Source: Paraflavitalea sp. CAU 1676
Lineage (GTDB): Bacteria; Bacteroidota; Bacteroidia; Chitinophagales; Chitinophagaceae
NCBI RefSeq assembly: GCF_029223285.1
Contig: NZ_JARHUJ010000002.1
Span: forward strand, 124,001 to 188,000
Reading direction: 5' to 3'
Length of the DNA: 64,000 nucleotides
Each line of letters opens with the position of its first letter. The first letter of the stretch is position 1. The translations under genes were made by a program, and so were the position numbers. Of this stretch, positions 1-64,000 are shown piece by piece. The notes below the pieces were generated by a model. It saw only the letters and a list, made by a program, of their open reading frames with translations. It did not search any database and was not told the DNA's origin.

Positions 1-1280
1 TGCCCGCCCTCGAAACTGCCCGCCGTACCACACGCCAACCGGATGCAGCGTTGCTGACAGCCTGTTGCGTAGGCTATGCCAAGAGCGGCCAACTGGCCGC
101 TGCAAAAACATGCCTCCGGGAATTGCTCGAATCCTTTCCGCAGGAGGCTGCCACCGAGTTGGCATTCAGCTTATACAATTACGAATATTATAAGTCGGGC
201 GGTCAACAAATAGAAGAAGATATCCGGCAAACACTGGGTGTTATTTGCCAGCGTTACCCCGATGCGGCACTGGCCGCCAGTAGCAATGTGATCCACTACG
301 TAAGTACGCTGCAATCCTTAACGGTAGCAGATTTTGAACGGGTGTTGATACCCCAGTATGCAAAAGGAATGATGCCTTACTATGGGTTGGACAAACTACC
401 CGGCATTTACCTGGAAAGAGGGGAGAAGCTCGACAGTGCCAGGAGCATGCTGCAACGGGCGATCGGTTATTGGCAAACGGGTAGCATCCAGCATCAGTAC
501 CGCCTGTCGGCCAGCCACTATTACATGTATGTGCCTTATTTGATGCAATTGCTGGCAAAAGTGCAACTGCTCACAGGTGAGTACACCCAGGCAATCGGCC
601 AGTCATCTGCGGCCATCAGCTTGCTGGCCGGTAGTAACTATGAGGGCAATTTTCTGCCCGACCTGTTGAGTATCCGTGCAAGAGCATATCGTAAGCTGGG
701 CAACCTGAACATGGCGATGGAGGACTATAAGAAACTTATGCGCCTGGGTCGTGAAGAGGTGGTTGATTCTATCCGGACTATTTATCCTGACTGTACTGTA
801 AACGAAAAAGAGGTGGATGCCTTCCTGGCATCATTGCGTACGACGGATGTCAAAGCGGCGACCGGAAAGAAAAAGCCGGCGCCCGATTTCACCGGCTATG
901 ATCTGCAAGGAAATAAAGTTACCCTGGCTACGCTCAGGGGCAAGGTGGTACTCATCAATTTCTGGAGCATCGGTTGCGGTCCCTGCATCGGTGAAATGCC
1001 GGCGCTGAACAAGCTGGTCGAAAAATACCGCGGCAACAGCGAAGTGGTATTCCTGGCGGTTACGGGCGATGAAAAAGATAAGCTGCAACAGTTCTTTCGT
1101 AAGCGCCGCTTTCTGTACCAGGTGGTGCAGGGAGCAGGGCGAATGCAGCATGATTACGAGGTGGAAAGCTTGCCGGTTCACATTGTCATTGGTAAAGAGG
1201 GACAGGTGGTCGACCGTTCTACCGGAGCGCGGGAGGACATTACAAAGTATCTTGATGGCATCATTCAAAAGCAGCTATAG
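1..1280 (+). CDS. TlpA/ResA-like thioredoxin-fold protein with helical N-terminal region (5' end outside window)
   Basis: The reading frame is open from the first bases of the window, so the true start lies upstream; the first TTG at 51 is not a convincing start. The visible N-terminal part, about 260 residues, is helical and resembles degenerate TPR repeats. The C-terminal part, from about base 870, is a thioredoxin fold with a Cys-Gly-Pro-Cys active site at 975-986 inside an FWSIGCGPC context, followed by the conserved VVFLAVTGDE and cis-Pro (LPVHIVIG) segments. This arrangement is typical of Bacteroidota TlpA-like oxidoreductases, which act on periplasmic or surface disulfides. The actual substrate cannot be inferred. 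No signal peptide can be checked because the N-terminus is missing. Confidence 0.85.
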   Translation, partial: PALETARRTTRQPDAALLTACCVGYAKSGQLAAAKTCLRELLESFPQEAATELAFSLYNYEYYKSGGQQIEEDIRQTLGVICQRYPDAALAASSNVIHYVSTLQSLTVADFERVLIPQYAKGMMPYYGLDKLPGIYLERGEKLDSARSMLQRAIGYWQTGSIQHQYRLSASHYYMYVPYLMQLLAKVQLLTGEYTQAIGQSSAAISLLAGSNYEGNFLPDLLSIRARAYRKLGNLNMAMEDYKKLMRLGREEVVDSIRTIYPDCTVNEKEVDAFLASLRTTDVKAATGKKKPAPDFTGYDLQGNKVTLATLRGKVVLINFWSIGCGPCIGEMPALNKLVEKYRGNSEVVFLAVTGDEKDKLQQFFRKRRFLYQVVQGAGRMQHDYEVESLPVHIVIGKEGQVVDRSTGAREDITKYLDGIIQKQL

Positions 1281-1391
1281 TCATTGCATGCAAAAAGCCC
1301 TGTAGCGACGGGAATTAAAAAAGATCCTGGCATGCATGGGTGGTCAGCAAATGCATTGATAACGGGGCGCATGGACGAGCCTCAACGGCAT

Positions 1392-1420
1392 AAAAAAAGC
1401 GCGCCCCGCAAAGGGCGCGC
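1392..1420 (-). terminator. Intrinsic terminator of msrA
   Basis: On the minus strand an 8-bp GC-only stem (arms 1399-1406 and 1413-1420, loop CGCAAA) is followed by seven T residues (1392-1398). It sits just past the msrA stop codon. Confidence 0.85.
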
Positions 1421-1442
1421 TCCATCGAATAGGAGAAATTTA

Positions 1443-2108
1443 CTAATGCGTCTTTTTCATCTTACTCTTGAACACTTTCTCGAACTTTTCCAGCTTAGGG
1501 CGGATCACATAGTAACAATAAGGCGCTGAACCATTATTGTTGTAGTAATCCTGGTGGTAGTTCTCGGCCGGGTAAAATTCCGATGCTGCGGTGATCTCCG
1601 TTACCAGCGGTTTATCCCAGGCGCCGCTTTTATCCAGGTCGGCCTTGTATTTTTCGGCCTTGGCCTTTTGCTCGGCATTGTGGTAAAAGATCGCGCTGCG
1701 ATATTGCGTACCTACATCATTACCCTGCCTGTTGAGGGTTGTAGGGTCATGCGTTTGCCAGAAAACTTCCAGCAGTTCATCGAAGGTGAGCTTTGTTGGG
1801 TCGTACACGACTTCCACACACTCGGCATGGCCGGTGGTGCCCTCGCATACTTCTTTATAGGTTGGATTTTTTACTTGTCCGCCGCTGTAGCCGGAGGTTA
1901 CCTTGAGTACCCCATCCAGCTGCTGAAAAATGGCTTCCGTACACCAGAAACAACCGGTTCCAAAGGTGGCGGTATCCGTACGGAAGGTGTTTTCCTCCGG
2001 GGAGGAAGCTGTTAAACTACTCGTCATATATTTTTGTGGATTTTCTCTTACTGCACAGGATAAAAACGTCACTACCGAAAACAAGGTCGTTGTAAACATC
2101 AATTTCAT
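1443..2108 (-). CDS. msrA: Peptide-methionine (S)-S-oxide reductase MsrA, lipoprotein form
   Basis: This enzyme reduces methionine-S-sulfoxide in damaged proteins, using thioredoxin or another thiol donor. The GCFWC active-site motif is at about residues 52-56 and its first Cys is the catalytic one. The conserved GYSGG, GHAE and QYRSAI blocks follow, so the family match is clear. The start is set at the ATG at 2108, because the protein then begins MKLMFTTTLFSVVTFLSC, a lipoprotein signal with the lipid-attachment Cys at residue 18. An in-frame start at 2135 would place nine unlikely residues before the signal. The product is therefore expected in the envelope, facing the periplasm. The gene is a single transcription unit with its own terminator. 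Confidence 0.95.
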   Translation of the reverse strand: MKLMFTTTLFSVVTFLSCAVRENPQKYMTSSLTASSPEENTFRTDTATFGTGCFWCTEAIFQQLDGVLKVTSGYSGGQVKNPTYKEVCEGTTGHAECVEVVYDPTKLTFDELLEVFWQTHDPTTLNRQGNDVGTQYRSAIFYHNAEQKAKAEKYKADLDKSGAWDKPLVTEITAASEFYPAENYHQDYYNNNGSAPYCYYVIRPKLEKFEKVFKSKMKKTH

Positions 2109-2255
2109 GCTGCTTCGTTTAGTCAGGTCGGCCATTTGCTTTCAATTTTTTTACTACCTAATAAACGCAGTTCGGCGCTGTAGGGTTTGCAGGCTGGCCA
2201 ACAGAGCGCTGCTTTTATCATTCAGTTAACAGTTGTGGAGGATTTAAACCCCGAA

Positions 2256-2286
2256 TTGCAACGCGGAAACGAATTTCGTACCTTTG
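2256..2286 (+). promoter_or_regulatory. Bacteroidota-type promoter of mutS2
   Basis: A TTG at 2256-2258 and TACCTTTG at 2279-2286 match the -33 TTG and -7 TAnnTTTG consensus, with 20 bases between them. The mutS2 ATG follows 40 bases downstream. Confidence 0.7.
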
Positions 2287-2325
2287 CACCTCATAAAAAT
2301 AAGAGGATATCTGCGATAATCGATT

Positions 2326-4449
2326 ATGAAATTTTTTCCTGAGTCGGCCTTGGTGCAACTGGAGTTCGAAAAAGTGAAAGCTTTGTTAGAGGAGCACTGT
2401 AAAACACTGTATGCCAAAGAAAAGGCCAAAGAGCTGCGGATCCATACCCGGAAGGAGTACATCGACCTGGAACTGCAACAAACCCACGAATACAAAATGC
2501 TGGTGCAGTATGCCCAGTATTTTCCCAATGACCATACCCTCAATATTTCCAAAGAGCTGAAACTCATCGGAATTCCGGGGGCTGTATTGTCGGAAGACCA
2601 GTTCATGCTGGTGCGTAAACTGGCCGAAAGCCTGCAAAGCATATTTCGCTGGTTCGACTCCGACCGGCGTACCGCCTATCCGGCCCTGTCGAAGGTGATC
2701 GCCGATACGTATTACGAAAAAGTGATCCTCGAACTGATCGATGATGTGATCGATGAAAGCGGGCATGTGAAGGACAACGCCTCCGAAGACCTGGCGCGCA
2801 TCCGCCTCAACCTCTACAAGCGCCGCACCGAACTGCGCCGCCTGTTCGACCGCATTGTACAAAAGCTGGTCAAAGCCGGCCATGCCGCCGATATCGAAGA
2901 AGCCTTCCTCAATGGCCGCCGCGTGGTAGCCGTATATGCTGAGCAGAAACGCCAGGTGAAGGGTATCCTCCATGGCGAGAGCGATACCCGTAAAACGGCC
3001 TTCATCGAGCCCGAAGAGACGATCGAACTCAACAACGAGATATTCTCCCTCGAAAATGAAGAGAACCGGGAAGTGTACCGCATCCTGCGCGAGCTGACGG
3101 CCAAACTATCCGTGTATGCGCCGCTTCTGAAAACCTACTACGATATACTGGGAGAGTACGACTTCATCCGCGCCAAATCGAAATTGGCGGTTGATGTGAA
3201 CGGTAACCTGCCGGTACTCAGCGATAAAGCCCATGTACACCTCGTACAGGCATACCACCCGCTGCTGTACCTGTACAACAAGCGGTCGCAAAAACCAACC
3301 ATGCCGGTACAGGTTACGCTCGATGAAAAGAACCGCATACTGGTGATCTCTGGCCCCAATGCCGGTGGTAAAACGGTAACGCTGAAAACAGTAGGCCTCC
3401 TGCAGTTGATGATCCAAAGCGGCCTGCTGGTGCCCGTGCATCCCACCTCGCAGTTTGGCATCTTCAAGCAGATCATGATCCACATCGGCGATACCCAAAG
3501 CCTCGAGTTCGAGCTCAGTACCTACAGCTCGCACCTCAAGAACATGAAACATTTCATGGAAGTGGCCAACGGAAAAACCCTGTTCTTCATCGATGAGCTC
3601 GGTAGCGGTAGTGATCCCAATCTCGGTGGTGCTTTTGCGGAAGTGATCCTGGAAGAAATGGTGCGCAAGCATTCCATGGGAATTGTAACCACGCACTACC
3701 TCAACCTGAAGGTGATGGCCAACAAAACGCCCGGCATTATCAACGGCGCCATGGCCTTCGATGAGAAGAACCTGCTGCCGATGTACAAACTCATCATCGG
3801 TAAGCCCGGTAGCTCTTATACCTTTTCCATCGCCGAACGCATCGGTTTGCCTCCGTCGCTCATCACCCGCGCCCGGCAGTTGGTAGACGAAGAACATTTT
3901 CGGTTGGATAAACTGCTCAACCGGACCGAGCAGGACCTGCGCGAAATTGAAAAGAAAGACAAAGACCTGAGTAAGCAGTTGAAGGATAATGAGCGCATCA
4001 AGAAAGATATGGAAACGCTCATCGACAAAGAGCGTCATTACCAGCAGGTAGAGTTGCTGAAACACCAGAACAAGGTAACGGAAGAACGGATCGCTTACCT
4101 CAAGGATATGGAACGCAAGCTCAAGCAGATCGTGCTCGACTGGCGTAAGTCCAATATCGAGGAAGATAAGAAAGAGCTGATGCGCCAGTTGCATGCCTTG
4201 CTGTTCGGACAAAATCAAAAACAAACGACCGAGAAGGTCAAAAAGAAGATCGGTTCCAAATACAAGGAAGTAGGTGGTGAGATTGTGGTCGGCAACAAAG
4301 TGTTGATGAAGAAGAACCACCAGGTTGGTGAAGTGAAGGAGATCCGTGGCCGCAAAGCCGTGGTACAGTTAGGCCTCATGCCCATCACCGTTGATCTGGC
4401 CGATCTAACCGTGGTAACCGAAAAAGCACCTGAGCAGTCGCAGCAATAG
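2326..4449 (+). CDS. mutS2: MutS2-type DNA-binding ATPase lacking the Smr nuclease domain
   Basis: The protein has 707 residues. It carries the MutS-family ATPase core: Walker A GPNAGGKT at about residue 345, a Walker B region ending in FFIDELGSGSDP, and the signature TTHYLNLK segment. The long charged coiled coil after the ATPase (about 520-640) and the absence of a mismatch-recognition domain mark it as MutS2 rather than MutS1. MutS2 proteins act on branched DNA or on stalled, collided ribosomes, depending on species. Usual MutS2 proteins are close to 780 residues and end in a Smr domain. Here the chain ends after a KOW-like beta segment (EVKEIRGRKAVVQLG) with no Smr motifs. The stop is followed by a good terminator, so the truncation looks genuine rather than a frameshift. 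Confidence 0.9.
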   Translation: MKFFPESALVQLEFEKVKALLEEHCKTLYAKEKAKELRIHTRKEYIDLELQQTHEYKMLVQYAQYFPNDHTLNISKELKLIGIPGAVLSEDQFMLVRKLAESLQSIFRWFDSDRRTAYPALSKVIADTYYEKVILELIDDVIDESGHVKDNASEDLARIRLNLYKRRTELRRLFDRIVQKLVKAGHAADIEEAFLNGRRVVAVYAEQKRQVKGILHGESDTRKTAFIEPEETIELNNEIFSLENEENREVYRILRELTAKLSVYAPLLKTYYDILGEYDFIRAKSKLAVDVNGNLPVLSDKAHVHLVQAYHPLLYLYNKRSQKPTMPVQVTLDEKNRILVISGPNAGGKTVTLKTVGLLQLMIQSGLLVPVHPTSQFGIFKQIMIHIGDTQSLEFELSTYSSHLKNMKHFMEVANGKTLFFIDELGSGSDPNLGGAFAEVILEEMVRKHSMGIVTTHYLNLKVMANKTPGIINGAMAFDEKNLLPMYKLIIGKPGSSYTFSIAERIGLPPSLITRARQLVDEEHFRLDKLLNRTEQDLREIEKKDKDLSKQLKDNERIKKDMETLIDKERHYQQVELLKHQNKVTEERIAYLKDMERKLKQIVLDWRKSNIEEDKKELMRQLHALLFGQNQKQTTEKVKKKIGSKYKEVGGEIVVGNKVLMKKNHQVGEVKEIRGRKAVVQLGLMPITVDLADLTVVTEKAPEQSQQ

Positions 4450-4518
4450 GTTATAAAAGCGCCCCATTGCCGGCGCGAGGCATTACCTGACCATTTATTA
4501 CCATTAATAGAGCATTTC

Positions 4519-4547
4519 AAAAAGCGCCAACCCCTGGCGCTTTTTTT
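4519..4547 (+). terminator. Intrinsic terminator of mutS2
   Basis: A 7-bp stem AGCGCCA/TGGCGCT (4523-4529 and 4535-4541) with a 5-base loop is followed by a run of seven T residues. Confidence 0.85.
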
Positions 4548-4647
4548 GCGTAAGATAATTTATCTCCCGTCTTCGTATCCTCCCCCATAAGCCCATTACG
4601 ATTCAATACTTGTGAGGAACTGTAAATCATCATCCAAAATTTACAGT

Positions 4648-6126
4648 ATGAAACACTATTACATGAAAACCAGGCATTCATTGCTTGCTGCTATCTTCTT
4701 TCTATGTTCTCTCTCAGCTGTTCAGGCCGGCAATATTCCCTTCCTCGCTACTTATTCCGGTAACCAGGAAAACCCCGCCAATCCATCGCCCGCCATCGCC
4801 ACTATTGCCGGCATCTATGATGATGATGCCAATATGCTGTATTACATCATCCTGTTTGGCGGCCTTACATCCGGCACAACGGCAGCTCACTTTCATGCTC
4901 CCGGTGCTCCAGGTACCAATGCCCCCGTGCTCATCGCACATGCAGGTTTTCCACTGGGGCAAACAGCTGGTACCTATACCGCTATGGATCATCTCACGCC
5001 CGGGCAGGAAGCCCTGCTCAAAGCGGGCCTCTGGTACTCCAACATTCATACTTCCACCTTTCCCGGCGGAGAGATCAGGGCGCAGATCGTACTCGGATTC
5101 CCCGCCAACCTGCATTTCTTCAGAAGCAGTTACAGCGGAGGTCAGGAAGTACCTCCCAATAACTCTAAGGGCACGGGAACAATCCTCGGCGTATATGATG
5201 ATATTGCCAATCGTATTTACTACGGCATCGTATTCGGAGGCCTCGGCTCCAATACCACCGCCGCCCATTTCCATGCACCGGGCACGCCAGGCGTTAACGC
5301 CCCCGTATCTATTGCGCATGCCGGTTTCCCATTAGGGGTCACCTCCGGCTGGTATGTGAATACACATGTACTCACCGACGTTCAGGAAACCCAGCTACTT
5401 GATGGTCTCTGGTATTCCAATATCCATACCACCGGATTCCCGGGCGGGGAAATAAGGGCGCAATTGCTGGCCAAAAGGCAGCCGCCATCAGGAGATAATT
5501 GCGTCACCATCTCAGACCTTACCGCAAGTCCGTGCTTGCTGTGGCCGCCCAATCATAAAATGAAAGAAGTGAAGGTAGATTACCTGGCAGGCAGGGATTG
5601 TCCCAGCTTTAAAGGCTGTGAACTGTCTGTTACCAGCAATGAGCCGGTGAATGGAACAGGAGATGGCAATACATCGCCCGACTGGAAGGTGATCGACGAT
5701 CATCACGTGTTGTTGCGGGCCGAACGCGCAGGTAACGGCAATGGGCGTGTTTACACGATCACTCTAACCTGCAAAGATGATCAGGGGCGCAAGACCGTAA
5801 AGACCACCGAAGTAAGAGTGCCCCACGATCGCAGACGGGGTGATGCCGGTGATTGTCCGCAGGATCGCCGTGAAACCGGATTAGCGGGCACCATTGCGCC
5901 CAATCCGGGCAGGGGGCAATTCACGCTGAACATTCAAACCGATAACAATGCAGACAGGATCGATGTGAGGATCAGCAACATGCAGGGCAGGGTAGTGGCT
6001 ACCCTCAATAACCTGCGCGGTAGCCAGGTAGTACGCATCGGCGATGGATTGGAAGCCGGCGTTTACTTTGTGAAGATCACGCAGGGCGACGAAACGATAC
6101 AATTGAAACTGGTGAAAGTGAATTGA
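4648..6126 (+). CDS. Secreted protein with two CHRD domains and a T9SS sorting domain
   Basis: The ATG at 4648 is chosen because it gives a signal peptide (MKHYYMKTRHSLL... ending AVQA). An upstream GTG at 4612 only adds an unlikely polar leader. Two tandem CHRD domains follow, at about residues 30-150 and 160-285. Each has the repeated signature AAHFHAPG.PG.NAP, then LWYSNIHT..FPGGEIRAQ. A Cys-containing beta domain at about 300-400 follows (CVTISDLTASPCLLWPPNHK). The last about 80 residues are a type A T9SS sorting domain (IAPNPGRGQF... ending in an LKLVKVN strand). The protein should be exported through Sec and then the type IX system to the surface or medium. The molecular role of CHRD domains in bacteria is not established. 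Confidence 0.88.
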   Translation: MKHYYMKTRHSLLAAIFFLCSLSAVQAGNIPFLATYSGNQENPANPSPAIATIAGIYDDDANMLYYIILFGGLTSGTTAAHFHAPGAPGTNAPVLIAHAGFPLGQTAGTYTAMDHLTPGQEALLKAGLWYSNIHTSTFPGGEIRAQIVLGFPANLHFFRSSYSGGQEVPPNNSKGTGTILGVYDDIANRIYYGIVFGGLGSNTTAAHFHAPGTPGVNAPVSIAHAGFPLGVTSGWYVNTHVLTDVQETQLLDGLWYSNIHTTGFPGGEIRAQLLAKRQPPSGDNCVTISDLTASPCLLWPPNHKMKEVKVDYLAGRDCPSFKGCELSVTSNEPVNGTGDGNTSPDWKVIDDHHVLLRAERAGNGNGRVYTITLTCKDDQGRKTVKTTEVRVPHDRRRGDAGDCPQDRRETGLAGTIAPNPGRGQFTLNIQTDNNADRIDVRISNMQGRVVATLNNLRGSQVVRIGDGLEAGVYFVKITQGDETIQLKLVKVN

Positions 6127-6145
6127 TAGAAGGTTGATTGATAAG

Positions 6146-6174
6146 AAGGCGGCATTTCGGTGCCGCCTTTTTTT
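6146..6174 (+). terminator. Intrinsic terminator of the CHRD gene
   Basis: A 9-bp stem AAGGCGGCA/TGCCGCCTT (6146-6154 and 6161-6169, loop TTTCGG) runs into seven T residues. It lies between two convergent genes and could also slow transcription arriving from the minus-strand response regulator. Confidence 0.85.
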
Positions 6175-6179
6175 ATGGT

Positions 6180-6797
6180 CTATTGAATGATCTGTAATTG
6201 AATGGCCGTTTTAACCAGCGATACGATGTTCTTGGCGTCGAACTTGGTCAGCAGATTCCGGCGATGTGTTTCCACAGTGGTAACGCTGATGAATAGTTTT
6301 TGCGCGATCTCATTGTTCGTCATGCCATCGGCGATCAACTCCAGCACTTCCTTCTCCCGGCGTGTAAGCACGATCTTCAACGAATCATCTTTGCGCATCG
6401 TTTGCGCCGCTTCCTTGCTGAAATAGGTTTTACGGTTAGATACAGTCTGGATCGCTTCTACCAGTTCTTCGCGGGTGGCATTCTTTAGTAAGTAACCAGA
6501 GGCGCCGCTGGCGATCATTTTTTCAATAAGGCTATATTGGTTGAAGGTACTGAGGCCGATCACGAAAATGGCCGGATACTTTTCCTTTACCAGGCGGCAA
6601 AGTTCAATGCCGCTCACATCGGGCAGGTTGATATCCATCAGGATCACATCCGGTTGTTGCTTTTGCAGAAAGGCCATGCACGAAGCGGCATTGGTGGCAT
6701 GGCCCAGCCATTCCATACCTTTTTCATCTTTCAGCAAGGAGTGGATGCCTTCAATAACCATATAGTGATCGTCGACGATAAATAGTTGTGTAGGCAT
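6180..6797 (-). CDS. NarL/FixJ-family response regulator
   Basis: The protein has 205 residues when started at the ATG at 6797 (MPTQLFIVDD); a start at 6815 adds six residues that are not typical of a receiver domain. The receiver domain has the acidic pair D9-D10, the phospho-acceptor Asp at residue 55 (ILMDINLP) and a Lys in a LLKNAT loop. The C-terminus is a LuxR-type helix-turn-helix (LTRREKEVLELIADGMTNNEI). It is the natural partner of the histidine kinase encoded 59 bases upstream on the same strand. Its targets are unknown. Confidence 0.93.
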   Translation of the reverse strand: MPTQLFIVDDHYMVIEGIHSLLKDEKGMEWLGHATNAASCMAFLQKQQPDVILMDINLPDVSGIELCRLVKEKYPAIFVIGLSTFNQYSLIEKMIASGASGYLLKNATREELVEAIQTVSNRKTYFSKEAAQTMRKDDSLKIVLTRREKEVLELIADGMTNNEIAQKLFISVTTVETHRRNLLTKFDAKNIVSLVKTAIQLQIIQ

Positions 6798-6856
6798 GGC
6801 TACTAATTTAAACAATTAAGGAAGGGTACACGTTGGATCATCTGTAAGGCGGCGGC

Positions 6857-8797
6857 CTAAACCTCTACTTCCACCAAAACAGAGGAACCTTTGCCCGGCG
6901 CCGAATTCACATCCAGGCGGCCTTTCAGAAACTCTACCCGGTTGCGGATATTGTGCCAGCCGATACCGCCCGTATGCTGCAACACCGATTCGTTGAACCC
7001 CTTGCCGTCGTCTTCAACAGTAAGCGACAATAAGCCATTGGAGCGCGTAACCTGAACGATTACCTGTGTGGCGCCGGCATGTTTGATGGCATTGTTCAGC
7101 AACTCCTGGGCAATACGATATAAAGTTATAGACTTGGTTTGATCGATGGAGCTGCCTTCCATGCCGATCGATTGATAGTTGACGGGCAGGGCGCCGCTCT
7201 TGTTGATCTCGATGCAATAATCTTTGAGCGCGGTATCGAGCCCGTATTTTACCAGCACTTCGGGCATCATGTTGTGGGCCACGCGGCGCATTTCACGGAT
7301 CGAACTGTCGAGCATGTCCATACTGCGCTCAAAAGCCTGCTGGTTATCGGGCGTCATCACGAGGTTGCCTTTCATATTGGAGAAAGAATGCTTGATGCCG
7401 CTGAGCATGCCGCCCAATCCGTCGTGCAGGTCTTTGGCCAGCCGGGTGCGCTCCTGTTCTTCGCCCTTCAAAACCGCTTCGGTGGCCGTTAGTTGTTTTT
7501 CGGTTTCCAGCTCATTGATGCGTTGCTGCTGCAGTTTTTGCTTGTTGCGGTAGTTGCGGTAAGTAAGTAGTGTGATCACCAATAGGGCAGCAGCGCCGCC
7601 GATCAATATATAATTGAGGTTATGTTGTTGCCGTATGGTCGTTTGCTGTTGCAACAATTCATGGTCTTTTTTCTCCGTTTCGTATTTCTTCTCGAGGTCG
7701 AGCGCAAAGGTTTTTCTTTCTGCCGCTTCGATGGAATCTTTGATGTCTACATATTTCCAGATGTATTCATTGGCTTCTTTGTGCCTGCCTGTTTCTTCAA
7801 AGATCTTGGTCAACAGTCCGTACCCTTCTTCCATAAAAAGCTGAATACTGTCTTTCTCCGCCAGCGCTATCGCTTCGCGTGTCACCGCTTCTGCTGCCGG
7901 GTACTTCTTTTGCTCGTAATAGATATGTCCTATCTGTAACTTGGGCTCTACCATGCTCCAGGGCACACCTCTTTGTTTGGCATGCTCGTAGGCTTTGTTA
8001 TAATAGAAAATGGCGCTATCCGGCAACTTCAGCTGCTGGTAGGTAATGCCCGAGAGCAAATAGATCAGGCTTGTAGTAGAGAAATCATAGTTAGGCGCAA
8101 AGTAAGGGCGGGCCGAGTCGAGGTACAGTTTGGCTTTATTAAACTCCTTTACTTCCACGAAGTAGTGCACATTGTATAGGTAGCCAACATACAGGCTTTT
8201 CTTTTTGTTGCTCTTCTTCGCGGCTTCCAGCGCCTTACTGCTGTACTCGCGTTGCTTTTCCGGCAGTTTGAGTTGTTGATAGAGTCCGGCCAGGTTGCAA
8301 TAGGTGTTCGTCAGTTCCGTGCCGCTAGCTTCCAGCAGCGGCAACGCCCGCAGAAACCAATAGGCAGCACTATCGTATTGGTCGGCATTCCTGTAATAAG
8401 ATCCCAGGTCTCCATACACATTGCCCAGTTCTTTTTTGCCGGCCGGTGTGGTGGCCTTCTCAAGGTATCCAATTGCACGAAAGAGGTTGCTGCGCTCCTT
8501 CGGCTTGTCGTAGGCCAGGTGATAAGGAGTGGCCTCATACCGTAAGGCCATACCTGCATAACGAGGCAGGTTCTTCGCCTCGCTGAATTTCACGGCATCG
8601 GCATACAGCTCGTGACTCTTTGCCGCATCCACTGTTTCCATATACATCGCATAGAATACCATGTTAAGGGCGCGGGCAGTATCGGGCAGGGTGGAGTCGA
8701 GCACACGTTTAATACTGTCGGCCAGGTGCTGTTGCGCGTGCAGGGGCAAAAGGGCCTGGCACAACAGGAAGCCCGCGAATAAAAACAGTTTTCTCAT
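6857..8797 (-). CDS. TPR-containing membrane sensor histidine kinase (HisKA_3 type)
   Basis: The start is set at the ATG at 8797 because it gives a clean signal peptide (MRKLFLFAGFLLCQALLPLHAQ); the frame is open 46 codons further upstream. The protein has 646 residues. After the signal there is a periplasmic array of TPR-like repeats at about residues 30-370. A transmembrane helix (YILIGGAAALLVITLLTY) and a coiled linker follow. The HisKA_3 dimerisation box has the phospho-acceptor His near residue 458 (KDLHDGLGG), and the protein ends in a HATPase domain (N-box ELLNNAIKHA, G-box DDGKGF). This architecture pairs with NarL-type regulators, and the next gene on the strand encodes one. The signal sensed by the TPR domain is unknown. 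Confidence 0.93.
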   Translation of the reverse strand: MRKLFLFAGFLLCQALLPLHAQQHLADSIKRVLDSTLPDTARALNMVFYAMYMETVDAAKSHELYADAVKFSEAKNLPRYAGMALRYEATPYHLAYDKPKERSNLFRAIGYLEKATTPAGKKELGNVYGDLGSYYRNADQYDSAAYWFLRALPLLEASGTELTNTYCNLAGLYQQLKLPEKQREYSSKALEAAKKSNKKKSLYVGYLYNVHYFVEVKEFNKAKLYLDSARPYFAPNYDFSTTSLIYLLSGITYQQLKLPDSAIFYYNKAYEHAKQRGVPWSMVEPKLQIGHIYYEQKKYPAAEAVTREAIALAEKDSIQLFMEEGYGLLTKIFEETGRHKEANEYIWKYVDIKDSIEAAERKTFALDLEKKYETEKKDHELLQQQTTIRQQHNLNYILIGGAAALLVITLLTYRNYRNKQKLQQQRINELETEKQLTATEAVLKGEEQERTRLAKDLHDGLGGMLSGIKHSFSNMKGNLVMTPDNQQAFERSMDMLDSSIREMRRVAHNMMPEVLVKYGLDTALKDYCIEINKSGALPVNYQSIGMEGSSIDQTKSITLYRIAQELLNNAIKHAGATQVIVQVTRSNGLLSLTVEDDGKGFNESVLQHTGGIGWHNIRNRVEFLKGRLDVNSAPGKGSSVLVEVEV

Positions 8798-8805
8798 ATA
8801 TAGGT

Positions 8806-8836
8806 ACAAGGTAGGCAGCAGGCGGTTGACCGACAA
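8806..8836 (-). promoter_or_regulatory. Possible promoter of the histidine kinase operon
   Basis: On the minus strand a TTG (8836-8834) is followed after 20 bases by TACCTTGT (8813-8806), close to TAnnTTTG. The predicted -7 element lies only eight bases from the chosen ATG, so the mRNA would be almost leaderless if this promoter is real. Confidence 0.35.
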
Positions 8837-8945
8837 TACTGCTTTTCCATGATTTTTGAGTTTGATTAAGATACGGTCTTCGGATATTGGTCGCCAGTCA
8901 ATAAGTGGCAGCCGATGAAGCAAAGCCGCTTGCAACCCTGCCGCT

Positions 8946-11900
8946 TTATTTCGCCTTCATGATCTTGAAGGCCTTTTCCGATTGCCCGTTCCGCACGATC
9001 ACCGAATAAATGCCGGGGCGCAAAGCCGCCAGCGATACCTGGTTGGTGCCGGGCCTCAATACCTGTTCGCCGCTCCTCAAACGACCCTGAGCGTCTACCA
9101 CGCGTACGGTTACCTTACCGGCCAGGCTCGTTTGCTGCGATACGCGCAACGTGAGCTGATCCTGCACCGGATTGGGGAACCACGTGATCGTGTATCCTTG
9201 CCATTCAATATCATTCACCGCCGTGTACACAAAGTTGAGTTCGTCCGAGCTGATGGGGCAGGGGTTGGTTTGATTGACCACTACCCGGTACAGCCCGCTT
9301 TGAGTAGCCGTGTATTGGTACGTGGTAGCGCCCGGTATTTGCGCATTGTTCAGGAACCATTTGTAACCCGTGTAGCCCGGGTTTGTGCTGAGCACGCTGG
9401 CATTGGCGGTAATAACAGGTTTCGCCGGTAATGGGTCGAGCTGCAGGATAGCATTGGCGCTAAAGCCGGAGGTGCATCCGTTCTGCGTGGCCTTCACTGA
9501 GTACGTACCGGCCACCTTGGCCCGGAATATGGTGTTGGTGGCGTTGGCAACTGGCTGCTGATCTTTGTACCATTGATTGCCGCTGACGGCAGATGACTCC
9601 AGTTTCAAACTATCACCCTGACAGATATTGTTAATGCCGGTAACATTGAGCGTAGGGGTGGCAGGTATCGGGTTCACGGTTACGGCAAACGCGCTGCTCA
9701 CCGGCGAGCTACAGCCGCTCAAAACAACCTGTACGGTATAAGAGCCGCTATTGTCCACAAAGGCCGATTGGGCGCCAAAACCTAGTGGCGCATTGTCCTT
9801 GAACCAAACATTGCCCGAGGCGGCCGAAGATTGCAGTTGAACCTGCGTGCCTGCGCATACCGTGGCTGGCCCCATGGCCGTGATCGTTGGCGTGGCAGGC
9901 AAAGGGTTGGCAGTAACCCGGATCGTATCGGAATAGTTGTAACAGCCGCTGGTAGTATTGGCTACACGAACATAGTACCGGCCACTCGCATTGGCTGTAT
10001 ACGAAATGCCATTGGCACTGCTGATGGCAATTTCATCTTTGAACCATTGGTTGTTGAGGTCGAGGCTGCTGGTCAATTGCACACTGCCGCCGGCGCAGAA
10101 ACCAGTGGGCCCGTTCGTCGCCAGTACAGGCTTGGCCGGCGCAGGCTTTACGGTCACCACAATGGGTTGCGAAGGTTCGGTGAGGCAATCGGTACCCATG
10201 CGCGCAGTATAAGAGCCGGAAGTTTTTACCCATAGGAAATTATCCGTAGCGCCGGCGATCGGTTGCCCGTCGCGGTACCATCGGTAAGCGCCGGAGAACT
10301 CACCTTGCAATTTTACCGAATCGGTGCTGCAGAAAGTGGTGCCTCCCTGGGCAGTAATGTTGACCAATGTATTAAATAGCGGGCAGGAAACGATCATGTA
10401 TTCGCCGCAGGCCCACTCCGGCCCCGGTGAATTGGCCGGTCGCACAGACCAGTAATAGATCTGTCCGTAGGCGGGTGGCGTCCATTCATACGCAGTATCG
10501 GTAGTCGTAATATCAAGGACAGTAGTGTTGCCTTGTCTTATCTTCAGCTGATAGCCAGTCGAGTATGTATCCTTTCTCCATACAAACCTGGTGGGTTCAA
10601 AATGCGGTATGTTGGTACCCTGTGCCGGAGCGATCATCGTTGCACAGGAAGGATTGCCGCGGTTCACCCCATTTTGGTTGAACAGGTAAGAGATTGTATT
10701 GCTTTGCGAATTGGCGGTAATGATATCCGGCAGGCTGTCGCGGTTGAGGTCGGCGACCACCACCCGGCCCGTGCCTTCGCCGGCTGGGTAGGTAATGAAC
10801 GGATCGAAGGAGATAGTACCTGCGGTAGATTTGTTACGCAGCACGGCAGCGGTTGATTGCATGAACCAGTTGGCAGTGATGATCTCCGGTTTGCCGTCGG
10901 CATTCAGGTCGGCCACGGCCATGCCACGCGGACTATTATCTGTGGGGAGGTCGATACGCTGTGCAAAGGAAACACTCCCGGCGCTGGTATTTCTGAATAC
11001 AGAAACCACATTGGGGCCGGAGTTGGTGGCCAGCAGGTCTTTCTTACCATCGCCATCGATATCGGTGAGTTCCACATCCCAGAGGAAGGTGCCTGCTACC
11101 AGGGTCTGCGGCGCGTCGAAAGTAAGGGTGCCCGGGGTCGACTGGTTCCTGAACAGGCCGATGCCACCTGCGGCACTGTAGCCCGCCACCACGATCTCGG
11201 CTTTACCATCGCCGTCAATATCGCCAATGGCCACGCCTTCCGGTGCAGCAACAGTAGCCAGGTCGGTCCTGGTGGTAAAGGACAGGTCGCCGGCGGTGGA
11301 GGTATTGCGGAAGATCGAGATCGTATTGGCGTCTTGGTTGGTCACTACTACATCGGGTTTGCCGTCGTTGTCGAGGTCGCCAACGGCAAAGTCCCGGGTA
11401 CCACTGCCGGCTGCCAGCGTCCACTGAGGCCATTGCAGTGACACGAAACCCGGGAAGCTTTTATTCTTGAAAACATTCACGGCATTCAGGTAACTCAATA
11501 CCACCAGTTCGGGCAACCCATCGCCGTTGAGGTCGGCGGCCTTCACCGTGAGCGGGTTGGTAGTGGCGCCCCAAACCATGTTCTCATGCGAAAAGCCAAA
11601 GCCATTGCGGGTACTGCGGAGTATCCTTACTTCATCGAAATAGAAACGCGTATGCATCAGGTCGGTATAGCCATCGCCATCCATATCGGCTTCGGCGACA
11701 TCGCCGCCGCCATAATCATTGACGGCTGGTTTAAAGCTGCCGGCAGTAAAGGTCTGGCTGATGGGCAGGAAAGTAGGCGCAAAAGAAAGGGTACTTTGAG
11801 CAGTCAGCCCGTTCACACTCACCGAAATAGGCTTATAGGTAGCACCCGGGGGCACGGCAACGGTTAAAGAAGTCGTTGAGGCCGTCAGTACGGTGGCTTT

Positions 11901-12077
11901 CAGGGTACCGAAATGAACGATGTTGTCGGCAGGTGTTGTGCTGAAATGATGGCCGGTTATGGTAACCTCGGTACCCGCCTGGCCGGAAGCAGGTGTAAAG
12001 GAGGTAATGACGGGAGCCTGACCGAATAAAAGGACGGCATTGCAGAGCAGTGCCAGCAACAGGAGGAGGGGTCTCAT
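8946..12077 (-). CDS. Large secreted FG-GAP/VCBS and Ig-like repeat protein with IPT/TIG and T9SS sorting domains
   Basis: The protein has 1043 residues. A signal peptide (MRPLLLLLALLCNAVLLFGQ) is followed by an IPT/TIG domain at about 22-105 (ITSFTPASGQAGTEVTITG). Seven FG-GAP/VCBS repeats follow, each marked by an acidic D.(D/N).D(G/S) calcium-binding loop such as DMDGDGYTDL, DLNGDGLPEL, DIDGDGKKDL and DLNRDSLPDI; they probably fold as a beta-propeller. The segment 470-560 is fibronectin-like. Several Ig-like repeats of about 80 residues then recur with CxGxxVQLxSS...WFKD motifs. The C-terminal 80 residues (WFPNPVQDQLTLRV... FKIMKAK) are a T9SS type A sorting domain. It is a likely cell-surface adhesion or binding protein; the ligand is unknown. 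Confidence 0.9.
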   Translation of the reverse strand: MRPLLLLLALLCNAVLLFGQAPVITSFTPASGQAGTEVTITGHHFSTTPADNIVHFGTLKATVLTASTTSLTVAVPPGATYKPISVSVNGLTAQSTLSFAPTFLPISQTFTAGSFKPAVNDYGGGDVAEADMDGDGYTDLMHTRFYFDEVRILRSTRNGFGFSHENMVWGATTNPLTVKAADLNGDGLPELVVLSYLNAVNVFKNKSFPGFVSLQWPQWTLAAGSGTRDFAVGDLDNDGKPDVVVTNQDANTISIFRNTSTAGDLSFTTRTDLATVAAPEGVAIGDIDGDGKAEIVVAGYSAAGGIGLFRNQSTPGTLTFDAPQTLVAGTFLWDVELTDIDGDGKKDLLATNSGPNVVSVFRNTSAGSVSFAQRIDLPTDNSPRGMAVADLNADGKPEIITANWFMQSTAAVLRNKSTAGTISFDPFITYPAGEGTGRVVVADLNRDSLPDIITANSQSNTISYLFNQNGVNRGNPSCATMIAPAQGTNIPHFEPTRFVWRKDTYSTGYQLKIRQGNTTVLDITTTDTAYEWTPPAYGQIYYWSVRPANSPGPEWACGEYMIVSCPLFNTLVNITAQGGTTFCSTDSVKLQGEFSGAYRWYRDGQPIAGATDNFLWVKTSGSYTARMGTDCLTEPSQPIVVTVKPAPAKPVLATNGPTGFCAGGSVQLTSSLDLNNQWFKDEIAISSANGISYTANASGRYYVRVANTTSGCYNYSDTIRVTANPLPATPTITAMGPATVCAGTQVQLQSSAASGNVWFKDNAPLGFGAQSAFVDNSGSYTVQVVLSGCSSPVSSAFAVTVNPIPATPTLNVTGINNICQGDSLKLESSAVSGNQWYKDQQPVANATNTIFRAKVAGTYSVKATQNGCTSGFSANAILQLDPLPAKPVITANASVLSTNPGYTGYKWFLNNAQIPGATTYQYTATQSGLYRVVVNQTNPCPISSDELNFVYTAVNDIEWQGYTITWFPNPVQDQLTLRVSQQTSLAGKVTVRVVDAQGRLRSGEQVLRPGTNQVSLAALRPGIYSVIVRNGQSEKAFKIMKAK

Positions 12078-12180
12078 GTGATGATCAGCGTGTTTTGGTG
12101 AAGGGGGTATTGGTCGACTAAAATATAGAAAAGAGTTTGAATTCCCCTCACCCCCAACGCGCTGGCTCGGTTACCTGCAT

Positions 12181-12206
12181 AAAAAAAGCCCTGCCAGCCG
12201 GCAGGA
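12181..12206 (-). terminator. Intrinsic terminator of the CBS-domain gene
   Basis: On the minus strand a 6-bp stem CCTGCC/GGCAGG with a 4-base loop (12190-12205) is followed by seven T residues (12187-12181). Confidence 0.75.
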
Positions 12207-12242
12207 CTTATTGCTCCAGGGGGTAATTGGAGCAAGAATGAT

Positions 12243-12680
12243 TTATCGTGCAGAATGCAGGTAATCTTTCAGTTGCGTGATCGTTTCCTCGTGCGAAAGG
12301 ATGGTTTCCTTAACCACGTCGTTGATCGAAATGATGCCGATCACCTGTTCGCCATCAAAAACTGGCAGGTAGCGGATGTTCTTGTCGCTCATCAGCTGCA
12401 TACAGTAATCGATAGAGTCGGCCGACGTAACACGCGGAAAATCATTCGACATGATCTCCGAAATCGGGGTATCGGTAGAGTTCTTTCCTTTCAGAACGAT
12501 CTTGCGGGAATAGTCGCGCTCGGTCATGATGCCCAGGTAGCGCCCGTCTTCCATGACCATTACCGATCCGATGTTTTGATCGGCCATGATTTTCAACGCC
12601 TCCAGTACGGAAATGTTAGGTTGTACGGTAGTGATGCTACTGCCTTTTCTGAGTAAGATGTCTGCTACTTTTTTGTTCAT
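12243..12680 (-). CDS. CBS-domain pair protein
   Basis: The protein has 145 residues when started at the ATG at 12680 (MNKKVADILLRKG). The upstream in-frame ATG at 12794 would add 38 residues with no family similarity. Two CBS domains make up the whole protein. Both carry the expected pattern: the first runs through VLEALKIMADQNIGSVMVMEDGR and ends GIMTERDY, and the second runs through CMQLMSDKNIRYLPVFDGE and ends GIISINDVV. Stand-alone CBS pairs bind adenine nucleotides and act as energy or ligand sensors. The partner protein is not identifiable here. The gene is monocistronic with its own terminator. Confidence 0.92.
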   Translation of the reverse strand: MNKKVADILLRKGSSITTVQPNISVLEALKIMADQNIGSVMVMEDGRYLGIMTERDYSRKIVLKGKNSTDTPISEIMSNDFPRVTSADSIDYCMQLMSDKNIRYLPVFDGEQVIGIISINDVVKETILSHEETITQLKDYLHSAR

Positions 12681-12858
12681 ACAGCTTATTGTTTTGGTGA
12701 AGCAATCGGTGACTTCTAATATACGACTATTTGATGATACCGGCTGCGAAAAATCACTGTTTTCGGGGATGCCCATATCCCCAAATCTGTGCAATCTTTC
12801 GGGCTACACAACCAGCCGCCCGGACAGGGCGTAATACTTTCCATAAATCAACATAGCC

Positions 12859-13695
12859 ATGACCATCAAACCGCTCATCTTTCTATTGATCCCCTGCGCG
12901 ATCGCCTGCCGCAAAAACGACTGCCCGCCCGAAACTTCCCCCACACCGCCGCCTGCCAGCGATATCCCGGCCGTAAAGCTCCGGGCCATGAACATCAGCA
13001 GCCTGCCTTCGCCTTACTATCAGTTCAGTTACAACGATTCCGGCTATATCACGCAGCTCAACCATGCCTCCGGACTTGCCTTTTACGATATTACCTATGC
13101 GAACAGGAAGATCCATAAAATATTCGCCAATAAAGACGTTCAGGCCGATATCAACAAAGATGTGCTGGAATACGAATACAGCCAGGGGCTGCCCGTTACC
13201 ATCAGGGTCCTCGATAAGCAAAACAAACTGTACCGCATATGCCGGTTGCAATATGGCAGCGAAAACCGGCTGCAAAAACTAACCTGGGAAGTTGACCCCG
13301 GTACAGGCATGGCGACCGAGCAAACGCTCACCCCGAGCTATTATGAAGATGGTAATTTGAAAGAGATCGTTTATCGCCAATTCGCCGTGCCGCCCTCTGT
13401 CGAATATGAATATGTCGAGCATTTTGAGGAGTACGATAACAAAGAGAACCCCGATGGCTTTGCGTTGTTGCATACAACCTTGCATCATCCCGTACTACTG
13501 CCTGCCATCCGGTTGCAGCGTAATAATGCCGCACGAGTATATCGCACGAGTACCAACTCCCTCACCTTCGATGCTCGTTATTCCTTTACCTATGATGCAC
13601 AAAACAGACCACTGTCGCGGATAGGCCCTGTTAGCTGGAGGGCAGCAGACGGCACTACGGGTCAATACCAATCTACCACCACTTTTACGTATTGA
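12859..13695 (+). CDS. Putative lipoprotein with YD/RHS-like beta-strand repeats
   Basis: The protein has 278 residues. The N-terminus (MTIKPLIFLLIPCAIACRKND) is a lipoprotein signal with a plausible lipobox Cys at residue 17. The mature part is rich in Tyr-containing strands such as YQFSYNDSGYITQLNH, VLEYEYSQGLPVTIR and YSFTYDAQNRPLSR. These resemble the YD-repeat pattern of RHS-type and DUF4595-like lipoproteins common in Bacteroidota. No catalytic motif is visible and no function is proposed. It is convergent with the next gene. Confidence 0.75.
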   Translation: MTIKPLIFLLIPCAIACRKNDCPPETSPTPPPASDIPAVKLRAMNISSLPSPYYQFSYNDSGYITQLNHASGLAFYDITYANRKIHKIFANKDVQADINKDVLEYEYSQGLPVTIRVLDKQNKLYRICRLQYGSENRLQKLTWEVDPGTGMATEQTLTPSYYEDGNLKEIVYRQFAVPPSVEYEYVEHFEEYDNKENPDGFALLHTTLHHPVLLPAIRLQRNNAARVYRTSTNSLTFDARYSFTYDAQNRPLSRIGPVSWRAADGTTGQYQSTTTFTY

Positions 13696-13745
13696 GCGGT
13701 CGTTCACTATCAACAGTTAAAAGAACGGTTCAAAAATATAGCCAT

Positions 13746-13774
13746 AAAAAAGGCTGCCTCTTGCGAGGCAGCCT
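13746..13774 (-). terminator. Intrinsic terminator downstream of the 13904 lipoprotein gene
   Basis: A perfect 10-bp stem AGGCTGCCTC/GAGGCAGCCT (13751-13760 and 13765-13774) with a 4-base loop is followed on the minus strand by six T residues. It lies between convergent genes and may also serve the plus-strand gene that ends at 13695. Confidence 0.8.
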
Positions 13775-13903
13775 TTGGAGGTACGGTGAACCGACTGATT
13801 AGTCCCGGAGATAAGCCTGATGACTGATTGAACTTTTTGAAAGGAGCGGTAGCCATATTCACTCAGCATTTCATCGTCCCGGGCTACCGCTTTATGCAGA
13901 TCA

Positions 13904-14875
13904 TTACTGTATCGAAGCAAGGAAAGCATCTACTTCAGCTTGCGTTGACTTGTGGATCGGCGCATCAATGTGTTGGTTGGCGCTGATGGTGATGCTTTGT
14001 GTACCGAACTGGATGAAACCATCGCTGTCTTTACCGATCAACACCAGGTGAGCCTGTGAACCAATGGGCAGCGAGTTCTGATAAGATTCAAATTTCTGAA
14101 TGCTGTTGTTGTAAGGGAAAGTGATCACGGTGCTGATGTTCTTGAAAACCAGGATCACTTGCAGGTCAGATACGAGGTTGTTGTCCTGGAAAACCGGTGA
14201 CACCGTTACTGTGGTCTTGGGGTTGGGATCGCTGTAGAAGCGGTCGCAGTTTACCCAGGTAAAACCAGGCAGGGTGAATGTGTAGCTGTTAGGTCCGTTT
14301 CCAAAAGGATAGTAAGGAGCGGGAACCCAGGTCGTAGGCGTTTGTTGGGTTTGACCGCCGCCGGTACCGGTGCCACCACCGTTGGGGCCTGGATCACGTT
14401 TCTCCTGTACGAACAATCCCATATCGCGTTGATTCATCACCTTGGGCACTTCTACCTGGATGCCCTTATCGCCCAGTTGGGGATTGATGCGCAGGTTCTT
14501 GCCATCCTTGTTGGCCTTGATCTCGAGCTCGCCACCCGATTCCAGGAGCTTGCCATTCGATTCGGTCATTACACCGGAGAGCAATACATCTTTCTTGCTC
14601 AGTACTTCTTTCAACGTAACAGTTACAGTACCACTTACGATCGCGCCGTCGCCATCAACGAAAGCGTTGGCAGGGAAATTTACTTTGGTACCTTTTTCAC
14701 CGATGATGGCGAAGCCACTGGCGGCATTACCACTGAAGGTTTGCGTAGGGATCTTGTTAGCAGCCCAGAAAGCTTCAGCGCGGGCATATTGGGGAGCATC
14801 TTGATTTTTCTTGCAGGAAGTAAGTGCTACGATAGAGGCAGCTATCACGGAGGCTGCAAATAATGAACGTTTCAT
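13904..14875 (-). CDS. Putative lipoprotein of unknown function
   Basis: The start is placed at the ATG at 14875, giving a lipoprotein signal (MKRSLFAASVIAASIVALTSCKKN); the frame extends 17 codons further but without a signal. The protein has 323 residues. The mature part opens with beta-rich sequence (GFAIIGEKGTKVNFPANAFVDGDG, GTVTVTLKEVLSKKDVLLSGV) resembling the ZU5-like or carboxypeptidase-regulatory-like folds seen in Bacteroidota surface lipoproteins. A Gly-rich spacer (GPNGGGTGTGGGQ) divides it from a C-terminal beta domain. No catalytic residues are recognised. It is divergent from the ECF sigma gene, so the two may share a control region. Confidence 0.75.
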   Translation of the reverse strand: MKRSLFAASVIAASIVALTSCKKNQDAPQYARAEAFWAANKIPTQTFSGNAASGFAIIGEKGTKVNFPANAFVDGDGAIVSGTVTVTLKEVLSKKDVLLSGVMTESNGKLLESGGELEIKANKDGKNLRINPQLGDKGIQVEVPKVMNQRDMGLFVQEKRDPGPNGGGTGTGGGQTQQTPTTWVPAPYYPFGNGPNSYTFTLPGFTWVNCDRFYSDPNPKTTVTVSPVFQDNNLVSDLQVILVFKNISTVITFPYNNSIQKFESYQNSLPIGSQAHLVLIGKDSDGFIQFGTQSITISANQHIDAPIHKSTQAEVDAFLASIQ

Positions 14876-14940
14876 AACTGTCGATTTTTTGGTAGTGCCT
14901 ACTCTTTTTTGGGGGCTTTTCGGCATCCGCCCCTTGCGTG

Positions 14941-14972
14941 TTCACAGGTATATCAGCAGGCCGGTATTTTTG
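14941..14972 (+). promoter_or_regulatory. Possible promoter of the ECF sigma gene
   Basis: TATTTTTG at 14965-14972 is an exact match to TAnnTTTG. The -33 position has TTC (14941-14943) rather than TTG, 21 bases upstream. It lies about 60 bases before the sigma-factor coding region. Confidence 0.4.
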
Positions 14973-15030
14973 TTACCCCCTTGCCGGGAACTTTTTTTAA
15001 TTATTTTTACCGCTTGAAGAAATACGGGCC

Positions 15031-15636
15031 TTGTGCAATGGATTTCATTCACTTATAAACCTTACGATTATTTCTACCCTCCTTCATTCCGACCAGCGCT
15101 ACATCCAGGCCCTGCTGGATAATGACATTCCTGTGGTGCGTGAGATATATAATAAGTATGCTTCGAAAGTGAAGCAATATATATTGGCCAACAGCGGCAG
15201 CGAAGACGATGCAGCCGATATATTCCAGGAGTCGCTTGTAGACATCTATAATCAGGCAAAACACAAGGACTTACAGCTTACCTGTCCGTTCGAACCATTT
15301 TTGATCATTGTTTGTAAACGGAAATGGCTCAATGAGTTGAAAAAAAGAGGCCGGCAGCCGGTAACAAAAGAGGTGGATGATGTATCTATAGGCGAAGACG
15401 CATTTGCCATGGCCGAGCAGCTGAAGCTGAACAATGAAAAGATGCAGGTATTCCTGCAGTGCTTCGAAAAGCTGGGCGAGAGCTGCCGGGAGATCATCCG
15501 GAAATGTATGAGTGGAGAAGACCAGGAGCGGATAGCCGAACAATTAAAAGTGACCTACGGTTACCTCCGTAAAAAGAAGAGTGAATGCATGGCGTCTCTT
15601 ACGCAGCTGGTGCAACAACAGCTGCGGACGCAGTAA
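15031..15636 (+). CDS. ECF-family RNA polymerase sigma factor with non-ATG start
   Basis: Sigma region 2 is visible at about residues 27-80 (DNDIPVVREIYNKYASKVKQYI... DIFQESLVDIY). Sigma region 4 is near the C-terminus, with its helix-turn-helix at about 165-190 (GEDQERIAEQLKVTYGYLRKKKSECM). The frame has no ATG before region 2. An in-frame stop lies at 14998-15000, and TTG at 15031 is the first usual start codon after it. A few residues upstream of about residue 18 may therefore not be translated if another rare start is used. The next gene starts 29 bases downstream and encodes a membrane protein that probably acts as its anti-sigma factor. The regulon is unknown. Confidence 0.9.
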   Translation: MCNGFHSLINLTIISTLLHSDQRYIQALLDNDIPVVREIYNKYASKVKQYILANSGSEDDAADIFQESLVDIYNQAKHKDLQLTCPFEPFLIIVCKRKWLNELKKRGRQPVTKEVDDVSIGEDAFAMAEQLKLNNEKMQVFLQCFEKLGESCREIIRKCMSGEDQERIAEQLKVTYGYLRKKKSECMASLTQLVQQQLRTQ

Positions 15637-15665
15637 GCCGTACCTAACCAATAATAATCAGGATT

Positions 15666-16481
15666 ATGAACTTCACGAAAAACGATATACCCCGGTACCT
15701 CAGCGGCGATATGTCGCCCGATGAGGAAGCGGCGTTTGAGAAGGCGCTGCAAACCGATACCGAACTACAGGAGCTGTTGAACCTGCACCGGGAGGTGGAA
15801 CGTTCCTTGCAGCAGGAGTGGGGACAGGATGAGCAACGTGACCAGTTAAAAGCGACCATGCAGACGTTGCGCCAGGAGTATTTTGGTGGCGAACAGCAGG
15901 CCGGCGCGCAAGGTGAGGGTAAAGGACTGCACGCTGTACAATCCGGAGCTTCAGCCCAGCAAGGAATCGCAGGCCCCAAACCCGGCAAGCTGGTTTCCTT
16001 TAAACGGTATGTAGGCGTAGCAATAGCTGCCGCTGCGGTGTTGATCATCGCAATATTTGTTTGGAATCCATTTGCAGGCAATTTGTATGATAAGTATGCG
16101 GATACGCAAATGATCTCGCAGGTAGAGCGGGGTAGTCATGTCGATTCAGTATTGCAGGAAGCTACCACGGCTTTCAACAGCAAAGACTTTACGGTGGCAG
16201 CGGTTAACCTGGCCGAGGTGGTGCAAAACCAACCCGATAACAGTTATGCACTGTTTTACCTCGGGGTATCCTTGCTGCAAACCGATCAGGTAACATATGC
16301 CAGGGCCATCTTCGAAAAACTGTTCAAAGGCGAGTCAGCCTTCAAATACGAAGCCTGCTTTTACGAAGCCCTCAGTTTCCTGAAAGACAAAGACAAGGAT
16401 ACCGCCAAAGACTGGCTCGAAAAGATCCCGGCCGATGCACCCAATTATAAGAAAGCACAGGAGTTGATGCGGAAGTTATAG
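15666..16481 (+). CDS. Membrane TPR protein, probable anti-sigma partner of the ECF factor
   Basis: The protein has 271 residues. The N-terminal about 90 residues are cytoplasmic and resemble the helical anti-sigma domain (IPRYLSGDMSPDEEAAFEKALQTD... LLNLHREVE), though without the zinc-binding HCC motif. One transmembrane helix follows at about 117-136 (YVGVAIAAAAVLIIAIFVW). The C-terminal part is periplasmic with TPR-like repeats (TAFNSKDFTVAAVNLAEVV, YALFYLGVSLLQTDQVTYAR). Its position just after the sigma gene, and the conserved N-terminal 'sgdMspeEe..FE' pattern, support a sigma-sequestering role. The TPR part could sense an envelope partner. This is an inference from context. Confidence 0.8.
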   Translation: MNFTKNDIPRYLSGDMSPDEEAAFEKALQTDTELQELLNLHREVERSLQQEWGQDEQRDQLKATMQTLRQEYFGGEQQAGAQGEGKGLHAVQSGASAQQGIAGPKPGKLVSFKRYVGVAIAAAAVLIIAIFVWNPFAGNLYDKYADTQMISQVERGSHVDSVLQEATTAFNSKDFTVAAVNLAEVVQNQPDNSYALFYLGVSLLQTDQVTYARAIFEKLFKGESAFKYEACFYEALSFLKDKDKDTAKDWLEKIPADAPNYKKAQELMRKL

Positions 16482-16696
16482 GGGAGGAGATTGTGGCAAT
16501 GTAAGACGCAGCAGTCCATGGCATCAATGTCATGTTATGTCATGTCAATATGTGGCATTCGATCAAAAAGACTGGCTGAAATTTGGAACCCCCATCAGGT
16601 TTGTAGTACGTTTGCCACACAGGACCGTTGGAGTGTATACGAAGATCTTAAAAAGGGTCGAATGGCCAGATGTGCATCAGCGCAGAAATTTTCCGA

Positions 16697-16758
16697 AGGT
16701 ACCGGTTCCGTACCGCTCCCGTACCCGTTCCGTACCGCTCCCGTACCGGTCCCGTATA
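16697..16758. repeat. 11-bp tandem repeat array (six units)
   Basis: GTACC cores start at 16699, 16710, 16721, 16732 and 16743, with a degenerate GTATA at 16754. The period is exactly 11 bases, and the unit reads approximately CCGTACCGCTC. The array is intergenic, 216 bases after the TPR gene stop. The helical-turn spacing suggests a protein-binding array, but replication slippage alone could also produce it. Confidence 0.85.
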
Positions 16759-16845
16759 AATAGCACAACTTTTAAATCGAGCCTCTTTCTCCAAAAGCGG
16801 AAGGGTAGTGGACGTCCACCCATCGGCAATATCGATCCCTCCAAT

Positions 16846-16874
16846 AAAAAAAGCCCGGCTCGGTGGCCAGGCTT
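16846..16874 (-). terminator. Intrinsic terminator for the small minus-strand genes
   Basis: On the minus strand an 8-bp stem AAGCCTGG/CCGGGCTT (one T-G wobble; arms 16867-16874 and 16851-16858) is followed by a run of T residues (16852-16846). No large minus-strand gene lies nearby, which supports the small gene at 17059-17235 being transcribed. Confidence 0.75.
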
Positions 16875-17058
16875 TAATAATTATTTTATAAAGTTCGTAT
16901 TCGCGGGCTCGCCGCTATCGAACCTGCCTATTGCATGTGCCTGCCTCTAAGCGCAGGTGTGTTGCCTACCTGTTTGCGTTCCGGCAGGCAGATAACGTTC
17001 CGGTAGTTGAAAGAAAACCGGCATAACCTTTTTTCGAACTGCACTATCAGCGACAGGT

Positions 17059-17235
17059 TCATAAACAATCATTATCTCTTCCTTTAAAGCAGCTGTCAAT
17101 AGGCGGCGGCATCTTCAGTTCAACAGGCGATTTAGCAGCTACTTTCAATGCGGGTGTAACCGTTTTTTCCTTAGCTACTTTTACAATTTGCAGCGTCGAT
17201 TCTTTCTTAGCAGGGTTCTTTGTGAAGCTGTTCAT
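17059..17235 (-). CDS. Small protein of 58 residues, unknown function
   Basis: The frame starts at ATG (17235) and ends at TGA (17059-17061). The protein begins MNSFTKNPAKKESTLQIVKV and is Lys-rich (about 20 percent) and Ala/Val-rich through residue 41. It ends in a short segment holding both cysteines (PPPIDSCFKGRDNDCL). No signal peptide or transmembrane segment is present. A Lys-rich leader with a short Cys-bearing tail is reminiscent of precursor peptides, but no modifying enzyme is encoded nearby, so that is only a possibility. A strong minus-strand terminator lies 185 bases downstream and two more minus-strand genes lie upstream, which fits a transcribed unit. Confidence 0.5.
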   Translation of the reverse strand: MNSFTKNPAKKESTLQIVKVAKEKTVTPALKVAAKSPVELKMPPPIDSCFKGRDNDCL

Positions 17236-17470
17236 AAAGTAATCGTTTTAAGTAAATGATATAGCAGGATACGGGCGGTCGCGTAGAGGTGGCCGCTCAT
17301 TTCGGTTGAGTATGGGGGTAGGTTTGGCAACCGGTCTTCACCGGGTACAATTCACTTTGATGTTAGTTGGATTGGCTTGGCTTAGCTGAGAAATTTCCTG
17401 ACGAGTTTTTGGGTGTTTCGTCCTTACTATAAAGATACGGTTGAATCGAATCAGTTCTTCACTTTTATAA

Positions 17471-17707
17471 TTATTTAATCCGGGATTGAATGAGGAGCCC
17501 AACCTTGTTCACCAGCCCTGCCGGGCGCTGCTCATCGACTGTCCATTGATCGCCCGATTTTGAGAGGTTGCCAAATAGGGTCTCATTGAGCACAACATGG
17601 TATGAGCGGGGCGTACCGTTTATTCGCGCCTCCTCAGAAGGTGTAACCCATCCCTGGTAAGCGATGCCGTCATGTTCCAGGGCGATATCAAAAGTCTTTT
17701 GATTCAT
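17471..17707 (-). CDS. Small hypothetical protein (78 residues)
   Basis: The start is placed at the ATG at 17707 (MNQKTFDIALEHDGIAYQGW); the frame is open 12 codons further upstream. The sequence looks like a small mixed alpha/beta domain: the opening strand, a Tyr-Gln-Gly-Trp turn, then SYHVVLNETLFGNLS and a C-terminal AGLVNKVGLLIQSRIK helix. No family is recognised. It lies between a membrane-protein gene and the 58-residue small gene on the same strand. Even composition and natural codon use favour a real gene. Confidence 0.6.
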   Translation of the reverse strand: MNQKTFDIALEHDGIAYQGWVTPSEEARINGTPRSYHVVLNETLFGNLSKSGDQWTVDEQRPAGLVNKVGLLIQSRIK

Positions 17708-17787
17708 GGGGAAGAAATGGTTTAGTGGCAGTGAAGCTTGCAAAGCTTATGCCACCACCCCATATGTTGTCGGGCGAGCCGTTTGTG

Positions 17788-18396
17788 TTAATTATACACC
17801 ACCTGGCTTGGTGGATTACGCCATTTTCTGACGCTGAAGAAACCAGCAACCAGGAGCGTGAGTGCGCCCACGATCAGCACGCCATGAGTGCCCAGTTGCC
17901 GGGCTATCCAAATAAACATATATTGAGTGCCCTGGTTGCGTGTAGTTACAGTTACCGAACCTCCTGCTTCCAGCGTACGGGCTTCATCCCATAAAACGTA
18001 GGTAAGAGTAAGAGATAGGCAGAATATAAACAAGGGTACTTCTACAGATTTCCACTTATTCTGCTGCTTTACGTCACGTTTGAATCCCTTCAACTGCCGC
18101 AAATAATCGGCCACCAAATCAGCTTCATACAACTCCTGAAACTTAAGCACCCGCTTTTTCTTACCGAGTTGTACCACTAGTTCTTTGGGCTTTTGTTCCA
18201 AATGCCGCAGAGCAGTTATGTCGGCCACATTATACTCCCTTCTTTCATGGAGCCAGCGGCGCATGCCCTGCACATGAAATTTTGCCATGAACTCATCATA
18301 ACTGTAGCATTTTTTGCTCATCAGCAACAGCTTCTCATCCGTAACACAAAGGCCTCTCATCCTGTTGTCGTTTTCAAGTGCGAATACCTGGTCCAT
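17788..18396 (-). CDS. Hypothetical membrane protein with two transmembrane helices
   Basis: The protein has 202 residues. The first 115 are charged and cytoplasmic in character and include a strand-rich segment (ELVVQLGKKKRVLKFQELYEADLVADYL) that could be a PH-like domain. Two hydrophobic helices follow at about 121-136 (VPLFIFCLSLTLTYVL) and 171-188 (GVLIVGALTLLVAGFF), separated by a short non-cytoplasmic loop. No enzyme motif is visible and no function is proposed. It is the first of three co-oriented small genes. Confidence 0.65.
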   Translation of the reverse strand: MDQVFALENDNRMRGLCVTDEKLLLMSKKCYSYDEFMAKFHVQGMRRWLHERREYNVADITALRHLEQKPKELVVQLGKKKRVLKFQELYEADLVADYLRQLKGFKRDVKQQNKWKSVEVPLFIFCLSLTLTYVLWDEARTLEAGGSVTVTTRNQGTQYMFIWIARQLGTHGVLIVGALTLLVAGFFSVRKWRNPPSQVVYN

Positions 18397-18611
18397 CTTA
18401 ATTAAGGGATTGTTGGGGGCCTAAATATAATAGGTATCCGCAGGTAATCCAATGTTGCCAGACGAAGATCGAACAACGGAGGCTGAAAGCAGCCGCCTTT
18501 GACGCTGCTGATGCGTGGTCAGATGATCCGCATTTACCCCGCGAAATCCGCAATCGTTTGTGTTACAAAGAGAAAGGTGAATCATGTATCTTGAGCGCAA
18601 CTAATCAACTT

Positions 18612-20204
18612 ATGAAACTTAACTATAACTTGTCAAGAATTGCAAGCCTGGTTGTTCTGATCACACTGTTACAACCTGCCACTGCCCAAAATACCTGCCC
18701 CATCATACCCCTGCCTGTCGAAAGCAAACAGGTGTCTGGTGCCTTTACATTCGATGGTCAAACGACCATTGTTGTCAACGAAAAGTCTCTGCAGGGGGTG
18801 GCTAAGTACCTGCAGGAAGAATTGGCGAAAAGGAAAGGCGCAACATTGAAGTTGGGGACAGCGACAAAGGGGCAACTGATCAAACTACAGACGGTGATCG
18901 CCAAGCCCCGGCCGGGAGAAGACTATAGCCTGAAGATGAGCCCCCGGCAGGTGTTGATCACCAGCCAAACGGTAGCGGGCGTATTCAACGGTGTTGTGTC
19001 CTTTCTCCAGCTTGCCACATCCAGCCCCGATAATTCGGTTCCCTGTTGGCAGGTCGTAGACTGGCCTCGTTATGCCTGGCGCGGCTTCATGCTCGACGAA
19101 TCGAGGCATTTCTTTGGCAAAGAAAAAGTGAAGCGGCTACTCGATCAGATGGCATTCTATAAACTCAATCGCTTTCACTGGCACCTCACCGACGAACCCG
19201 GCTGGCGGATCGAGATCAAACAATACCCCCGCCTGGCACAGGTGGGTGGCAAGGGCAGTTATACCGATACGACCGCGCCGGTTAAATATTACACCCAGGA
19301 AGAGATCAAAGAGATCGTAGCCTATGCGGCCAAAAGGCAGATCGTGGTGATCCCGGAAATAGACATGCCGGGTCATGCCACCGCGGCCAATAAGGCCTAC
19401 CCGGAGCACAGCGGCGGCGGATCCGATAAGCATCCTGAGTTTACTTTCAATCCTGGCAAGGAAGCAACCTACCAATACCTCACCAATATACTCAAGGAAG
19501 TAAATGCATTATTCCCTTCGCAAATGATCCATATCGGCGGCGATGAGGTGAGCTTTGGGAATGATAAATGGTTAAGCAATGCCGACGTAAAAGCATTGAT
19601 GGCCCGGGAAGGCCTTATGGATGTAAAGGCAGTAGAGTTTTATTTTATCAAACGCATGGCCGACTCATTGGCGAAAATGAATAATAAATGCCTGGCCTGG
19701 GATGAAGTTGCGCAGGCCGACCTGAATCCGAAACAAACCATCGTATTCTGGTGGCGGCAGGAACATCCAAGGCAGTTGTCTACTTCGCTGGCCAAAGGAT
19801 ACCCGGTGGTATTATGCCCGCGCTTACCCTTCTACTTCGATTTTGTGCAGGACAGTACGCATAAGTCGGGCCGCAAATGGGGCAATAAAAAACAATACAA
19901 CTCGCTCGAGGAGGTGTATAATTTCTCCGTGGCCGGCGTTGAAGGCTGTAGCGATACATCGCGCAGCATACTGGGCATTCAGGCCAACTTGTGGACCGAA
20001 ACGATCCGTACAGAGCAGCGCCTCGATTTCATGACCTTTCCGCGCCTGTGTGCGGTGGCAGAAGCTGCATGGACTCCCGCAGCCCAAAAGGATTTCCCTA
20101 ACTTCAATCAACGGCTCCAAAAGCAATTGCCGTTGTTAAAGCAACAGGGCATCCAGTACTACGATTACGGGCAACCGCAACAATCGCCCGAGCCGGTGCG
20201 TTAG
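18612..20204 (+). CDS. Beta-N-acetylhexosaminidase, glycoside hydrolase family 20
   Basis: The protein has 530 residues. It removes terminal beta-linked GlcNAc or GalNAc from chitin fragments, peptidoglycan or glycans, using the substrate's N-acetyl group as nucleophile. The start at 18612 gives a signal peptide (MKLNYNLSRIASLVVLITLLQPATAQ). An N-terminal GH20b domain at about 30-150 is followed by the catalytic barrel. The barrel has the GF.LDESRHFF block, the FHWHLTDEPGWR block, and the catalytic Asp-Glu pair in HIGGDE near residues 307-312. The later conserved WWR and ANLWTE segments are present. It stands apart from the PUL on its own. Confidence 0.95.
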   Translation: MKLNYNLSRIASLVVLITLLQPATAQNTCPIIPLPVESKQVSGAFTFDGQTTIVVNEKSLQGVAKYLQEELAKRKGATLKLGTATKGQLIKLQTVIAKPRPGEDYSLKMSPRQVLITSQTVAGVFNGVVSFLQLATSSPDNSVPCWQVVDWPRYAWRGFMLDESRHFFGKEKVKRLLDQMAFYKLNRFHWHLTDEPGWRIEIKQYPRLAQVGGKGSYTDTTAPVKYYTQEEIKEIVAYAAKRQIVVIPEIDMPGHATAANKAYPEHSGGGSDKHPEFTFNPGKEATYQYLTNILKEVNALFPSQMIHIGGDEVSFGNDKWLSNADVKALMAREGLMDVKAVEFYFIKRMADSLAKMNNKCLAWDEVAQADLNPKQTIVFWWRQEHPRQLSTSLAKGYPVVLCPRLPFYFDFVQDSTHKSGRKWGNKKQYNSLEEVYNFSVAGVEGCSDTSRSILGIQANLWTETIRTEQRLDFMTFPRLCAVAEAAWTPAAQKDFPNFNQRLQKQLPLLKQQGIQYYDYGQPQQSPEPVR

Positions 20205-20243
20205 TAGCCACAATAAATGGTAACTTAAACCTAAAGCCCAAAC

Positions 20244-21245
20244 GTGAGGAAGTACATAAAAAGCAAAAGGAATCTGGTCTCTCTCATCTTTATGTTAATG
20301 TTTCCGGGTTTGCTATTCGGTGGTGGAGGCTTTATAATGCTTGGGGCTATCATAAAAGGCCATTTGGTAGGGAGACCCGAAGAGGCAAAAGTCTATTTCC
20401 TTGTAATATTACTGTTGGGCTTGTTTATAGCGATGTGGTATGCCACATTAGTCAAATGGCCTGCCATTACCATTGATACTGCGGGAATCAGATTTCGCTT
20501 GTTTTTTCGCACCCGGTCTTATAGCTGGAATGAAATCTCCAAAATTCAGCTCACAGGTAAACGCAAGTATAAGTTCTTGCATATCGTCGTTCCGGCAGAG
20601 GCCGTTACAATCAGGTTACATGATGGGCGAGAAATACCCATTTGGGAAAGTAACTACAGGAATATGCCAGCACTACGCCTGGTACTTCAAAGAGCTGCGG
20701 CATTGCTAAAATTGCCTGACAATTCCATGAAGAACCTTGATTTTAGTAAGGTTGAAAAGGAAGCAGGTGTGTCTGATATGGAAGTTGGGACAGGCAAATT
20801 GTACAAAGGGAATTATTTGCTTTCTGGCGCCATGATTGCTATTTACGCATTCATAGTATTGATATTCATTCTGGATAGAATGTTATTTAGTGAATTTAAG
20901 AAACAAATATGGGTATCACTGCTCAATTGGACCATATTAGTAGTTGTCTGCTGGCCAATGACCATACAGCTATATTATTTTGAAATAACGAATCATTACC
21001 TCGTCGTTCGCCATCATTTATTCTGGTGGCATAAAAAAAACTACGCCATTGGAGATATTATGGAGCTTGTAGTAGAGGCGCCCGGCAAGCGTTCCAATTC
21101 TCTGCGGATCATTACCAATGATTTTAAAACAAGGATCTACACAGCCGATTCAATTCGTGCCAAAGATTGGCCGGAGTTTATTGAAGACCTTCGTGCTCGC
21201 GGACTAACTGTTCGCGATGAGCTGTTTGGTGGATTGGGTCATTGA
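20244..21245 (+). CDS. Membrane protein with two tandem (transmembrane pair + PH-like) units
   Basis: The protein has 333 residues and a GTG start at 20244, 39 bases after the GH20 stop. Hydrophobic pairs occur at about residues 11-35 plus 48-66, and 193-213 plus 225-245. Each pair is followed by a strand-rich segment with the pattern ITIDTAGIRFRLFFRTRSYSWNEI or FEITNHYLVVRHHLFWWHKKNYAI. This is typical of bacterial PH-like domains, in which an exposed strand contains W-(N/K)-I-x-(K/D)-I. The protein thus looks like an internal duplication. The function is unknown; such domains are often found in membrane-associated stress or regulatory proteins. Confidence 0.7.
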   Translation: MRKYIKSKRNLVSLIFMLMFPGLLFGGGGFIMLGAIIKGHLVGRPEEAKVYFLVILLLGLFIAMWYATLVKWPAITIDTAGIRFRLFFRTRSYSWNEISKIQLTGKRKYKFLHIVVPAEAVTIRLHDGREIPIWESNYRNMPALRLVLQRAAALLKLPDNSMKNLDFSKVEKEAGVSDMEVGTGKLYKGNYLLSGAMIAIYAFIVLIFILDRMLFSEFKKQIWVSLLNWTILVVVCWPMTIQLYYFEITNHYLVVRHHLFWWHKKNYAIGDIMELVVEAPGKRSNSLRIITNDFKTRIYTADSIRAKDWPEFIEDLRARGLTVRDELFGGLGH

Positions 21246-21474
21246 ATCTGTCGCATTCATTGTAGACAAATACTATTTGTAGGTCGTTAAATGATGCTGT
21301 CATTCGTTTCTTTACACAGAACGGTGGCACGTTAGGCAAAGCGGATGCAGAGTGTAGTAGGATAATCAACTTGTAGCAGGATTTTGGCAGGAACAATATT
21401 TTCGCTTAATCTCGATCATATAAGACTACGATAAACGAAAGTGTGATATCATAGGGAAAACCCTGAAATTATTA

Positions 21475-21500
21475 AGGCCACGCAAGTGGCCTATTTTTTT
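21475..21500 (+). terminator. Intrinsic terminator between convergent genes
   Basis: A perfect 7-bp stem AGGCCAC/GTGGCCT with loop GCAA is followed by A and seven T residues on the plus strand. On the minus strand it follows the nnr stop by about 30 bases and is succeeded by a TAATAATTT run, so it may act in both directions. Confidence 0.8.
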
Positions 21501-21530
21501 GCCCACTCACCGTTTGCCCTTGTTGATTAG

Positions 21531-23030
21531 TTATAAAACAAGTTGATGAAACGCATCTCCCAAATACTCCACGATATCCGAAGCGATCAACGATTCCTGT
21601 GAGGTATAGGAAACGGCCAGGTCGCCGGCAAGGCCATGCAGAAATACACCGGCAATCGCTGCCTGTGCGGCAGGGTAGCCCTGCGCCAGCAGACCGGTAA
21701 TGATGCCCGTGAGTACATCGCCGCTGCCGCCCGTTGCCATACCGGGATTGCCCGTACTGTTGAAGTAAGCAATGCCCTCGGGCGTTGCCACCAGTGAATA
21801 ACGGCCCTTCAGCACGATCACGATCTTCAACGCCGCAGCCCGCTTCAACGCCAGTTGTATCCGCTCAAAGTCATTCGCCGATTTACCAAACAAGCGCTCA
21901 AACTCTTTAGGGTGGGGGGTAAGGATCGTATTCGGAGGTAGCTTGCCCAGCAGTTCCTGGTGGCGCGACAATACATTCAAGGCGTCCGCATCCAGTACCA
22001 GCGCCTTACGGCTTTGCTGAAAGATAGTCTCGAACAATTCGCGGTGCGTGGTATACTGGCCCATACCCGGACCCGCACCCACCACATCATACTGGTTCAG
22101 GTTCACCGCCATTTCAATATAATCTTTGCCGGCCGTATACGTCATCGCCTCCGGCACAGCAATCTGCATAATATTGTAGCCAATAGCCGGGATATGCGTT
22201 GTGAGTTTGCCCACACCGCTGCGCATACAAGCCTTCGAAGCCAGCGTCGCCGCACCCATCATGCCCTGACTCCCCGCAATAATAGCTGCATGACCGTAAG
22301 TGCCCTTGTGCGAAAACTTACTGCGCGGTCTGATGATCTGCTGCACCAACGCCTGGTCGATCCATTCATAAGCCGCTTCCCGCGTACCAGGGAAATCAGG
22401 ATGCAATCCAATATCGAGAATATGCAGCGAGCCTACATAGGGTTCATTCTCGGCCACCAGGAAAGCCAGCTTATAACATTGAAACGATAAAGTATGGTCG
22501 GCCCGCACCACGGTGTTACCAACCGAGCTGCTATCGGCCATCAGGCCCGAGGGGATATCGATAGCGATCACTTCATTGCCGCTTTGGTTGATATGTTCTA
22601 CCACTTGGGCTGTCAGCCCGTCGAGTGGCCTGTTGAGGCCCGACCCCAATAAGGCGTCGAGTACAATGTCGCCAGCTGTCAATGCCGGGATCGTCTCCGC
22701 CGAAGAGATGAACTTGACCACCGCCTTGCCGCCATGCAGCCGCGCGAGGTTGGTTTGAAAATCATCCGTACCCATATGGCCAAACTCGAGTATGTACACC
22801 GTCACCGCGTGTTCGTCTTCCGACAGCATCCGCGCGATCGCCAGTCCATCCCCACCATTATTCCCCTTGCCGCAAAACACCACATAGCCCGCATCGGCCG
22901 GCCGGTAATGCTGCAGCCACTCATAACAGGCTTGAGAAGCACGTTCCATCAGGTCGATCGAGGCAATAGGTTCTTGTGAAATGGTATACTCATCCCAGGA
23001 GCGGATGTCAGGGGCTGTAAAGATATACAT
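21531..23030 (-). CDS. nnr: Bifunctional NAD(P)H-hydrate epimerase / ADP-dependent NAD(P)H-hydrate dehydratase
   Basis: This metabolite-repair enzyme converts damaged NAD(P)HX back to NAD(P)H. The N-terminal epimerase (YjeF_N) domain spans about residues 1-210, with the KGNNGGDGL nucleotide loop near 54 and the DALLGSGL motif near 128. The C-terminal dehydratase, related to ribokinase-like enzymes, spans about 220-495. It has GAATLASKACMRSGVGKLT, the ILTPHPKEFERL block and the GGSGDVLTGIITGLLAQG motif holding the catalytic Asp. At 499 residues it has the normal fused length. It is encoded alone, and the start ATG at 23030 fits the family. Confidence 0.95.
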   Translation of the reverse strand: MYIFTAPDIRSWDEYTISQEPIASIDLMERASQACYEWLQHYRPADAGYVVFCGKGNNGGDGLAIARMLSEDEHAVTVYILEFGHMGTDDFQTNLARLHGGKAVVKFISSAETIPALTAGDIVLDALLGSGLNRPLDGLTAQVVEHINQSGNEVIAIDIPSGLMADSSSVGNTVVRADHTLSFQCYKLAFLVAENEPYVGSLHILDIGLHPDFPGTREAAYEWIDQALVQQIIRPRSKFSHKGTYGHAAIIAGSQGMMGAATLASKACMRSGVGKLTTHIPAIGYNIMQIAVPEAMTYTAGKDYIEMAVNLNQYDVVGAGPGMGQYTTHRELFETIFQQSRKALVLDADALNVLSRHQELLGKLPPNTILTPHPKEFERLFGKSANDFERIQLALKRAAALKIVIVLKGRYSLVATPEGIAYFNSTGNPGMATGGSGDVLTGIITGLLAQGYPAAQAAIAGVFLHGLAGDLAVSYTSQESLIASDIVEYLGDAFHQLVL

Positions 23031-23173
23031 GGCTGATTTTGAATGTAACTGTAAAATACGTATTTATACGATAGTTTGTCGGGCTGTTGAGTAGTCGGCA
23101 GAAATGACAGGGTAGATGAACAGGATCGCCCGTTACCGTTAACCAGCTGATAACGATCCTCCACGAAAAGACA

Positions 23174-23206
23174 AAGGCCGATGCGGGAGCTACCTGCATC
23201 GGCCTT
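23174..23206 (-). terminator. Intrinsic terminator of the beta-lactamase-fold gene
   Basis: A perfect 11-bp stem AAGGCCGATGC/GCATCGGCCTT (23174-23184 and 23196-23206) is followed on the minus strand by TGTCTTTT. It lies 30 bases beyond the stop codon. Confidence 0.75.
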
Positions 23207-23235
23207 ATTATTTTTAAACCACGTCGACAGCTTCC

Positions 23236-24558
23236 TTACTTCCTGGCGGCTTTGCCGGCATAGGAGGTCGTCGTGCTTCTCTTTTTGGTGGTCTTCTTCG
23301 ATTTGGTGTTCTTGGCCAGCAATTGCTTTTTGGAGCTGGTGTAGCGTTTACCCCTGCTGCTCTTACGCACCGGTGTATTGCGGGCAACCCGGTCGTCGTC
23401 GCTGCCGCGGTCTACATGCTGCATATAATCGCCGAAGTAATCGGCCATTTCTTTCGCGGTGTAGATATTGCGGGCGTCGTTGTTGCAAAGGGCCACGATG
23501 GTTACATCTTCATCCAGCAGGCGCACGAAGATCGTGCGGTTTCCATGCCACCAGCCTGTGTGGTAAATGAGCTTCTTGCCATTCTTCAATACATACATGC
23601 GCCAGCCCAGACCATAATTGTGTGTGCCGGGTTTCTCGTTGCTGTACGGGGTGTAGGCGGCGTTGAGCGTTTCGGGTGTAAAGAAACGGCCGCTGCTCAG
23701 TGCCTGGTCCCACTTCAACAGATCGCGGGGCGTGCTGTAAATATTCTTGTCGCCATACACCATGTCGAGGAAGTCGAAGGCGTATTGGCGTCCGTTGTAA
23801 TAATAGGAGGGGAGACTGCGGGCCGAGTCCGCACGGGTGAACACATAGGTGTCGCGCATGCCGAGCGAATCGAAGAAGGTATTCTTCAGGTAGTCGCCGT
23901 AAAACTGGCCACTTACTTTCTCCACGATCAGCGCCAGCAAAGCGTAGTTCGTATTGGAGTAGCTGAAGCCACGGTCGGGGCGGCCCACCATGATCTTCTT
24001 GCGGTTGGCGATCAGGAAATCGAGCACATCCTGGTTGGTCATGATCTTCTTGCGGTTCCAGCCCAGCGACGACATATAGTGATCGTACTTGGGGAGGCCA
24101 CTGCGGTGATTCAGCAACATACGCACCGTAACGCCGGTACAGGGAAAACCGGGCAGGTAAGCGCTCACCAGGCTATCGATCTGCAGCTTGCCGTCATTCC
24201 ACAACTTCAGGGTCGCCATGGCCGTAAAGGTCTTGGAAACCGAAGCGAGGTGGAAAGGTGTGGTAGCCGTAATGGAATCGCCATAACCCCGGGGGTTCTC
24301 AAATCCCGAGTATTTCTCGTACAGGACCTGCCCGTTGCGTGCCACCAGGATACTGCCATTGAGCTTTTCGCCAAAGGTGGTATCGATGAATCCCTTTACG
24401 AGGTTAAAATAGTAACTATTTGAATCTGAGAGATTTGAGTTGGAGGCGGCAGCAGACACGGTCACCTGTCCGGTGGATGCCGTCAGCATTGCTGGTTGTT
24501 TATCACTGAGTTGCGCACAACCAATCGCAAAAAGGCTTAGTGGTATGAACCTTAGCAT
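23236..24558 (-). CDS. Serine beta-lactamase-fold lipoprotein (class C / penicillin-binding protein-like) with basic tail
   Basis: The start is taken at the ATG at 24558 (MLRFIPLSLFAIGC); a TTG three codons upstream is an alternative. Either gives a lipoprotein signal. The beta-lactamase/transpeptidase-like fold is shown by the Ser-x-x-Lys motif (ASVSKTF, near residues 106-109), the Tyr-x-Asn motif (YSNTNYALL) and the third motif as HTGWWHG. Chromosomal proteins of this family in Bacteroidota are mostly esterases or peptidases of unknown substrate, not resistance enzymes. The last about 45 residues are an unusual Lys/Ser/Thr-rich tail (GKRYTSSKKQLLAKNTKSKK and onwards) that is not part of the fold. 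Confidence 0.88.
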   Translation of the reverse strand: MLRFIPLSLFAIGCAQLSDKQPAMLTASTGQVTVSAAASNSNLSDSNSYYFNLVKGFIDTTFGEKLNGSILVARNGQVLYEKYSGFENPRGYGDSITATTPFHLASVSKTFTAMATLKLWNDGKLQIDSLVSAYLPGFPCTGVTVRMLLNHRSGLPKYDHYMSSLGWNRKKIMTNQDVLDFLIANRKKIMVGRPDRGFSYSNTNYALLALIVEKVSGQFYGDYLKNTFFDSLGMRDTYVFTRADSARSLPSYYYNGRQYAFDFLDMVYGDKNIYSTPRDLLKWDQALSSGRFFTPETLNAAYTPYSNEKPGTHNYGLGWRMYVLKNGKKLIYHTGWWHGNRTIFVRLLDEDVTIVALCNNDARNIYTAKEMADYFGDYMQHVDRGSDDDRVARNTPVRKSSRGKRYTSSKKQLLAKNTKSKKTTKKRSTTTSYAGKAARK

Positions 24559-24967
24559 GGTTTTCAAAAGGACTATTTTATGTTGGGTTAGTGATCCGCG
24601 AAAATACCGAATTAATCACGGATTTAGGCCCGTTCATGAACAATTTCACATAATATTTGTAACATAAAGCACTGATAAATACTTCATTCTATCTGTTCCG
24701 GACAGCCCCTTCCGCAAACGTTGCCGGGCTTCTCTTTTTTCCATGTCCATTTTTTGCGACATATTTGCACCCCGGAACATGGATAGCATCAATTATTGAT
24801 CTGTGTTGAAGGATTTTTATAGAATTGGTGATTCTGGTAGATTTTTTCCAACACTCTCCCCATTTCTGTAACTAACTGTAAATCCCTCTGGCTTGCCTGG
24901 CATGCTGTTCTGACCATACCGGAACTGTTGACCCGAGATTACTTAACGCAAAAGATGAGCCATCATT
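24559..24967. other. 409-base divergent intergenic region before serA
   Basis: No gene is seen. The region separates the minus-strand beta-lactamase-fold gene from plus-strand serA and must carry promoters for both. A weak inverted repeat (AGCCC...GGGCT, about 24706-24730) is followed by a T-rich run. CATATTTG at 24760-24767 resembles the -7 element in seven of eight positions but lacks a TTG at the right distance. Neither is firm enough for its own entry. Confidence 0.5.
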
Positions 24968-26206
24968 ATGAGCGAGAAAAAAAATACAAGTTATCCGAAG
25001 GAGAAAATTAACATTCTCTTCCTCGAGAACATCAGCGACGCAGCCGTTAAAAATTTTAAAGATGCCGGTTACGCCTCCGTGCGCAAGCTGGGCGGCGCCC
25101 TTACCGAAGACGATCTCGTGCGTGAAGTAAAAGACGTGCACCTGCTCGGTATCCGGTCCAAGACAATGATCACCCCACGCGTGCTCGAAGCAGCCAAAAA
25201 GCTCCAGGCCATCGGCTGTTTTTGTATCGGTGTAAACCAGGTCGATCTCAAGAGCGCCACCGAACAGGGCGTCGTGGTATTCAATGCCCCTTATTCCAAC
25301 ACACGTTCTGTGGCAGAGCTCGTGATCGGCTTGTCGATCATGCTCATCCGCCGCATTCCCGATAAAAACATTGCTGCCCACAAAGGCATCTGGATGAAAG
25401 AAGCCAAGGGAAGCTATGAACTCCGCGGTAAAACACTCGGTATCATCGGCTACGGTAATATCGGATCGCAGGTAAGCGTACTGGCCGAAGCGCTGGGTAT
25501 GAAAGTGATCTTCTACGACGCAGTAACCAAACTGCCACTCGGCAATGCCACCGGTAGGAAAACATTGAAAGAGGTGGTCAGCACCGCTGATATCATATCA
25601 CTCCACGTACCCGATACAGCGGCTACGAAGAATATGATCAACAAGAGCGTGTTGAAGAACTTCAAAAAAGGATCTATCCTCATCAACTACGCCCGTGGCG
25701 AAGTGGTCGATCTCGATGCACTGGCCAAATGCCTGCAGGACGGACAAATTGCCGGTGCCGCCATCGACGTATTTCCCTGGGAGCCTGAAAAGAACGGCGA
25801 CAAGTTCACGTCCCCCTTGCAGGAGTTGCCCAACGTGATCCTGACACCCCATATCGGTGGTTCTACTGAAGAAGCGCAAATGAATATCGGGGAAGATGTA
25901 AGTAATAAATTATTCCAGTTCCTGGAAATGGGCATCACCAATGGGTCACATACAGTGCCCGGCCTCAACCTGCCACCGCAGGAAGGAACGCACCGTATCC
26001 TCCACATTCACCGCAACGTACCGGGTGTATTGTCGGAGATCAATACCCAATTGTCCAAAGCGAATATCAATATCCTCGCGCAATACCTTAAAACCAACGA
26101 TGAGATCGGCTATGTCGTATTGGATGTGGATCGCAAGATCTCCGACACCGCTTTCCAATTGTTAAAAAAGGTGAAGGAGACGATCAAGGTGAGGTTGTTG
26201 TATTAA
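24968..26206 (+). CDS. serA: D-3-phosphoglycerate dehydrogenase
   Basis: This enzyme catalyses the first step of serine synthesis, oxidising 3-phosphoglycerate with NAD. The protein has 412 residues, the same size class as the E. coli-type enzyme. The NAD-binding Rossmann motif is at about residue 159 (GIIGYGNIGSQV). The conserved catalytic Arg and Glu regions are in INYARGEVVDLDAL and DVFPWEPE, and the catalytic His is in LTPHIGGSTEEAQ. A C-terminal ACT domain at about 340-412 (ILHIHRNVPGVLSEINTQLS) is the likely serine-binding regulatory site. It is followed after only 10 bases by the AAA+ ATPase gene, so the three genes 24968-28807 probably form one transcript. Confidence 0.96.
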   Translation: MSEKKNTSYPKEKINILFLENISDAAVKNFKDAGYASVRKLGGALTEDDLVREVKDVHLLGIRSKTMITPRVLEAAKKLQAIGCFCIGVNQVDLKSATEQGVVVFNAPYSNTRSVAELVIGLSIMLIRRIPDKNIAAHKGIWMKEAKGSYELRGKTLGIIGYGNIGSQVSVLAEALGMKVIFYDAVTKLPLGNATGRKTLKEVVSTADIISLHVPDTAATKNMINKSVLKNFKKGSILINYARGEVVDLDALAKCLQDGQIAGAAIDVFPWEPEKNGDKFTSPLQELPNVILTPHIGGSTEEAQMNIGEDVSNKLFQFLEMGITNGSHTVPGLNLPPQEGTHRILHIHRNVPGVLSEINTQLSKANINILAQYLKTNDEIGYVVLDVDRKISDTAFQLLKKVKETIKVRLLY

Positions 26207-26216
26207 TTTAGCCAGC

Positions 26217-27548
26217 ATGAATGATCACATCAAGAGCTTGCAGGAAGCGCTGCAGGTGTCGCCCGATAATGTACCGTTGAGGCTTCACCTGGCAGAAGTA
26301 TTGTTGCGCGAGAAAATGTATACCGCTTCGGCCGAGCAGTACAGCGAAGTGTTGGGCCGTAGCTATGGCAACACCAAAGCAAAACTGGGATTGGCCGAAG
26401 CCTGGTTCTACCAGCAGAAATATTCTGCCGCCATTATCATCTATGAAGAGCTGTATCCCAGCCTGCCATCCGATGCGATGGTGTTCTTCGTAAAATGCCT
26501 CATTCGTGAAAACTCCCTGCACCAGGCAGTGGAAGTTTACCAAAAAGTGGTGGCCCTGAGTCCTGAATTCCGCGACGAAGAGATCGATAGCAAACTGCGC
26601 ATGGGCAACAACAACGCCCAAAGCCTCGAGCACGACGACCTCCTCGACGACGGCGAACTGCAAGGCAATTCAGGCGGCTATTTCCTCGAAAAGCCCACCA
26701 TCGACTTCTCACATGTGGGCGGCATGAAGCGTATCAAGGATGAGATATCCATGAAGATCATTCAGCCGCTCAAGAATCCCGATCTCTACAAAGCATTTGG
26801 CAAAAAAGTAGGCGGAGGCATCTTGCTGTACGGCCCTCCCGGCTGTGGCAAGACCTATATCGCCAAAGCGACTGCCGGAGAGATCCATGCAAAATTCATC
26901 AGCATCGGTTTACACGACATACTCGATATGTGGATCGGCAACAGCGAAAAGAACCTGCACGGGATCTTCGAGCTGGCCCGCAAAAACGCCCCCTGTGTAC
27001 TCTTCTTCGATGAAGTAGACGCCATGGGCGCCAGTCGTGCCGATCTGCGCCAGTCGGCCATGCGCCATGTCATCAACCAGTTCCTGGCCGAGATGGATGG
27101 CGTTAACTCCGACAACGAAGGCGTATTGATCCTCGCCGCCACCAATGCACCCTGGAGTGTGGATGCGGCCTTTCGCCGGCCCGGCCGCTTCGACCGCGTC
27201 ATCTTCGTAGAGCCGCCCGATGAGCAGGCACGCGAAGAGATCATCAACGCCATGCTCAAAGACAAACCGGTCAAGGATATCGATAGCCGCAAACTGGCGA
27301 AAGAAACGCCCGATTATTCCGGCGCCGACATCAAAGCCATGATCGATATCGCCGTAGAAGACAAGCTGCGCGAATCGATGGCCAGCGGCAACCTGCAGCC
27401 ATTGGGTACCAAAGACCTATTGAAAGCAGCGAAAATACACCGGCCCACCACCCTCGAATGGTTTTCCTCGGCACGCAACTATGCCCTGTATGCCAATGAA
27501 TCGGGTCTGTACGACGATATCCTGAAATTCCTGAAGATCAAAAAGTAA
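26217..27548 (+). CDS. AAA+ ATPase with N-terminal TPR domain (CDC48/Vps4-like module)
   Basis: The protein has 443 residues. The first about 120 form TPR-like helices (SLQEALQVSPDNVPLRLHLAEVLLREKMY). The single AAA+ module begins with DFSHVGGMKRIKDEI and has Walker A GPPGCGKT near 206-213 and Walker B VLFFDEVDA. It also has sensor 1 in ILAATN and the second-region-of-homology segment AFRRPGRFDRVIF with arginine fingers. This is the classic AAA subgroup that remodels or unfolds proteins as a hexamer. The TPR part probably recruits substrate or the partner encoded next, whose gene begins two bases after this stop. The substrate is unknown. Confidence 0.92.
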   Translation: MNDHIKSLQEALQVSPDNVPLRLHLAEVLLREKMYTASAEQYSEVLGRSYGNTKAKLGLAEAWFYQQKYSAAIIIYEELYPSLPSDAMVFFVKCLIRENSLHQAVEVYQKVVALSPEFRDEEIDSKLRMGNNNAQSLEHDDLLDDGELQGNSGGYFLEKPTIDFSHVGGMKRIKDEISMKIIQPLKNPDLYKAFGKKVGGGILLYGPPGCGKTYIAKATAGEIHAKFISIGLHDILDMWIGNSEKNLHGIFELARKNAPCVLFFDEVDAMGASRADLRQSAMRHVINQFLAEMDGVNSDNEGVLILAATNAPWSVDAAFRRPGRFDRVIFVEPPDEQAREEIINAMLKDKPVKDIDSRKLAKETPDYSGADIKAMIDIAVEDKLRESMASGNLQPLGTKDLLKAAKIHRPTTLEWFSSARNYALYANESGLYDDILKFLKIKK

Positions 27549-27550
27549 CC

Positions 27551-28807
27551 ATGACCGAAGCAGCACCATTCCTCGAGCGGGCAAATCTCCTGCTGGCCCA
27601 GGGCCGTCCCAAAGATGCCGAAAGGCAGCTGGCCGAAGCCCTGCGCATAGAGCCGGAGAACGATTATGCCCTCGGCCTGCTGGCAAGGTGCAAATTCGAT
27701 CAACGGCAATTCAGGGAAGGCATTGAGGTCATAAAACGCGCCATCACTGTAATGCCCGATGAAGGGTATTACTTCTACCTGATGGCTTTTGGTCATTACC
27801 AGCTCGATCAAAACCCGCCGGCGCTCAAGTACCTGCAGCGTGCTGTAGAATTGAGTCCCTGGACAGCGGAGTTCTTCGGCCTGTGGGCCCTCGTGCTGCT
27901 CGATGAAAAGGATTTTGAACAGGCATTGGAGCGGGCTAATGAAGGCCTCGCTGTAGATGCGGAAAATATCACCTGCCTCAATGTGCGCGCTACCGCCTTG
28001 AACAAACTCAAGCGCGTAGACGATGCCATCGAGACCATGCAGGATGCACTCGAAAAGGATCCCGAAAACGCCTATACGCACACCACAGTAGGGTGGAACC
28101 TGCTGGAGAAAGGAAGGCACAAAGATGCCGCAAAGCATTTTCGCGAAGCCCTGCGCCTGCAACCCAACCTCGATGGCGCCCGCGAAGGATTGAAGCAGGC
28201 CCTCAAATCAAAGATCCCGCCTTACAAATGGCTATTGCAATACAGTTTCTGGATCAATAACAAAGGCAAGAATGCGCGTTGGGCCATTCCGCTCGGCATC
28301 TACCTGGGCGTGCAGGTCATTGGCCGCTTATCCGAAAAAGGAGGCGACAACCTCGCTGCGGTAGGCCTGGCCGTTGGCGGATTGTATATATTGTTTGTGA
28401 TCACCAGCTGGGTGATCAACCCGCTCGCTAATTTTTTCCTCTTGTTCCATAAAGACGGCAAGTATGCGCTGAGCAGCCGGGAGAAGGCGAATGCACTCGC
28501 GCTCATTGGTGCACTCCTGACCGGATTGTCGCTGGTCATTGTCGGTTTCTTTATGCCCGGCAGCCCCGAACACGTAATACTGGCCGGTTTTGTGGCCATG
28601 TCGCTGGGATTGCCGCTGGGACATATGAATTTCCCGCTGAGGGTAAAAGGCAATTCACCCGTGCAATGGTTTGCCATGGCCCTCGTTGTCTTTGGCCTGG
28701 TGACCATCGGCTTTGCACTGACGGGCACCGCCATCGGTTCTACCATCCTGATGATCTACCTCGTTGGCTTCGTCCTGTACACCTGGGCGAGTATATTCGG
28801 CCGGTAG
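27551..28807 (+). CDS. TPR protein with C-terminal membrane domain, partner of the AAA+ ATPase
   Basis: The protein has 418 residues. At least six TPR-like repeats fill about residues 1-215, for example ANLLLAQGRPKDAERQLAEAL, YAYTHTTVGWNLLEKGRHKDAA-type units and a final GAREGLKQALKSK. The C-terminal half holds four or five hydrophobic helices (about 245-262, 275-300, 318-340, 350-365 and 375-415) and anchors it in the inner membrane. The start codon is two bases after the ATPase stop, so the two are translationally linked. Together they suggest a membrane-docked adaptor that presents clients to the ATPase. This is an inference from organisation. Confidence 0.82.
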   Translation: MTEAAPFLERANLLLAQGRPKDAERQLAEALRIEPENDYALGLLARCKFDQRQFREGIEVIKRAITVMPDEGYYFYLMAFGHYQLDQNPPALKYLQRAVELSPWTAEFFGLWALVLLDEKDFEQALERANEGLAVDAENITCLNVRATALNKLKRVDDAIETMQDALEKDPENAYTHTTVGWNLLEKGRHKDAAKHFREALRLQPNLDGAREGLKQALKSKIPPYKWLLQYSFWINNKGKNARWAIPLGIYLGVQVIGRLSEKGGDNLAAVGLAVGGLYILFVITSWVINPLANFFLLFHKDGKYALSSREKANALALIGALLTGLSLVIVGFFMPGSPEHVILAGFVAMSLGLPLGHMNFPLRVKGNSPVQWFAMALVVFGLVTIGFALTGTAIGSTILMIYLVGFVLYTWASIFGR

Positions 28808-28844
28808 ACGTAAATTGAAACTACATTCAATCATATTTTAATAG

Positions 28845-28871
28845 AGCCGGCCACCATCGCTGGCTTTTTTT
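28845..28871 (+). terminator. Probable terminator of the serA operon
   Basis: Short alternative stems (AGCC/GGCT or GCCA/TGGC) precede seven T residues at 28865-28871. The stem is weak, but the position just after the operon fits. Confidence 0.45.
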
Positions 28872-29421
28872 ACGGTCCTGCGCCCAACGCTTCACTCCAT
28901 GCGTAGTCTGTAAACGTTTGCAGGTATTGTTGGCGGAACAATCGGTCGCGCCTGCGCCACGCTTGCACTTCAGCGGGATGGGTTTTGAACAGGTTGATGC
29001 ACGCGTCGTCGTTTACTATACGTAGTTGAGCAACGCGCGACCGGCAAGGTGGTCTCAACCTGGTGTGGTAACCAACTGGCGGCGGGGGATGGCTGCCTGC
29101 ATAATGATCCGTGAGATATTCTATGATGTCGTCTTTGCTCCACTGGTATTTGAGCCAGGTGTTTGCTTCACCCACGAGTTTGCGAAAGAGTTTATGTTTT
29201 CTGCGATGGGGCGGCAACAGTGCATAAATGGTTGATGCAATGGTCGAGGCCATGCCCAACAGCCCGGCATACTTCATCGTTTTTCGGAAGGCAGGGTCAG
29301 TCTTTACCCGCTCGGCAGTGAGCGAACTGCGGCCCCGCATAAAATACTCATCGTTCCGCATATAGATCGTCACCGCGCCCACGGTGCCGATAAATGGAGG
29401 AGGGGAGGTAAGCCGTGCCAT
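28870..29421 (-). CDS. Hypothetical protein of a Bacteroidota-specific family
   Basis: The protein has 183 residues. The N-terminal pattern (G.VGAVTIYMRNDEYFMRGRSSL, then RVKTDPAFRKTM) resembles a group of small Bacteroidota proteins. In that group a 'GTIGDxxFYxxxDGYxxRxK' strand pair precedes a 'ND.AFxRTR' helix. The match is from memory of the pattern and is tentative. The C-terminal part is basic and Pro-rich (SHPPPPVGYHTRLRPPCRSR) and ends in a helical segment. There is no signal peptide. A 10-bp tandem repeat lies 60 bases upstream of its ATG. No function is proposed. Confidence 0.6.
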   Translation of the reverse strand: MARLTSPPPFIGTVGAVTIYMRNDEYFMRGRSSLTAERVKTDPAFRKTMKYAGLLGMASTIASTIYALLPPHRRKHKLFRKLVGEANTWLKYQWSKDDIIEYLTDHYAGSHPPPPVGYHTRLRPPCRSRVAQLRIVNDDACINLFKTHPAEVQAWRRRDRLFRQQYLQTFTDYAWSEALGAGP

Positions 29422-29755
29422 AAAAATGTTTTACCTAAAGTTACGGGACAGCGCAGGTTATAGATTGGACGGTGTTACAAACCGTGGCAATCCGTGGCAT
29501 TTAGTGGCTTTCCGTGGCATTTTAACAATTCGTTGCAGGTTCAATAGGCTGGTTGTTCGGCCACTTACAGCCGTATCTGCTTCGTACCAAAGCCGGTCCT
29601 AGCTATGGCCTTCTATGCGTTTCGGCCGGTCCTCCTTCGTGTTTCATTCGCTGTTAAAGCGCACTTGCCTAAGCGGGTACCGAACAAATACCGAATGAGT
29701 TATGCGTGAGGTAACAAGGATCCCCCCAGTTTAGCATACGTATAACGCCCGATTG
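29422..29755. other. 334-base intergenic region with short tandem repeats
   Basis: No gene is supported; the plus-strand frame at 29384-29602 has no coding character. The region holds the 10-bp array listed separately and, near 29593-29632, a GC-rich stretch with two GCCGGTCCT copies. Confidence 0.5.
29481..29520. repeat. 10-bp tandem repeat array (four units)
   Basis: GTGGC cores start at 29484, 29494, 29504 and 29514, exactly 10 bases apart. The unit is close to TCCGTGGCAT, and the third copy is degenerate (TTAGTGGCTT). It lies 60 bases upstream of the 28870-29421 gene on the opposite strand. Confidence 0.85.
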
Positions 29756-30661
29756 TTATCGAGCTTTCGAAAAAGCGACCAATGCTTCCGCGCCCTTCAG
29801 CAACTGTACATTGCCGGGAATGCCGCGCGAAAAGTAGGTGCCATTACGCGAACCGGAGAAGATGATCTCCTTTTGGGGAAACAGCTTCGAGAGGTGATGC
29901 AGGTAATCGCTGAGGTCGCATCGGATGAGATTGGTGATGAGGTGGAAATAGACCTGGGTGATGGGGCGGTCGGGATGTTCCGTTTCGTAGTGTGCGCAGA
30001 TGGTGTGGAGCTCCTCCGTTTTTACATTACTCCCAAGGTATAAATAGGGGATGCCGTTCTTGCGAAGCATGTATTGCATGAACAGCAGGGGAATCTCATG
30101 CAGCTCCCCGTAGGGTGTATACAATACCACACGTCTTTTACTGGAAGGAGTGGGACGGTCAAGGCGGTCGATGGCCGTCAGCATCTTGCGGATGATGATG
30201 GCGCTGGAAAAATGTTCCTGGGCGGGCATCACGTTGCCGGCCAGCCACAAATGCCCGATACGGCGCAACAGGGGAAACACCACCTCCATAACTGCCTTTT
30301 CAAAGCCCGTTTGCAATACGAGGTTATCCAGCGACGCCTCGAACCGGTCCGTGGCAAGGTCGATCGTGGCTTCTGTTAACTGATTGATGAAAATTTCGTA
30401 GTTCTCCTTGTCGGGCCGCAGGTCGAGGGCCAGGCGGGAAATATCGTCCTCCGATAAACTGGCTATCCGGGATATTTTGTAGCCGTGATGGTACAAAAAA
30501 GCTACCCTTAGTATCTGTTTCAGGTCTTCACTGTCGTAAAGCCGGTGGTTGCTGTGCTTACGCCTGGGCCGTAGAATACTGTGCCGCTGTTCCCAGATCC
30601 GGAGCGTATGTGCTTTAATACCAGTCAGATTTTGGACATCGCGTATGGAAAAAAAGTTCAT
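29756..30661 (-). CDS. MerR-family regulator with B12-binding-like C-terminus (CarH-like)
   Basis: The protein has 302 residues from the ATG at 30661 (MNFFSIRDVQNLTG). The first about 75 residues are a MerR winged helix (KAHTLRIWEQRHSILRPRR, then NHRLYDSEDLKQILRV). A four-helix B12-binding-2-like domain follows. It has the Trp-x9-Glu-His pattern (LWLAGNVMPAQEH) that caps adenosylcobalamin in CarH light sensors. The last about 110 residues resemble the Rossmann-like B12-binding domain. The usual Asp-x-His-x-x-Gly becomes Glu-Leu-His-Glu-Ile-Pro, so the axial His is kept while two flanking residues differ. Homologues control carotenoid or light-stress genes, but none lie in this window. Confidence 0.85.
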   Translation of the reverse strand: MNFFSIRDVQNLTGIKAHTLRIWEQRHSILRPRRKHSNHRLYDSEDLKQILRVAFLYHHGYKISRIASLSEDDISRLALDLRPDKENYEIFINQLTEATIDLATDRFEASLDNLVLQTGFEKAVMEVVFPLLRRIGHLWLAGNVMPAQEHFSSAIIIRKMLTAIDRLDRPTPSSKRRVVLYTPYGELHEIPLLFMQYMLRKNGIPYLYLGSNVKTEELHTICAHYETEHPDRPITQVYFHLITNLIRCDLSDYLHHLSKLFPQKEIIFSGSRNGTYFSRGIPGNVQLLKGAEALVAFSKAR

Positions 30662-30784
30662 ATTACTGTAACAAAACGAAAGATATGCCAACTAATACTA
30701 CTGTTCAAATCCTGTTTAAGGGAGGGGAAGCGCATTCCCCATGCCCGTGCACAATATATTGGTAAAATCCTGGTTAATACCCCG

Positions 30785-30813
30785 TTGCCATGACAATTAA
30801 AACGGTATTTTTG
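30785..30813 (+). promoter_or_regulatory. Promoter of lepB
   Basis: A TTG at 30785-30787 is followed after 18 bases by TATTTTTG at 30806-30813, an exact TAnnTTTG match. The lepB ATG lies 25 bases downstream. Confidence 0.6.
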
Positions 30814-30838
30814 CCCGGAATTTTTTAAAATAGACAGC

Positions 30839-32371
30839 ATGAGTTCACACGACCTGACCGTCATTATTATCATTTCGCTGCTGATTGTACTATTGCCTGC
30901 CGTAGGATTGTACAAAATGTTCCAGAAAGCTGGTATACCGGCCTGGAAAGCTTTTGTACCCTTCCTCAATACCTGGGAAATGGTAAGGGTTACGGGTATC
31001 AGAAAACACTGGTTCTTCTGGCAGTTCATTCCCGTAGTAGGTTGGTTCATCAGCCTCTGGATACTGGTGGAGTTCGTAAAACTCTTCAACAAGTTCCGGT
31101 TCCTGCAGCATGCCGCCACTGTATTGGTTGGTTTTGCCTACCTGCCCATGATCGGTTTCGACGAAAAAGAGAAATACTACGGTCCGGAGATCGTGAAGAA
31201 GCATAAGAAGTCTGCCGCCCGCGAATGGATCGACGCTGGTGTGTTTGCCGTAGTGGCTGCCACGCTCATCCGCACTTTTGTGTTTGAAGCTTATACCATC
31301 CCCACGGGGTCGATGGAAAAAACACTCCTGGTGAACGACTTCCTGTTCGTGAGCAAGCTCAGCTATGGTCCCCGTATACCCAATACGCCGCTGGCCGTGC
31401 CTTTTGTACACCATACCTTGCCGATCACCAATTCCAAATCATATTCCGAACTCATACACATACCATACACCCGCTGGTTTGCCAGCCCGGTAAAGCGCAA
31501 TGATGTGGTGGTATTCAACTTCCCCGCAGGCGATACCGTCATCAATCTCGAAGAGTACCAGTCCAGGTATCCTTACTACGACGTTGCCTGGGATAAAGGT
31601 GGCCAGAACATGGATGCAGGCCGCCAGATCATCCTCTCGAATCCCGAAGACTTCCCCCTGATCGTTCGCCCCGTTGATAAGAAAGAGAATTACATCAAAC
31701 GTTGTGTGGCAATTGCAGGTGATACCTTGCAGATCATCGATGGCGTGTTGTACGTGAACGGCGAAAAAGCCTTCCTGCCTCCCAAGATGCAACTGCTGTA
31801 TGAAGTGACGGTGAAAGTACCCCAACTCGACTATGATGTATTGAAAGAAGAATACGACTTCGCCAAAGCCGACGACAGCGAGATCATGCCTATGGGCGGC
31901 AACCGCTATGCGATGTTGCTGACGAACGAAGCCAAGGATAAGATGATCAAGAATGGACTGATCGACAGCGTGAAAGTGTCCAAACAGAATCCCGATTCCA
32001 AGATATTCCCCCGCGATGGCAAACACCATTGGCAGGTTGATGATTTTGGTCCGCTGTGGGTGCCTAAAAAAGGAGCTACCCTCACCATCACCGACGACAA
32101 CTTCGCCATGTATGAGCGCGCCATTCGTGTGTACGAGCACAATGAGCTGGAGCTGCGCAATGGTAAATACTATATCAACGGTCAGGAGACCAACAAATAC
32201 ACCTTCAAGATGGATTACTTCTGGATGATGGGCGACAACCGCCATTATTCGCAGGACAGCCGCTTCTGGGGTTTTGTGCCCGAAGATCATGTGGTAGGTG
32301 AAGCCTGGCTCATTTGGATGAGCTGGGATAAAGGCGTGCGCTGGAACCGTATGTTCAGCAGCATTCACTAA
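30839..32371 (+). CDS. lepB: Signal peptidase I
   Basis: The protein has 510 residues. It removes signal peptides from exported proteins at the periplasmic face of the inner membrane. The N-terminus carries extra hydrophobic helices (about 7-25 and 60-83, a DUF5684-like segment) before the membrane helix near 130-150 that precedes the catalytic domain. The catalytic Ser is near residue 158 in PTGSMEKTL, and the general-base Lys is near 287 in IKRCVAIAGDTLQI. The closing GDNRHYSQDSRFWGFVPEDHVVG block is present. Long insertions between the Ser and Lys boxes are normal for Bacteroidota enzymes. It has its own promoter and a strong terminator. Confidence 0.96.
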   Translation: MSSHDLTVIIIISLLIVLLPAVGLYKMFQKAGIPAWKAFVPFLNTWEMVRVTGIRKHWFFWQFIPVVGWFISLWILVEFVKLFNKFRFLQHAATVLVGFAYLPMIGFDEKEKYYGPEIVKKHKKSAAREWIDAGVFAVVAATLIRTFVFEAYTIPTGSMEKTLLVNDFLFVSKLSYGPRIPNTPLAVPFVHHTLPITNSKSYSELIHIPYTRWFASPVKRNDVVVFNFPAGDTVINLEEYQSRYPYYDVAWDKGGQNMDAGRQIILSNPEDFPLIVRPVDKKENYIKRCVAIAGDTLQIIDGVLYVNGEKAFLPPKMQLLYEVTVKVPQLDYDVLKEEYDFAKADDSEIMPMGGNRYAMLLTNEAKDKMIKNGLIDSVKVSKQNPDSKIFPRDGKHHWQVDDFGPLWVPKKGATLTITDDNFAMYERAIRVYEHNELELRNGKYYINGQETNKYTFKMDYFWMMGDNRHYSQDSRFWGFVPEDHVVGEAWLIWMSWDKGVRWNRMFSSIH

Positions 32372-32431
32372 ACGCATCAACGCCGGTGAACCGGATAACA
32401 GCCGGTGCTCCGCATTAATAAAATTTGAAGT

Positions 32432-32488
32432 CCGAAAGGCAGCCAGTAAATTGCGTAACGCAAATTCGCTGGCTGCCTTTCGGTTTTT
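32432..32488 (+). terminator. Long-stem terminator of lepB with nested hairpin
   Basis: A perfect 15-bp stem has arms at 32432-32446 and 32469-32483 (CCGAAAGGCAGCCAG and its complement) and is followed by five T residues. The loop holds a second perfect hairpin, AAATTGCG/CGCAAATT-like, around 32447-32466. Confidence 0.85.
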
Positions 32489-32542
32489 AGAACAAGCCTG
32501 CCGGCGCCAGGCAGCCTTCGCGGGCCCCTTCAATCAGCATAC

Positions 32543-33028
32543 ATGAAAACAACAGAATACCGTTTCTCTTACGAAGTATACGACGCAATCGATGAGTTGG
32601 CCCCGGAGGATGCGCTGCTGTTGCGCCGGGCGCTGCAGATGACCCAAAACGCCTGGGCGCCCTATTCGCGCTTTCGGGTGGGGGCAGCCGCCCGTATGCA
32701 GAACGGAGAGATCGTAACCGGCGCCAACCAGGAGAATGCGGCTTATCCGGCAGGCCTCTGCGCCGAAAGTGTACTGTTGTCTACTGCCGGCGCCACCTGG
32801 CCCGGATTGCCCATCGATACCCTGGCGGTTAGTTATGAAGGCGACAATATACCCAATGATCATCCCATCAGCCCCTGTGGTATCTGCCGGCAAAGACTCC
32901 AGGAATTTGAAACACGCACACAACATCCGATACGCCTTATACTGGGTGGCAGTACCGGCAAAATATACATCATACCCGATGCTAATCTGTTGATGCCACT
33001 GGCTTTTACCGCCAATGAGCTGCCTTAA
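32543..33028 (+). CDS. cdd: Cytidine deaminase
   Basis: The protein has 161 residues. It deaminates cytidine and deoxycytidine to uridine forms in pyrimidine salvage. The catalytic motif Cys-Ala-Glu (LCAESVLL) and the Pro-Cys-x-x-Cys motif (SPCGICRQRL) give the three-cysteine zinc site of the small tetrameric enzymes. SRFRVGAAARMQNG and the NQENAAYPAG substrate-binding segment are also present. The start ATG at 32543 fits family length. It is a single gene after the lepB terminator. Confidence 0.95.
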   Translation: MKTTEYRFSYEVYDAIDELAPEDALLLRRALQMTQNAWAPYSRFRVGAAARMQNGEIVTGANQENAAYPAGLCAESVLLSTAGATWPGLPIDTLAVSYEGDNIPNDHPISPCGICRQRLQEFETRTQHPIRLILGGSTGKIYIIPDANLLMPLAFTANELP

Positions 33029-33159
33029 GGAGCAGTTAACAACAACAGGTTTATATTCTTTTCGTTGCCCGTTGACCGGTTCCTAAAAATTGCCGTTAAC
33101 AATCCTGATTAATACGGTAGAATAATTAATTTGTACTTTATAATTAGTTTCGCTTGCTT

Positions 33160-35715
33160 ATGGGGAGACTCCTTTTATTGGTATGTTCATTGTTGCTGGC
33201 TAACATCGTATGCGCCCAATCGCACGGCTTACGGTTTTCGAGCCATGAGGTAGTGCCTGAAAAAAGGACTTCGCTCAACCTGACCCCCGATGAACCGCTG
33301 TGCCTGGGCCAAACGACCGACATCAGCTTCGAGCTTTCCTTCACGCCCCACCTGGAAACCTATTTCGGCTATATCCTGCGGCTGGTTACCAACAATAACC
33401 AGAACATCGACATCGTCTACAACCAAAAGCTGCGGCGCTTCAATGCCGTGATCGGTGAAACGGTCTCCGGCGAATTTGAGATCGACTCCGTACAACTGTA
33501 CAGTCAGTGGAGCAAGTTGAAGCTCACACTCAACCCTGCCAGCCAGGAAGTGAGTTTCTTCCTCAATCAACGGCCCATCGGTAAAGGCAAGGCCAATATT
33601 TCATCTTCTACCTGTTACCAGATCATATTCGGCACCAACGATTATCCCGGGTTCAAGATCACCGACATTCCGCCGATGAACATCCGGGATATCCGAATCA
33701 GCGAAGGCAATAAGGGCATTGCTTATTTCCCATTATCGGAAAGTAGCGGACCCGTTGCCCTCGATTCCGTGAAGCAAAGAAAAGCGACGGTGAGCAATGC
33801 CGGCTGGATCAAACCCCGCCACCAGAACTGGGTGCAGGCTGCTGCCATTACCACCAAAGGATCGGCCAGCGTGGCGTTTGATAAAAAGAACGAGCGACTG
33901 TTCATCGTTGCCAAAGATTCCCTGTACCAGTATTCCTTCCGCAACGGTCAGTTATCGGGTGTATTGCTGGCAACACGGCGCGATACGTTGTCACCGGGTA
34001 GTCAGTCGGTGTACGACGATAAGAATGGCGTGCTGTACAACATTAATATCGACGAGAAGCTGGTAAGCGCCTATCAGCCCCAGGCCAATCGCTGGAGCCA
34101 GGAGTTTACGGCTGGTCCCCTCACCATTTACTGGCAGGCGAACAAATTCATATCACCCGCCGATAGTGCGCTATATATAATAGGAGGGTATGGCCAATTG
34201 CAATACCGCAATGACGTGCAGCGGTACAGCTTTGCCACCAGGGAATGGGAAACCATCGATGTAAAGGGCGATTTTCTGATGCCCCGTTACCTGGCCGCCC
34301 TGGGTACCAGCGAGGCCTGTGATACGGCCTGGTTGATCGGCGGGTTTGGCAGCAAGACCGGCGATCAAACCATCAACCCGCGGCATACTTACGACCTGCT
34401 TTCTTTTGATGTAAAGACCCGCTCCTTCAAAAGTCTTTTTTCCCTGAAAGAACCAGCGCGGCCCTTTTGTTTTGCCAACAGCCTCGTTATCGATGGCGCG
34501 GCGCGGCAATATTACGCGCTCATACACCCGATCGATCGTTTCAACTCGGCCCTGCAGCTCATGAAAGGTTCATTGCAGTCGCCGGAGTATGAACTGATGG
34601 CTGATAGCATTCCCTATGCCTTTCATGACATAGAATCATTTGCCGACCTGTACTATTGTGCAGCCAGCAAAAAACTGGTGGCCGTTACCCTGTTCACCGA
34701 TAAGAATAATGTGAGCAGCGTAAAAATATATACGCTCGATTTCCCTCCCAATAAACTGGCGGTAGTTGAACCACCAAAAGCTGCCGCTTCCAATGACTGG
34801 ATCTGGTTCCTGGTAGCTGGCGGCCTGGTAGCCGGTGGTGTGCTGTTGATGATGTGGCGGAGAAGACAACTGCGTCAGGCACAACAAGCCAAAATGTATA
34901 CACCACCACCAGCTGTTGCATCGGCGGTGGCTGTTGGGCAGTCAGATGCCGTGGCTGGTATTGCACAGGAGCCGGCCATGCAGAAAGAGGCCGCTGCCAT
35001 TTACCTCTTTGGCCCCTTCGAAGTATTCGACAAGGAAGGCAATGATATCACGAAACTGTTCACCCCGCTGTTGCGCGAACTGTTCCTGTTGATACTGACC
35101 TATACCGTCAAGGATGGCAAAGGCATTGCCTCCGAAAAACTGTACGAAACGCTGTGGGGCGATAAACCCCTGAAAGATGCGCGGAACAATTTTTCAGTGA
35201 ACGTGGTAAAGCTGAAGGGCATCCTCGAAAAAGTAGGGGAGTGCCATATCGGTAAAGAGTCGGGCAAATGGAAATTCGACGTGCTGCACAATTCCATCCG
35301 GGTCGATTACCAGCATTACAGCGACCTTGTTTCGAATGCCGGCAGCAGCACCAGCAAAGCCCTCGCGCAGGAATTGGTACAGGTGGCCGGTCGGGGCGCC
35401 TTCCTGGGTACCATGCATTACAGCTGGCTCGATGACATCAAATCGGAAGTATCCGGCAAAACCACCGATATACTCTTAAACTATATCTCCCGCGCCGATC
35501 TGAACACCGAGGCGGAATTCATCATCCGGGCGGCCAACTGCATTTTCATCTTCGATCAGCTGAACGAAGATGCCCTGGCCTGGAAATGTAAAGGCCTCAT
35601 ACTCCTGGGGCGGCACGGTATGGCCAAAGATGCTTACCTCAAGTTTGCCAAGGAGTACCGGGAGAACTATGGGCAGGAGTTCGATCAATCATTCGCCGAC
35701 GTTACAGGCCAATGA
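33160..35715 (+). CDS. Membrane-tethered SARP-like transcriptional regulator with LamG and beta-propeller sensor region
   Basis: The protein has 851 residues from the ATG at 33160 (a TTG two codons earlier is possible). A signal peptide (MGRLLLLVCSLLLANIVCAQ) is followed by a LamG-like jelly-roll at about 30-210. A kelch/galactose-oxidase-like propeller follows at about 220-540 (YIIGGYGQLQYRNDVQRYS, AWLIGGFGSKTGD). One transmembrane helix lies at about 547-566 and ends in RRRQ, which places the C-terminus in the cytoplasm. There a winged helix at about 612-715 (IYLFGPFEVFDKEG, LYETLWGDKPLKDARNNFSV) resembles the SARP/OmpR type. A helical BTAD-like region at about 720-850 (LNEDALAWKCKGLILLGRHG) completes it. 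The likely role is sensing a ligand outside and controlling transcription of the PUL that follows. This domain order is read by eye. Confidence 0.8.
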   Translation: MGRLLLLVCSLLLANIVCAQSHGLRFSSHEVVPEKRTSLNLTPDEPLCLGQTTDISFELSFTPHLETYFGYILRLVTNNNQNIDIVYNQKLRRFNAVIGETVSGEFEIDSVQLYSQWSKLKLTLNPASQEVSFFLNQRPIGKGKANISSSTCYQIIFGTNDYPGFKITDIPPMNIRDIRISEGNKGIAYFPLSESSGPVALDSVKQRKATVSNAGWIKPRHQNWVQAAAITTKGSASVAFDKKNERLFIVAKDSLYQYSFRNGQLSGVLLATRRDTLSPGSQSVYDDKNGVLYNINIDEKLVSAYQPQANRWSQEFTAGPLTIYWQANKFISPADSALYIIGGYGQLQYRNDVQRYSFATREWETIDVKGDFLMPRYLAALGTSEACDTAWLIGGFGSKTGDQTINPRHTYDLLSFDVKTRSFKSLFSLKEPARPFCFANSLVIDGAARQYYALIHPIDRFNSALQLMKGSLQSPEYELMADSIPYAFHDIESFADLYYCAASKKLVAVTLFTDKNNVSSVKIYTLDFPPNKLAVVEPPKAAASNDWIWFLVAGGLVAGGVLLMMWRRRQLRQAQQAKMYTPPPAVASAVAVGQSDAVAGIAQEPAMQKEAAAIYLFGPFEVFDKEGNDITKLFTPLLRELFLLILTYTVKDGKGIASEKLYETLWGDKPLKDARNNFSVNVVKLKGILEKVGECHIGKESGKWKFDVLHNSIRVDYQHYSDLVSNAGSSTSKALAQELVQVAGRGAFLGTMHYSWLDDIKSEVSGKTTDILLNYISRADLNTEAEFIIRAANCIFIFDQLNEDALAWKCKGLILLGRHGMAKDAYLKFAKEYRENYGQEFDQSFADVTGQ

Positions 35716-35782
35716 CCCATGGAGCCCCCTGTCTTTGCCCCGGTTCCTCACTAATTTTTCATAAAAAACTAAAAAACAGGAC

Positions 35783-35830
35783 ATTAATTTCCCAATTAAT
35801 GCTTTTGTTAATGCCCTTATTAGCATCCCA
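35783..35830. repeat. Four 12-bp direct repeats upstream of GH92 (candidate operator array A)
   Basis: The units are ATTAATTTCCCA, ATTAATGCTTTT, GTTAATGCCCTT and ATTAGCATCCCA, starting at 35783, 35795, 35807 and 35819, an exact 12-base period. The array ends 47 bases before the GH92 start codon. The same motif recurs before susC at 41138-41184. Shared placement within one PUL suggests regulator binding sites; this is an inference. Confidence 0.75.
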
Positions 35831-35877
35831 CGGCTTTATTGCAGGAAGAAATTTCAACGAAACTGATTGCCTGCGAT

Positions 35878-38133
35878 ATGAAAAAGACCCTGCTCATTGT
35901 AGTGCTTATATGCAACGTAACTGTTCTGATGGCCCGTCAGCCGGCCAAAGCTGCTTTCATCAATCCCGACAGGTCCGTACTCGGATTTCTCGACCCCACC
36001 ATCGGTAACGTGGGTCAATTGCTCGAACCTACCCGGCCCACCATCCAGCTGCCCAATCAAATGATCCGGGTAGCGCCTCAAAGAAAGGATTATCTCGATA
36101 ACCAGATATCCAGCTTCCCCCTCAATATCGTATCGCACCGCCTGGGACAGGTATTTTCCATCAAACCATCGGTAAAGCCGGTAGCCCGCGAAAGCTGGCA
36201 GGCCCGCATGACCTACGACCACGACCTCGAAGTCAATAACCCCTGGCATTATGCTACCTGGCTCATCGATGATGAGGTGGGAGTAGAGTTTACCCCAGGC
36301 CGCAAAGCCGGCGTTTATCGCTTCCGTTTTCCGGCATCGGCCCATAAAGCGCTGCTCTTCGATGTGTACAATGGCGACGAAGCACAATACAATTTCCCCT
36401 CAGCTACCGAGATCACCGGATACGAGACCTGGCATGGCGACGTAAAGGTTTACCTGTATGGCGTTTTCTCCGTGGCGGGCAAGCCGGGTGTGCTGGTTGA
36501 TGGTCAGGTGCAAAACACCAACACCATTACCGGCCGCGGGGTGAAGGCATTCCTGAGTTTTCCAACCACAACCGGTGAAGTGGAACTGCGCTATGCGATC
36601 AGTTATGTGAGTGCCGATCAGGCGAAAAAGAATTATGAGCAGGAGTTGAAAGGAAAGTCGTTTGCCGCCATAGCCGATAACGGAAAAAGGATATGGGAAG
36701 AAACGCTGACACAGATAAAAGTGGAGGGCGGTACCGAAGCCCAGAAGCGTTCTTTCTACACGGCCTTGTACCGTTGTTACGAAAGAATGGTCGATGTATC
36801 GGAGAATGATCAATACTACAGCGGCTACAATAAACAGATCAATAAAGACAAACGTCCTTTTTATGTGGATGACTGGGCCTGGGATACTTACCTGGCGCAT
36901 CATCCCCTGCGCATGATCCTCCATCCGAAGCAGGAGGAAGACATGCTGCAATCGTACGTGCGTATGTACGAGCAAAGCGGCTGGATGCCCACCTTCCCGG
37001 TGCTCTTCGGCGACCATGCCTGCATGAACGGATTTCATTCATCGGTAGTGGTGCTCGATGCCTGGCGCAAGGGACTGCGCAACTTCGATATACAAAAAGC
37101 CTATGAGGGAATGCGTAAGAATGCGACCGATGCAACCATCATTCCCTGGCGCAATGGTCCTAAAACAGCACTCGACGATTTCTACCACAGTAAAGGATAC
37201 TTCCCGGCCCTGGCTCCTGGCGATAAAGAAACGGAAGCTCTCGTCGATAAGTTTGAAAAACGGCAGGCGGTAGCGGTTACCCTCGGTACCAGCTACGACG
37301 ACTGGGCGCTTGCACAGCTGGCGAAAGACCTCAATAAGCAGGACGACTACCAACGCTTCTCTGCCCGCGGCCTCAATTATAAAAACCTGTGGCATCCCGA
37401 AAAGAAGTTCTTCCTGCCCAAAGATGATAAGGGCAACTGGATCAACATCGACCTCAAGTTCGATGGCGGTCCCGGCGGCCGGGATTATTACGATGAGAAC
37501 AATGGCTGGACCTACCTGTGGCAGGTGCAGCAGGATATACCCGGCCTGATCGACCTCATGGGCGGTAAGCAGGTATTTGAGAACAGGCTCGATCAATTGT
37601 ACCGCGAAGGCCTTGGCCGTGGCAAACATGAGTTCTGGAATAAGTTTCCCGATGCTACCGGCCTGGTAGGACAGTTCTCCATGGGCAACGAACCCAGCTT
37701 CCATATTCCCTACCTGTACAACTTCACGGGCTCACCGTGGAAAACACAAAAGACCACGCGCTTCCTCCTGGATGTATGGTTTCGCGATAACGTGTTCGGC
37801 ATTCCGGGCGATGAAGATGGTGGTGGCATGACAGCGTTTGTGGTATTCTCCTCGATGGGCTTTTATCCTGTAACACCTGGTTTACCGGTGTATACTATCG
37901 GCAGTCCGCTCTTCAGTAAAGTCACGATCGATCTGCAAAACGGTAAGCAATTCCGCCTCACGGCCAACAATTGTTCCGTAGTCAACAAATACATCCAAAG
38001 CGCGAAGATGAATGGCGTGGTGCTCAATACGCCCTGGTTTACCCATGATCAATTGATGAGTGGCGGACACCTGGAACTGGAGATGGGCCCCAAGCCCAAC
38101 AAGAGCTGGGGCACCGGAAGCGCGGGGTTTTAG
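35878..38133 (+). CDS. Exo-alpha-mannosidase, glycoside hydrolase family 92
   Basis: The protein has 751 residues. GH92 enzymes are calcium-dependent inverting exo-alpha-mannosidases acting on N-glycans or fungal mannan. The start ATG at 35878 gives a signal peptide (MKKTLLIVVLICNVTVLMARQ); the frame runs 13 codons further upstream through part of the spacer. The N-terminal beta-sandwich opens with the characteristic DPTIGNVGQL. The catalytic barrel shows FYTALYRCYERM, the DDWAWDTYLAHHPL block, GNEPSFHIPYLYNF and the acidic GIPGDEDGGGMTAF segment that holds catalytic and calcium-binding residues. It opens the enzyme part of the PUL and is preceded by the 12-bp array. Linkage specificity cannot be told from sequence alone. 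Confidence 0.95.
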   Translation: MKKTLLIVVLICNVTVLMARQPAKAAFINPDRSVLGFLDPTIGNVGQLLEPTRPTIQLPNQMIRVAPQRKDYLDNQISSFPLNIVSHRLGQVFSIKPSVKPVARESWQARMTYDHDLEVNNPWHYATWLIDDEVGVEFTPGRKAGVYRFRFPASAHKALLFDVYNGDEAQYNFPSATEITGYETWHGDVKVYLYGVFSVAGKPGVLVDGQVQNTNTITGRGVKAFLSFPTTTGEVELRYAISYVSADQAKKNYEQELKGKSFAAIADNGKRIWEETLTQIKVEGGTEAQKRSFYTALYRCYERMVDVSENDQYYSGYNKQINKDKRPFYVDDWAWDTYLAHHPLRMILHPKQEEDMLQSYVRMYEQSGWMPTFPVLFGDHACMNGFHSSVVVLDAWRKGLRNFDIQKAYEGMRKNATDATIIPWRNGPKTALDDFYHSKGYFPALAPGDKETEALVDKFEKRQAVAVTLGTSYDDWALAQLAKDLNKQDDYQRFSARGLNYKNLWHPEKKFFLPKDDKGNWINIDLKFDGGPGGRDYYDENNGWTYLWQVQQDIPGLIDLMGGKQVFENRLDQLYREGLGRGKHEFWNKFPDATGLVGQFSMGNEPSFHIPYLYNFTGSPWKTQKTTRFLLDVWFRDNVFGIPGDEDGGGMTAFVVFSSMGFYPVTPGLPVYTIGSPLFSKVTIDLQNGKQFRLTANNCSVVNKYIQSAKMNGVVLNTPWFTHDQLMSGGHLELEMGPKPNKSWGTGSAGF

Positions 38134-38342
38134 GAAGGAAATTTTCTGTTGCAGTACCACGAATTGCCTGCCTTAACAAGGCGGAGCACCGTAAGGACAA
38201 CAACGGAAGGCTGTAAAGCCGACTAAATAATTTCTGCGCCTGATAGTTATCGGGAACAGGGATCATTGCTGAAACGAGGGGTGCAGCTTTAGGCAGTAGG
38301 GCTGTACCCTGGTTTTCGGCTTGTACACCAAAACTTGACCAT

Positions 38343-39677
38343 ATGAGAATATTACCAGGGCTTATTATGATGCCTGCTTTATGCGTCGTCCTTTGCTGTT
38401 CAAAGAAGGGAGGCAACAACCCGGCACCGCCCGATCCTCCTGAACCACCGCCGGTAAAGGAAGTGGTGTACGATGAAACCGGTTGCCTGTACACTTCTTA
38501 TGATAAGCTCGTCATGGCAGGCTATCAGGGATGGTTTGCCGCCCAGGGCGATGCATCGGAAAGGGGCTGGTACCATTACCAGAATGGCAATTGTGGTGGT
38601 TTCCTGCCAGGTTGCTCGTCCGTCGATTTCTGGCCCGATATCTCCGAGTACACGAAGAAATACAAATCGCCTTTCCAGTTTGCGAATGGTACCGATGCAT
38701 ATCTGTATAGTCCGTACGATGAAGAAAGTGTCGATCTGCATTTCAAGTGGATGAAGGACTACGGTATTGACGGCGTATTTATGCAGCGTTTCGTTGGAGA
38801 GATAAAGCCTGACAATGTGAAGGGCAAGCGGCATTTCAACAAGGTATTGGAGAATGCCCTGAAAGCGGCGAAGAAATATAGTCGCGCCATTTGCGTGATG
38901 TATGACCTCAGCGGTTGCTCGCCCGAAGATGTGGCCTATCTCGAACAGGACTGGAACGAATTACAATCGCTCTTCGCGCTGTTCGATAACAAGCAGAACC
39001 CTACCTACCTGCGGCACAATAAAAAGCCACTGGTGGTGATCTGGGGTGTAGGGTTTAATGATAACCGGAAATACACGACAAGTGATGTCGACAAACTGGT
39101 TGACAAGATCAAGGGGCCAACGAAGAAAGTGTCGGTTATGCTCGGAGTGCCTTATTACTGGCGCTCGCTGAAGAATGACACGGATCCTTCCGCCGCTTTG
39201 CATACGCTCATCAAAAAATGCGATATCGTATTGCCGTGGGCGGTGGGCCGCTATGGTAATGACAATTACAATAATGTGGCGGGCCTCGAACTGATTGGCG
39301 ATATGCAATGGTGCGCAACCAATAATATCACGTATGTGCCGCTGGTGTTTCCGGGATTCAGCTGGGGCAACCTGAAAATGGATGCCACTCAATACAATTC
39401 GATACCGCGGTACAAAGGAGACTTCCTGTGGAAGCAGGTGGCAGGGGCGAAGAACCAGGGGGCTCAAAGTTTGTACGTGGCCATGTTCGACGAGATCGAC
39501 GAAGGGACGGCCATCTATAAATGCGCCAGGGAATCTGAACTACCGTTGCATGGCAGTCGCAAATTCGTTGGCATCGAGAACGAAGTCGCCTCCGATTATT
39601 ACCTATGGCTTACCGGAGAAGCCGGTAAATGGTTTCATGGCGCAGCAGGTTATACTGCTACCAAACCTATACGATAA
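38343..39677 (+). CDS. Glycoside hydrolase family 71/99-like lipoprotein (first of a tandem pair)
   Basis: The protein has 444 residues. The N-terminus is a lipoprotein signal (MRILPGLIMMPALCVVLCCSKKG) followed by a Pro-rich linker, so it should be tethered to a membrane surface. The (beta/alpha)8-type body has the blocks AGYQGWFAAQGD, DLHFKWMKDYGIDGVFMQRF and VFPGFSWGN. The FDEIDEGTA segment matches the Glu-x-x-Glu-Gly-Thr arrangement that carries the two catalytic Glu residues in GH99 endo-alpha-mannosidases. The 209-base gap after GH92 contains no recognisable promoter. A role in alpha-mannoside cleavage is inferred from family and neighbours. Confidence 0.85.
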   Translation: MRILPGLIMMPALCVVLCCSKKGGNNPAPPDPPEPPPVKEVVYDETGCLYTSYDKLVMAGYQGWFAAQGDASERGWYHYQNGNCGGFLPGCSSVDFWPDISEYTKKYKSPFQFANGTDAYLYSPYDEESVDLHFKWMKDYGIDGVFMQRFVGEIKPDNVKGKRHFNKVLENALKAAKKYSRAICVMYDLSGCSPEDVAYLEQDWNELQSLFALFDNKQNPTYLRHNKKPLVVIWGVGFNDNRKYTTSDVDKLVDKIKGPTKKVSVMLGVPYYWRSLKNDTDPSAALHTLIKKCDIVLPWAVGRYGNDNYNNVAGLELIGDMQWCATNNITYVPLVFPGFSWGNLKMDATQYNSIPRYKGDFLWKQVAGAKNQGAQSLYVAMFDEIDEGTAIYKCARESELPLHGSRKFVGIENEVASDYYLWLTGEAGKWFHGAAGYTATKPIR

Positions 39678-39792
39678 ACATTTTCCATAATGCAAGTGAA
39701 CATTCCAACCCCGGTATGTTTCTACATGCCGGGCTTGAATGTTACCCTACAGGCATCGATTGCCGGGAACTCACAACAACTCAACACCAAAA

Positions 39793-41067
39793 ATGAAAAC
39801 AAACGTATTGATCTCGCTAACCGTGTGCCTGTTCATGTGCGTTGGATTGCAGGCGCAGTCAAAGCACAGTAAGGAAACGAAGTACCCCAGTTACAAAGGA
39901 TTGGTGATGGCCGGTTACCAGGGATGGTTCCGGGCGCAGGGCGACGGCACCAACGCCCGGCGTTTTGCCTATGGCAGCGAAGAACGTACAGGCATCGATA
40001 TGTGGCCCGATGTAGCTGAATACGCAAAGACCTATGAAACACCCTGGAAACTGGCCGACGGTAAGCCCGCCCGTTTTTTTAGCAGTCACGATAAAAGTGC
40101 GGTCGATCTGCATTTCAAATGGATGCAACAATATGGAGTAGACGGCGTATTCATGCAACGCTTTTTCGGCAATGCGAAAGGGCGGGATAGTGCCTCCTCC
40201 ACTATTCTGAAAAATGCCTTCGAAGCGGCATCCAGGTACGGCCGGGCCATTGCGGTGATGTATGACCTTTCCGGGCTGCGTGGTTCCAATGAAGACTGCA
40301 GCGCTTTGATTGAAGACTGGAAGTTCCTGGTCAACCAGTTAAAAGTAACCAACCAGCCGGGTGCGAAAACCTATTTGCAGCACAATGGCAAGCCGGTAGT
40401 GGCCATTTGGGGCGTGGGATTTCCCGACCGGCCCTATAATATCCGGAATATCGGGCTGGAGAAACTGATCGACTTTTTGAAGAACGATCCGGAGTATGGT
40501 GGTTGTGCCATTATGCTCGGCGTGCCGGCATTCTTTCGCACGTTGAATGCCGATTGTTTACCCGATCCTTACTTGCACACACTGATCAAACAATGCGAAC
40601 TGGTATTGCCGTGGAATGTACAGCGATACAGTCCGTTGCTGCATAATGATATGGACCGTTTCCGCGACAATACGATCGCCGACCTGGAATGGTGCCACGA
40701 AAACAAAGTGGAATATGTACCCTGTGTATATCCAGGATTCAGCTGGCATAACCTGAGCAAGTATGAATTCCCCGACGACGTGAAGCCGGTGGCTTCGATT
40801 CCCCGGCAGGGTGGCCGGTTTTACTGGCAGCAGATCACTACCGCCATCAACGCTGGCGCATCAATGCTCTATGTGGCCATGTTCGACGAGGTAAACGAAG
40901 CGACGGCGATCTTTAAGGTAACGGACGCACCGCCGGTTAGTACAGTAACCTCCTTTGTTGGCAATGACGGAAAGCCATCGGATCATTATTTATGGCTTAC
41001 CGGGGAAGCAGCAAAGATGCTGCGCAATGAAAAGCCGCTCAGCTTGAAAATGCCGGAGCGGAAATAG
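39793..41067 (+). CDS. Glycoside hydrolase family 71/99-like secreted protein (second of the pair)
   Basis: The protein has 424 residues from the ATG at 39793, which gives a signal peptide (MKTNVLISLTVCLFMCVGLQAQ) without a lipobox. It is a clear paralogue of the preceding gene: AGYQGWFRAQGD, DLHFKWMQQYGVDGVFMQRF and VYPGFSWHN align directly. The catalytic segment reads FDEVNEATA, keeping both Glu residues but with Ala for Gly. The pair thus differs in anchoring (soluble periplasmic versus lipoprotein) and in residues near the active site, which suggests division of labour on one glycan. It lies 115 bases after its paralogue. Confidence 0.85.
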   Translation: MKTNVLISLTVCLFMCVGLQAQSKHSKETKYPSYKGLVMAGYQGWFRAQGDGTNARRFAYGSEERTGIDMWPDVAEYAKTYETPWKLADGKPARFFSSHDKSAVDLHFKWMQQYGVDGVFMQRFFGNAKGRDSASSTILKNAFEAASRYGRAIAVMYDLSGLRGSNEDCSALIEDWKFLVNQLKVTNQPGAKTYLQHNGKPVVAIWGVGFPDRPYNIRNIGLEKLIDFLKNDPEYGGCAIMLGVPAFFRTLNADCLPDPYLHTLIKQCELVLPWNVQRYSPLLHNDMDRFRDNTIADLEWCHENKVEYVPCVYPGFSWHNLSKYEFPDDVKPVASIPRQGGRFYWQQITTAINAGASMLYVAMFDEVNEATAIFKVTDAPPVSTVTSFVGNDGKPSDHYLWLTGEAAKMLRNEKPLSLKMPERK

Positions 41068-41137
41068 ATGTTGAAGTCTTACATCTCACGCTGTTGTGTG
41101 AATGGCCTTTTTCAAAAAATACTTTAAATATGAGAAA

Positions 41138-41184
41138 ATTAATGCCCCAATTAGAAGAATCTTAATGCCCTGATTAATCCCCTG
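41138..41184. repeat. Four direct repeats upstream of susC (candidate operator array B)
   Basis: The TTAAT or TTAG cores start at 41139, 41151, 41162 and 41174, with spacings of 12, 11 and 12 bases. The units are ATTAATGCCCCA, ATTAGAAGAATC, TTAATGCCCTG and ATTAATCCCCTG. They match array A at 35783-35830 in motif, copy number and spacing, although the surrounding sequence is unrelated. Confidence 0.75.
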
Positions 41185-41236
41185 CGGGTATTTTCAACAT
41201 TCGATTCTTTTAACCCTTTTGCTTTGATTTGAACCA

Positions 41237-41265
41237 TTGCCGGGTAATTCCCGCAATAGTTTTTG
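41237..41265 (+). promoter_or_regulatory. Possible promoter of the susCD operon
   Basis: A TTG at 41237-41239 is followed after 17 bases by TAGTTTTTG (41257-41265), a TAnnTTTG-like element with one extra base. It lies 53 bases beyond the end of array B. Confidence 0.35.
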
Positions 41266-41411
41266 AACAATTCTAAAACTAACGAACATGCTGCCGGAAA
41301 AGAAATTTGCGCGCTGCTTTCATCCTCCTTGAGCGCCATCATTCCACCTTGTCAATAATCTCCTTGTTTAAACTTGCAATTTTCAACGATGATCTTGCAA
41401 AAAATACACAT

Positions 41412-44400
41412 ATGAATAAAATAAACTACCTGCTTTTGATGATTTTCTTAATCCCCGTGAGTCTATTCGCACAATCGACCCAGGTTCGTGGTGTGGTAAA
41501 GGACTCCGCTTCCGGAAGCCCGCTGAACGGCGTTTCTGTTCAGCTGAGGAGCGCCAAGGGGAAGCTTGCTGAGACGATCACCAATATCAATGGAGAATAC
41601 CAACTCCAGTCAACAACAACTGCTACCAGGATCATTTTTACCCACATGGGTATGGCTACTATTGATGAAAAAATCGATGGCAGAACCGAAATCAGTGTTA
41701 TTCTGGCGCCCACTCCACTGAATCTTGGAGACGTGGTGGTGGTAGGTTATACCTCCCAGAAAAAAGAAACGCTCACCGGTGCGGTATCGGCCATTAAGGG
41801 ATCTGAAATGGTTCGCACCAGAACGGAGAACACGCTGAATACCCTGACAGGTAAAGTACCTGGGGTGCGTGTTGTTCAGAAGAGCTCCCGGCCCGGTTCC
41901 TACGACGCAACGATCGATATTCGTGGCATGGGGGCGGGCAATCCGCCGGTGCCACCACTATTTGTCATTGATGGGATCGTTCGCGATAAAGATTACTTCG
42001 CCCGTATGAGCCCCGAAGAAATTGAGAGCGTTTCTGTACTGAAAGATGGATCAGCTGCCGTGTATGGCCTGCGTGCCGGCAATGGCGTTATCCTGGTTAC
42101 CACTAAAACCGGTAAATCGCAAGCTGGCAAAGTGGATATTATTTTCAACTCCAGCTTTTCAAACCAGCAATACCTGTATGTTCCGGAAGGGGTGAATACA
42201 CAAGACTATATGACCCTGAGGAATGAACAGAACTGGCAGGATTTCGGAGGAAATTACCTGGTGCGTCGGAATCCAATTTTTACTGATGAGCAAATGTCTC
42301 CTTATAAGAACGGAACCAAACAGTCGTACTACTGGATGGACGAAGTGTTCAGGAAAAATACGCCTCAATATAACACCAGTCTGAGCGTAAGTGGTGGTAA
42401 TGAAAAGATACGCTACTACTTTAACCTGGATTATACAAAACAGGAAGGTTCTTATAAAAGCGGTGATCTGAAATCGGAGCGATGGGCCCTGCGCAGCAAC
42501 CTCGATGCCCAGATCACAAAAGGACTGAAAGCAAGGGTTCAAATTGGAACGATATTGACGACCACGCAACAACCCAATGGTTCGGGTTGGTCAACTTATA
42601 AGGCTGCCTGGCTGATGCGTCCGGATGCACCTTTTTATGCCAACGATAATCCGGCCTACCCCAATGGCGACAATAATTTACTGTATGATGGCAACAACAT
42701 GATCGTACAAACCAATGCCGATTACGTTGGGTTAAACACCGACAGGGACAAGAGATACAATGGAACCCTGCGACTGGAATATGAGATACCCGGCATCAAA
42801 GGCTTGTCGGCAAAAGGGTTGTTCGATTACTCCATGCGCCTTCCCGATTACAATAATTACCACCGGGCTTTTAATTTATTCCGCTTTAATCCAAACGATA
42901 GCACCTATTCCACGGTACCAAGGTCTGTACCTTCCACGATAGAAAAGGGCACCAGTACGATCTATGAAAGAACCATGCAGGCTGGTTTATACTATGTTAA
43001 TTCTTTCAGCAGGCATAATGTCACCAGCTTCCTTACGTATGAGCAAACCTATAATCAATTCGATGGCTTTAGCGCTTTCCGCGAGATCATGGTTGAATCT
43101 CAATACCTGTTTGCAGGGGAGGACAATCGTCAGCGTGCCAACGGGCAAACTCCTTCGGACCGTGCCAGCAAGTCTTTGATAGGATCAGTAACGTATGACT
43201 TTGGCCGAAAATACCTGGTAGATTTTAAGTTCCGCTATGATGGATCTTCCCGTTTCCCCGATGGCAAGCGTTTTGGATTCTTCCCGGCAGTATCGGCTGG
43301 CTGGCGCTTGAGCGAAGAACGATTTATCAAGAATAATGTTGAATTCCTGTCAGAATTGAAGTTGCGAGGTTCTTATGGAGAAATGGGTGATGACGGTTCT
43401 GCGGGCAACTATCCGCCAACACCAGGATATAACCTTACTCCCAATGAAAGGGGTTGGTATTTTGGCAATCCACCCGTGTTGAATGGTGGTGTTACTCCTT
43501 CTGCCATTCCGAATCCCAACCTGACCTGGTATAAAATAAAGAGTTACAATGCCGGTATTGATTTTGGTGTCCTGGATAATAAGATTACCGGCACCATTGA
43601 AGTGTACAGAAGAGACCGTTCCGGATTACTGGCAACAAGTGCTGCCGTTGTTCCGGGAACAGTTGGTGCCAACTTACCCCAGGAAAACCTCAACAGCGAC
43701 CGGAACTTTGGTTATGAAATATCTGCAGCTTATAAAAACAAATACAGGGGCCTGTCTTATTATGTATCTGGTCAGATCTCTGCTACCAAGTACATGCGGA
43801 CCGATTGGCTTGAATCAACAGCCAGCAATTCTTACGACAAATGGAGGAACCGCACAGCCAACCGCTACCAGAATATCTGGTGGGGCAATGAGTCGGGTGG
43901 CATGTTCTCCTCTTTGAATGAGATCCGGAACTTCAGTCTCCCCATGGGGCAGGGTGCATTGCCTGGTGACTGGTACCTGACCGACTGGAATGGTGATGGT
44001 GTGGTGGATGGAAATGACGACCATCCGATCGCTACCAATGGTCTTCCTGTATTTAACTACGGAATTTCAATTGGCGGCTCCTGGAAGAATTTTGATTTTG
44101 CGATGGATTGGCAGGGTGCGCATGGTGTTTATGTGCAATATGGTGAAGTACTTGTTGAGGCATTGCCTTTTGGCGGACAAAATACCTTGTCATGGTTTAT
44201 GGACCGCTGGCGTCCGGAAGATCCGAAAGCCGATTATTTCAGTCCGAACACCAAATGGATTTCCGGCTACTATCCGGCAACAGGCCACGACGGGCGTAGA
44301 GCTGGCACCAACGGTGTTATGAACGCATCCTATATACGTTTGAAAACGGCGGAAATTGGCTATACGTTCAGTAGCAGAATGCTTGCGACAACCGGCGTAA

Positions 44401-44570
44401 AAGAACTCAGGTTCTTCGTGAGCGGGTATAACCTGTTGACCTTTACACCGCTTAGAAATGTAGATCCTGAGCGTCCTGGTGCTGCCGGCGGTGCTTCCAC
44501 CAATTACATCGACTTTTATAATGACCCCATTACCAGAACCTTTACAGGCGGACTGAAACTTAAATTCTAA
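41412..44570 (+). CDS. SusC/RagA-family TonB-dependent outer-membrane glycan transporter
   Basis: The protein has 1052 residues from the ATG at 41412 (signal peptide MNKINYLLLMIFLIPVSLFAQ). A carboxypeptidase-regulatory-like domain at about 22-100 (VRGVVKDSASGSPLNGVSVQL) precedes the plug domain at about 110-230. The plug has the family signature VVVVGYTSQKKETLTGAV and IESVSVLKDGSAAVYG. The rest is the 22-strand barrel ending in a TFTGGLKLKF C-terminal strand. It imports oligosaccharides captured by the SusD partner, powered by TonB. The long leader and array B upstream mark it as the start of the transport operon; SusD follows after 22 bases. Confidence 0.96.
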   Translation: MNKINYLLLMIFLIPVSLFAQSTQVRGVVKDSASGSPLNGVSVQLRSAKGKLAETITNINGEYQLQSTTTATRIIFTHMGMATIDEKIDGRTEISVILAPTPLNLGDVVVVGYTSQKKETLTGAVSAIKGSEMVRTRTENTLNTLTGKVPGVRVVQKSSRPGSYDATIDIRGMGAGNPPVPPLFVIDGIVRDKDYFARMSPEEIESVSVLKDGSAAVYGLRAGNGVILVTTKTGKSQAGKVDIIFNSSFSNQQYLYVPEGVNTQDYMTLRNEQNWQDFGGNYLVRRNPIFTDEQMSPYKNGTKQSYYWMDEVFRKNTPQYNTSLSVSGGNEKIRYYFNLDYTKQEGSYKSGDLKSERWALRSNLDAQITKGLKARVQIGTILTTTQQPNGSGWSTYKAAWLMRPDAPFYANDNPAYPNGDNNLLYDGNNMIVQTNADYVGLNTDRDKRYNGTLRLEYEIPGIKGLSAKGLFDYSMRLPDYNNYHRAFNLFRFNPNDSTYSTVPRSVPSTIEKGTSTIYERTMQAGLYYVNSFSRHNVTSFLTYEQTYNQFDGFSAFREIMVESQYLFAGEDNRQRANGQTPSDRASKSLIGSVTYDFGRKYLVDFKFRYDGSSRFPDGKRFGFFPAVSAGWRLSEERFIKNNVEFLSELKLRGSYGEMGDDGSAGNYPPTPGYNLTPNERGWYFGNPPVLNGGVTPSAIPNPNLTWYKIKSYNAGIDFGVLDNKITGTIEVYRRDRSGLLATSAAVVPGTVGANLPQENLNSDRNFGYEISAAYKNKYRGLSYYVSGQISATKYMRTDWLESTASNSYDKWRNRTANRYQNIWWGNESGGMFSSLNEIRNFSLPMGQGALPGDWYLTDWNGDGVVDGNDDHPIATNGLPVFNYGISIGGSWKNFDFAMDWQGAHGVYVQYGEVLVEALPFGGQNTLSWFMDRWRPEDPKADYFSPNTKWISGYYPATGHDGRRAGTNGVMNASYIRLKTAEIGYTFSSRMLATTGVKELRFFVSGYNLLTFTPLRNVDPERPGAAGGASTNYIDFYNDPITRTFTGGLKLKF

Positions 44571-44592
44571 AAACAGTTTGAACTAGTACATC

Positions 44593-46536
44593 ATGAAAAG
44601 ATATATTTTATTATATACGGTGCTTTTGGCAATGGTCTTTTCTGCCTGTCAAAAGTTGGACCTTGAGCCTAAAGGCATACTGGGTCAACCAGAACTCTTT
44701 GGTAATGAGTTTGGCGTAAAGAAATATTTTACCGGTATTTACAACAACCTGCCCATTGAAGACTTCAACTATTACGGGAATAACAACCCGAGCGGGGGCA
44801 ACGCATTCCGGCCGGATAACTATTGGGAAGCGGGCAAGAATAGCCAGGGAAACTGCAGTGGTGAGTTCTTTAATACCTGGCAGGGCGTTAACAATGGCGG
44901 TTTTGGCTACTGGCCCTACGACCGCATCCGCGACGTGAACATCTTTATTCAGGATTTTCCTACCTATAAAAGCAAGTTTTCGGATGCCGCATACAATGCT
45001 TTGATGGGTGAAGCGTATTTCCTGCGCGCCTTCTTTTATTTTGGAATGGCCAAGCGGTATGGTGGCGTTCCCATCGTTAAAACCGTACAGAACCCCCTGT
45101 CTCCAAAGGATTCACTGGAAGTTCCCCGCAATACGGAGTACGATACCTGGAAATTTATCTATACCGACCTGAAATTTGCGATAGACAATATGCCGGCAAC
45201 CAGCGAGTATGGACGTGCCAATAAATTTGTAGCGGCTGCGCTCATGTCAAGGGCCATGGTGTATGCGGGTTCCATTGCAAAATACACCACGTACATGAAC
45301 TATGGTTCGGAGAAGGCGTACACGGCCGGATTGGCGGGTATCGATCCGGGCAAAGCCAATGAGTTTTTCCAATACGCTGTGAATGCCGGTAAACTGATAG
45401 AAACCGGCTCTTATTCCCTGTACACGAAGAACTATCCTGATAAGGCATTGAACTTTGCCAACCTTTTCTTAGATGCAAGCTCTACCGAAAACATATTTGT
45501 GAAGGATTTTGATCAGACGGCTCCACACAATACGCGTCTGCGTCACACGTATGATGCCCTGATGGCCCCTCAGCCTGATATGTCCTCCTTTGTAGGTGCT
45601 GAGAGTTATCCTCCTTTCGACTTTATGGAGTTGTATGAAATGCCGGCCTACACGAATCCTGATGGCACACCGGTTCGGTTTACCAACAGGAGCGATATCA
45701 AGATCGATATGGAGCCGCGCATGAAGGGTACCATGTATTTTGATGGCGACTTGCTGAGAGGTAAAGCATTCAGTATTCAAAAGGGAATCTATCGTAATTA
45801 TACCGGAACGGCAGCCGATGCACAACGCGGTAGCAATGGAGCGCCTATCAACAGCGGCGGTAACCGGATACTGGGTGGAAGAGGTTGGACTACCGTCATC
45901 AACGGGGTGACCTTGAATATCACGGGAGCGCATGGCCATTTCGATGATCAGGGTGGAGAGAACAACGGCTGGGGTGCGGCATTCGTGCGTAAGTACGTGA
46001 ACCCGGCTCCGACGCCTGCTGAAGTATCTGTTTATACCAGCGGCACAGCCTGGATCGTATTCCGTTTGGGTGAGGTTTACCTGAATACTGCAGAAGCCCT
46101 GTATGAACTGGGCCAAAGAAATGAGGCGTTCGACTATATCGAAAAATTGCGCGTTCGTGCAGGATGTAAGGTGCCCCGGCCAGCTATCGATGCGGCAACA
46201 ACCAATATAGGCACGATCAACAAAGCGAACTATCCGTATCAGATCGAAAAGTCTTTGCAGTTTATCCGCGATGAACGTGAGCGTGAACTGTACGGAGAAA
46301 ATCATTGGTGGTGGGATCTTCGCAGGTGGAGGGTCGCAGACCAGGTGTTGAACCAGTTCCGTCCCAGGGTACTTAGCTGCTATTATGTGGCCAGTGAAGG
46401 AAAGTATATCTACCTGGATGAAACGAACAGGATCAACAGGACATGGTCCGCCAATAAGGCTTGTTTTTACGAACCAATCCCTGGGGGTGAAATTCAAAAG
46501 AACAGCAAGCTGTTGCCAAACAATCCCTTGTATTAA
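44593..46536 (+). CDS. SusD/RagB-family glycan-binding lipoprotein
   Basis: The protein has 647 residues. A lipoprotein signal (MKRYILLYTVLLAMVFSAC) places it on the outer-membrane surface, where it caps the SusC barrel. The SusD fold is shown by the TPR-like helices around ALMGEAYFLRAFFYFGMAKRYGG and KFVAAALMSRAMVYAGS. The C-terminal RagB block ends in RDERERELYGENHWWWDLRRW. It is larger than the classic 550-residue SusD, with insertions in the ligand-binding half. Its ligand is probably the mannose-containing glycan implied by the GH92 and GH99-like genes. It is translated from the susC operon. Confidence 0.95.
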   Translation: MKRYILLYTVLLAMVFSACQKLDLEPKGILGQPELFGNEFGVKKYFTGIYNNLPIEDFNYYGNNNPSGGNAFRPDNYWEAGKNSQGNCSGEFFNTWQGVNNGGFGYWPYDRIRDVNIFIQDFPTYKSKFSDAAYNALMGEAYFLRAFFYFGMAKRYGGVPIVKTVQNPLSPKDSLEVPRNTEYDTWKFIYTDLKFAIDNMPATSEYGRANKFVAAALMSRAMVYAGSIAKYTTYMNYGSEKAYTAGLAGIDPGKANEFFQYAVNAGKLIETGSYSLYTKNYPDKALNFANLFLDASSTENIFVKDFDQTAPHNTRLRHTYDALMAPQPDMSSFVGAESYPPFDFMELYEMPAYTNPDGTPVRFTNRSDIKIDMEPRMKGTMYFDGDLLRGKAFSIQKGIYRNYTGTAADAQRGSNGAPINSGGNRILGGRGWTTVINGVTLNITGAHGHFDDQGGENNGWGAAFVRKYVNPAPTPAEVSVYTSGTAWIVFRLGEVYLNTAEALYELGQRNEAFDYIEKLRVRAGCKVPRPAIDAATTNIGTINKANYPYQIEKSLQFIRDERERELYGENHWWWDLRRWRVADQVLNQFRPRVLSCYYVASEGKYIYLDETNRINRTWSANKACFYEPIPGGEIQKNSKLLPNNPLY

Positions 46537-46554
46537 CCAATTATCATTACAATC

Positions 46555-47286
46555 ATGAAGAAGACAACTTATATAATCTTAGGGATGACGATGCTGATGT
46601 TTTCATCCTGCTATAAGAAAGACAACTGGTCAGAGCCTGACGCACGGGTGTATGGAAATATCATTGATTCCTACACCAAGAAGCCGCTGCTGACTTCTCA
46701 GAATGATTGGTCTATCCGTATCTGGGAAAGGTCCTGGAAGGAGTCGACCCCCATTAATCAAAACATCCCGGTTAAACAGGATGGTTCCTATAACAACAAC
46801 AAGTTGTTTGCGGGCTCTTATGATATGCTTCCCGTGGGCGGAGCTTTCTGGCCATTCGTGGATACGGCGAAGGGTGTAACATACACCAAGGGAGGCGCTC
46901 AGCAGGATTTCACCGTGACTCCCTATTTGCAGGTAGTTGATCTCACGGCAACAGTAACGGGAACGAACCTCACGTTGACATGCCGCATCAAAGCGCCGAA
47001 ACGCACGGGGCTCCCCAATCTGGTAGAAGTTAAACCTTTCATTAGCTTAACTTCATTTGTTGGTGAATCCAATTACATCAATATCGCCGAGTATAACGAC
47101 AAAAGGATCCAGATCAATAAATCATGGGTCGATGAGAACGGCGATGTTGAAACGAGCAAGCTGTATACGATCGGACCATTGCCGGTTAAATCTGGTTATA
47201 CTTATAACGTACGCGTGGGCGCCAACGTTAATGATACGTATAAAAAGTATAACTATTCAGAGATCAAGCAGGTTATTGTGCCGTAA
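46555..47286 (+). CDS. DUF3823-family surface lipoprotein of the PUL
   Basis: The protein has 243 residues with a lipoprotein signal (MKKTTYIILGMTMLMFSSC). The N-terminal domain opens DNWSEPDARVYGNIIDSYTKKPLLTSQNDW, which matches the DUF3823 pattern of a carboxypeptidase-regulatory-like beta-sandwich. A second beta domain starts near 125 (VDLTATVTGTNLTLTCRIKAP). DUF3823 proteins occur almost only next to SusD genes and are thought to act as surface glycan-binding proteins. The gene starts 18 bases after susD and belongs to the same operon. Confidence 0.88.
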   Translation: MKKTTYIILGMTMLMFSSCYKKDNWSEPDARVYGNIIDSYTKKPLLTSQNDWSIRIWERSWKESTPINQNIPVKQDGSYNNNKLFAGSYDMLPVGGAFWPFVDTAKGVTYTKGGAQQDFTVTPYLQVVDLTATVTGTNLTLTCRIKAPKRTGLPNLVEVKPFISLTSFVGESNYINIAEYNDKRIQINKSWVDENGDVETSKLYTIGPLPVKSGYTYNVRVGANVNDTYKKYNYSEIKQVIVP

Positions 47287-47312
47287 ATTCAAAAGATTGG
47301 CAATATGACCAC

Positions 47313-47356
47313 ATGAAAAGGGTGTCTACTGCTAATGGGCACCCTTTTCAATTTTG
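47313..47356 (+). terminator. Intra-operon hairpin after the DUF3823 gene
   Basis: An 11-bp stem TGAAAAGGGTG/CACCCTTTTCA encloses a 15-base loop and is followed by only ATTTTGT. The hairpin sits between DUF3823 and the beta-helix gene. It could partly terminate or stabilise the upstream mRNA, lowering expression of the last gene. Confidence 0.5.
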
Positions 47357-47376
47357 TAACAAACCAATAAAAGATT

Positions 47377-50244
47377 GTGACTGTGAACTGCATACCTCTT
47401 CGCACAACAAATACAAAGTCAAAGTTGGGCATAGTGGCCATGATGGCTATTGTGGCAATGTTTATTACTGCCAGCGCGAATGCCCAGGCTGTAACGAACA
47501 AGCAGCCAACGATCCACCGTAGCGTTAAAACCATGTACCCGACCAAAGATTGGGTCGTTGCTGATTATGTAGTGACTGATCCGAAGTTTGGGGCGAAGGC
47601 CAGGGCTGGATTCGACAACAGGGCAGCTTTCCAGGCGGCTATTGACGCTGCCTATAACAACGGAGGTGGTGTAGTGTACATTCCCGCAGGTAATTACGAG
47701 TTCCGTAGTACACAAGCCGGAACCAGGAATGTGCGGGTTCGAAAAGGTACAGAGGAAGTTAGGAAGGACTTTGAATATCAGTATGTGCTGAATCTCCCCA
47801 CGAGTGTGCAGCTTCGTGGTGATTGGGCGGACCCTGAATTGCACCAAGGAAAGGTTCTCGGAACCATTCTTGAGGTGCGGGTCGGTAAAGATGCGCCCAA
47901 TTATAATGGAACTGTTGAAAGTTGGTGGAACGATGCACAGGCGGGCAACGCACTCCGCACTACCCATACCAGCATAGCAGACAGGTTCATTAATATGAAT
48001 CCGGGAACCGGCGTAACGAACCTGTCCATTTGGTATCCTGAACAGGACATCGACAACGTTAAGCCATATCCCTGGACCTTGTATCAGCCAGACGGCGATT
48101 GCGTGACGATGGAACGCGTAACGCTGGTAAATTCCTACAACGGGTTTTATTCGGCTCCCAGCGAACTTCATTATGTTTTAAACAGCTATATCACTGCCCT
48201 TAATACTGGAGTTGAAGTACACATATGCACCGATATTGGACGGATAGAGAATGTCAAAATATCCCCCAGGTACTGGGCCCATTCGGGGTTGCCTGGTTCG
48301 CCCTCCCTGGCAAAGGTTGCCGGCTATACGAAAGCGAACGGCACAGGATTCAATATGCACCGCTCGGATTGGGAATATGTGTCTAAACTTTATGTAAACG
48401 ACTATAAGACCGGCATGTGGGTTGGCAGAGAGCCCGGCTATTTCGATACTCCCAACGCACAGTTCTACGAAATTCACATCAAGAATTGCGATACGGGAAT
48501 ATTTGTCCAGGCTGTTAATCCATACGGGTTGCTCATTTCCAACTCCACCTTCGAAACTGAAAAAAATGGGAAGGCCGTATATTTTTACGACGATTTCAAA
48601 ACTTCCGTTCAATTCAATGGAGTAGATTTTACCGGACCTATCGTGAGCGATGGAAGTGACGGGGTAATATCATTTGAAAACTGTACGTTCAACTCTCCCA
48701 ACGAATATGCCCTCAAAATAAACAAAGGTAATGTACTGCTAACGCAGAGTGCGTTTAAAGGGCCTGCGGGCCACGTATGGCTGGGTCAGGACGTCTCTAC
48801 GCTCAAATCGGTGAATTCCGGCTATAATGGCAAGCTGGACATCAAAAATGACAGCAGATCCGCCAAAGTCGAGATCAAAAGCGGCAAAGAATATGTATTT
48901 GCCCCGATCCCGAAAAATGTGGTGACAGACATTAAAGTACATCCCAGGCCGGCGTCTGATAAAGTGTTGAGGGTTGATCTGCCAAGGGTAACAGGTTTTA
49001 ACAATGAACAACCGACAGAAGATGTATCGGCACTGTTGCAAGCGGCGCTTAACAACATGAAGGCGGCAGGCGGCGGTACCGTGTACCTGCCCGGTGGTAG
49101 ATATCTGGTGAACAATCCCATCAAAATTCCTTCGGGCGTTGAACTGAGGGGCACATGGGACGTGCAGCACCATACGCAGAATGGTGGGGTTGGCCTGTTT
49201 ACCACCTATGCCGGCGGAGCAGCCGGGGAAAAAGGTCCTTCGCTGATACAACTTGCGGCAGGGGCAGGTATCCGGGGATTGACCATAGCGCAACTTAATA
49301 TAGCAACAGACGGTGCTACCGCAGAGAATCCCCGGAAGACGCCGTTCCTGATTCAGGGACAAGGTCAAAATGTGTACATCGTTAATATAACATCGATCGG
49401 TGATAAAGGACTGGACCTCGCTTCCTTTAATAGCAGCGGCCACTATGTTGACTATTTTGCTGGCGTACTGGCAAGAGCAGGCATTTGGGTAGGTGGCGGA
49501 GCTAAATTTGGATTTATACGGAACATGCAGCTCAATCCGCATTACGGATCACGGCTTCCACAAGGAGGGCAGGGTTATCCGAGAGTATCTTTGTCACGCT
49601 TCCTGCAATCAAATTGCAGTGCCCTTAAATTCGCCGATATTAAGAACCAGACGATATTCAATAATTTCGTGTATGGGTCATTTTACGGGCTGCATTTCCT
49701 GAAGGATGCAATAACGGGTAAGTATCCCGGAGAGATGACGGTGATCGGTCACGGTTCAGACGGCTGCTCGTATTCTTTATTTGTTGAAGATGCAGACCAA
49801 AATACCAAATTGATCGCCATTAATTCCGAATTGGTTTGTACACGAACAGCAGAGCCTGTGAGATCCTATATTCTTATGGGGGGCGAAGCGAATACCGGCA
49901 AAGTTCATCGGGATGCTCAGCTTATCCTATACAATACTGCATTTTGGGGCAGTCCTACCATAGGGGCTATCATAAATAATGGCACAGTGCGTTTTCAACA
50001 GGCAAACTTTCAGCGATCCGGCGCACCTGGTATAGACAACAGAGGCGGAAAAGTGCATGTATACTCTTCTTATTTTGCACAAAAAATGACGGGGGAGGCT
50101 ACGGGCAACAACGTGTATACAAAGCTACATGCAGCCAACATCTCAACAGAGCTCACGAATAACGCTTACATCTCCGGGTACAGCGAAAGCAATACCCAGG
50201 CGGGCAAGATCTACGGAACTGATATTGCTCCCGACAAGAAGTAA
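47377..50244 (+). CDS. Secreted protein with two tandem right-handed beta-helix domains (pectate-lyase-3/GH55-like)
   Basis: The protein has 955 residues from a GTG at 47377. The N-terminus to about residue 37 is a long signal peptide (LGIVAMMAIVAMFITASANAQ core); an internal ATG at about residue 22 is a less likely start. Two beta-helix units each open with the same lead: FDNRAAFQAAIDAAYNNGGGVVYIPAGNYEF near 85 and DVSALLQAALNNMKAAGGG... YLPGGRYLV near 550. Two helices in one chain recall GH55 beta-1,3-glucanases, but no catalytic residues could be assigned, so substrate and mechanism stay open. As the last gene of the susCD operon it probably acts on or binds the same glycan. Confidence 0.82.
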   Translation: MTVNCIPLRTTNTKSKLGIVAMMAIVAMFITASANAQAVTNKQPTIHRSVKTMYPTKDWVVADYVVTDPKFGAKARAGFDNRAAFQAAIDAAYNNGGGVVYIPAGNYEFRSTQAGTRNVRVRKGTEEVRKDFEYQYVLNLPTSVQLRGDWADPELHQGKVLGTILEVRVGKDAPNYNGTVESWWNDAQAGNALRTTHTSIADRFINMNPGTGVTNLSIWYPEQDIDNVKPYPWTLYQPDGDCVTMERVTLVNSYNGFYSAPSELHYVLNSYITALNTGVEVHICTDIGRIENVKISPRYWAHSGLPGSPSLAKVAGYTKANGTGFNMHRSDWEYVSKLYVNDYKTGMWVGREPGYFDTPNAQFYEIHIKNCDTGIFVQAVNPYGLLISNSTFETEKNGKAVYFYDDFKTSVQFNGVDFTGPIVSDGSDGVISFENCTFNSPNEYALKINKGNVLLTQSAFKGPAGHVWLGQDVSTLKSVNSGYNGKLDIKNDSRSAKVEIKSGKEYVFAPIPKNVVTDIKVHPRPASDKVLRVDLPRVTGFNNEQPTEDVSALLQAALNNMKAAGGGTVYLPGGRYLVNNPIKIPSGVELRGTWDVQHHTQNGGVGLFTTYAGGAAGEKGPSLIQLAAGAGIRGLTIAQLNIATDGATAENPRKTPFLIQGQGQNVYIVNITSIGDKGLDLASFNSSGHYVDYFAGVLARAGIWVGGGAKFGFIRNMQLNPHYGSRLPQGGQGYPRVSLSRFLQSNCSALKFADIKNQTIFNNFVYGSFYGLHFLKDAITGKYPGEMTVIGHGSDGCSYSLFVEDADQNTKLIAINSELVCTRTAEPVRSYILMGGEANTGKVHRDAQLILYNTAFWGSPTIGAIINNGTVRFQQANFQRSGAPGIDNRGGKVHVYSSYFAQKMTGEATGNNVYTKLHAANISTELTNNAYISGYSESNTQAGKIYGTDIAPDKK

Positions 50245-50270
50245 TAAGCCTGAAATTTCTGTAGAAAGTT

Positions 50271-50305
50271 AACAATAGCCGGCCACGCCGGCTATTGTTT
50301 TATTT
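50271..50305 (+). terminator. Terminator of the PUL operon
   Basis: A perfect 13-bp stem (arms 50271-50283 and 50287-50299, loop CAC) is followed by TTATTT. The tail is short on T residues but the stem is strong. Confidence 0.75.
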
Positions 50306-50400
50306 GGATTCGGGTGAATGATATTATCGGTAATGCGCATGTGTTGGCGGTGTGGAGGATATTGGTTATTTTAGGCTTAACCACCTAAACCCTTACACGC

Positions 50401-51051
50401 TTGAGCAAACCATTTAAATGGCTGATCGGGATCAGCATCGTCTTCTCCGTGATCGTGCATTCCAGTAAGTTATGGCATCCACTTTTTAAACAATGGGATA
50501 TATACATTGATTGGTTCCTGCTGGTCGTATTCCTGGCAATGCTAGTCATTGGCGGGGTGCAGCTTTACTACCTGAAACGTGAAAAGTGGAATAACCCGTC
50601 GAGGCGCAAGGTGGTGCTCCTGTTGCTGGTGACATTGATTGCCGCCTGGTTACTCCCTACTGCGAAATACGTGCAGAATGTGCATGGCCGGGAATGGCTG
50701 GTAGGGGATAATGAAGTATATTCCGGAGCTCATTTGCTACTCAGGTTTAAATCAAACAACCGGTTTACGGATGAAGGTCAGGTTGATCAAACTACACGCA
50801 TCCATGGATCGTATGAAATAAAGGACAATGAATTGGTGCTGGAGTATGATAAAGAAATGAAACTCGGCTACCGTTATGCCTCTGTAATCGCTATTCCTCC
50901 TTATCCTGCCTTGCCCGATTCGGCTAAGGCTGGAGGATTGAAGAAATACACCCCTGTTCTCTCTGCAAAAGGCGAGGGTAGAAATCCCAATCGCCGGTTT
51001 TACAGGATCGTGAAATACGATTCCAGTTACCTGGCACCCAGGCGCAGGTAG
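50401..51051 (+). CDS. Hypothetical membrane protein (first of a duplicated pair)
   Basis: The protein has 216 residues with a TTG start (MSKPFKWLIGISIVF); no ATG is available before the first membrane helix. Three hydrophobic helices occur at about 6-22, 36-55 and 71-86. The C-terminal soluble domain includes LLLRFKSNNRFTDEG and GSYEIKDNELVLEYD, a lipocalin-like strand pattern. The next gene shares the same plan (MTRKLKMLIGI, YRFRTNGRFTELG, GNYTVKGDTLFLTYD), so the two are tandem duplicates. No function is recognised. Confidence 0.65.
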   Translation: MSKPFKWLIGISIVFSVIVHSSKLWHPLFKQWDIYIDWFLLVVFLAMLVIGGVQLYYLKREKWNNPSRRKVVLLLLVTLIAAWLLPTAKYVQNVHGREWLVGDNEVYSGAHLLLRFKSNNRFTDEGQVDQTTRIHGSYEIKDNELVLEYDKEMKLGYRYASVIAIPPYPALPDSAKAGGLKKYTPVLSAKGEGRNPNRRFYRIVKYDSSYLAPRRR

Positions 51052-51101
51052 ATGTTCGATCGTTTTATGCTTACTCCTGCTTACCCTTAAAATAGAAATT
51101 C

Positions 51102-51719
51102 ATGACCCGGAAATTGAAGATGTTAATTGGGATTTGTGCCTGCTATTTTTTGATCGTTCATTCGGCTTACTATTGGGAGCGGTACTTCGAAGGCTGGAAT
51201 TTATTGTTCAGCATTGTATTAGGTATTTCATTTTTAGTATTGGGTATAGTATGGTTACGACTGGTGTTTCTTCTTTTTAAAGAACGAATGGCCAATAAGT
51301 CGAGAGTGGTTGTTGTGGCTGTATTAATGGCGGTGCTGGCGTCGGTGTTGTTTATCCGCACTGATCAATTCCTCGACGACCGGGTTGGTGAAGATTGGCT
51401 GGTGGCAGGGCACGAGGGAGCAGCCAATTGTACGAGTAAATATAGGTTCAGGACAAACGGACGGTTTACCGAACTGGGTGTATGTTTTGATATTTCCCGG
51501 AATGCCGGTAACTATACAGTAAAGGGCGATACACTTTTTCTAACCTATGATCATGCGCATCGGCAGAATTACGATTATGCGCTGATACTTCGGGATTCTC
51601 TATTTCATAATAAACTGGACAAGCCAATACTGCTTCTTATGAGCAGGAAGGACACGGGAATACAAGCTCCCTACGGAATTTCTGTGTGGGATACTTTGCA
51701 GCCTCGACCTGCTCCATGA
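51102..51719 (+). CDS. Hypothetical membrane protein (second of the duplicated pair)
   Basis: The protein has 205 residues from the ATG at 51102. Its three hydrophobic helices at about 7-22, 33-60 and 70-88 and its soluble strand-rich C-terminus parallel the preceding gene. Shared landmarks include the GEDWLV/GREWLV step after helix three, FRTNGRFTE versus FKSNNRFTD, and NYTVKGDTLFLTYD versus SYEIKDNELVLEYD. Divergence is high, so the duplication is old. It is co-directional with the FUSC gene that starts 46 bases later. Confidence 0.65.
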   Translation: MTRKLKMLIGICACYFLIVHSAYYWERYFEGWNLLFSIVLGISFLVLGIVWLRLVFLLFKERMANKSRVVVVAVLMAVLASVLFIRTDQFLDDRVGEDWLVAGHEGAANCTSKYRFRTNGRFTELGVCFDISRNAGNYTVKGDTLFLTYDHAHRQNYDYALILRDSLFHNKLDKPILLLMSRKDTGIQAPYGISVWDTLQPRPAP

Positions 51720-51765
51720 TCAAAGCCAACTGTATCGCTGCCTTTTTCCTACCTTTATTCTCTGC

Positions 51766-52851
51766 ATGAATGGAACTATTCAAAAGGCCATCGGGAGGGA
51801 AATTAAGGCGCTGTTTGAGCTGAAGAAAACAGAGAGGCTTTGGCATATACCTGTCCTGGCTTCACTTTGTGTGGGCATACCACTACTGGCCGGACTGTAT
51901 TTCAATAAACTCAACTACGGCATATTGGCCTGTACCGGCGGGCTGGTTATTCTGTATCTGCCTTCGGGTACCGTTGCCTCCCGGATGATCACGCTAATCT
52001 CCTGTTCATTCGGCTTCATGGTGTCACTGGCCATTAGCCTGTGTTTCAGTTTCAATCCCATCGTTTCATCGATTGTTCTTGGGCTCTTTGCTTTTGGCGT
52101 TCACTGGATCAAGCATTACTTTCACATGAAGCCGCCCGGCAGTTTCTTCTTCATCATGATCGCCTCTATTGGCAGTTGCATGAAGTTTGATCTGGAGGCC
52201 ATTCCTACCCGCGTTGGATTAATAGGTATGGGTACTATGTTTGCGTGTATCCTGGCTTTCTTTTACAGTCTTTACATTACCCGCATATATCCTCCAAAAG
52301 AGGAGGCGTCGGTAACCCCTAAGAAATACATGGATGTGGTGGAGTCGGTGATCGTGGGAGGTTTTATGGCGCTATCACTGCTGGTGGGTCATCTCTTCAA
52401 ACTCGATTTTCCTTACTGGCTGCCTATTTCCTGTGCCGCCGTGATGCAGGGCATTACCTTACAGCATGTGTGGCAGAGAAGCTTTCAGCGTATCCTGGGC
52501 ACATTCATTGGGCTCGGGTTGGCGTGGTTATTCCTGCAATTTCATTTAACGCCCCTCCATATCTGCATAGCTATACTGGCGTTGCAATTCATTATCGAAG
52601 TGCTGGTGGTGAGGCATTATGCGCTGGCGGTGGTGTTCATTACCCCCATGACGATCTTCCTCGCGGAGGCCTCGGGTGCGCTGGTGCGCCATCCCAATGA
52701 GTTGATCGTGCTGCGTTTTTGGGATATCACGCTGGGCAGTTTGATCGGCGCCCTCGGTGGATGGATCTTGTACCACGAGCAATTGTACTACCACGCCTCC
52801 CGCCAGATCCGGCGAACGAAGTATATATTCTCCCGTAAGAAAAAGAAGTAG
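51766..52851 (+). CDS. FUSC-family inner-membrane protein (aromatic-acid exporter type)
   Basis: The protein has 361 residues. About ten to twelve hydrophobic helices form two repeats of the fusaric-acid-resistance-like fold: the first around VLASLCVGIPLLAGLYF through ILAFFYSLYI, the second around SVIVGGFMALSLLVGHLF through WDITLGSLIGALGGWILY. The conserved FUSC features LPISCAAVMQ, RILGTFIGLG and FWDITLGSLIGA are present in the second half. Relatives export aromatic acids or related compounds. There is no membrane-fusion or outer-membrane partner gene adjacent, so the substrate is not clear. It ends three bases before the convergent GNAT gene. Confidence 0.88.
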   Translation: MNGTIQKAIGREIKALFELKKTERLWHIPVLASLCVGIPLLAGLYFNKLNYGILACTGGLVILYLPSGTVASRMITLISCSFGFMVSLAISLCFSFNPIVSSIVLGLFAFGVHWIKHYFHMKPPGSFFFIMIASIGSCMKFDLEAIPTRVGLIGMGTMFACILAFFYSLYITRIYPPKEEASVTPKKYMDVVESVIVGGFMALSLLVGHLFKLDFPYWLPISCAAVMQGITLQHVWQRSFQRILGTFIGLGLAWLFLQFHLTPLHICIAILALQFIIEVLVVRHYALAVVFITPMTIFLAEASGALVRHPNELIVLRFWDITLGSLIGALGGWILYHEQLYYHASRQIRRTKYIFSRKKKK

Positions 52852-52854
52852 GTA

Positions 52855-53370
52855 TTACAGAACTTCCGGCCTTCTCCAGTCTTCCCGGCGGATCACCATG
52901 GTGATGGCGGTCCATTGTTTACCATTTACTTTTCGCAATAGTTGCTTATTGGGCACCACCCGAAAGCCTACTTTTTGGTATACATGGATAGCGGTGGTAT
53001 TCCAGTCGAAAACGAGGAGGTGCACGACGGTCCGCTTTAATATATCGAAAGCATAGGCGAGGAGGTGATGGGTGAGCAAAGTGCCGAGACCTTTGCCTCT
53101 TGCCCGGAGGTCACCGATCAGTAGCCGGACGAGATAAGTAGCGCCATCTTCTTTGTGGTAGATCTCCCCATGGCCAACAACATCTTCGGTGGTCGTTTCT
53201 ACAACTTTAAAGACGTGGCGGTTGGGATCGTGCAGGCTTTGGTGCAATTGGTCGGCCGTGAGTGGAAAGGAAAGGGTTGGGCCTCCAAATTGCATTAATG
53301 CATCGGGACTATCGATCCAGGCAATGAGCCGGTCGAAATCAGTTGGGGCAAACTGTTCCAGTTTAATCAT
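52855..53370 (-). CDS. GNAT-family N-acetyltransferase
   Basis: The protein has 171 residues and transfers an acetyl group from acetyl-CoA to an amine. The acetyl-CoA-binding motif A is RLLIGDLRARGKGLGTLLTHHLLAYAF (Arg-x-x-Gly-x-Gly type), preceded by the VVGHGEIYH strand. The pattern NTTAIHVYQKVGFRVV is the usual end of RimJ/RimL-like enzymes. The substrate is unknown. It lies 37 bases after chrA on the same strand, so it may be co-transcribed with it. Confidence 0.9.
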   Translation of the reverse strand: MIKLEQFAPTDFDRLIAWIDSPDALMQFGGPTLSFPLTADQLHQSLHDPNRHVFKVVETTTEDVVGHGEIYHKEDGATYLVRLLIGDLRARGKGLGTLLTHHLLAYAFDILKRTVVHLLVFDWNTTAIHVYQKVGFRVVPNKQLLRKVNGKQWTAITMVIRREDWRRPEVL

Positions 53371-53407
53371 ACAGCAAGGAATAAAGCGGCAAAATACGTA
53401 AACCTAG

Positions 53408-54547
53408 TTATATAAGGGCCAGAAGATATCCGGCCAGTGCCCCGCCCAAAACGATGAAAGCAGTATTGATGGCGGGCCAGCTAAGCAGCACGGCAAATCC
53501 CAGTATGGCAATCAACAGGGTACGCCAGTCTGAAATGGACAATTTACCCATTTCAAGGCAGATGGCGAGGATGAGCGCAACAGATGCGGCATTGACCGTA
53601 TTGAGAAAAGCGGCCATGGCAGGCGACTTCCGCAGATAGGGGATGAGCGGATTCAATAATCCTACAAAGAGGAAAGAGGGCAGGAAAATGCCGATGGTAG
53701 CGGCGATGGCGCCGGATAGGCCACTCAATTGCCAGCCTATAAAAGTTGCGGAGGAGAATACCGGACCAGGGGTAAACTGACCTACAGCGATGGCATCCGT
53801 TAATTGTTGGCGCGTCAACAGGTGGGTGCTCACCAGGTCAGCATCGAGGAGGGCGAATAAAACATATCCGCTTCCGTAGAGAATGGCCCCTGTTTTCAGG
53901 AATATCCAGAACAGCTTCCAATCGAAACCAACAGGCAGGTTCGCACCGATCTGTAACAGCACGAGCGGGAAAAATGCAGTAGCTGAATGGCTGCGTTTTT
54001 TTGCGAGGTGTACAATGATGCCCGCAGCTCCCGCGGCAAACAATAGGATGATCTCATTGATGCCCCAGAGTGCCAGGGCAGCGACGATAATGCCGGTAAT
54101 GATCAACTGAACGGACGAGAATGCTTTTTTACCCAAAGAGATCATGAGGGAAACGATCACGGCAATGATAGCAGGTTTGATGCCATAAATAAACGGAGCA
54201 ACTTCCGGCAGCTGACCATATTGATGGTAGGCCCAGGCAATAATACCTGTGAGAATGACGGCAGGGAAAATAAAGCAACATCCGGCAACGAGCAGACCTT
54301 TCCAGCCGGCGCGCTCCATGCCACAGTGCATGGCCATTTCGGTTGAGTTCGGACCGGGTATGAGGTTAGTAGCGCCCACAAGGTCAAGAAAATACGCTTG
54401 GGTAAACCATTTTCTCTTTTGAACTACTTCCCGCTCCATCATGGCGATGTGGGCAGCTGGGCCGCCAAAGCCAATAAGGCCGAGTTTAAGAAATAGCCTG
54501 GCTACTTCAGCCAACTCACTGCGGTGCTGTTTACCGGATGCGTTCAT
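53408..54547 (-). CDS. chrA: ChrA-family chromate/anion transporter
   Basis: The protein has 379 residues and about 12 transmembrane helices in two CHR domains, the long-chain architecture. Each domain shows part of the family signature: GLIGFGGPAAHIAMMEREVV with DLVGATNLIPGPNSTEMAMHCG in the first, and GYVLFALLDADLV with QFTPGPVFSSATFIGWQ in the second. Members export chromate, though many respond to sulfate or have unknown substrates. No chromate-responsive regulator is adjacent. It probably drives the GNAT gene that follows. Confidence 0.93.
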   Translation of the reverse strand: MNASGKQHRSELAEVARLFLKLGLIGFGGPAAHIAMMEREVVQKRKWFTQAYFLDLVGATNLIPGPNSTEMAMHCGMERAGWKGLLVAGCCFIFPAVILTGIIAWAYHQYGQLPEVAPFIYGIKPAIIAVIVSLMISLGKKAFSSVQLIITGIIVAALALWGINEIILLFAAGAAGIIVHLAKKRSHSATAFFPLVLLQIGANLPVGFDWKLFWIFLKTGAILYGSGYVLFALLDADLVSTHLLTRQQLTDAIAVGQFTPGPVFSSATFIGWQLSGLSGAIAATIGIFLPSFLFVGLLNPLIPYLRKSPAMAAFLNTVNAASVALILAICLEMGKLSISDWRTLLIAILGFAVLLSWPAINTAFIVLGGALAGYLLALI

Positions 54548-54600
54548 ACTACCAAAAATACATTTGAAGATTGATTGAGCGGGCTTTAACTTGGGAAACT

Positions 54601-55050
54601 ATGGCGAAGCAATTAAAGAAGGCATCCACCACACCGGGCAAGACTACGAAGAAGCCAGCTGCCTATGTCACAGTCGATGAATATTTGCAACAGTTGGAAG
54701 GTTCGCTGTTAGAAACATTACAAGTGCTTCGAGAAGTGATCCTCTCTACGGATAAACTGATCGGAGAACAGATCAAGTGGAATTCCCCCGCCTTTTACTA
54801 CACCGGCGCTATGAAGCCTTTCGATCCCAAAGAGTATAAACGTGATATCGCTGTGGTGAATATTTACCGCAAAGAATATGTACTACTTGTGTTCCCTACC
54901 GGTGCACGAATTAATGATACTTCGGGACTGCTGGAAGGCAACTATCCTGATGGTCGTCGAATGGTAAAGATCCAGAGCGTTGATGATCTTAAAACAAAGG
55001 AGAAAGTGCTTCAGCAGGTCATCAAAAAATGGCTGGAGGGGGTGGAGTAG
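54601..55050 (+). CDS. DUF1801-domain protein
   Basis: The protein has 149 residues from the ATG at 54601 (MAKQLKKASTT); an ATG-like start ten codons earlier adds no family sequence. A Lys/Thr-rich N-terminus precedes the YdhG-like DUF1801 fold: VDEYLQQLEGSLLETLQVLREVIL, the IKWNSPAFYYTG segment and the C-terminal IKSVDDLKTKEKVLQQVIKKWLE-like helix. Proteins of this family are small, widespread in soil bacteria and of unknown function. Its last codons overlap the frame of the next short ORF. Confidence 0.85.
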   Translation: MAKQLKKASTTPGKTTKKPAAYVTVDEYLQQLEGSLLETLQVLREVILSTDKLIGEQIKWNSPAFYYTGAMKPFDPKEYKRDIAVVNIYRKEYVLLVFPTGARINDTSGLLEGNYPDGRRMVKIQSVDDLKTKEKVLQQVIKKWLEGVE

Positions 55051-55076
55051 GAGTGTTACAGTCGGTCACAGAGGCC

Positions 55077-55310
55077 ATGTATTTGTCCGCCTTCATTATC
55101 AATTCTGTGTTGCAGGATCGGCTAAGAATGTCCTTTAGCGCTATTAGGTTCAACCAATATTATGATCTTATACCGCTATTTGGATTTTCCCCGGATGTTA
55201 TTGTCTCGGAACGCCTTAAAAAGGCCATTGAGCTATCGAATATAAAAGGCGTGACCATCGAAGAAACACCCTACGAGGTTATAATGCCAGACCTCAAAAT
55301 AAATGTTTAA
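55077..55310 (+). CDS. Short ORF, possible remnant of an immunity-like protein
   Basis: The frame runs from 55029 in one reading, overlapping the previous gene. The ATG at 55077 gives 77 residues (MYLSAFIINSVLQDRLRMSF). The C-terminal segment (LFGFSPDVIVSERLKKAIELSNIKGVTIEETPY) resembles the C-terminus of the Imm11/DUF1629 group, where 'vvSeklkealek.nitGve' is a common ending. That match is from memory and weak. At about 80 residues the ORF is far shorter than a typical Imm11-type protein, so it may be a degraded remnant. Confidence 0.4.
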   Translation: MYLSAFIINSVLQDRLRMSFSAIRFNQYYDLIPLFGFSPDVIVSERLKKAIELSNIKGVTIEETPYEVIMPDLKINV

Positions 55311-55338
55311 AACCGCTATCATCCCTACATACCAAAGT

Positions 55339-55968
55339 TTAGCCTTCCACAAACCGGTAGCTGGCATGTGTGTCATAGTTGATGCCGTGTTTCTTTTTCA
55401 ATTCCTGGATGTAAGCATGTTGTTGTTTAGTGTGCGGACTGGCCACTGCTTCATTGTTGCCCACCACTTCAAACGTATGCAGCAAGGTTTCTTCCATAAG
55501 GCTGTCGATGGTCATATTCTTGTGGGCTGCGAGATCATGCAGTAGTGCGACCAGCCGTTTCTCCAGGCGCAGCGGCACCTCAACCCGTTCGATCTTGACA
55601 GGGTCGCCAAAGGCGGGCAGGTAATGACCAAAGGAAAGCTGATTACCCCAGGGGTCGCGCACGCTGTAGTCGCGCATCGCATATACACGGTCTTCCGGCT
55701 CGATAAATACATCTACATTATTGCTGCGGTGGTACTCATACAATTCATCGGCATTGCTGACGACAAAATAAACCGAGTTGTAGTTGGGCTCGCCAAAGTA
55801 CAGGTGCACCGAAACATCGCCCAGGTTGACGCCCGCGATCTCCGGTGGCTCGCCCATCGTAAAGCCATGGGTAAAACCCAGCTTATTGCAATAATAGTCC
55901 ACGGCTGTATGAATGTCTTTCACCAGCAGCATAGGATGCACGCGTTCGCATTCGATCTTGGGGGGCAT
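55339..55968 (-). CDS. VOC-family (glyoxalase/bleomycin-resistance-like) protein with C-terminal helical extension
   Basis: The protein has 209 residues from the ATG at 55968 (MPPKIECERVHPMLLVKDI). The first about 125 residues are a VOC domain: MLLVKDIHTAVDYYCNKLGF, a VSVHLYFGEP strand, and the closing VRDPWGNQLSFGHYL. The C-terminal about 70 residues (RVEVPLRLEKRLVALLHDLAAHKNMTIDSLMEE) look like a ribbon-helix-helix DNA-binding segment followed by a tail with KKHGINYDTHASY. A VOC domain joined to such a segment could be a ligand-sensing repressor rather than an enzyme. The substrate or ligand is unknown. Confidence 0.82.
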   Translation of the reverse strand: MPPKIECERVHPMLLVKDIHTAVDYYCNKLGFTHGFTMGEPPEIAGVNLGDVSVHLYFGEPNYNSVYFVVSNADELYEYHRSNNVDVFIEPEDRVYAMRDYSVRDPWGNQLSFGHYLPAFGDPVKIERVEVPLRLEKRLVALLHDLAAHKNMTIDSLMEETLLHTFEVVGNNEAVASPHTKQQHAYIQELKKKHGINYDTHASYRFVEG

Positions 55969-56092
55969 AGAACCTGTTTTTCTAAAGTTAGACAATGCCG
56001 CACGATTGAAGGAAGAATATACAATAAACCCCATGATTTATCAATTGAATCGTGGTTATTGATCGGTTACCTTTACCCGGAATCATAACGCC

Positions 56093-56887
56093 ATGAACCT
56101 TACCATTACCCATATAGACACGGCTTGCATACTTCTTGACATCAATGGATTCAGGATACTGACCGACCCTACGCTCGATAAAGCCGGCCATCGTTACCAC
56201 CATGGCTTTGGCGCTGTATCCCGTAAAACCGACGACCCGGCGCTGCCGCCGGTCGACCTGCAGCAGGTTGATCTAATTTTGCTTAGTCATCACCAACACA
56301 AAGATAACCTCGACACCAGGGGCAAGGAATTGCTCGACCGCAGCAAGGCACCCATACTTTCTACTCAGAAAGCTGCCCGGGAGTTGCCACGTGTTACAGG
56401 GCTCGCCAACTGGCAATCAATTGAAATCGACACACCCCGCGTAAAAGGCCTGCGTATTACCGCCACACCGGCTCAACACCACCCGTGGTGGATCCCGGAG
56501 TTTATATCCGGTCCGGTCATCGGCTTTGTAATTGAATACGACGAGCAGCGCAACGGCGTCATTTATATTTCCGGCGATACCGTTTACTTCAATGGAATAG
56601 ATGAGGTGGCGCGACGCTATAACATCGATGTGGCTATTCTCCATGCCGGCGGGGTGCAGTTCCGTTACCTGACCGGCTTCGGCATCTATACTATGAACAG
56701 CAAACACCTGCTGCAAACGATCAAGGCGCTCAATCCAAATAAGATCATTCCCATTCACTACCGGGGCTGGTCGCACTTCAAAGAGAAGGAAGCCACCTTG
56801 CGGCAGACCATACACGGGAGTGCTTACATCAGCGATAAAACCATTTTCCTGCAGTCTGGTGAACCTTTCGTGATTCCGGTCAACTGA
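56093..56887 (+). CDS. MBL-fold metal-dependent hydrolase (UlaG-like)
   Basis: The protein has 264 residues. The metallo-beta-lactamase fold is shown by the opening ITHIDTACILLDINGFRILTDPT and the metal motif LSHHQHKDNLD. Asn replaces the last His of the common HxHxDH, as in several UlaG-like proteins. Further ligands are in TPAQHH, ISGDTVY and IPIHYRGWSHF. There is no signal peptide, so it is probably cytosolic. UlaG-like members include lactonases and phospholipid-hydrolysing enzymes; the substrate here is not predictable. Confidence 0.88.
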   Translation: MNLTITHIDTACILLDINGFRILTDPTLDKAGHRYHHGFGAVSRKTDDPALPPVDLQQVDLILLSHHQHKDNLDTRGKELLDRSKAPILSTQKAARELPRVTGLANWQSIEIDTPRVKGLRITATPAQHHPWWIPEFISGPVIGFVIEYDEQRNGVIYISGDTVYFNGIDEVARRYNIDVAILHAGGVQFRYLTGFGIYTMNSKHLLQTIKALNPNKIIPIHYRGWSHFKEKEATLRQTIHGSAYISDKTIFLQSGEPFVIPVN

Positions 56888-57021
56888 CCGTTGCCGTACG
56901 ATGGGCTGTATCGAAACCGCACAGGCTATAAGATCGATAATATCTACCCGGTTGAAAATGATGCAGGTGGAAATGGGCACCGTGTTTGTGCTGGTAACAG
57001 GCAAAAACCAGCTTTCCTCAT

Positions 57022-57651
57022 ATGAAGTACCTTAATTCATCCTTACCGGCCTACGTTGTTGCACTGATCCTGCTTGCTTCGTTTCAATGCATATCGCCCG
57101 GCGTACAGGCACAAGCTCCGTCTGCCTCTTTTAAACTACCCATTCCTGCGGGCTTTACGACCGAAGAATTTCCCCTGCCTCCCGATTTTGCCCCCACTTT
57201 TACCTTCAAGGGCGTAGAAGAGATCAGGTTTCACCCTGGCTGGGGCGATTCAACCAGTAAGGGCTATTGGAGCTACACCTATCTCTGGTGGCTGGAGGGA
57301 ACACCTGTCATTAACGAGGCAGCTTTAACGTCGAACCTTAAGGCCTACTACGAGGGACTGGTTGGTCGCAATATCACCAGCCGCAAGATACCTGCTGAGA
57401 AGGTAGTGCCTACGGTAGTCTCGATCAAAAAAGCGCAATCAAAGGGCAATGACAAGGCCACCTTTACAGGCACTGTCAGTATGCTTGATTATATGACGCA
57501 GCGGCCCATGGTATTGCATGCCGTGATACACGTAAAAGATGCCGGTAAATTGGGTAAAACAGCCGTCATTATTGAAGTGTCGCCGCAGCAGACAGGTGGA
57601 GACGTGTGGAAGCAGCTTGACGAAGTGCCTGATGGGTTCGCTATAAAATGA
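57022..57651 (+). CDS. Secreted hypothetical protein
   Basis: The protein has 209 residues with a signal peptide (MKYLNSSLPAYVVALILLASFQCISPGVQAQ). The mature chain looks like one beta-rich domain: LPAGFTTEEFPLPPDFAPT-type opening, FTFKGVEEIRFHPGW, YWSYTYLWWLEG, and KLGKTAVIIEVSPQQ near the end. No catalytic motif or family is recognised. It is monocistronic between the MBL-fold gene and a convergent AraC regulator. Confidence 0.65.
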   Translation: MKYLNSSLPAYVVALILLASFQCISPGVQAQAPSASFKLPIPAGFTTEEFPLPPDFAPTFTFKGVEEIRFHPGWGDSTSKGYWSYTYLWWLEGTPVINEAALTSNLKAYYEGLVGRNITSRKIPAEKVVPTVVSIKKAQSKGNDKATFTGTVSMLDYMTQRPMVLHAVIHVKDAGKLGKTAVIIEVSPQQTGGDVWKQLDEVPDGFAIK

Positions 57652-57698
57652 TGCTGAGGTTTAAGTATCCACGGTAATTGCGGCAGTTACATTACTGG

Positions 57699-58517
57699 TC
57701 ACACTTCCCGGTACTCGATCCCTTCGGGCCGGCCTTTGAAGTACTGGCCGGGATGGTAGCCGGAGAATTCTTTGAACTCATGGATGAAGTGCGACTGATC
57801 GTAATAGCCGCACTCGTAAGCTATATCTGTAAGCGACTTGTAATCGCTGCCGTACTGACTGAGCGCCGATTGAAAGCGGATGATCCGAGAATACACCTTG
57901 GGCGTAAAGCCGGCATATTCGGTGAACTTCCGCTCAAACTGCCTTTGCGATAAATTGAATTGAGCAGAAAGCTGTTCAACGGTCTTTAAGGATCTTGCAT
58001 GCACCACCTGTTTTACAGCTGTTTGGATCACCTGCTCTTTTGGCTTTTGTTTGTTGAGTTGCTCCAGCAGAAACTGGCCTAGTATTCGTGCTCGCTGAAG
58101 GTTGTCGCCGGCCATCATGATCTGTTCTTCCAACAGTTTGCCGGGTACGCCCAGGAATTGATCGAGATTGATCATGTGGTTCGTTACATTGGGCGATGCA
58201 TGACCAAATAACTGCGGTATGGCGAAAGGGTAGAGGTAGGCGCCAAATATGCCAAAGCTCTCCTGCGTTACAAACCGCTTGAAGTGGCGCGACTGCGCGT
58301 GGAGTAAAGAGAAGTTATACAACGGACCGGTTTGTTCTTCCTCACCGGGATTATGAAACATACCCTTGTAGTGGAAGACTAACTCTGCACAACCGTCGGC
58401 CATAGCCCGGTATACATACGAAGTGCCGGGCTCCACATCATGCTCAAAGACCCAGAAGGCCCGCACATAGGGTGCCAGCGGTGGAGGTGGAGCAATGGTA
58501 TAATAGCGGGTGCTCAT
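57699..58517 (-). CDS. AraC-family transcriptional regulator
   Basis: The protein has 272 residues. The N-terminal about 155 form a DUF6597-like sensing domain (APPPPLAPYVRAFWVFEHDV, then CAELVFHYKG). The C-terminal about 100 residues are the double helix-turn-helix AraC DNA-binding domain: VEQLSAQFNLSQRQFERKF and SLTDIAYECGYYDQSHFIHEFKEFSGYHP. Targets and inducer are not known. The gene is flanked by the convergent secreted-protein gene and by the lipase gene. Confidence 0.92.
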   Translation of the reverse strand: MSTRYYTIAPPPPLAPYVRAFWVFEHDVEPGTSYVYRAMADGCAELVFHYKGMFHNPGEEEQTGPLYNFSLLHAQSRHFKRFVTQESFGIFGAYLYPFAIPQLFGHASPNVTNHMINLDQFLGVPGKLLEEQIMMAGDNLQRARILGQFLLEQLNKQKPKEQVIQTAVKQVVHARSLKTVEQLSAQFNLSQRQFERKFTEYAGFTPKVYSRIIRFQSALSQYGSDYKSLTDIAYECGYYDQSHFIHEFKEFSGYHPGQYFKGRPEGIEYREV

Positions 58518-58621
58518 ATTACTGCTTCCTAAAGGTAACCTATTTGCGGGCCAATTGCAAGGCGCCTCGAGGCAGAACGGCGCTCGATCTGTAACAGGTT
58601 CATTACCCTTTGTCTACGCAC

Positions 58622-59764
58622 TTATAGATTCTGTCTCAACATCAACTTGTAGTATGCCACCGGCATATGGTGCAGGAATACATTCTTACCGTCTGACACA
58701 AACTCTTTTGCATATTGTTCATCCGGCATCAGGATGACCGGTGCTCCCGCGCGCATATAATTGCTGCCGGGCGCATAATCGGGCTGTTTGAATTGTGGCA
58801 GGAACTTTTTAACCTGTTTGTATACGCCCCTGCCCAGGTATTTCTGAAAACGTTTTTGCGACTTGCGTGTTACACGGTTCATCGAGTTGAAGGAGTGGTT
58901 GAGGTACCAGCGTACCAGCAAGGGTTGCTTTTTGAGTGCCCCGTCAACATTGCCGAAGGGATTAGGCGTATTGAAATCTTGCAATGATTGCAGGCTGAAG
59001 GGCGTTTCGGGTACCCAGTCCTTTGCATTGACCACCGTATAGCTCCAGCCCACCCTTGTAATGAAATCATAATCGTACACATACTGCATATTGCCCGGCT
59101 TAGGAGCTGCACTGCAATACGATTTATACGTAATATCCGCGGGAAGCGCACCTGCTTTTGTTTGGTAATGCAGCCAGGAGCGCAACAGGAACGCGAGGGC
59201 GCCTCCCTGGCTATGGCCTGTAATGATAAATTCTTTGACGCCTTTCTGGTGCCAGCTTTTGATACGTTCTGCAATGCCCGGCGCCATATAGGCGATACCC
59301 AGCAACCAGCCTACATGCACGGTAGCGGCTGCGCTTTCGGCAAGCTGATAATTAAAGGGGGTGCTGTCGTTCAATTGCAGACTACCCGTTGCCGGTACCA
59401 TGGCTGCATAGAAATTCTCCAGCCAGCTTTCGGCAGCTGCCACCGTACCCCGCAGGCTGATGACACCTACACGCTGATCTTTGCGTATCCAGATCTGCCA
59501 TTGGTTCTTTAATCCTATTTCTGCGGAGCGATATTCGAACTGGTATTGCATAGGCGGCGGCGGTTGATCGCCCATGATAGACGAGTCGGCGATATGCCCG
59601 GCAATGCGCAACACTTCGAGGTATTCGCCTTTGTCGAAGCCGGGCTTAAGATAGGTTTGCGCCTGCAACGATGGCGGCAACACGCAAACCAATAAGAAAG
59701 ATAAGAGGGTGGAAAGTGAACGAACATAGAGCAAAGGAGTTGGCTGAACCAGGCATCCCGTCAT
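58622..59764 (-). CDS. Secreted lipase class 3-like protein
   Basis: The protein has 380 residues. The N-terminus contains a signal-peptide-like hydrophobic stretch (SLSTLLSFLLVCVLPPSLQAQ); the ATG at 59764 adds a short leader before it. The alpha/beta-hydrolase fold has the nucleophile elbow GHSQGG, and the class 3 pattern begins VGVISLRGT. A plausible catalytic Asp is in AKDWVPE. A catalytic His is likely in LNHSF or LHHMP, but this is not certain. It probably acts on acylglycerol or related esters in the periplasm or outside. Confidence 0.85.
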   Translation of the reverse strand: MTGCLVQPTPLLYVRSLSTLLSFLLVCVLPPSLQAQTYLKPGFDKGEYLEVLRIAGHIADSSIMGDQPPPPMQYQFEYRSAEIGLKNQWQIWIRKDQRVGVISLRGTVAAAESWLENFYAAMVPATGSLQLNDSTPFNYQLAESAAATVHVGWLLGIAYMAPGIAERIKSWHQKGVKEFIITGHSQGGALAFLLRSWLHYQTKAGALPADITYKSYCSAAPKPGNMQYVYDYDFITRVGWSYTVVNAKDWVPETPFSLQSLQDFNTPNPFGNVDGALKKQPLLVRWYLNHSFNSMNRVTRKSQKRFQKYLGRGVYKQVKKFLPQFKQPDYAPGSNYMRAGAPVILMPDEQYAKEFVSDGKNVFLHHMPVAYYKLMLRQNL

Positions 59765-59836
59765 AACTTGAATGTTTGTATAAATCTACCCTATAATCGA
59801 TAATTGCGCGCGATCAAGGAAAAAAATAAAAGTTGG

Positions 59837-59870
59837 ATTAATGTATTGATTAATGTAAATTAGTAGTAGA
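59837..59870. repeat. Two to three ATTAATGT-like repeats (possible array C)
   Basis: ATTAATGTATTG starts at 59837 and ATTAATGTAAAT at 59849, exactly 12 bases apart. ATTAGTAGTAGA at 59859 may be a third, shifted copy. The ATTAATG core matches arrays A and B, but the CCC half is missing, so the relation is weaker. It is 73 bases upstream of the lipase start codon on the minus strand. Confidence 0.5.
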
Positions 59871-60021
59871 TAATTCTTCCAGTTATACATAACCACGTAA
59901 CCTCCTCTCTCAAAATCCACTGTTGTTTTAACCATTATCTGTCTTCATCCTACTGCTGCCGAGACGGCATCCAATTTTCTCCTATTTATCAGTAATACCA
60001 CTTAGTCGCATGTTTCTCCAT

Positions 60022-60052
60022 GCCTGTTATAGCCGCGGGTTATAACACAGGC
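60022..60052. repeat. Inverted repeat upstream of the T9SS-protein gene
   Basis: GCCTGTTATA and TATAACACAGGC form an inverted repeat around a GC-rich loop, with a two-base bulge. It could be an operator or an mRNA-leader hairpin. Confidence 0.4.
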
Positions 60053-60167
60053 CATCCACTGTCCTGAAAAAACACTTCAGTCCATTATCGCATTCAAACA
60101 AGCTTTTTATCCGCTGCCATTTTGCAGCGTACAGGATACCTATTCCCTAACCTCAAAAAGAAGTGTT

Positions 60168-61649
60168 ATGAAAACTGCTCTACTCCTCGGATTTCTTCTG
60201 CTCATGGCGTTATCCCTGTTTGCACAACTGGAAGAAGATTTTACCCCTAACCCTATTGGCTGGACACTCGATCAGGGCGCTCAATTTACCCAGGTCAGTG
60301 GCAACGATGTAGTGGTGACACCTTCCGGTGGTGGCAACAACCACGCCCGCATCGGTACACCGGCCGTTACTAAAACCTCCAACCTGTTTAAAGTATGCTT
60401 CAGCGTTACTCCCTACACCTCCAACCTCAATGCTACCGTATCATTTCCCTGCGCTACTTACATGGATGTGCTGTTCGTGAAATCCTCCGTTGCCACTTCC
60501 AACGACGCAGAAGTGCCTGCCAATATTTATGCCCGCGTCGATAACTTCCTGCTCAACACGAATGGCGGCGCCCATTGCTTCAGCTTTACATTTCCGCCGG
60601 GTGTAACGGCGGGTGACTTTAAAGTGTTCCTCTCTTTTCATGCGGCCTGTCAGCAAAATGGCGTGAAGCTGGTGCTGGATAATTTTGCGCTTAGTGGGGT
60701 AGACGAAGTTTGTGCAGGCGCTACCTGTCCGCCGGCAGCCCTCGACGACCAGTTTACCCGCATTAGTATGTCGGAACTTACTTTTAATGCCGTACTTTAT
60801 GGTTCCAACCTCAACTATCCGGCTGCCGGTGCCAACTCACTCGATGCGGGTGGTACCGACAACGATCCCAATGATACCTACGCCCACCTGCAATGGAGCC
60901 TCGTAACGGCTCCGGTAAATGGCATTGTAGTTATTAATGCCAACGGGACCTGCACCATTACCAGGAATTCGCCGGCGGTTAACTCCCTCACGTTCACTTA
61001 CCGGCTTACCGACGACGGGGCCGACAATAATTTTGCTACTGCGGGCGATAACCTGTTTGACGATGCTACGGTGACCGTTGCCTATACGAATATCAGTGCC
61101 CTGCCGGTGGTGCTGACGGATTTTGCCGTGGCGCGGCAGGGCAGCTCCGTCAGGGTGAGCTGGGTTACGGCGGGCGAAGTCAACAACCTGCGTTTCGAGA
61201 TCGAGCGCAGTATGGGGGGCGAGCCCTACCAGGTGGTGGGTACTGTGGGCTCGAAGGCTGTGGATGGCAACAGCTCCACCGCGTTGAGTTATGAATATGC
61301 CGACATGAATAGCTCCGTGCAAACAGCGGCTTATCGCCTCATACAGGTCGACCTGGACGGCCGCCGTACCATATATGGCGCCAAATCGGTAAAAGGGATG
61401 GCAATGACGACCAAAATGGTCCTGCAACCCAATCCCGCACCAGCCGGCACCTTCTCCCTCTATTTTCAGCAGGCGGGATCCAGGGATATCCTGATCTCCG
61501 ACCTGGGCGGCAAGGTCATTCAGCGCTGGGTAGGTTACGCGCAAAGCAGCCTGTCCGTAACAGGGCTTCGCAATGGTTTGTACCTCGTACAGGTCAGCGA
61601 CCGGGCTACGATGGAGAAAATGGTGCAAAAGCTGGTGGTTGCTCAATAA
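60168..61649 (+). CDS. Secreted protein with T9SS sorting domain
   Basis: The protein has 493 residues with a signal peptide (MKTALLLGFLLLMALSLFAQ). The N-terminal domain at about 20-185 is a jelly-roll-like beta-sandwich with FKVCFSVTPYTSNLNATVSF and VKLVLDNFALSGVDE. A middle region to about 315 resembles cadherin- or Big-like repeats with a Ca-binding DGADNNFATAGDNLFDDATV loop. A fibronectin-like domain at about 318-405 begins LPVVLTDFAVARQGSSVRVSWVT. The final about 80 residues (LQPNPAPAGTFSLYF... MVQKLVVAQ) are a T9SS type A sorting domain. It is a likely surface or secreted adhesin; the ligand is unknown. Confidence 0.87.
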   Translation: MKTALLLGFLLLMALSLFAQLEEDFTPNPIGWTLDQGAQFTQVSGNDVVVTPSGGGNNHARIGTPAVTKTSNLFKVCFSVTPYTSNLNATVSFPCATYMDVLFVKSSVATSNDAEVPANIYARVDNFLLNTNGGAHCFSFTFPPGVTAGDFKVFLSFHAACQQNGVKLVLDNFALSGVDEVCAGATCPPAALDDQFTRISMSELTFNAVLYGSNLNYPAAGANSLDAGGTDNDPNDTYAHLQWSLVTAPVNGIVVINANGTCTITRNSPAVNSLTFTYRLTDDGADNNFATAGDNLFDDATVTVAYTNISALPVVLTDFAVARQGSSVRVSWVTAGEVNNLRFEIERSMGGEPYQVVGTVGSKAVDGNSSTALSYEYADMNSSVQTAAYRLIQVDLDGRRTIYGAKSVKGMAMTTKMVLQPNPAPAGTFSLYFQQAGSRDILISDLGGKVIQRWVGYAQSSLSVTGLRNGLYLVQVSDRATMEKMVQKLVVAQ

Positions 61650-61684
61650 ATAGCTGTTAACCCCTGCCTCACATACACCAACGG

Positions 61685-61716
61685 GCCTCTTCCTCCGGGA
61701 AGGGGCTTTTTTCTTA
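61685..61716 (+). terminator. Intrinsic terminator of the T9SS-protein gene
   Basis: A 9-bp stem GCCTCTTCC/GGAAGGGGC (one T-G pair) with a short loop is followed by a T-rich run. Confidence 0.75.
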
Positions 61717-61744
61717 CCTTGTGGCCCAAATCGTAGCGCCCATC

Positions 61745-62506
61745 ATGAGTAAGGTGATCATTTCAGTAAAGAACCTCGTTAAGAAATACGGACAGTTTGA
61801 GGCAGTAAAAGGGATTAGTTTCGATGTGATGGAAGGGGAGATATTCGGCTTGCTGGGGCCCAATGGAGCCGGCAAATCCACCACCCTCGAGATCATAGAG
61901 ACCCTCCGGGAGAAAACAGCCGGTGAGATCACCGTCGATGGATTTGACCTCGATAAGGACCCCAATGAGATCAAAAAGATCATTGGCGTTCAACTGCAGA
62001 CCTCAGGTTTTTATCCCGGCCTTAACCTGCTGGAGCTCATCGACCTGTTTGCCGGCCTGTACAACCGCGACATCGATCCCCGCGAACTGTTGCGGAGCGT
62101 GAACCTCGAAGACAAGGCAAAGAACAAGTATAAAGAGCTGAGTGGCGGCCAGAAGCAGCGTTTCTCGATCGCGACCACGCTCATCAATCAGCCCAAGATC
62201 ATTTTCCTCGACGAGCCTACTACCGGGCTGGATCCCCAGGCTCGGCGCAATCTGTGGGACCTGGTTCAAAAGATCCGCGCCCAGGGTACTACTGTTATCA
62301 TTACCACCCATTATATGGATGAGGCCGAAGTGTTGTGCGACCGCATCGCCATCATCGATTCGGGCAAGATCATCGCCCTGGCAACGCCCGATAAGCTGAT
62401 CGATGACCTCGTGGCCACGGGTTTTGAACGGCCCAAAGAAGTGAAGAAGGCCAACCTGGAAGATGTGTTCATTCGTTTAACGGGCCACAACCTGCGGGAA
62501 GAGTAA
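61745..62506 (+). CDS. ABC transporter ATP-binding protein (no permease gene nearby)
   Basis: The protein has 253 residues from the ATG at 61745 (MSKVIISVKNLVKKYG); a start at 61721 lies inside the preceding hairpin region. The ATPase motifs are Walker A GPNGAGKST near residue 41, the Q-loop in IGVQLQT, the ABC signature LSGGQKQR, Walker B IIFLDEPTTGLDP and the switch His in TTHYMDEAE. The C-terminal helix with DVFIRLTG is typical of DrrA/CcmA-like subunits that pair with ABC-2 permeases. No permease gene lies next to it in this window. The next gene is a DinB protein. Confidence 0.92.
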   Translation: MSKVIISVKNLVKKYGQFEAVKGISFDVMEGEIFGLLGPNGAGKSTTLEIIETLREKTAGEITVDGFDLDKDPNEIKKIIGVQLQTSGFYPGLNLLELIDLFAGLYNRDIDPRELLRSVNLEDKAKNKYKELSGGQKQRFSIATTLINQPKIIFLDEPTTGLDPQARRNLWDLVQKIRAQGTTVIITTHYMDEAEVLCDRIAIIDSGKIIALATPDKLIDDLVATGFERPKEVKKANLEDVFIRLTGHNLREE

Positions 62507-62580
62507 GAGCGGAAATGCGGTGGAGTGCCCCGTGTACCAGATCGTCTTATAGCCATTCAAAAACAAATAAAATCATCCCC

Positions 62581-63102
62581 ATGGATCTACGCTATCCCAT
62601 CGGTCAGTACGAACCGCAACCTTATTCCGACAGGCAAAAAAGGATCTGGCTGCAGGATATCCAATTTCTGCCCGGTCTGATTGAACAAGCCATCGAGAAC
62701 CTCGATGAAAAGCAACTGGATACTCCTTACCGCGACGGGGGCTGGACGGTGAAGCAGGTGGTGCACCACGTGCCCGACAGTCATATGAACGCCTATACAC
62801 GGTTCAAGCTGGGTCTTACAGAAGACAATCCCACCATTCGGCCGTACGACGAGGTGTTGTGGGCGAAGCAACGCGATGTAGAAGTAGTGCCCATCAATAT
62901 CTCTATTACATTGCTGTATGCCCTGCATACGCGCTGGCATGCCGCCATTCGCGACCTCACCGATGAACAATGGAAGCGTACGGTGGTGCATCCCGCCGCC
63001 AATAAACAAATGACCTTGTGGTACCTGCTGGGCAGTTATGCCTGGCATGGCAAACACCACGTAGCCCATATCACCAGTCTGCGCGAAAGAAAGCGCTGGT
63101 AG
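62581..63102 (+). CDS. DinB-superfamily (YfiT/BstA-type) putative metal-dependent protein
   Basis: The protein has 173 residues from the ATG at 62581 (MDLRYPIGQYEPQPYSD). The YfiT/BstA subgroup pattern is present: YPIGQYEP at the start and LPGLIEQAIENLDEKQLDTPYRDGGWTVKQVVHHVPDSHMNAY, where the His residues are the predicted metal ligands. The C-terminal YAWHGKHHVAHI supplies the last His. Family members are linked to bacillithiol-type thiol transfer in Firmicutes; the role in Bacteroidota is open. It starts 74 bases after the ABC ATPase. Confidence 0.9.
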   Translation: MDLRYPIGQYEPQPYSDRQKRIWLQDIQFLPGLIEQAIENLDEKQLDTPYRDGGWTVKQVVHHVPDSHMNAYTRFKLGLTEDNPTIRPYDEVLWAKQRDVEVVPINISITLLYALHTRWHAAIRDLTDEQWKRTVVHPAANKQMTLWYLLGSYAWHGKHHVAHITSLRERKRW

Positions 63103-63118
63103 TACTTCCCCCGATGCA

Positions 63119-63961
63119 TTAAGCGATAAACGGATCTACGATGGCGAGCACCTGCGTATCCGTCAATGGTTCATCGAAGGCCTCAGTAGCCGCATTCACC
63201 GAGATCGCCATACTGTTGATGTTGGTGATGGTAATGCCTGCCTGAACGGCCAGCTCTTCGCCATTGTAACTGGCTTGCACTGCGGCACCGATGCCGCCGG
63301 TATCCTTGCCGGTGATCCATGGTTTAATCGTTGTATTGCTCAGCAGGTTCCTGCGCATATAACGGATATGCGCGGCATGCCGGGCCTCTACGGAGTGGAT
63401 CTTTAGCGCAGCCGTCAATACATCGTTGTTGGAGATCAGCTCGGCCGCACGGCCTTTATAGGCGCGTACGCCGGTATCTTCAAAGGTTTGTGCTACTGCC
63501 AGCAACAATTGATAATTGGTGAACACATCCTTGAAAGGTCCATTGTTGGAGCCGTTACCGGCACTGAAATCGAAAGTGGGCTTGCTGATGGGCGTGGCGC
63601 CGCTGGCCGTGATGGCTGTCTTCAGGAATGCCACGTGTGCATTTTCATGATCGCGGATGGTGGTAAAGGCGCCGGTAGGAGGGCCTGCGGGTACGATACC
63701 GCTGGCAACCGCCTTGGTATAGAATTCAGCTTCGAGGTATTCCAGCGTGAGGGCATACTGAAGTACGTCGAGAACAGAGCCTGTAGTGCCACGGCCATAG
63801 GCTTTGCTGAACATACTGCCCAGCGCGATGGGCACTGCGCTTAACGCCAGTTTGCCACCCAGCTTTGCAAATTGTTGTATGACCTTGCGGCGTGGATTCA
63901 GCCGTTCATATACCTCCGGATCGGTCTTTTCTATTGTTGTAATGAGATGTTGAATATTCAT
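63119..63961 (-). CDS. Ferritin-like domain protein
   Basis: The protein has 280 residues from the ATG at 63961 (MNIQHLITTIEKTDPEVY). A basic segment followed by a hydrophobic stretch at about 23-50 (RKVIQQFAKLGGKLALSAVPIALGSM) resembles a twin-arginine-like or uncleaved membrane leader, but no clear RR motif is present. The Ferritin_2-like four-helix bundle follows, with LQYALTLEYLEAEFYTKAV, IRDHENAHVAFLKTAI and IHSVEARHAAHIRYM. These give the Glu and Glu-x-x-His ligands of a di-iron site. Such proteins often occur as adjacent pairs in Bacteroidota; a partner could lie beyond the window end. Confidence 0.88.
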   Translation of the reverse strand: MNIQHLITTIEKTDPEVYERLNPRRKVIQQFAKLGGKLALSAVPIALGSMFSKAYGRGTTGSVLDVLQYALTLEYLEAEFYTKAVASGIVPAGPPTGAFTTIRDHENAHVAFLKTAITASGATPISKPTFDFSAGNGSNNGPFKDVFTNYQLLLAVAQTFEDTGVRAYKGRAAELISNNDVLTAALKIHSVEARHAAHIRYMRRNLLSNTTIKPWITGKDTGGIGAAVQASYNGEELAVQAGITITNINSMAISVNAATEAFDEPLTDTQVLAIVDPFIA

Positions 63962-64000
63962 GACGCAGGTTTTATGAAGTTGGTAAATTGTTTGCATTCA

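Follow-up and report, generated by a model that had tools for sequence, protein, structure and literature searches.

Classical SARPs are soluble proteins whose DNA-binding half is N-terminal, and in ToxR the DNA-binding part comes first and the sensor last. ToxR/CadC-type regulators are described as having a membrane-tied winged helix (PMC11856585). SARP sites are described as heptamer repeats that overlap the -35 element, with spacers of 4–15 nt and a classical unit of 11 bp (PMC10972967), and SARP operators with three repeats are known (PMC10972967, PMC5930380). The AfsR box consists of two 11-bp repeats from -40 to -19, of which the downstream one starts at -29, and the AfsR protomers are reported to lie side by side on the repeats, replacing sigma contacts at -35 (PMC10936776). 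The PUL regulators described in PMC3878776 are SusR-like regulators, hybrid two-component systems (HTCS) and ECF systems. According to the same source, SusR is a membrane protein with a periplasmic sensor and a cytoplasmic DNA-binding domain, it regulates the sus genes, and its DNA-binding domain has no significant similarity to other factors.

We analysed a stretch of 64,000 nucleotides from Paraflavitalea sp. CAU 1676 (the window). All window coordinates given here are on the + strand. A gene at 33160..35715, with the frame open throughout, encodes a protein of 851 aa (the regulator). We consider it highly probable that the regulator is a membrane-bound one-component activator with SARP-type output, acting on TTAR repeats of its own PUL. 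Like the SARPs of Actinomycetota (AfsR, PimR and ActII-ORF4), the regulator is predicted to carry an OmpR-type winged helix followed by BTAD, and its predicted operator likewise consists of direct repeats, commonly three, spaced by roughly one helical turn over the -35 region (PMC10972967, PMC10936776, PMC5930380). Unlike in SARPs, the DNA-binding half lies at the C-terminus, preceded by a predicted transmembrane helix and periplasmic sensor; the repeats are AT-rich (TTAR), with 12-bp steps besides 11; and the regulator goes with glycan loci instead of antibiotic clusters. Because the position of the DNA-binding half and the membrane anchoring differ, we class the regulator as SARP-like in predicted output and mechanism and keep it apart from the classical SARPs.

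The regulator resembles the SusR-like regulators of Bacteroides, as described in PMC3878776, in its predicted design, a membrane protein with a periplasmic sensor and a cytoplasmic DNA-binding domain. It differs from SusR in its kelch sensor, and the NCBIfam SusR model NF058541 gave no match to the regulator protein at E up to 1. The sequence-only reading had called the design unusual. This applies to the SARP output and the kelch sensor, but not to membrane-spanning one-component PUL regulation, since SusR is described as membrane-spanning (PMC3878776) and the one-protein membrane design is thus already known for PULs. With ToxR/CadC-type regulators (PMC11856585), the regulator shares a membrane-tied winged helix, a single span and a periplasmic part, whereas its order is reversed (sensor first), a BTAD-like domain is added and the predicted operator is a direct repeat. 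Like the regulator, hybrid two-component systems are single-polypeptide PUL regulators in the membrane, and their sites are direct repeats (PMC3878776). Pfam and NCBIfam scans found no histidine kinase, receiver or AraC-type domain in the regulator protein, and among response regulators the sole match was VanR, weakly, over the winged helix.

Domain architecture and membrane topology

From the N- to the C-terminus, the regulator comprises a signal peptide, a possibly LamG-like domain, a kelch propeller, a transmembrane helix, a linker, a winged helix and a BTAD-like domain. The signal-peptide-like segment (residues 1–19, 33160..33216) has a 19-residue hydropathy of 2.15, in agreement with the signal peptide proposed earlier. 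The following periplasmic domain (residues 20–226, 33217..33837) is weakly LamG-like. Laminin_G_3 was detected at E up to 0.1 in four of 26 members (best 3.7e-4), and the regulator protein itself has no match at this threshold. A PDB profile search for an N-terminal LamG gave no convincing match. Thus, the LamG fold of the sequence-only reading is weakly matched in some relatives, and neither in the regulator itself nor convincingly in the PDB comparison. A Parabacteroides relative shows a clear LamG (E 4.8e-14, residues 413–562) and no kelch match at E up to 0.01, and the sensor side therefore looks modular across relatives.

The kelch-type propeller region covers residues 214–535 (33799..34764). 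Four Pfam kelch models exceed their cut-offs in the regulator protein, the kelch models PF24681 and PF24981 match 28 of 28 members including the regulator (E up to 0.01), and the family profile matches PDB kelch chains at E 2e-24. The propeller noticed from the sequence alone is therefore strongly supported. Besides kelch and a weak Tachylectin match, Pfam names nothing further in the regulator protein.

The predicted single transmembrane helix is located at residues 548–566 (34801..34857). With a hydropathy of 2.06, it is the sole strong hydrophobic segment besides the N-terminus (next best, 1.28), and the basic sequence RRRQLR follows directly. In all 21 aligned members, including the regulator, the best hydrophobic segment within residues 480–650 has a value from 1.32 to 2.66, and 3 to 7 basic residues follow it in 15 of the 21. 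The helix, whose presence at 547–566 had been set as a test of the earlier proposal, is thus predicted at nearly the same residues and recurs in 21/21 members. Because the basic flank is C-terminal to the helix, the C-terminal half should be cytoplasmic. According to hydropathy and charge, the N-terminal half is predicted to be periplasmic and the C-terminal half cytoplasmic, which moves the sensor, previously described as extracellular, to the periplasm. The ToxR-type feature, a single helix joining a winged helix to a periplasmic domain, is predicted from hydropathy and positive-inside charge in 21/21 members.

In the member alignment, the helix is followed by a linker of variable length (residues 567–611, 34858..34992). 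Such a long variable linker between the helix and the DNA-binding domain would fit regulated proteolysis, in which the cytoplasmic half is freed as a soluble SARP and the regulator is a membrane-stored, not a membrane-working, activator. A DNA-binding-only frame downstream of a member in genome G438 (L179 12757-13569) points in the same direction. The linker, however, would equally let a tethered protein reach the DNA, and we regard release by proteolysis as possible but rather unlikely.

The SARP-like output half

The winged-helix DNA-binding domain of SARP/OmpR type is assigned to residues ~612–715 (34993..35304), and the BTAD-like helical domain to residues ~716–851 (35305..35712). Both assignments are based on profile comparison, together with weak Pfam matches in relatives. 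By single-sequence Pfam search, neither Trans_reg_C nor BTAD was found in the regulator's own C-terminal half. Among the 29 members, Trans_reg_C matches four (best E 0.0018) and BTAD three (best E 0.0021), and the unrelated DUF4919 matches equally well (three members, best E 0.0018). In NCBIfam, the winged-helix regulator VanR matches seven of the 29 (best 3e-4) and the SARP model one (0.037). The best PDB sequences for the profile of the output half are PhoB-type regulators (E 0.009). The HMM check that had been proposed thus recovered the kelch models, but not Trans_reg_C, BTAD or Laminin_G_3 in the regulator itself. As single-sequence domain calls were insufficient for the C-terminal half, profile–profile comparison was used instead. 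When the BTAD model was run across the same genome, the regulator was not matched; one match was obtained elsewhere (C22, E 0.0022), which is over the cut-off only together with its frame neighbours.

The C-terminal profile of 29 members was aligned with an alignment of eight SARPs over 218 columns with a score of 57.4, the winged helix and BTAD being colinear. The maximum score among 100 column-shuffled SARP alignments was 19.1, and the reversed control gave 13.9. The 12 OmpR-type response regulators of the same genome scored 27.1 over 87 columns only, and five unrelated families scored 14.7 to 23.8 against the profile of the output half. In view of the 218-column match and these controls, it is the two-domain unit as a whole that supports the SARP reading, and not just the winged helix. 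The alignment places an OmpR-type winged helix before BTAD, as in SARPs, and bears out the SARP-type winged helix and BTAD-like domain first called from the sequence.

An ordinary kelch surface protein whose C-terminus is regulator-like by chance would agree with the Pfam result, in which kelch and the weak Tachylectin are the only names. The colinear SARP match lies far above the shuffles, however, and the transmembrane helix and the predicted operator both recur among relatives. Chance resemblance is thus extremely improbable, and the C-terminal half is treated below as a SARP-like output half.

The locus and its relatives

Downstream of the regulator, a GH92 glycoside hydrolase is encoded at 35878..38133 (Glyco_hydro_92, E 5e-156), with ATG at 35878 in a frame open from 35839. 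Two GH71/99-like proteins follow. The first (38343..39677) has no Pfam match of its own and is similar to the next gene, and the second (39739..41067) matches Glyco_hydro_99 at E 4.4e-5, below the cut-off. The label GH71/99 is based on this sub-threshold match, the similarity between the two genes and the way in which a Persicobacter relative is annotated. Next are a SusC/RagA TonB-dependent transporter (41307..44570; TIGR04056, E 1e-226), a SusD/RagB lipoprotein (44593..46536; SusD_RagB, E 2e-40), a DUF3823 protein identified by a domain match (46555..47286) and a pectate-lyase-like beta-helix protein (47377..50244; Pect-lyase_RHGA_epim, E 9e-19). The regulator gene therefore heads a GH92 / GH71-99-like / SusC / SusD / DUF3823 locus, a PUL as had been stated earlier.

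A search gave 362 relatives; the best 80 of the 362 were kept, and all 80 were used as loci. Linkage was counted in the 54 of these 80 loci whose called flanks reach 9 kb or more on each side. The linkage HMMs were seeded with the window genes, built on locus matches and applied unchanged to the controls, which were 40 stretches of 20 kb taken at random from nine genomes that carry the regulator. As the loci are related, the following counts are not phylogenetically independent: SusC was found nearby in 46 of the 54 loci against 12 of the 40 random stretches, SusD in 40 against 6, GH92 in 33 against 1, the GH71/99-like family in 34 against 0 and DUF3823 in 23 against 0. At least one of the five was present in 53/54 loci and 12/40 random stretches. 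Among near homologues, a regulator gene adjoining susC/susD and glycoside hydrolases was thus found, and the PUL linkage set as a test by the sequence-only reading holds for these homologues.

A Persicobacter plasmid encodes a relative with 27% identity, whose gene precedes GH92, a TonB receptor, SusD, DUF3823, a sorting-domain protein and a GH71/99-like gene. In some loci, GH95, GH3, GH43 or GDSL genes adjoin the regulator (ten proteins scanned). In the case of 14 distant or extra loci, SusC, SusD, GH92 or GH71/99-like genes were present in seven and none of these four in the other seven. Ten neighbour proteins from five of the seven non-PUL loci showed no PUL family, and three of them matched no Pfam family at all. 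Full-protein matches, the present genome included, were found in 16 of 147 genomes of a family sample and nine of 345 of a phylum sample. The output half alone gave matches in 21 of 395 genomes.

Predicted operator in the window

Between the regulator and GH92, four direct TTAR repeats start at 35784, 35796, 35808 and 35820 (predicted operator 1, 35784..35826), and read TTAATTTCCCAA TTAATGCTTTTG TTAATGCCCTTA TTAG, each exactly 12 bp from the next. The window has a single run of four TTA spaced in this way, and no such run arose in 100 shuffles. A -7-like box, TTTATTGCA (35835..35843), lies upstream of GH92, 15 nt on from the first base of the fourth repeat. The second predicted operator lies before SusC (41139..41182), with repeats at 41139, 41151, 41162 and 41174 (steps of 12, 11 and 12), and its -7-like box, TATTTTCA (41189..41196), is again placed 15 nt from the point where its last repeat starts. 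When both strands of the window were scanned for three TTAR at 11/12-bp steps, these two places, before GH92 and before SusC, were the only ones, and none was upstream of the regulator. Control by the regulator is therefore probably local and not auto-regulatory. In related loci, the repeat arrangement is kept while the surrounding DNA diverges.

The box after the repeats resembles the Bacteroidota -7 element, which is described as TAnnTTTG at -12 to -5 (PMC9723704). If the box is taken as this element, the last repeat would start near -28. The predicted sites would thus be direct repeats in units of about 11 bp over the -35 region, as in the case of SARPs. From the position of the repeats in the promoter, we infer activation rather than repression. 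A repressor blocking the -33 region until the ligand arrives could also use these sites, as the repeats stop just short of the -7-like box and binding there could block polymerase. On the other hand, AfsR, whose box is similarly placed, is an activator, and its BTAD domains are reported to contact polymerase (PMC10936776). Repression is accordingly considered improbable, and the regulator is discussed below as a putative activator.

Predicted operator in relatives

TTAR triplets at 11/12-bp steps were found between genes in 75 of the 80 loci and in two of the 40 random stretches; 100 dinucleotide shuffles gave a mean of 7.1 and a maximum of 15 of 80, the loci again being related and not phylogenetically independent. 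When a TTG box at fixed distance was added, 58/80 loci matched against 0/40 random stretches (shuffle maximum 3), and the box was absent at the tested distance in 22/80. Other step pairs gave 4 to 12 of 80, except 10/11 (40), 12/13 (20) and 22/23 (20), which are raised because they overlap or double the true step. For three TTAR at a fixed step from 8 to 24, the steps of 11 (40/80 loci) and 12 (22/80) stand out, the others giving 0 to 9; the random stretches gave 1/40 at step 11 and 2/40 at step 12. A fixed step of 11 or 12 alone was rejected as a definition, as loci with mixed steps were missed (40/80 and 19/80 intergenic, 57 with either; maximum of 30 shuffles, 7). Five loci are without an intergenic set (L044, L070, L086, L104 and L120). 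In L044, a set is present within the gene start as called.

The distance from the first base of the last repeat to the box, about 15 nt, is sharp in the 12-bp type (15 rows) and loose in the 11-bp type (69 rows, reverse readings among them). The repeats point at the regulator in 11 of 75 rows of the 11-bp type and two of 15 rows of the 12-bp type. Autoregulation from these rows was not accepted, because TTAA is its own reverse complement and reads the same on both strands. According to the co-occurrence with the regulator, the TTAR repeats before the -7-like box are likely to be its operator.

As a genome-wide pattern, three repeats plus TTG proved too permissive, with matches in 91 of the 147 family genomes and a backward control that was frequent too. 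The short operator core alone is unspecific genome-wide. Within ~16 kb of two regulator genes lie two of the five such matches in the present genome and two of three in G085. Of 15 sources that are distant or extra, nine have a strict set with a step of 11 or 12, one of these sets being inside a gene, and six have no such set.

Repeat spacing and regulator phylogeny

A quickly built tree of 82 regulators, in which some branches are long, was compared with the spacing types 11-11, 11-12 and 12-12, by which 73 loci were labelled. The labels omit five unlabelled loci and two with 12-11. In nine loci with more than one step type, the commonest was assigned, ties with 12-12 were set to 12-12, and L079 was dropped as 12-11. 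Ten labels are from strict matches without the box test (L075, L076, L080, L082, L084, L085, L090, L092, L094 and L111). On this tree, the spacing type changes seven times, and the minimum among 300 label shuffles was 25. In the case of the 21 Chitinophaga loci, one change was obtained against at least four in the shuffles. Five Chitinophaga species carry two labelled paralogues each, and in every pair the spacing is 12-12 for one copy and 11-12 for the other (L050/L058, L052/L067, L110/L055, L096/L056 and L089/L103). Because paralogues within one genome differ in spacing, this argues that the step size is set by the regulator and not by the species. C. chungangae is a sixth two-copy Chitinophaga genome (L048/L086), in which the second copy has no label.

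These data bear on whether the repeats belong to another PUL regulator, such as a hybrid two-component or ECF system, with the membrane protein acting otherwise, for example as a co-sensor. HTCS motifs are also direct repeats (PMC3878776). However, the spacing tracks the regulator's own phylogeny even between paralogues in one genome, the step size is that of SARPs, and repeats are found near distant members too, including two outside PULs (L179 and L181). Ownership by another regulator is thus doubtful, at about the same level as repression, and the repeats are assigned to the SARP-like regulator as its predicted sites.

Proposed mechanism

The SARP-like, membrane-tethered and PUL-linked character read from the sequence is supported by the profile comparison, the predicted helix and the neighbourhood counts, and the following steps may be proposed. 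A glycan, or an enzyme product, would bind the periplasmic half; that the sensor half binds a glycan is suggested here by inference. Ligand binding would then bring the cytoplasmic domains together or free them. Several monomers would bind next to one another along the repeats, substituting for a -33 element, and would recruit RNA polymerase as AfsR does. This would switch on the locus's own GH92 and SusC operons.

Probably, these proteins form a further class of PUL regulators beside SusR, HTCS and ECF/anti-sigma systems. They would be membrane-bound SARPs of Bacteroidota which sense periplasmic glycans through their kelch propeller and activate GH92/GH71-99-type loci, acting on an operator of three to four TTAR at 11/12 bp, the spacing co-evolving with the regulator clade. 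If so, the GH92/GH71-99-type loci gain a nameable regulator family and, at known coordinates in two promoters, a predicted operator; the repeat step by regulator clade becomes a testable rule. SARP-type output, known for antibiotic control in Actinomycetota, would then serve apparent membrane-bound nutrient sensing in another phylum, and in the deep members outside PULs this output module would have been put to use for further signals. Among the titles and opening lines of abstracts listed by a literature search covering few subscription journals, no membrane protein with SARP-type output and a kelch sensor, and no such operator, was found. The predicted operator adds to the sequence-only reading.

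Paralogue locus in the same genome

The genome contains one paralogue of the regulator (39% identity), which heads a SusC / GH92 locus. An 11-bp set (TTAA, TTAA, TTAT) is located before SusC of this locus and is kept in a relative. A second set, with 11-12 steps, is located 76 bp before a frame of 1116 residues in the paralogue's locus.

At the Chitinophaga silvatica locus L055, a block of three genes encoding a GDSL/TPR protein, an SxtJ-like protein and a carbamoyltransferase (12653–17139) is located between the regulator gene and SusC. Genes resembling this block in size and order are present at the loci L056, L058, L059, L060, L067 and L103. Repeats precede the block, and further repeats are located close to SusC at L056, L058, L059, L067 and L103. 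In the predicted operators with 12-bp steps, the promoter box terminates in TTGCA, not in TTTG. It is similar to TAnnTTGY, the box of motif SM5, a motif distinguished from the sigma-A motif in Flavobacterium psychrophilum (PMC9723704).

The locus L179 (contig C1 of genome G438) encodes a distant full-length member of the regulator family (9848–12454) and, downstream of it, an open frame of 271 residues (12757–13569). The frame matches only the DNA-binding/BTAD half of the regulator, and the Pfam scan of this frame gave no match. TTAACCC repeats with 12-bp steps are located between the two genes. The 271-residue frame is possibly a soluble companion of the full-length member.

In a Parabacteroides distasonis plasmid record (L133), the protein encoded at 13063–15741, annotated as LamG-like, shares the regulator-type output half with the family. 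Its gene adjoins sugar oxidoreductase and isomerase genes, and no set of three TTAR at a fixed 11- or 12-bp step was found in the L133 stretch.

At L044 (Segetibacter bin) and L031 (genome G273), the regulator appears as two open frames, which may reflect a broken gene, an assembly error or a real split. The loci L083 and L104 are labelled Williamsia (Actinomycetota) and L060 is labelled Beijerinckiaceae (Pseudomonadota); all three group with Chitinophagaceae loci. They are probably misbinned or mislabelled contigs.

Within the window, the product of another gene (29756–30691, minus strand) is presumably a MerR-type regulator, with a C-terminal part that appears cobalamin-binding-like by eye.
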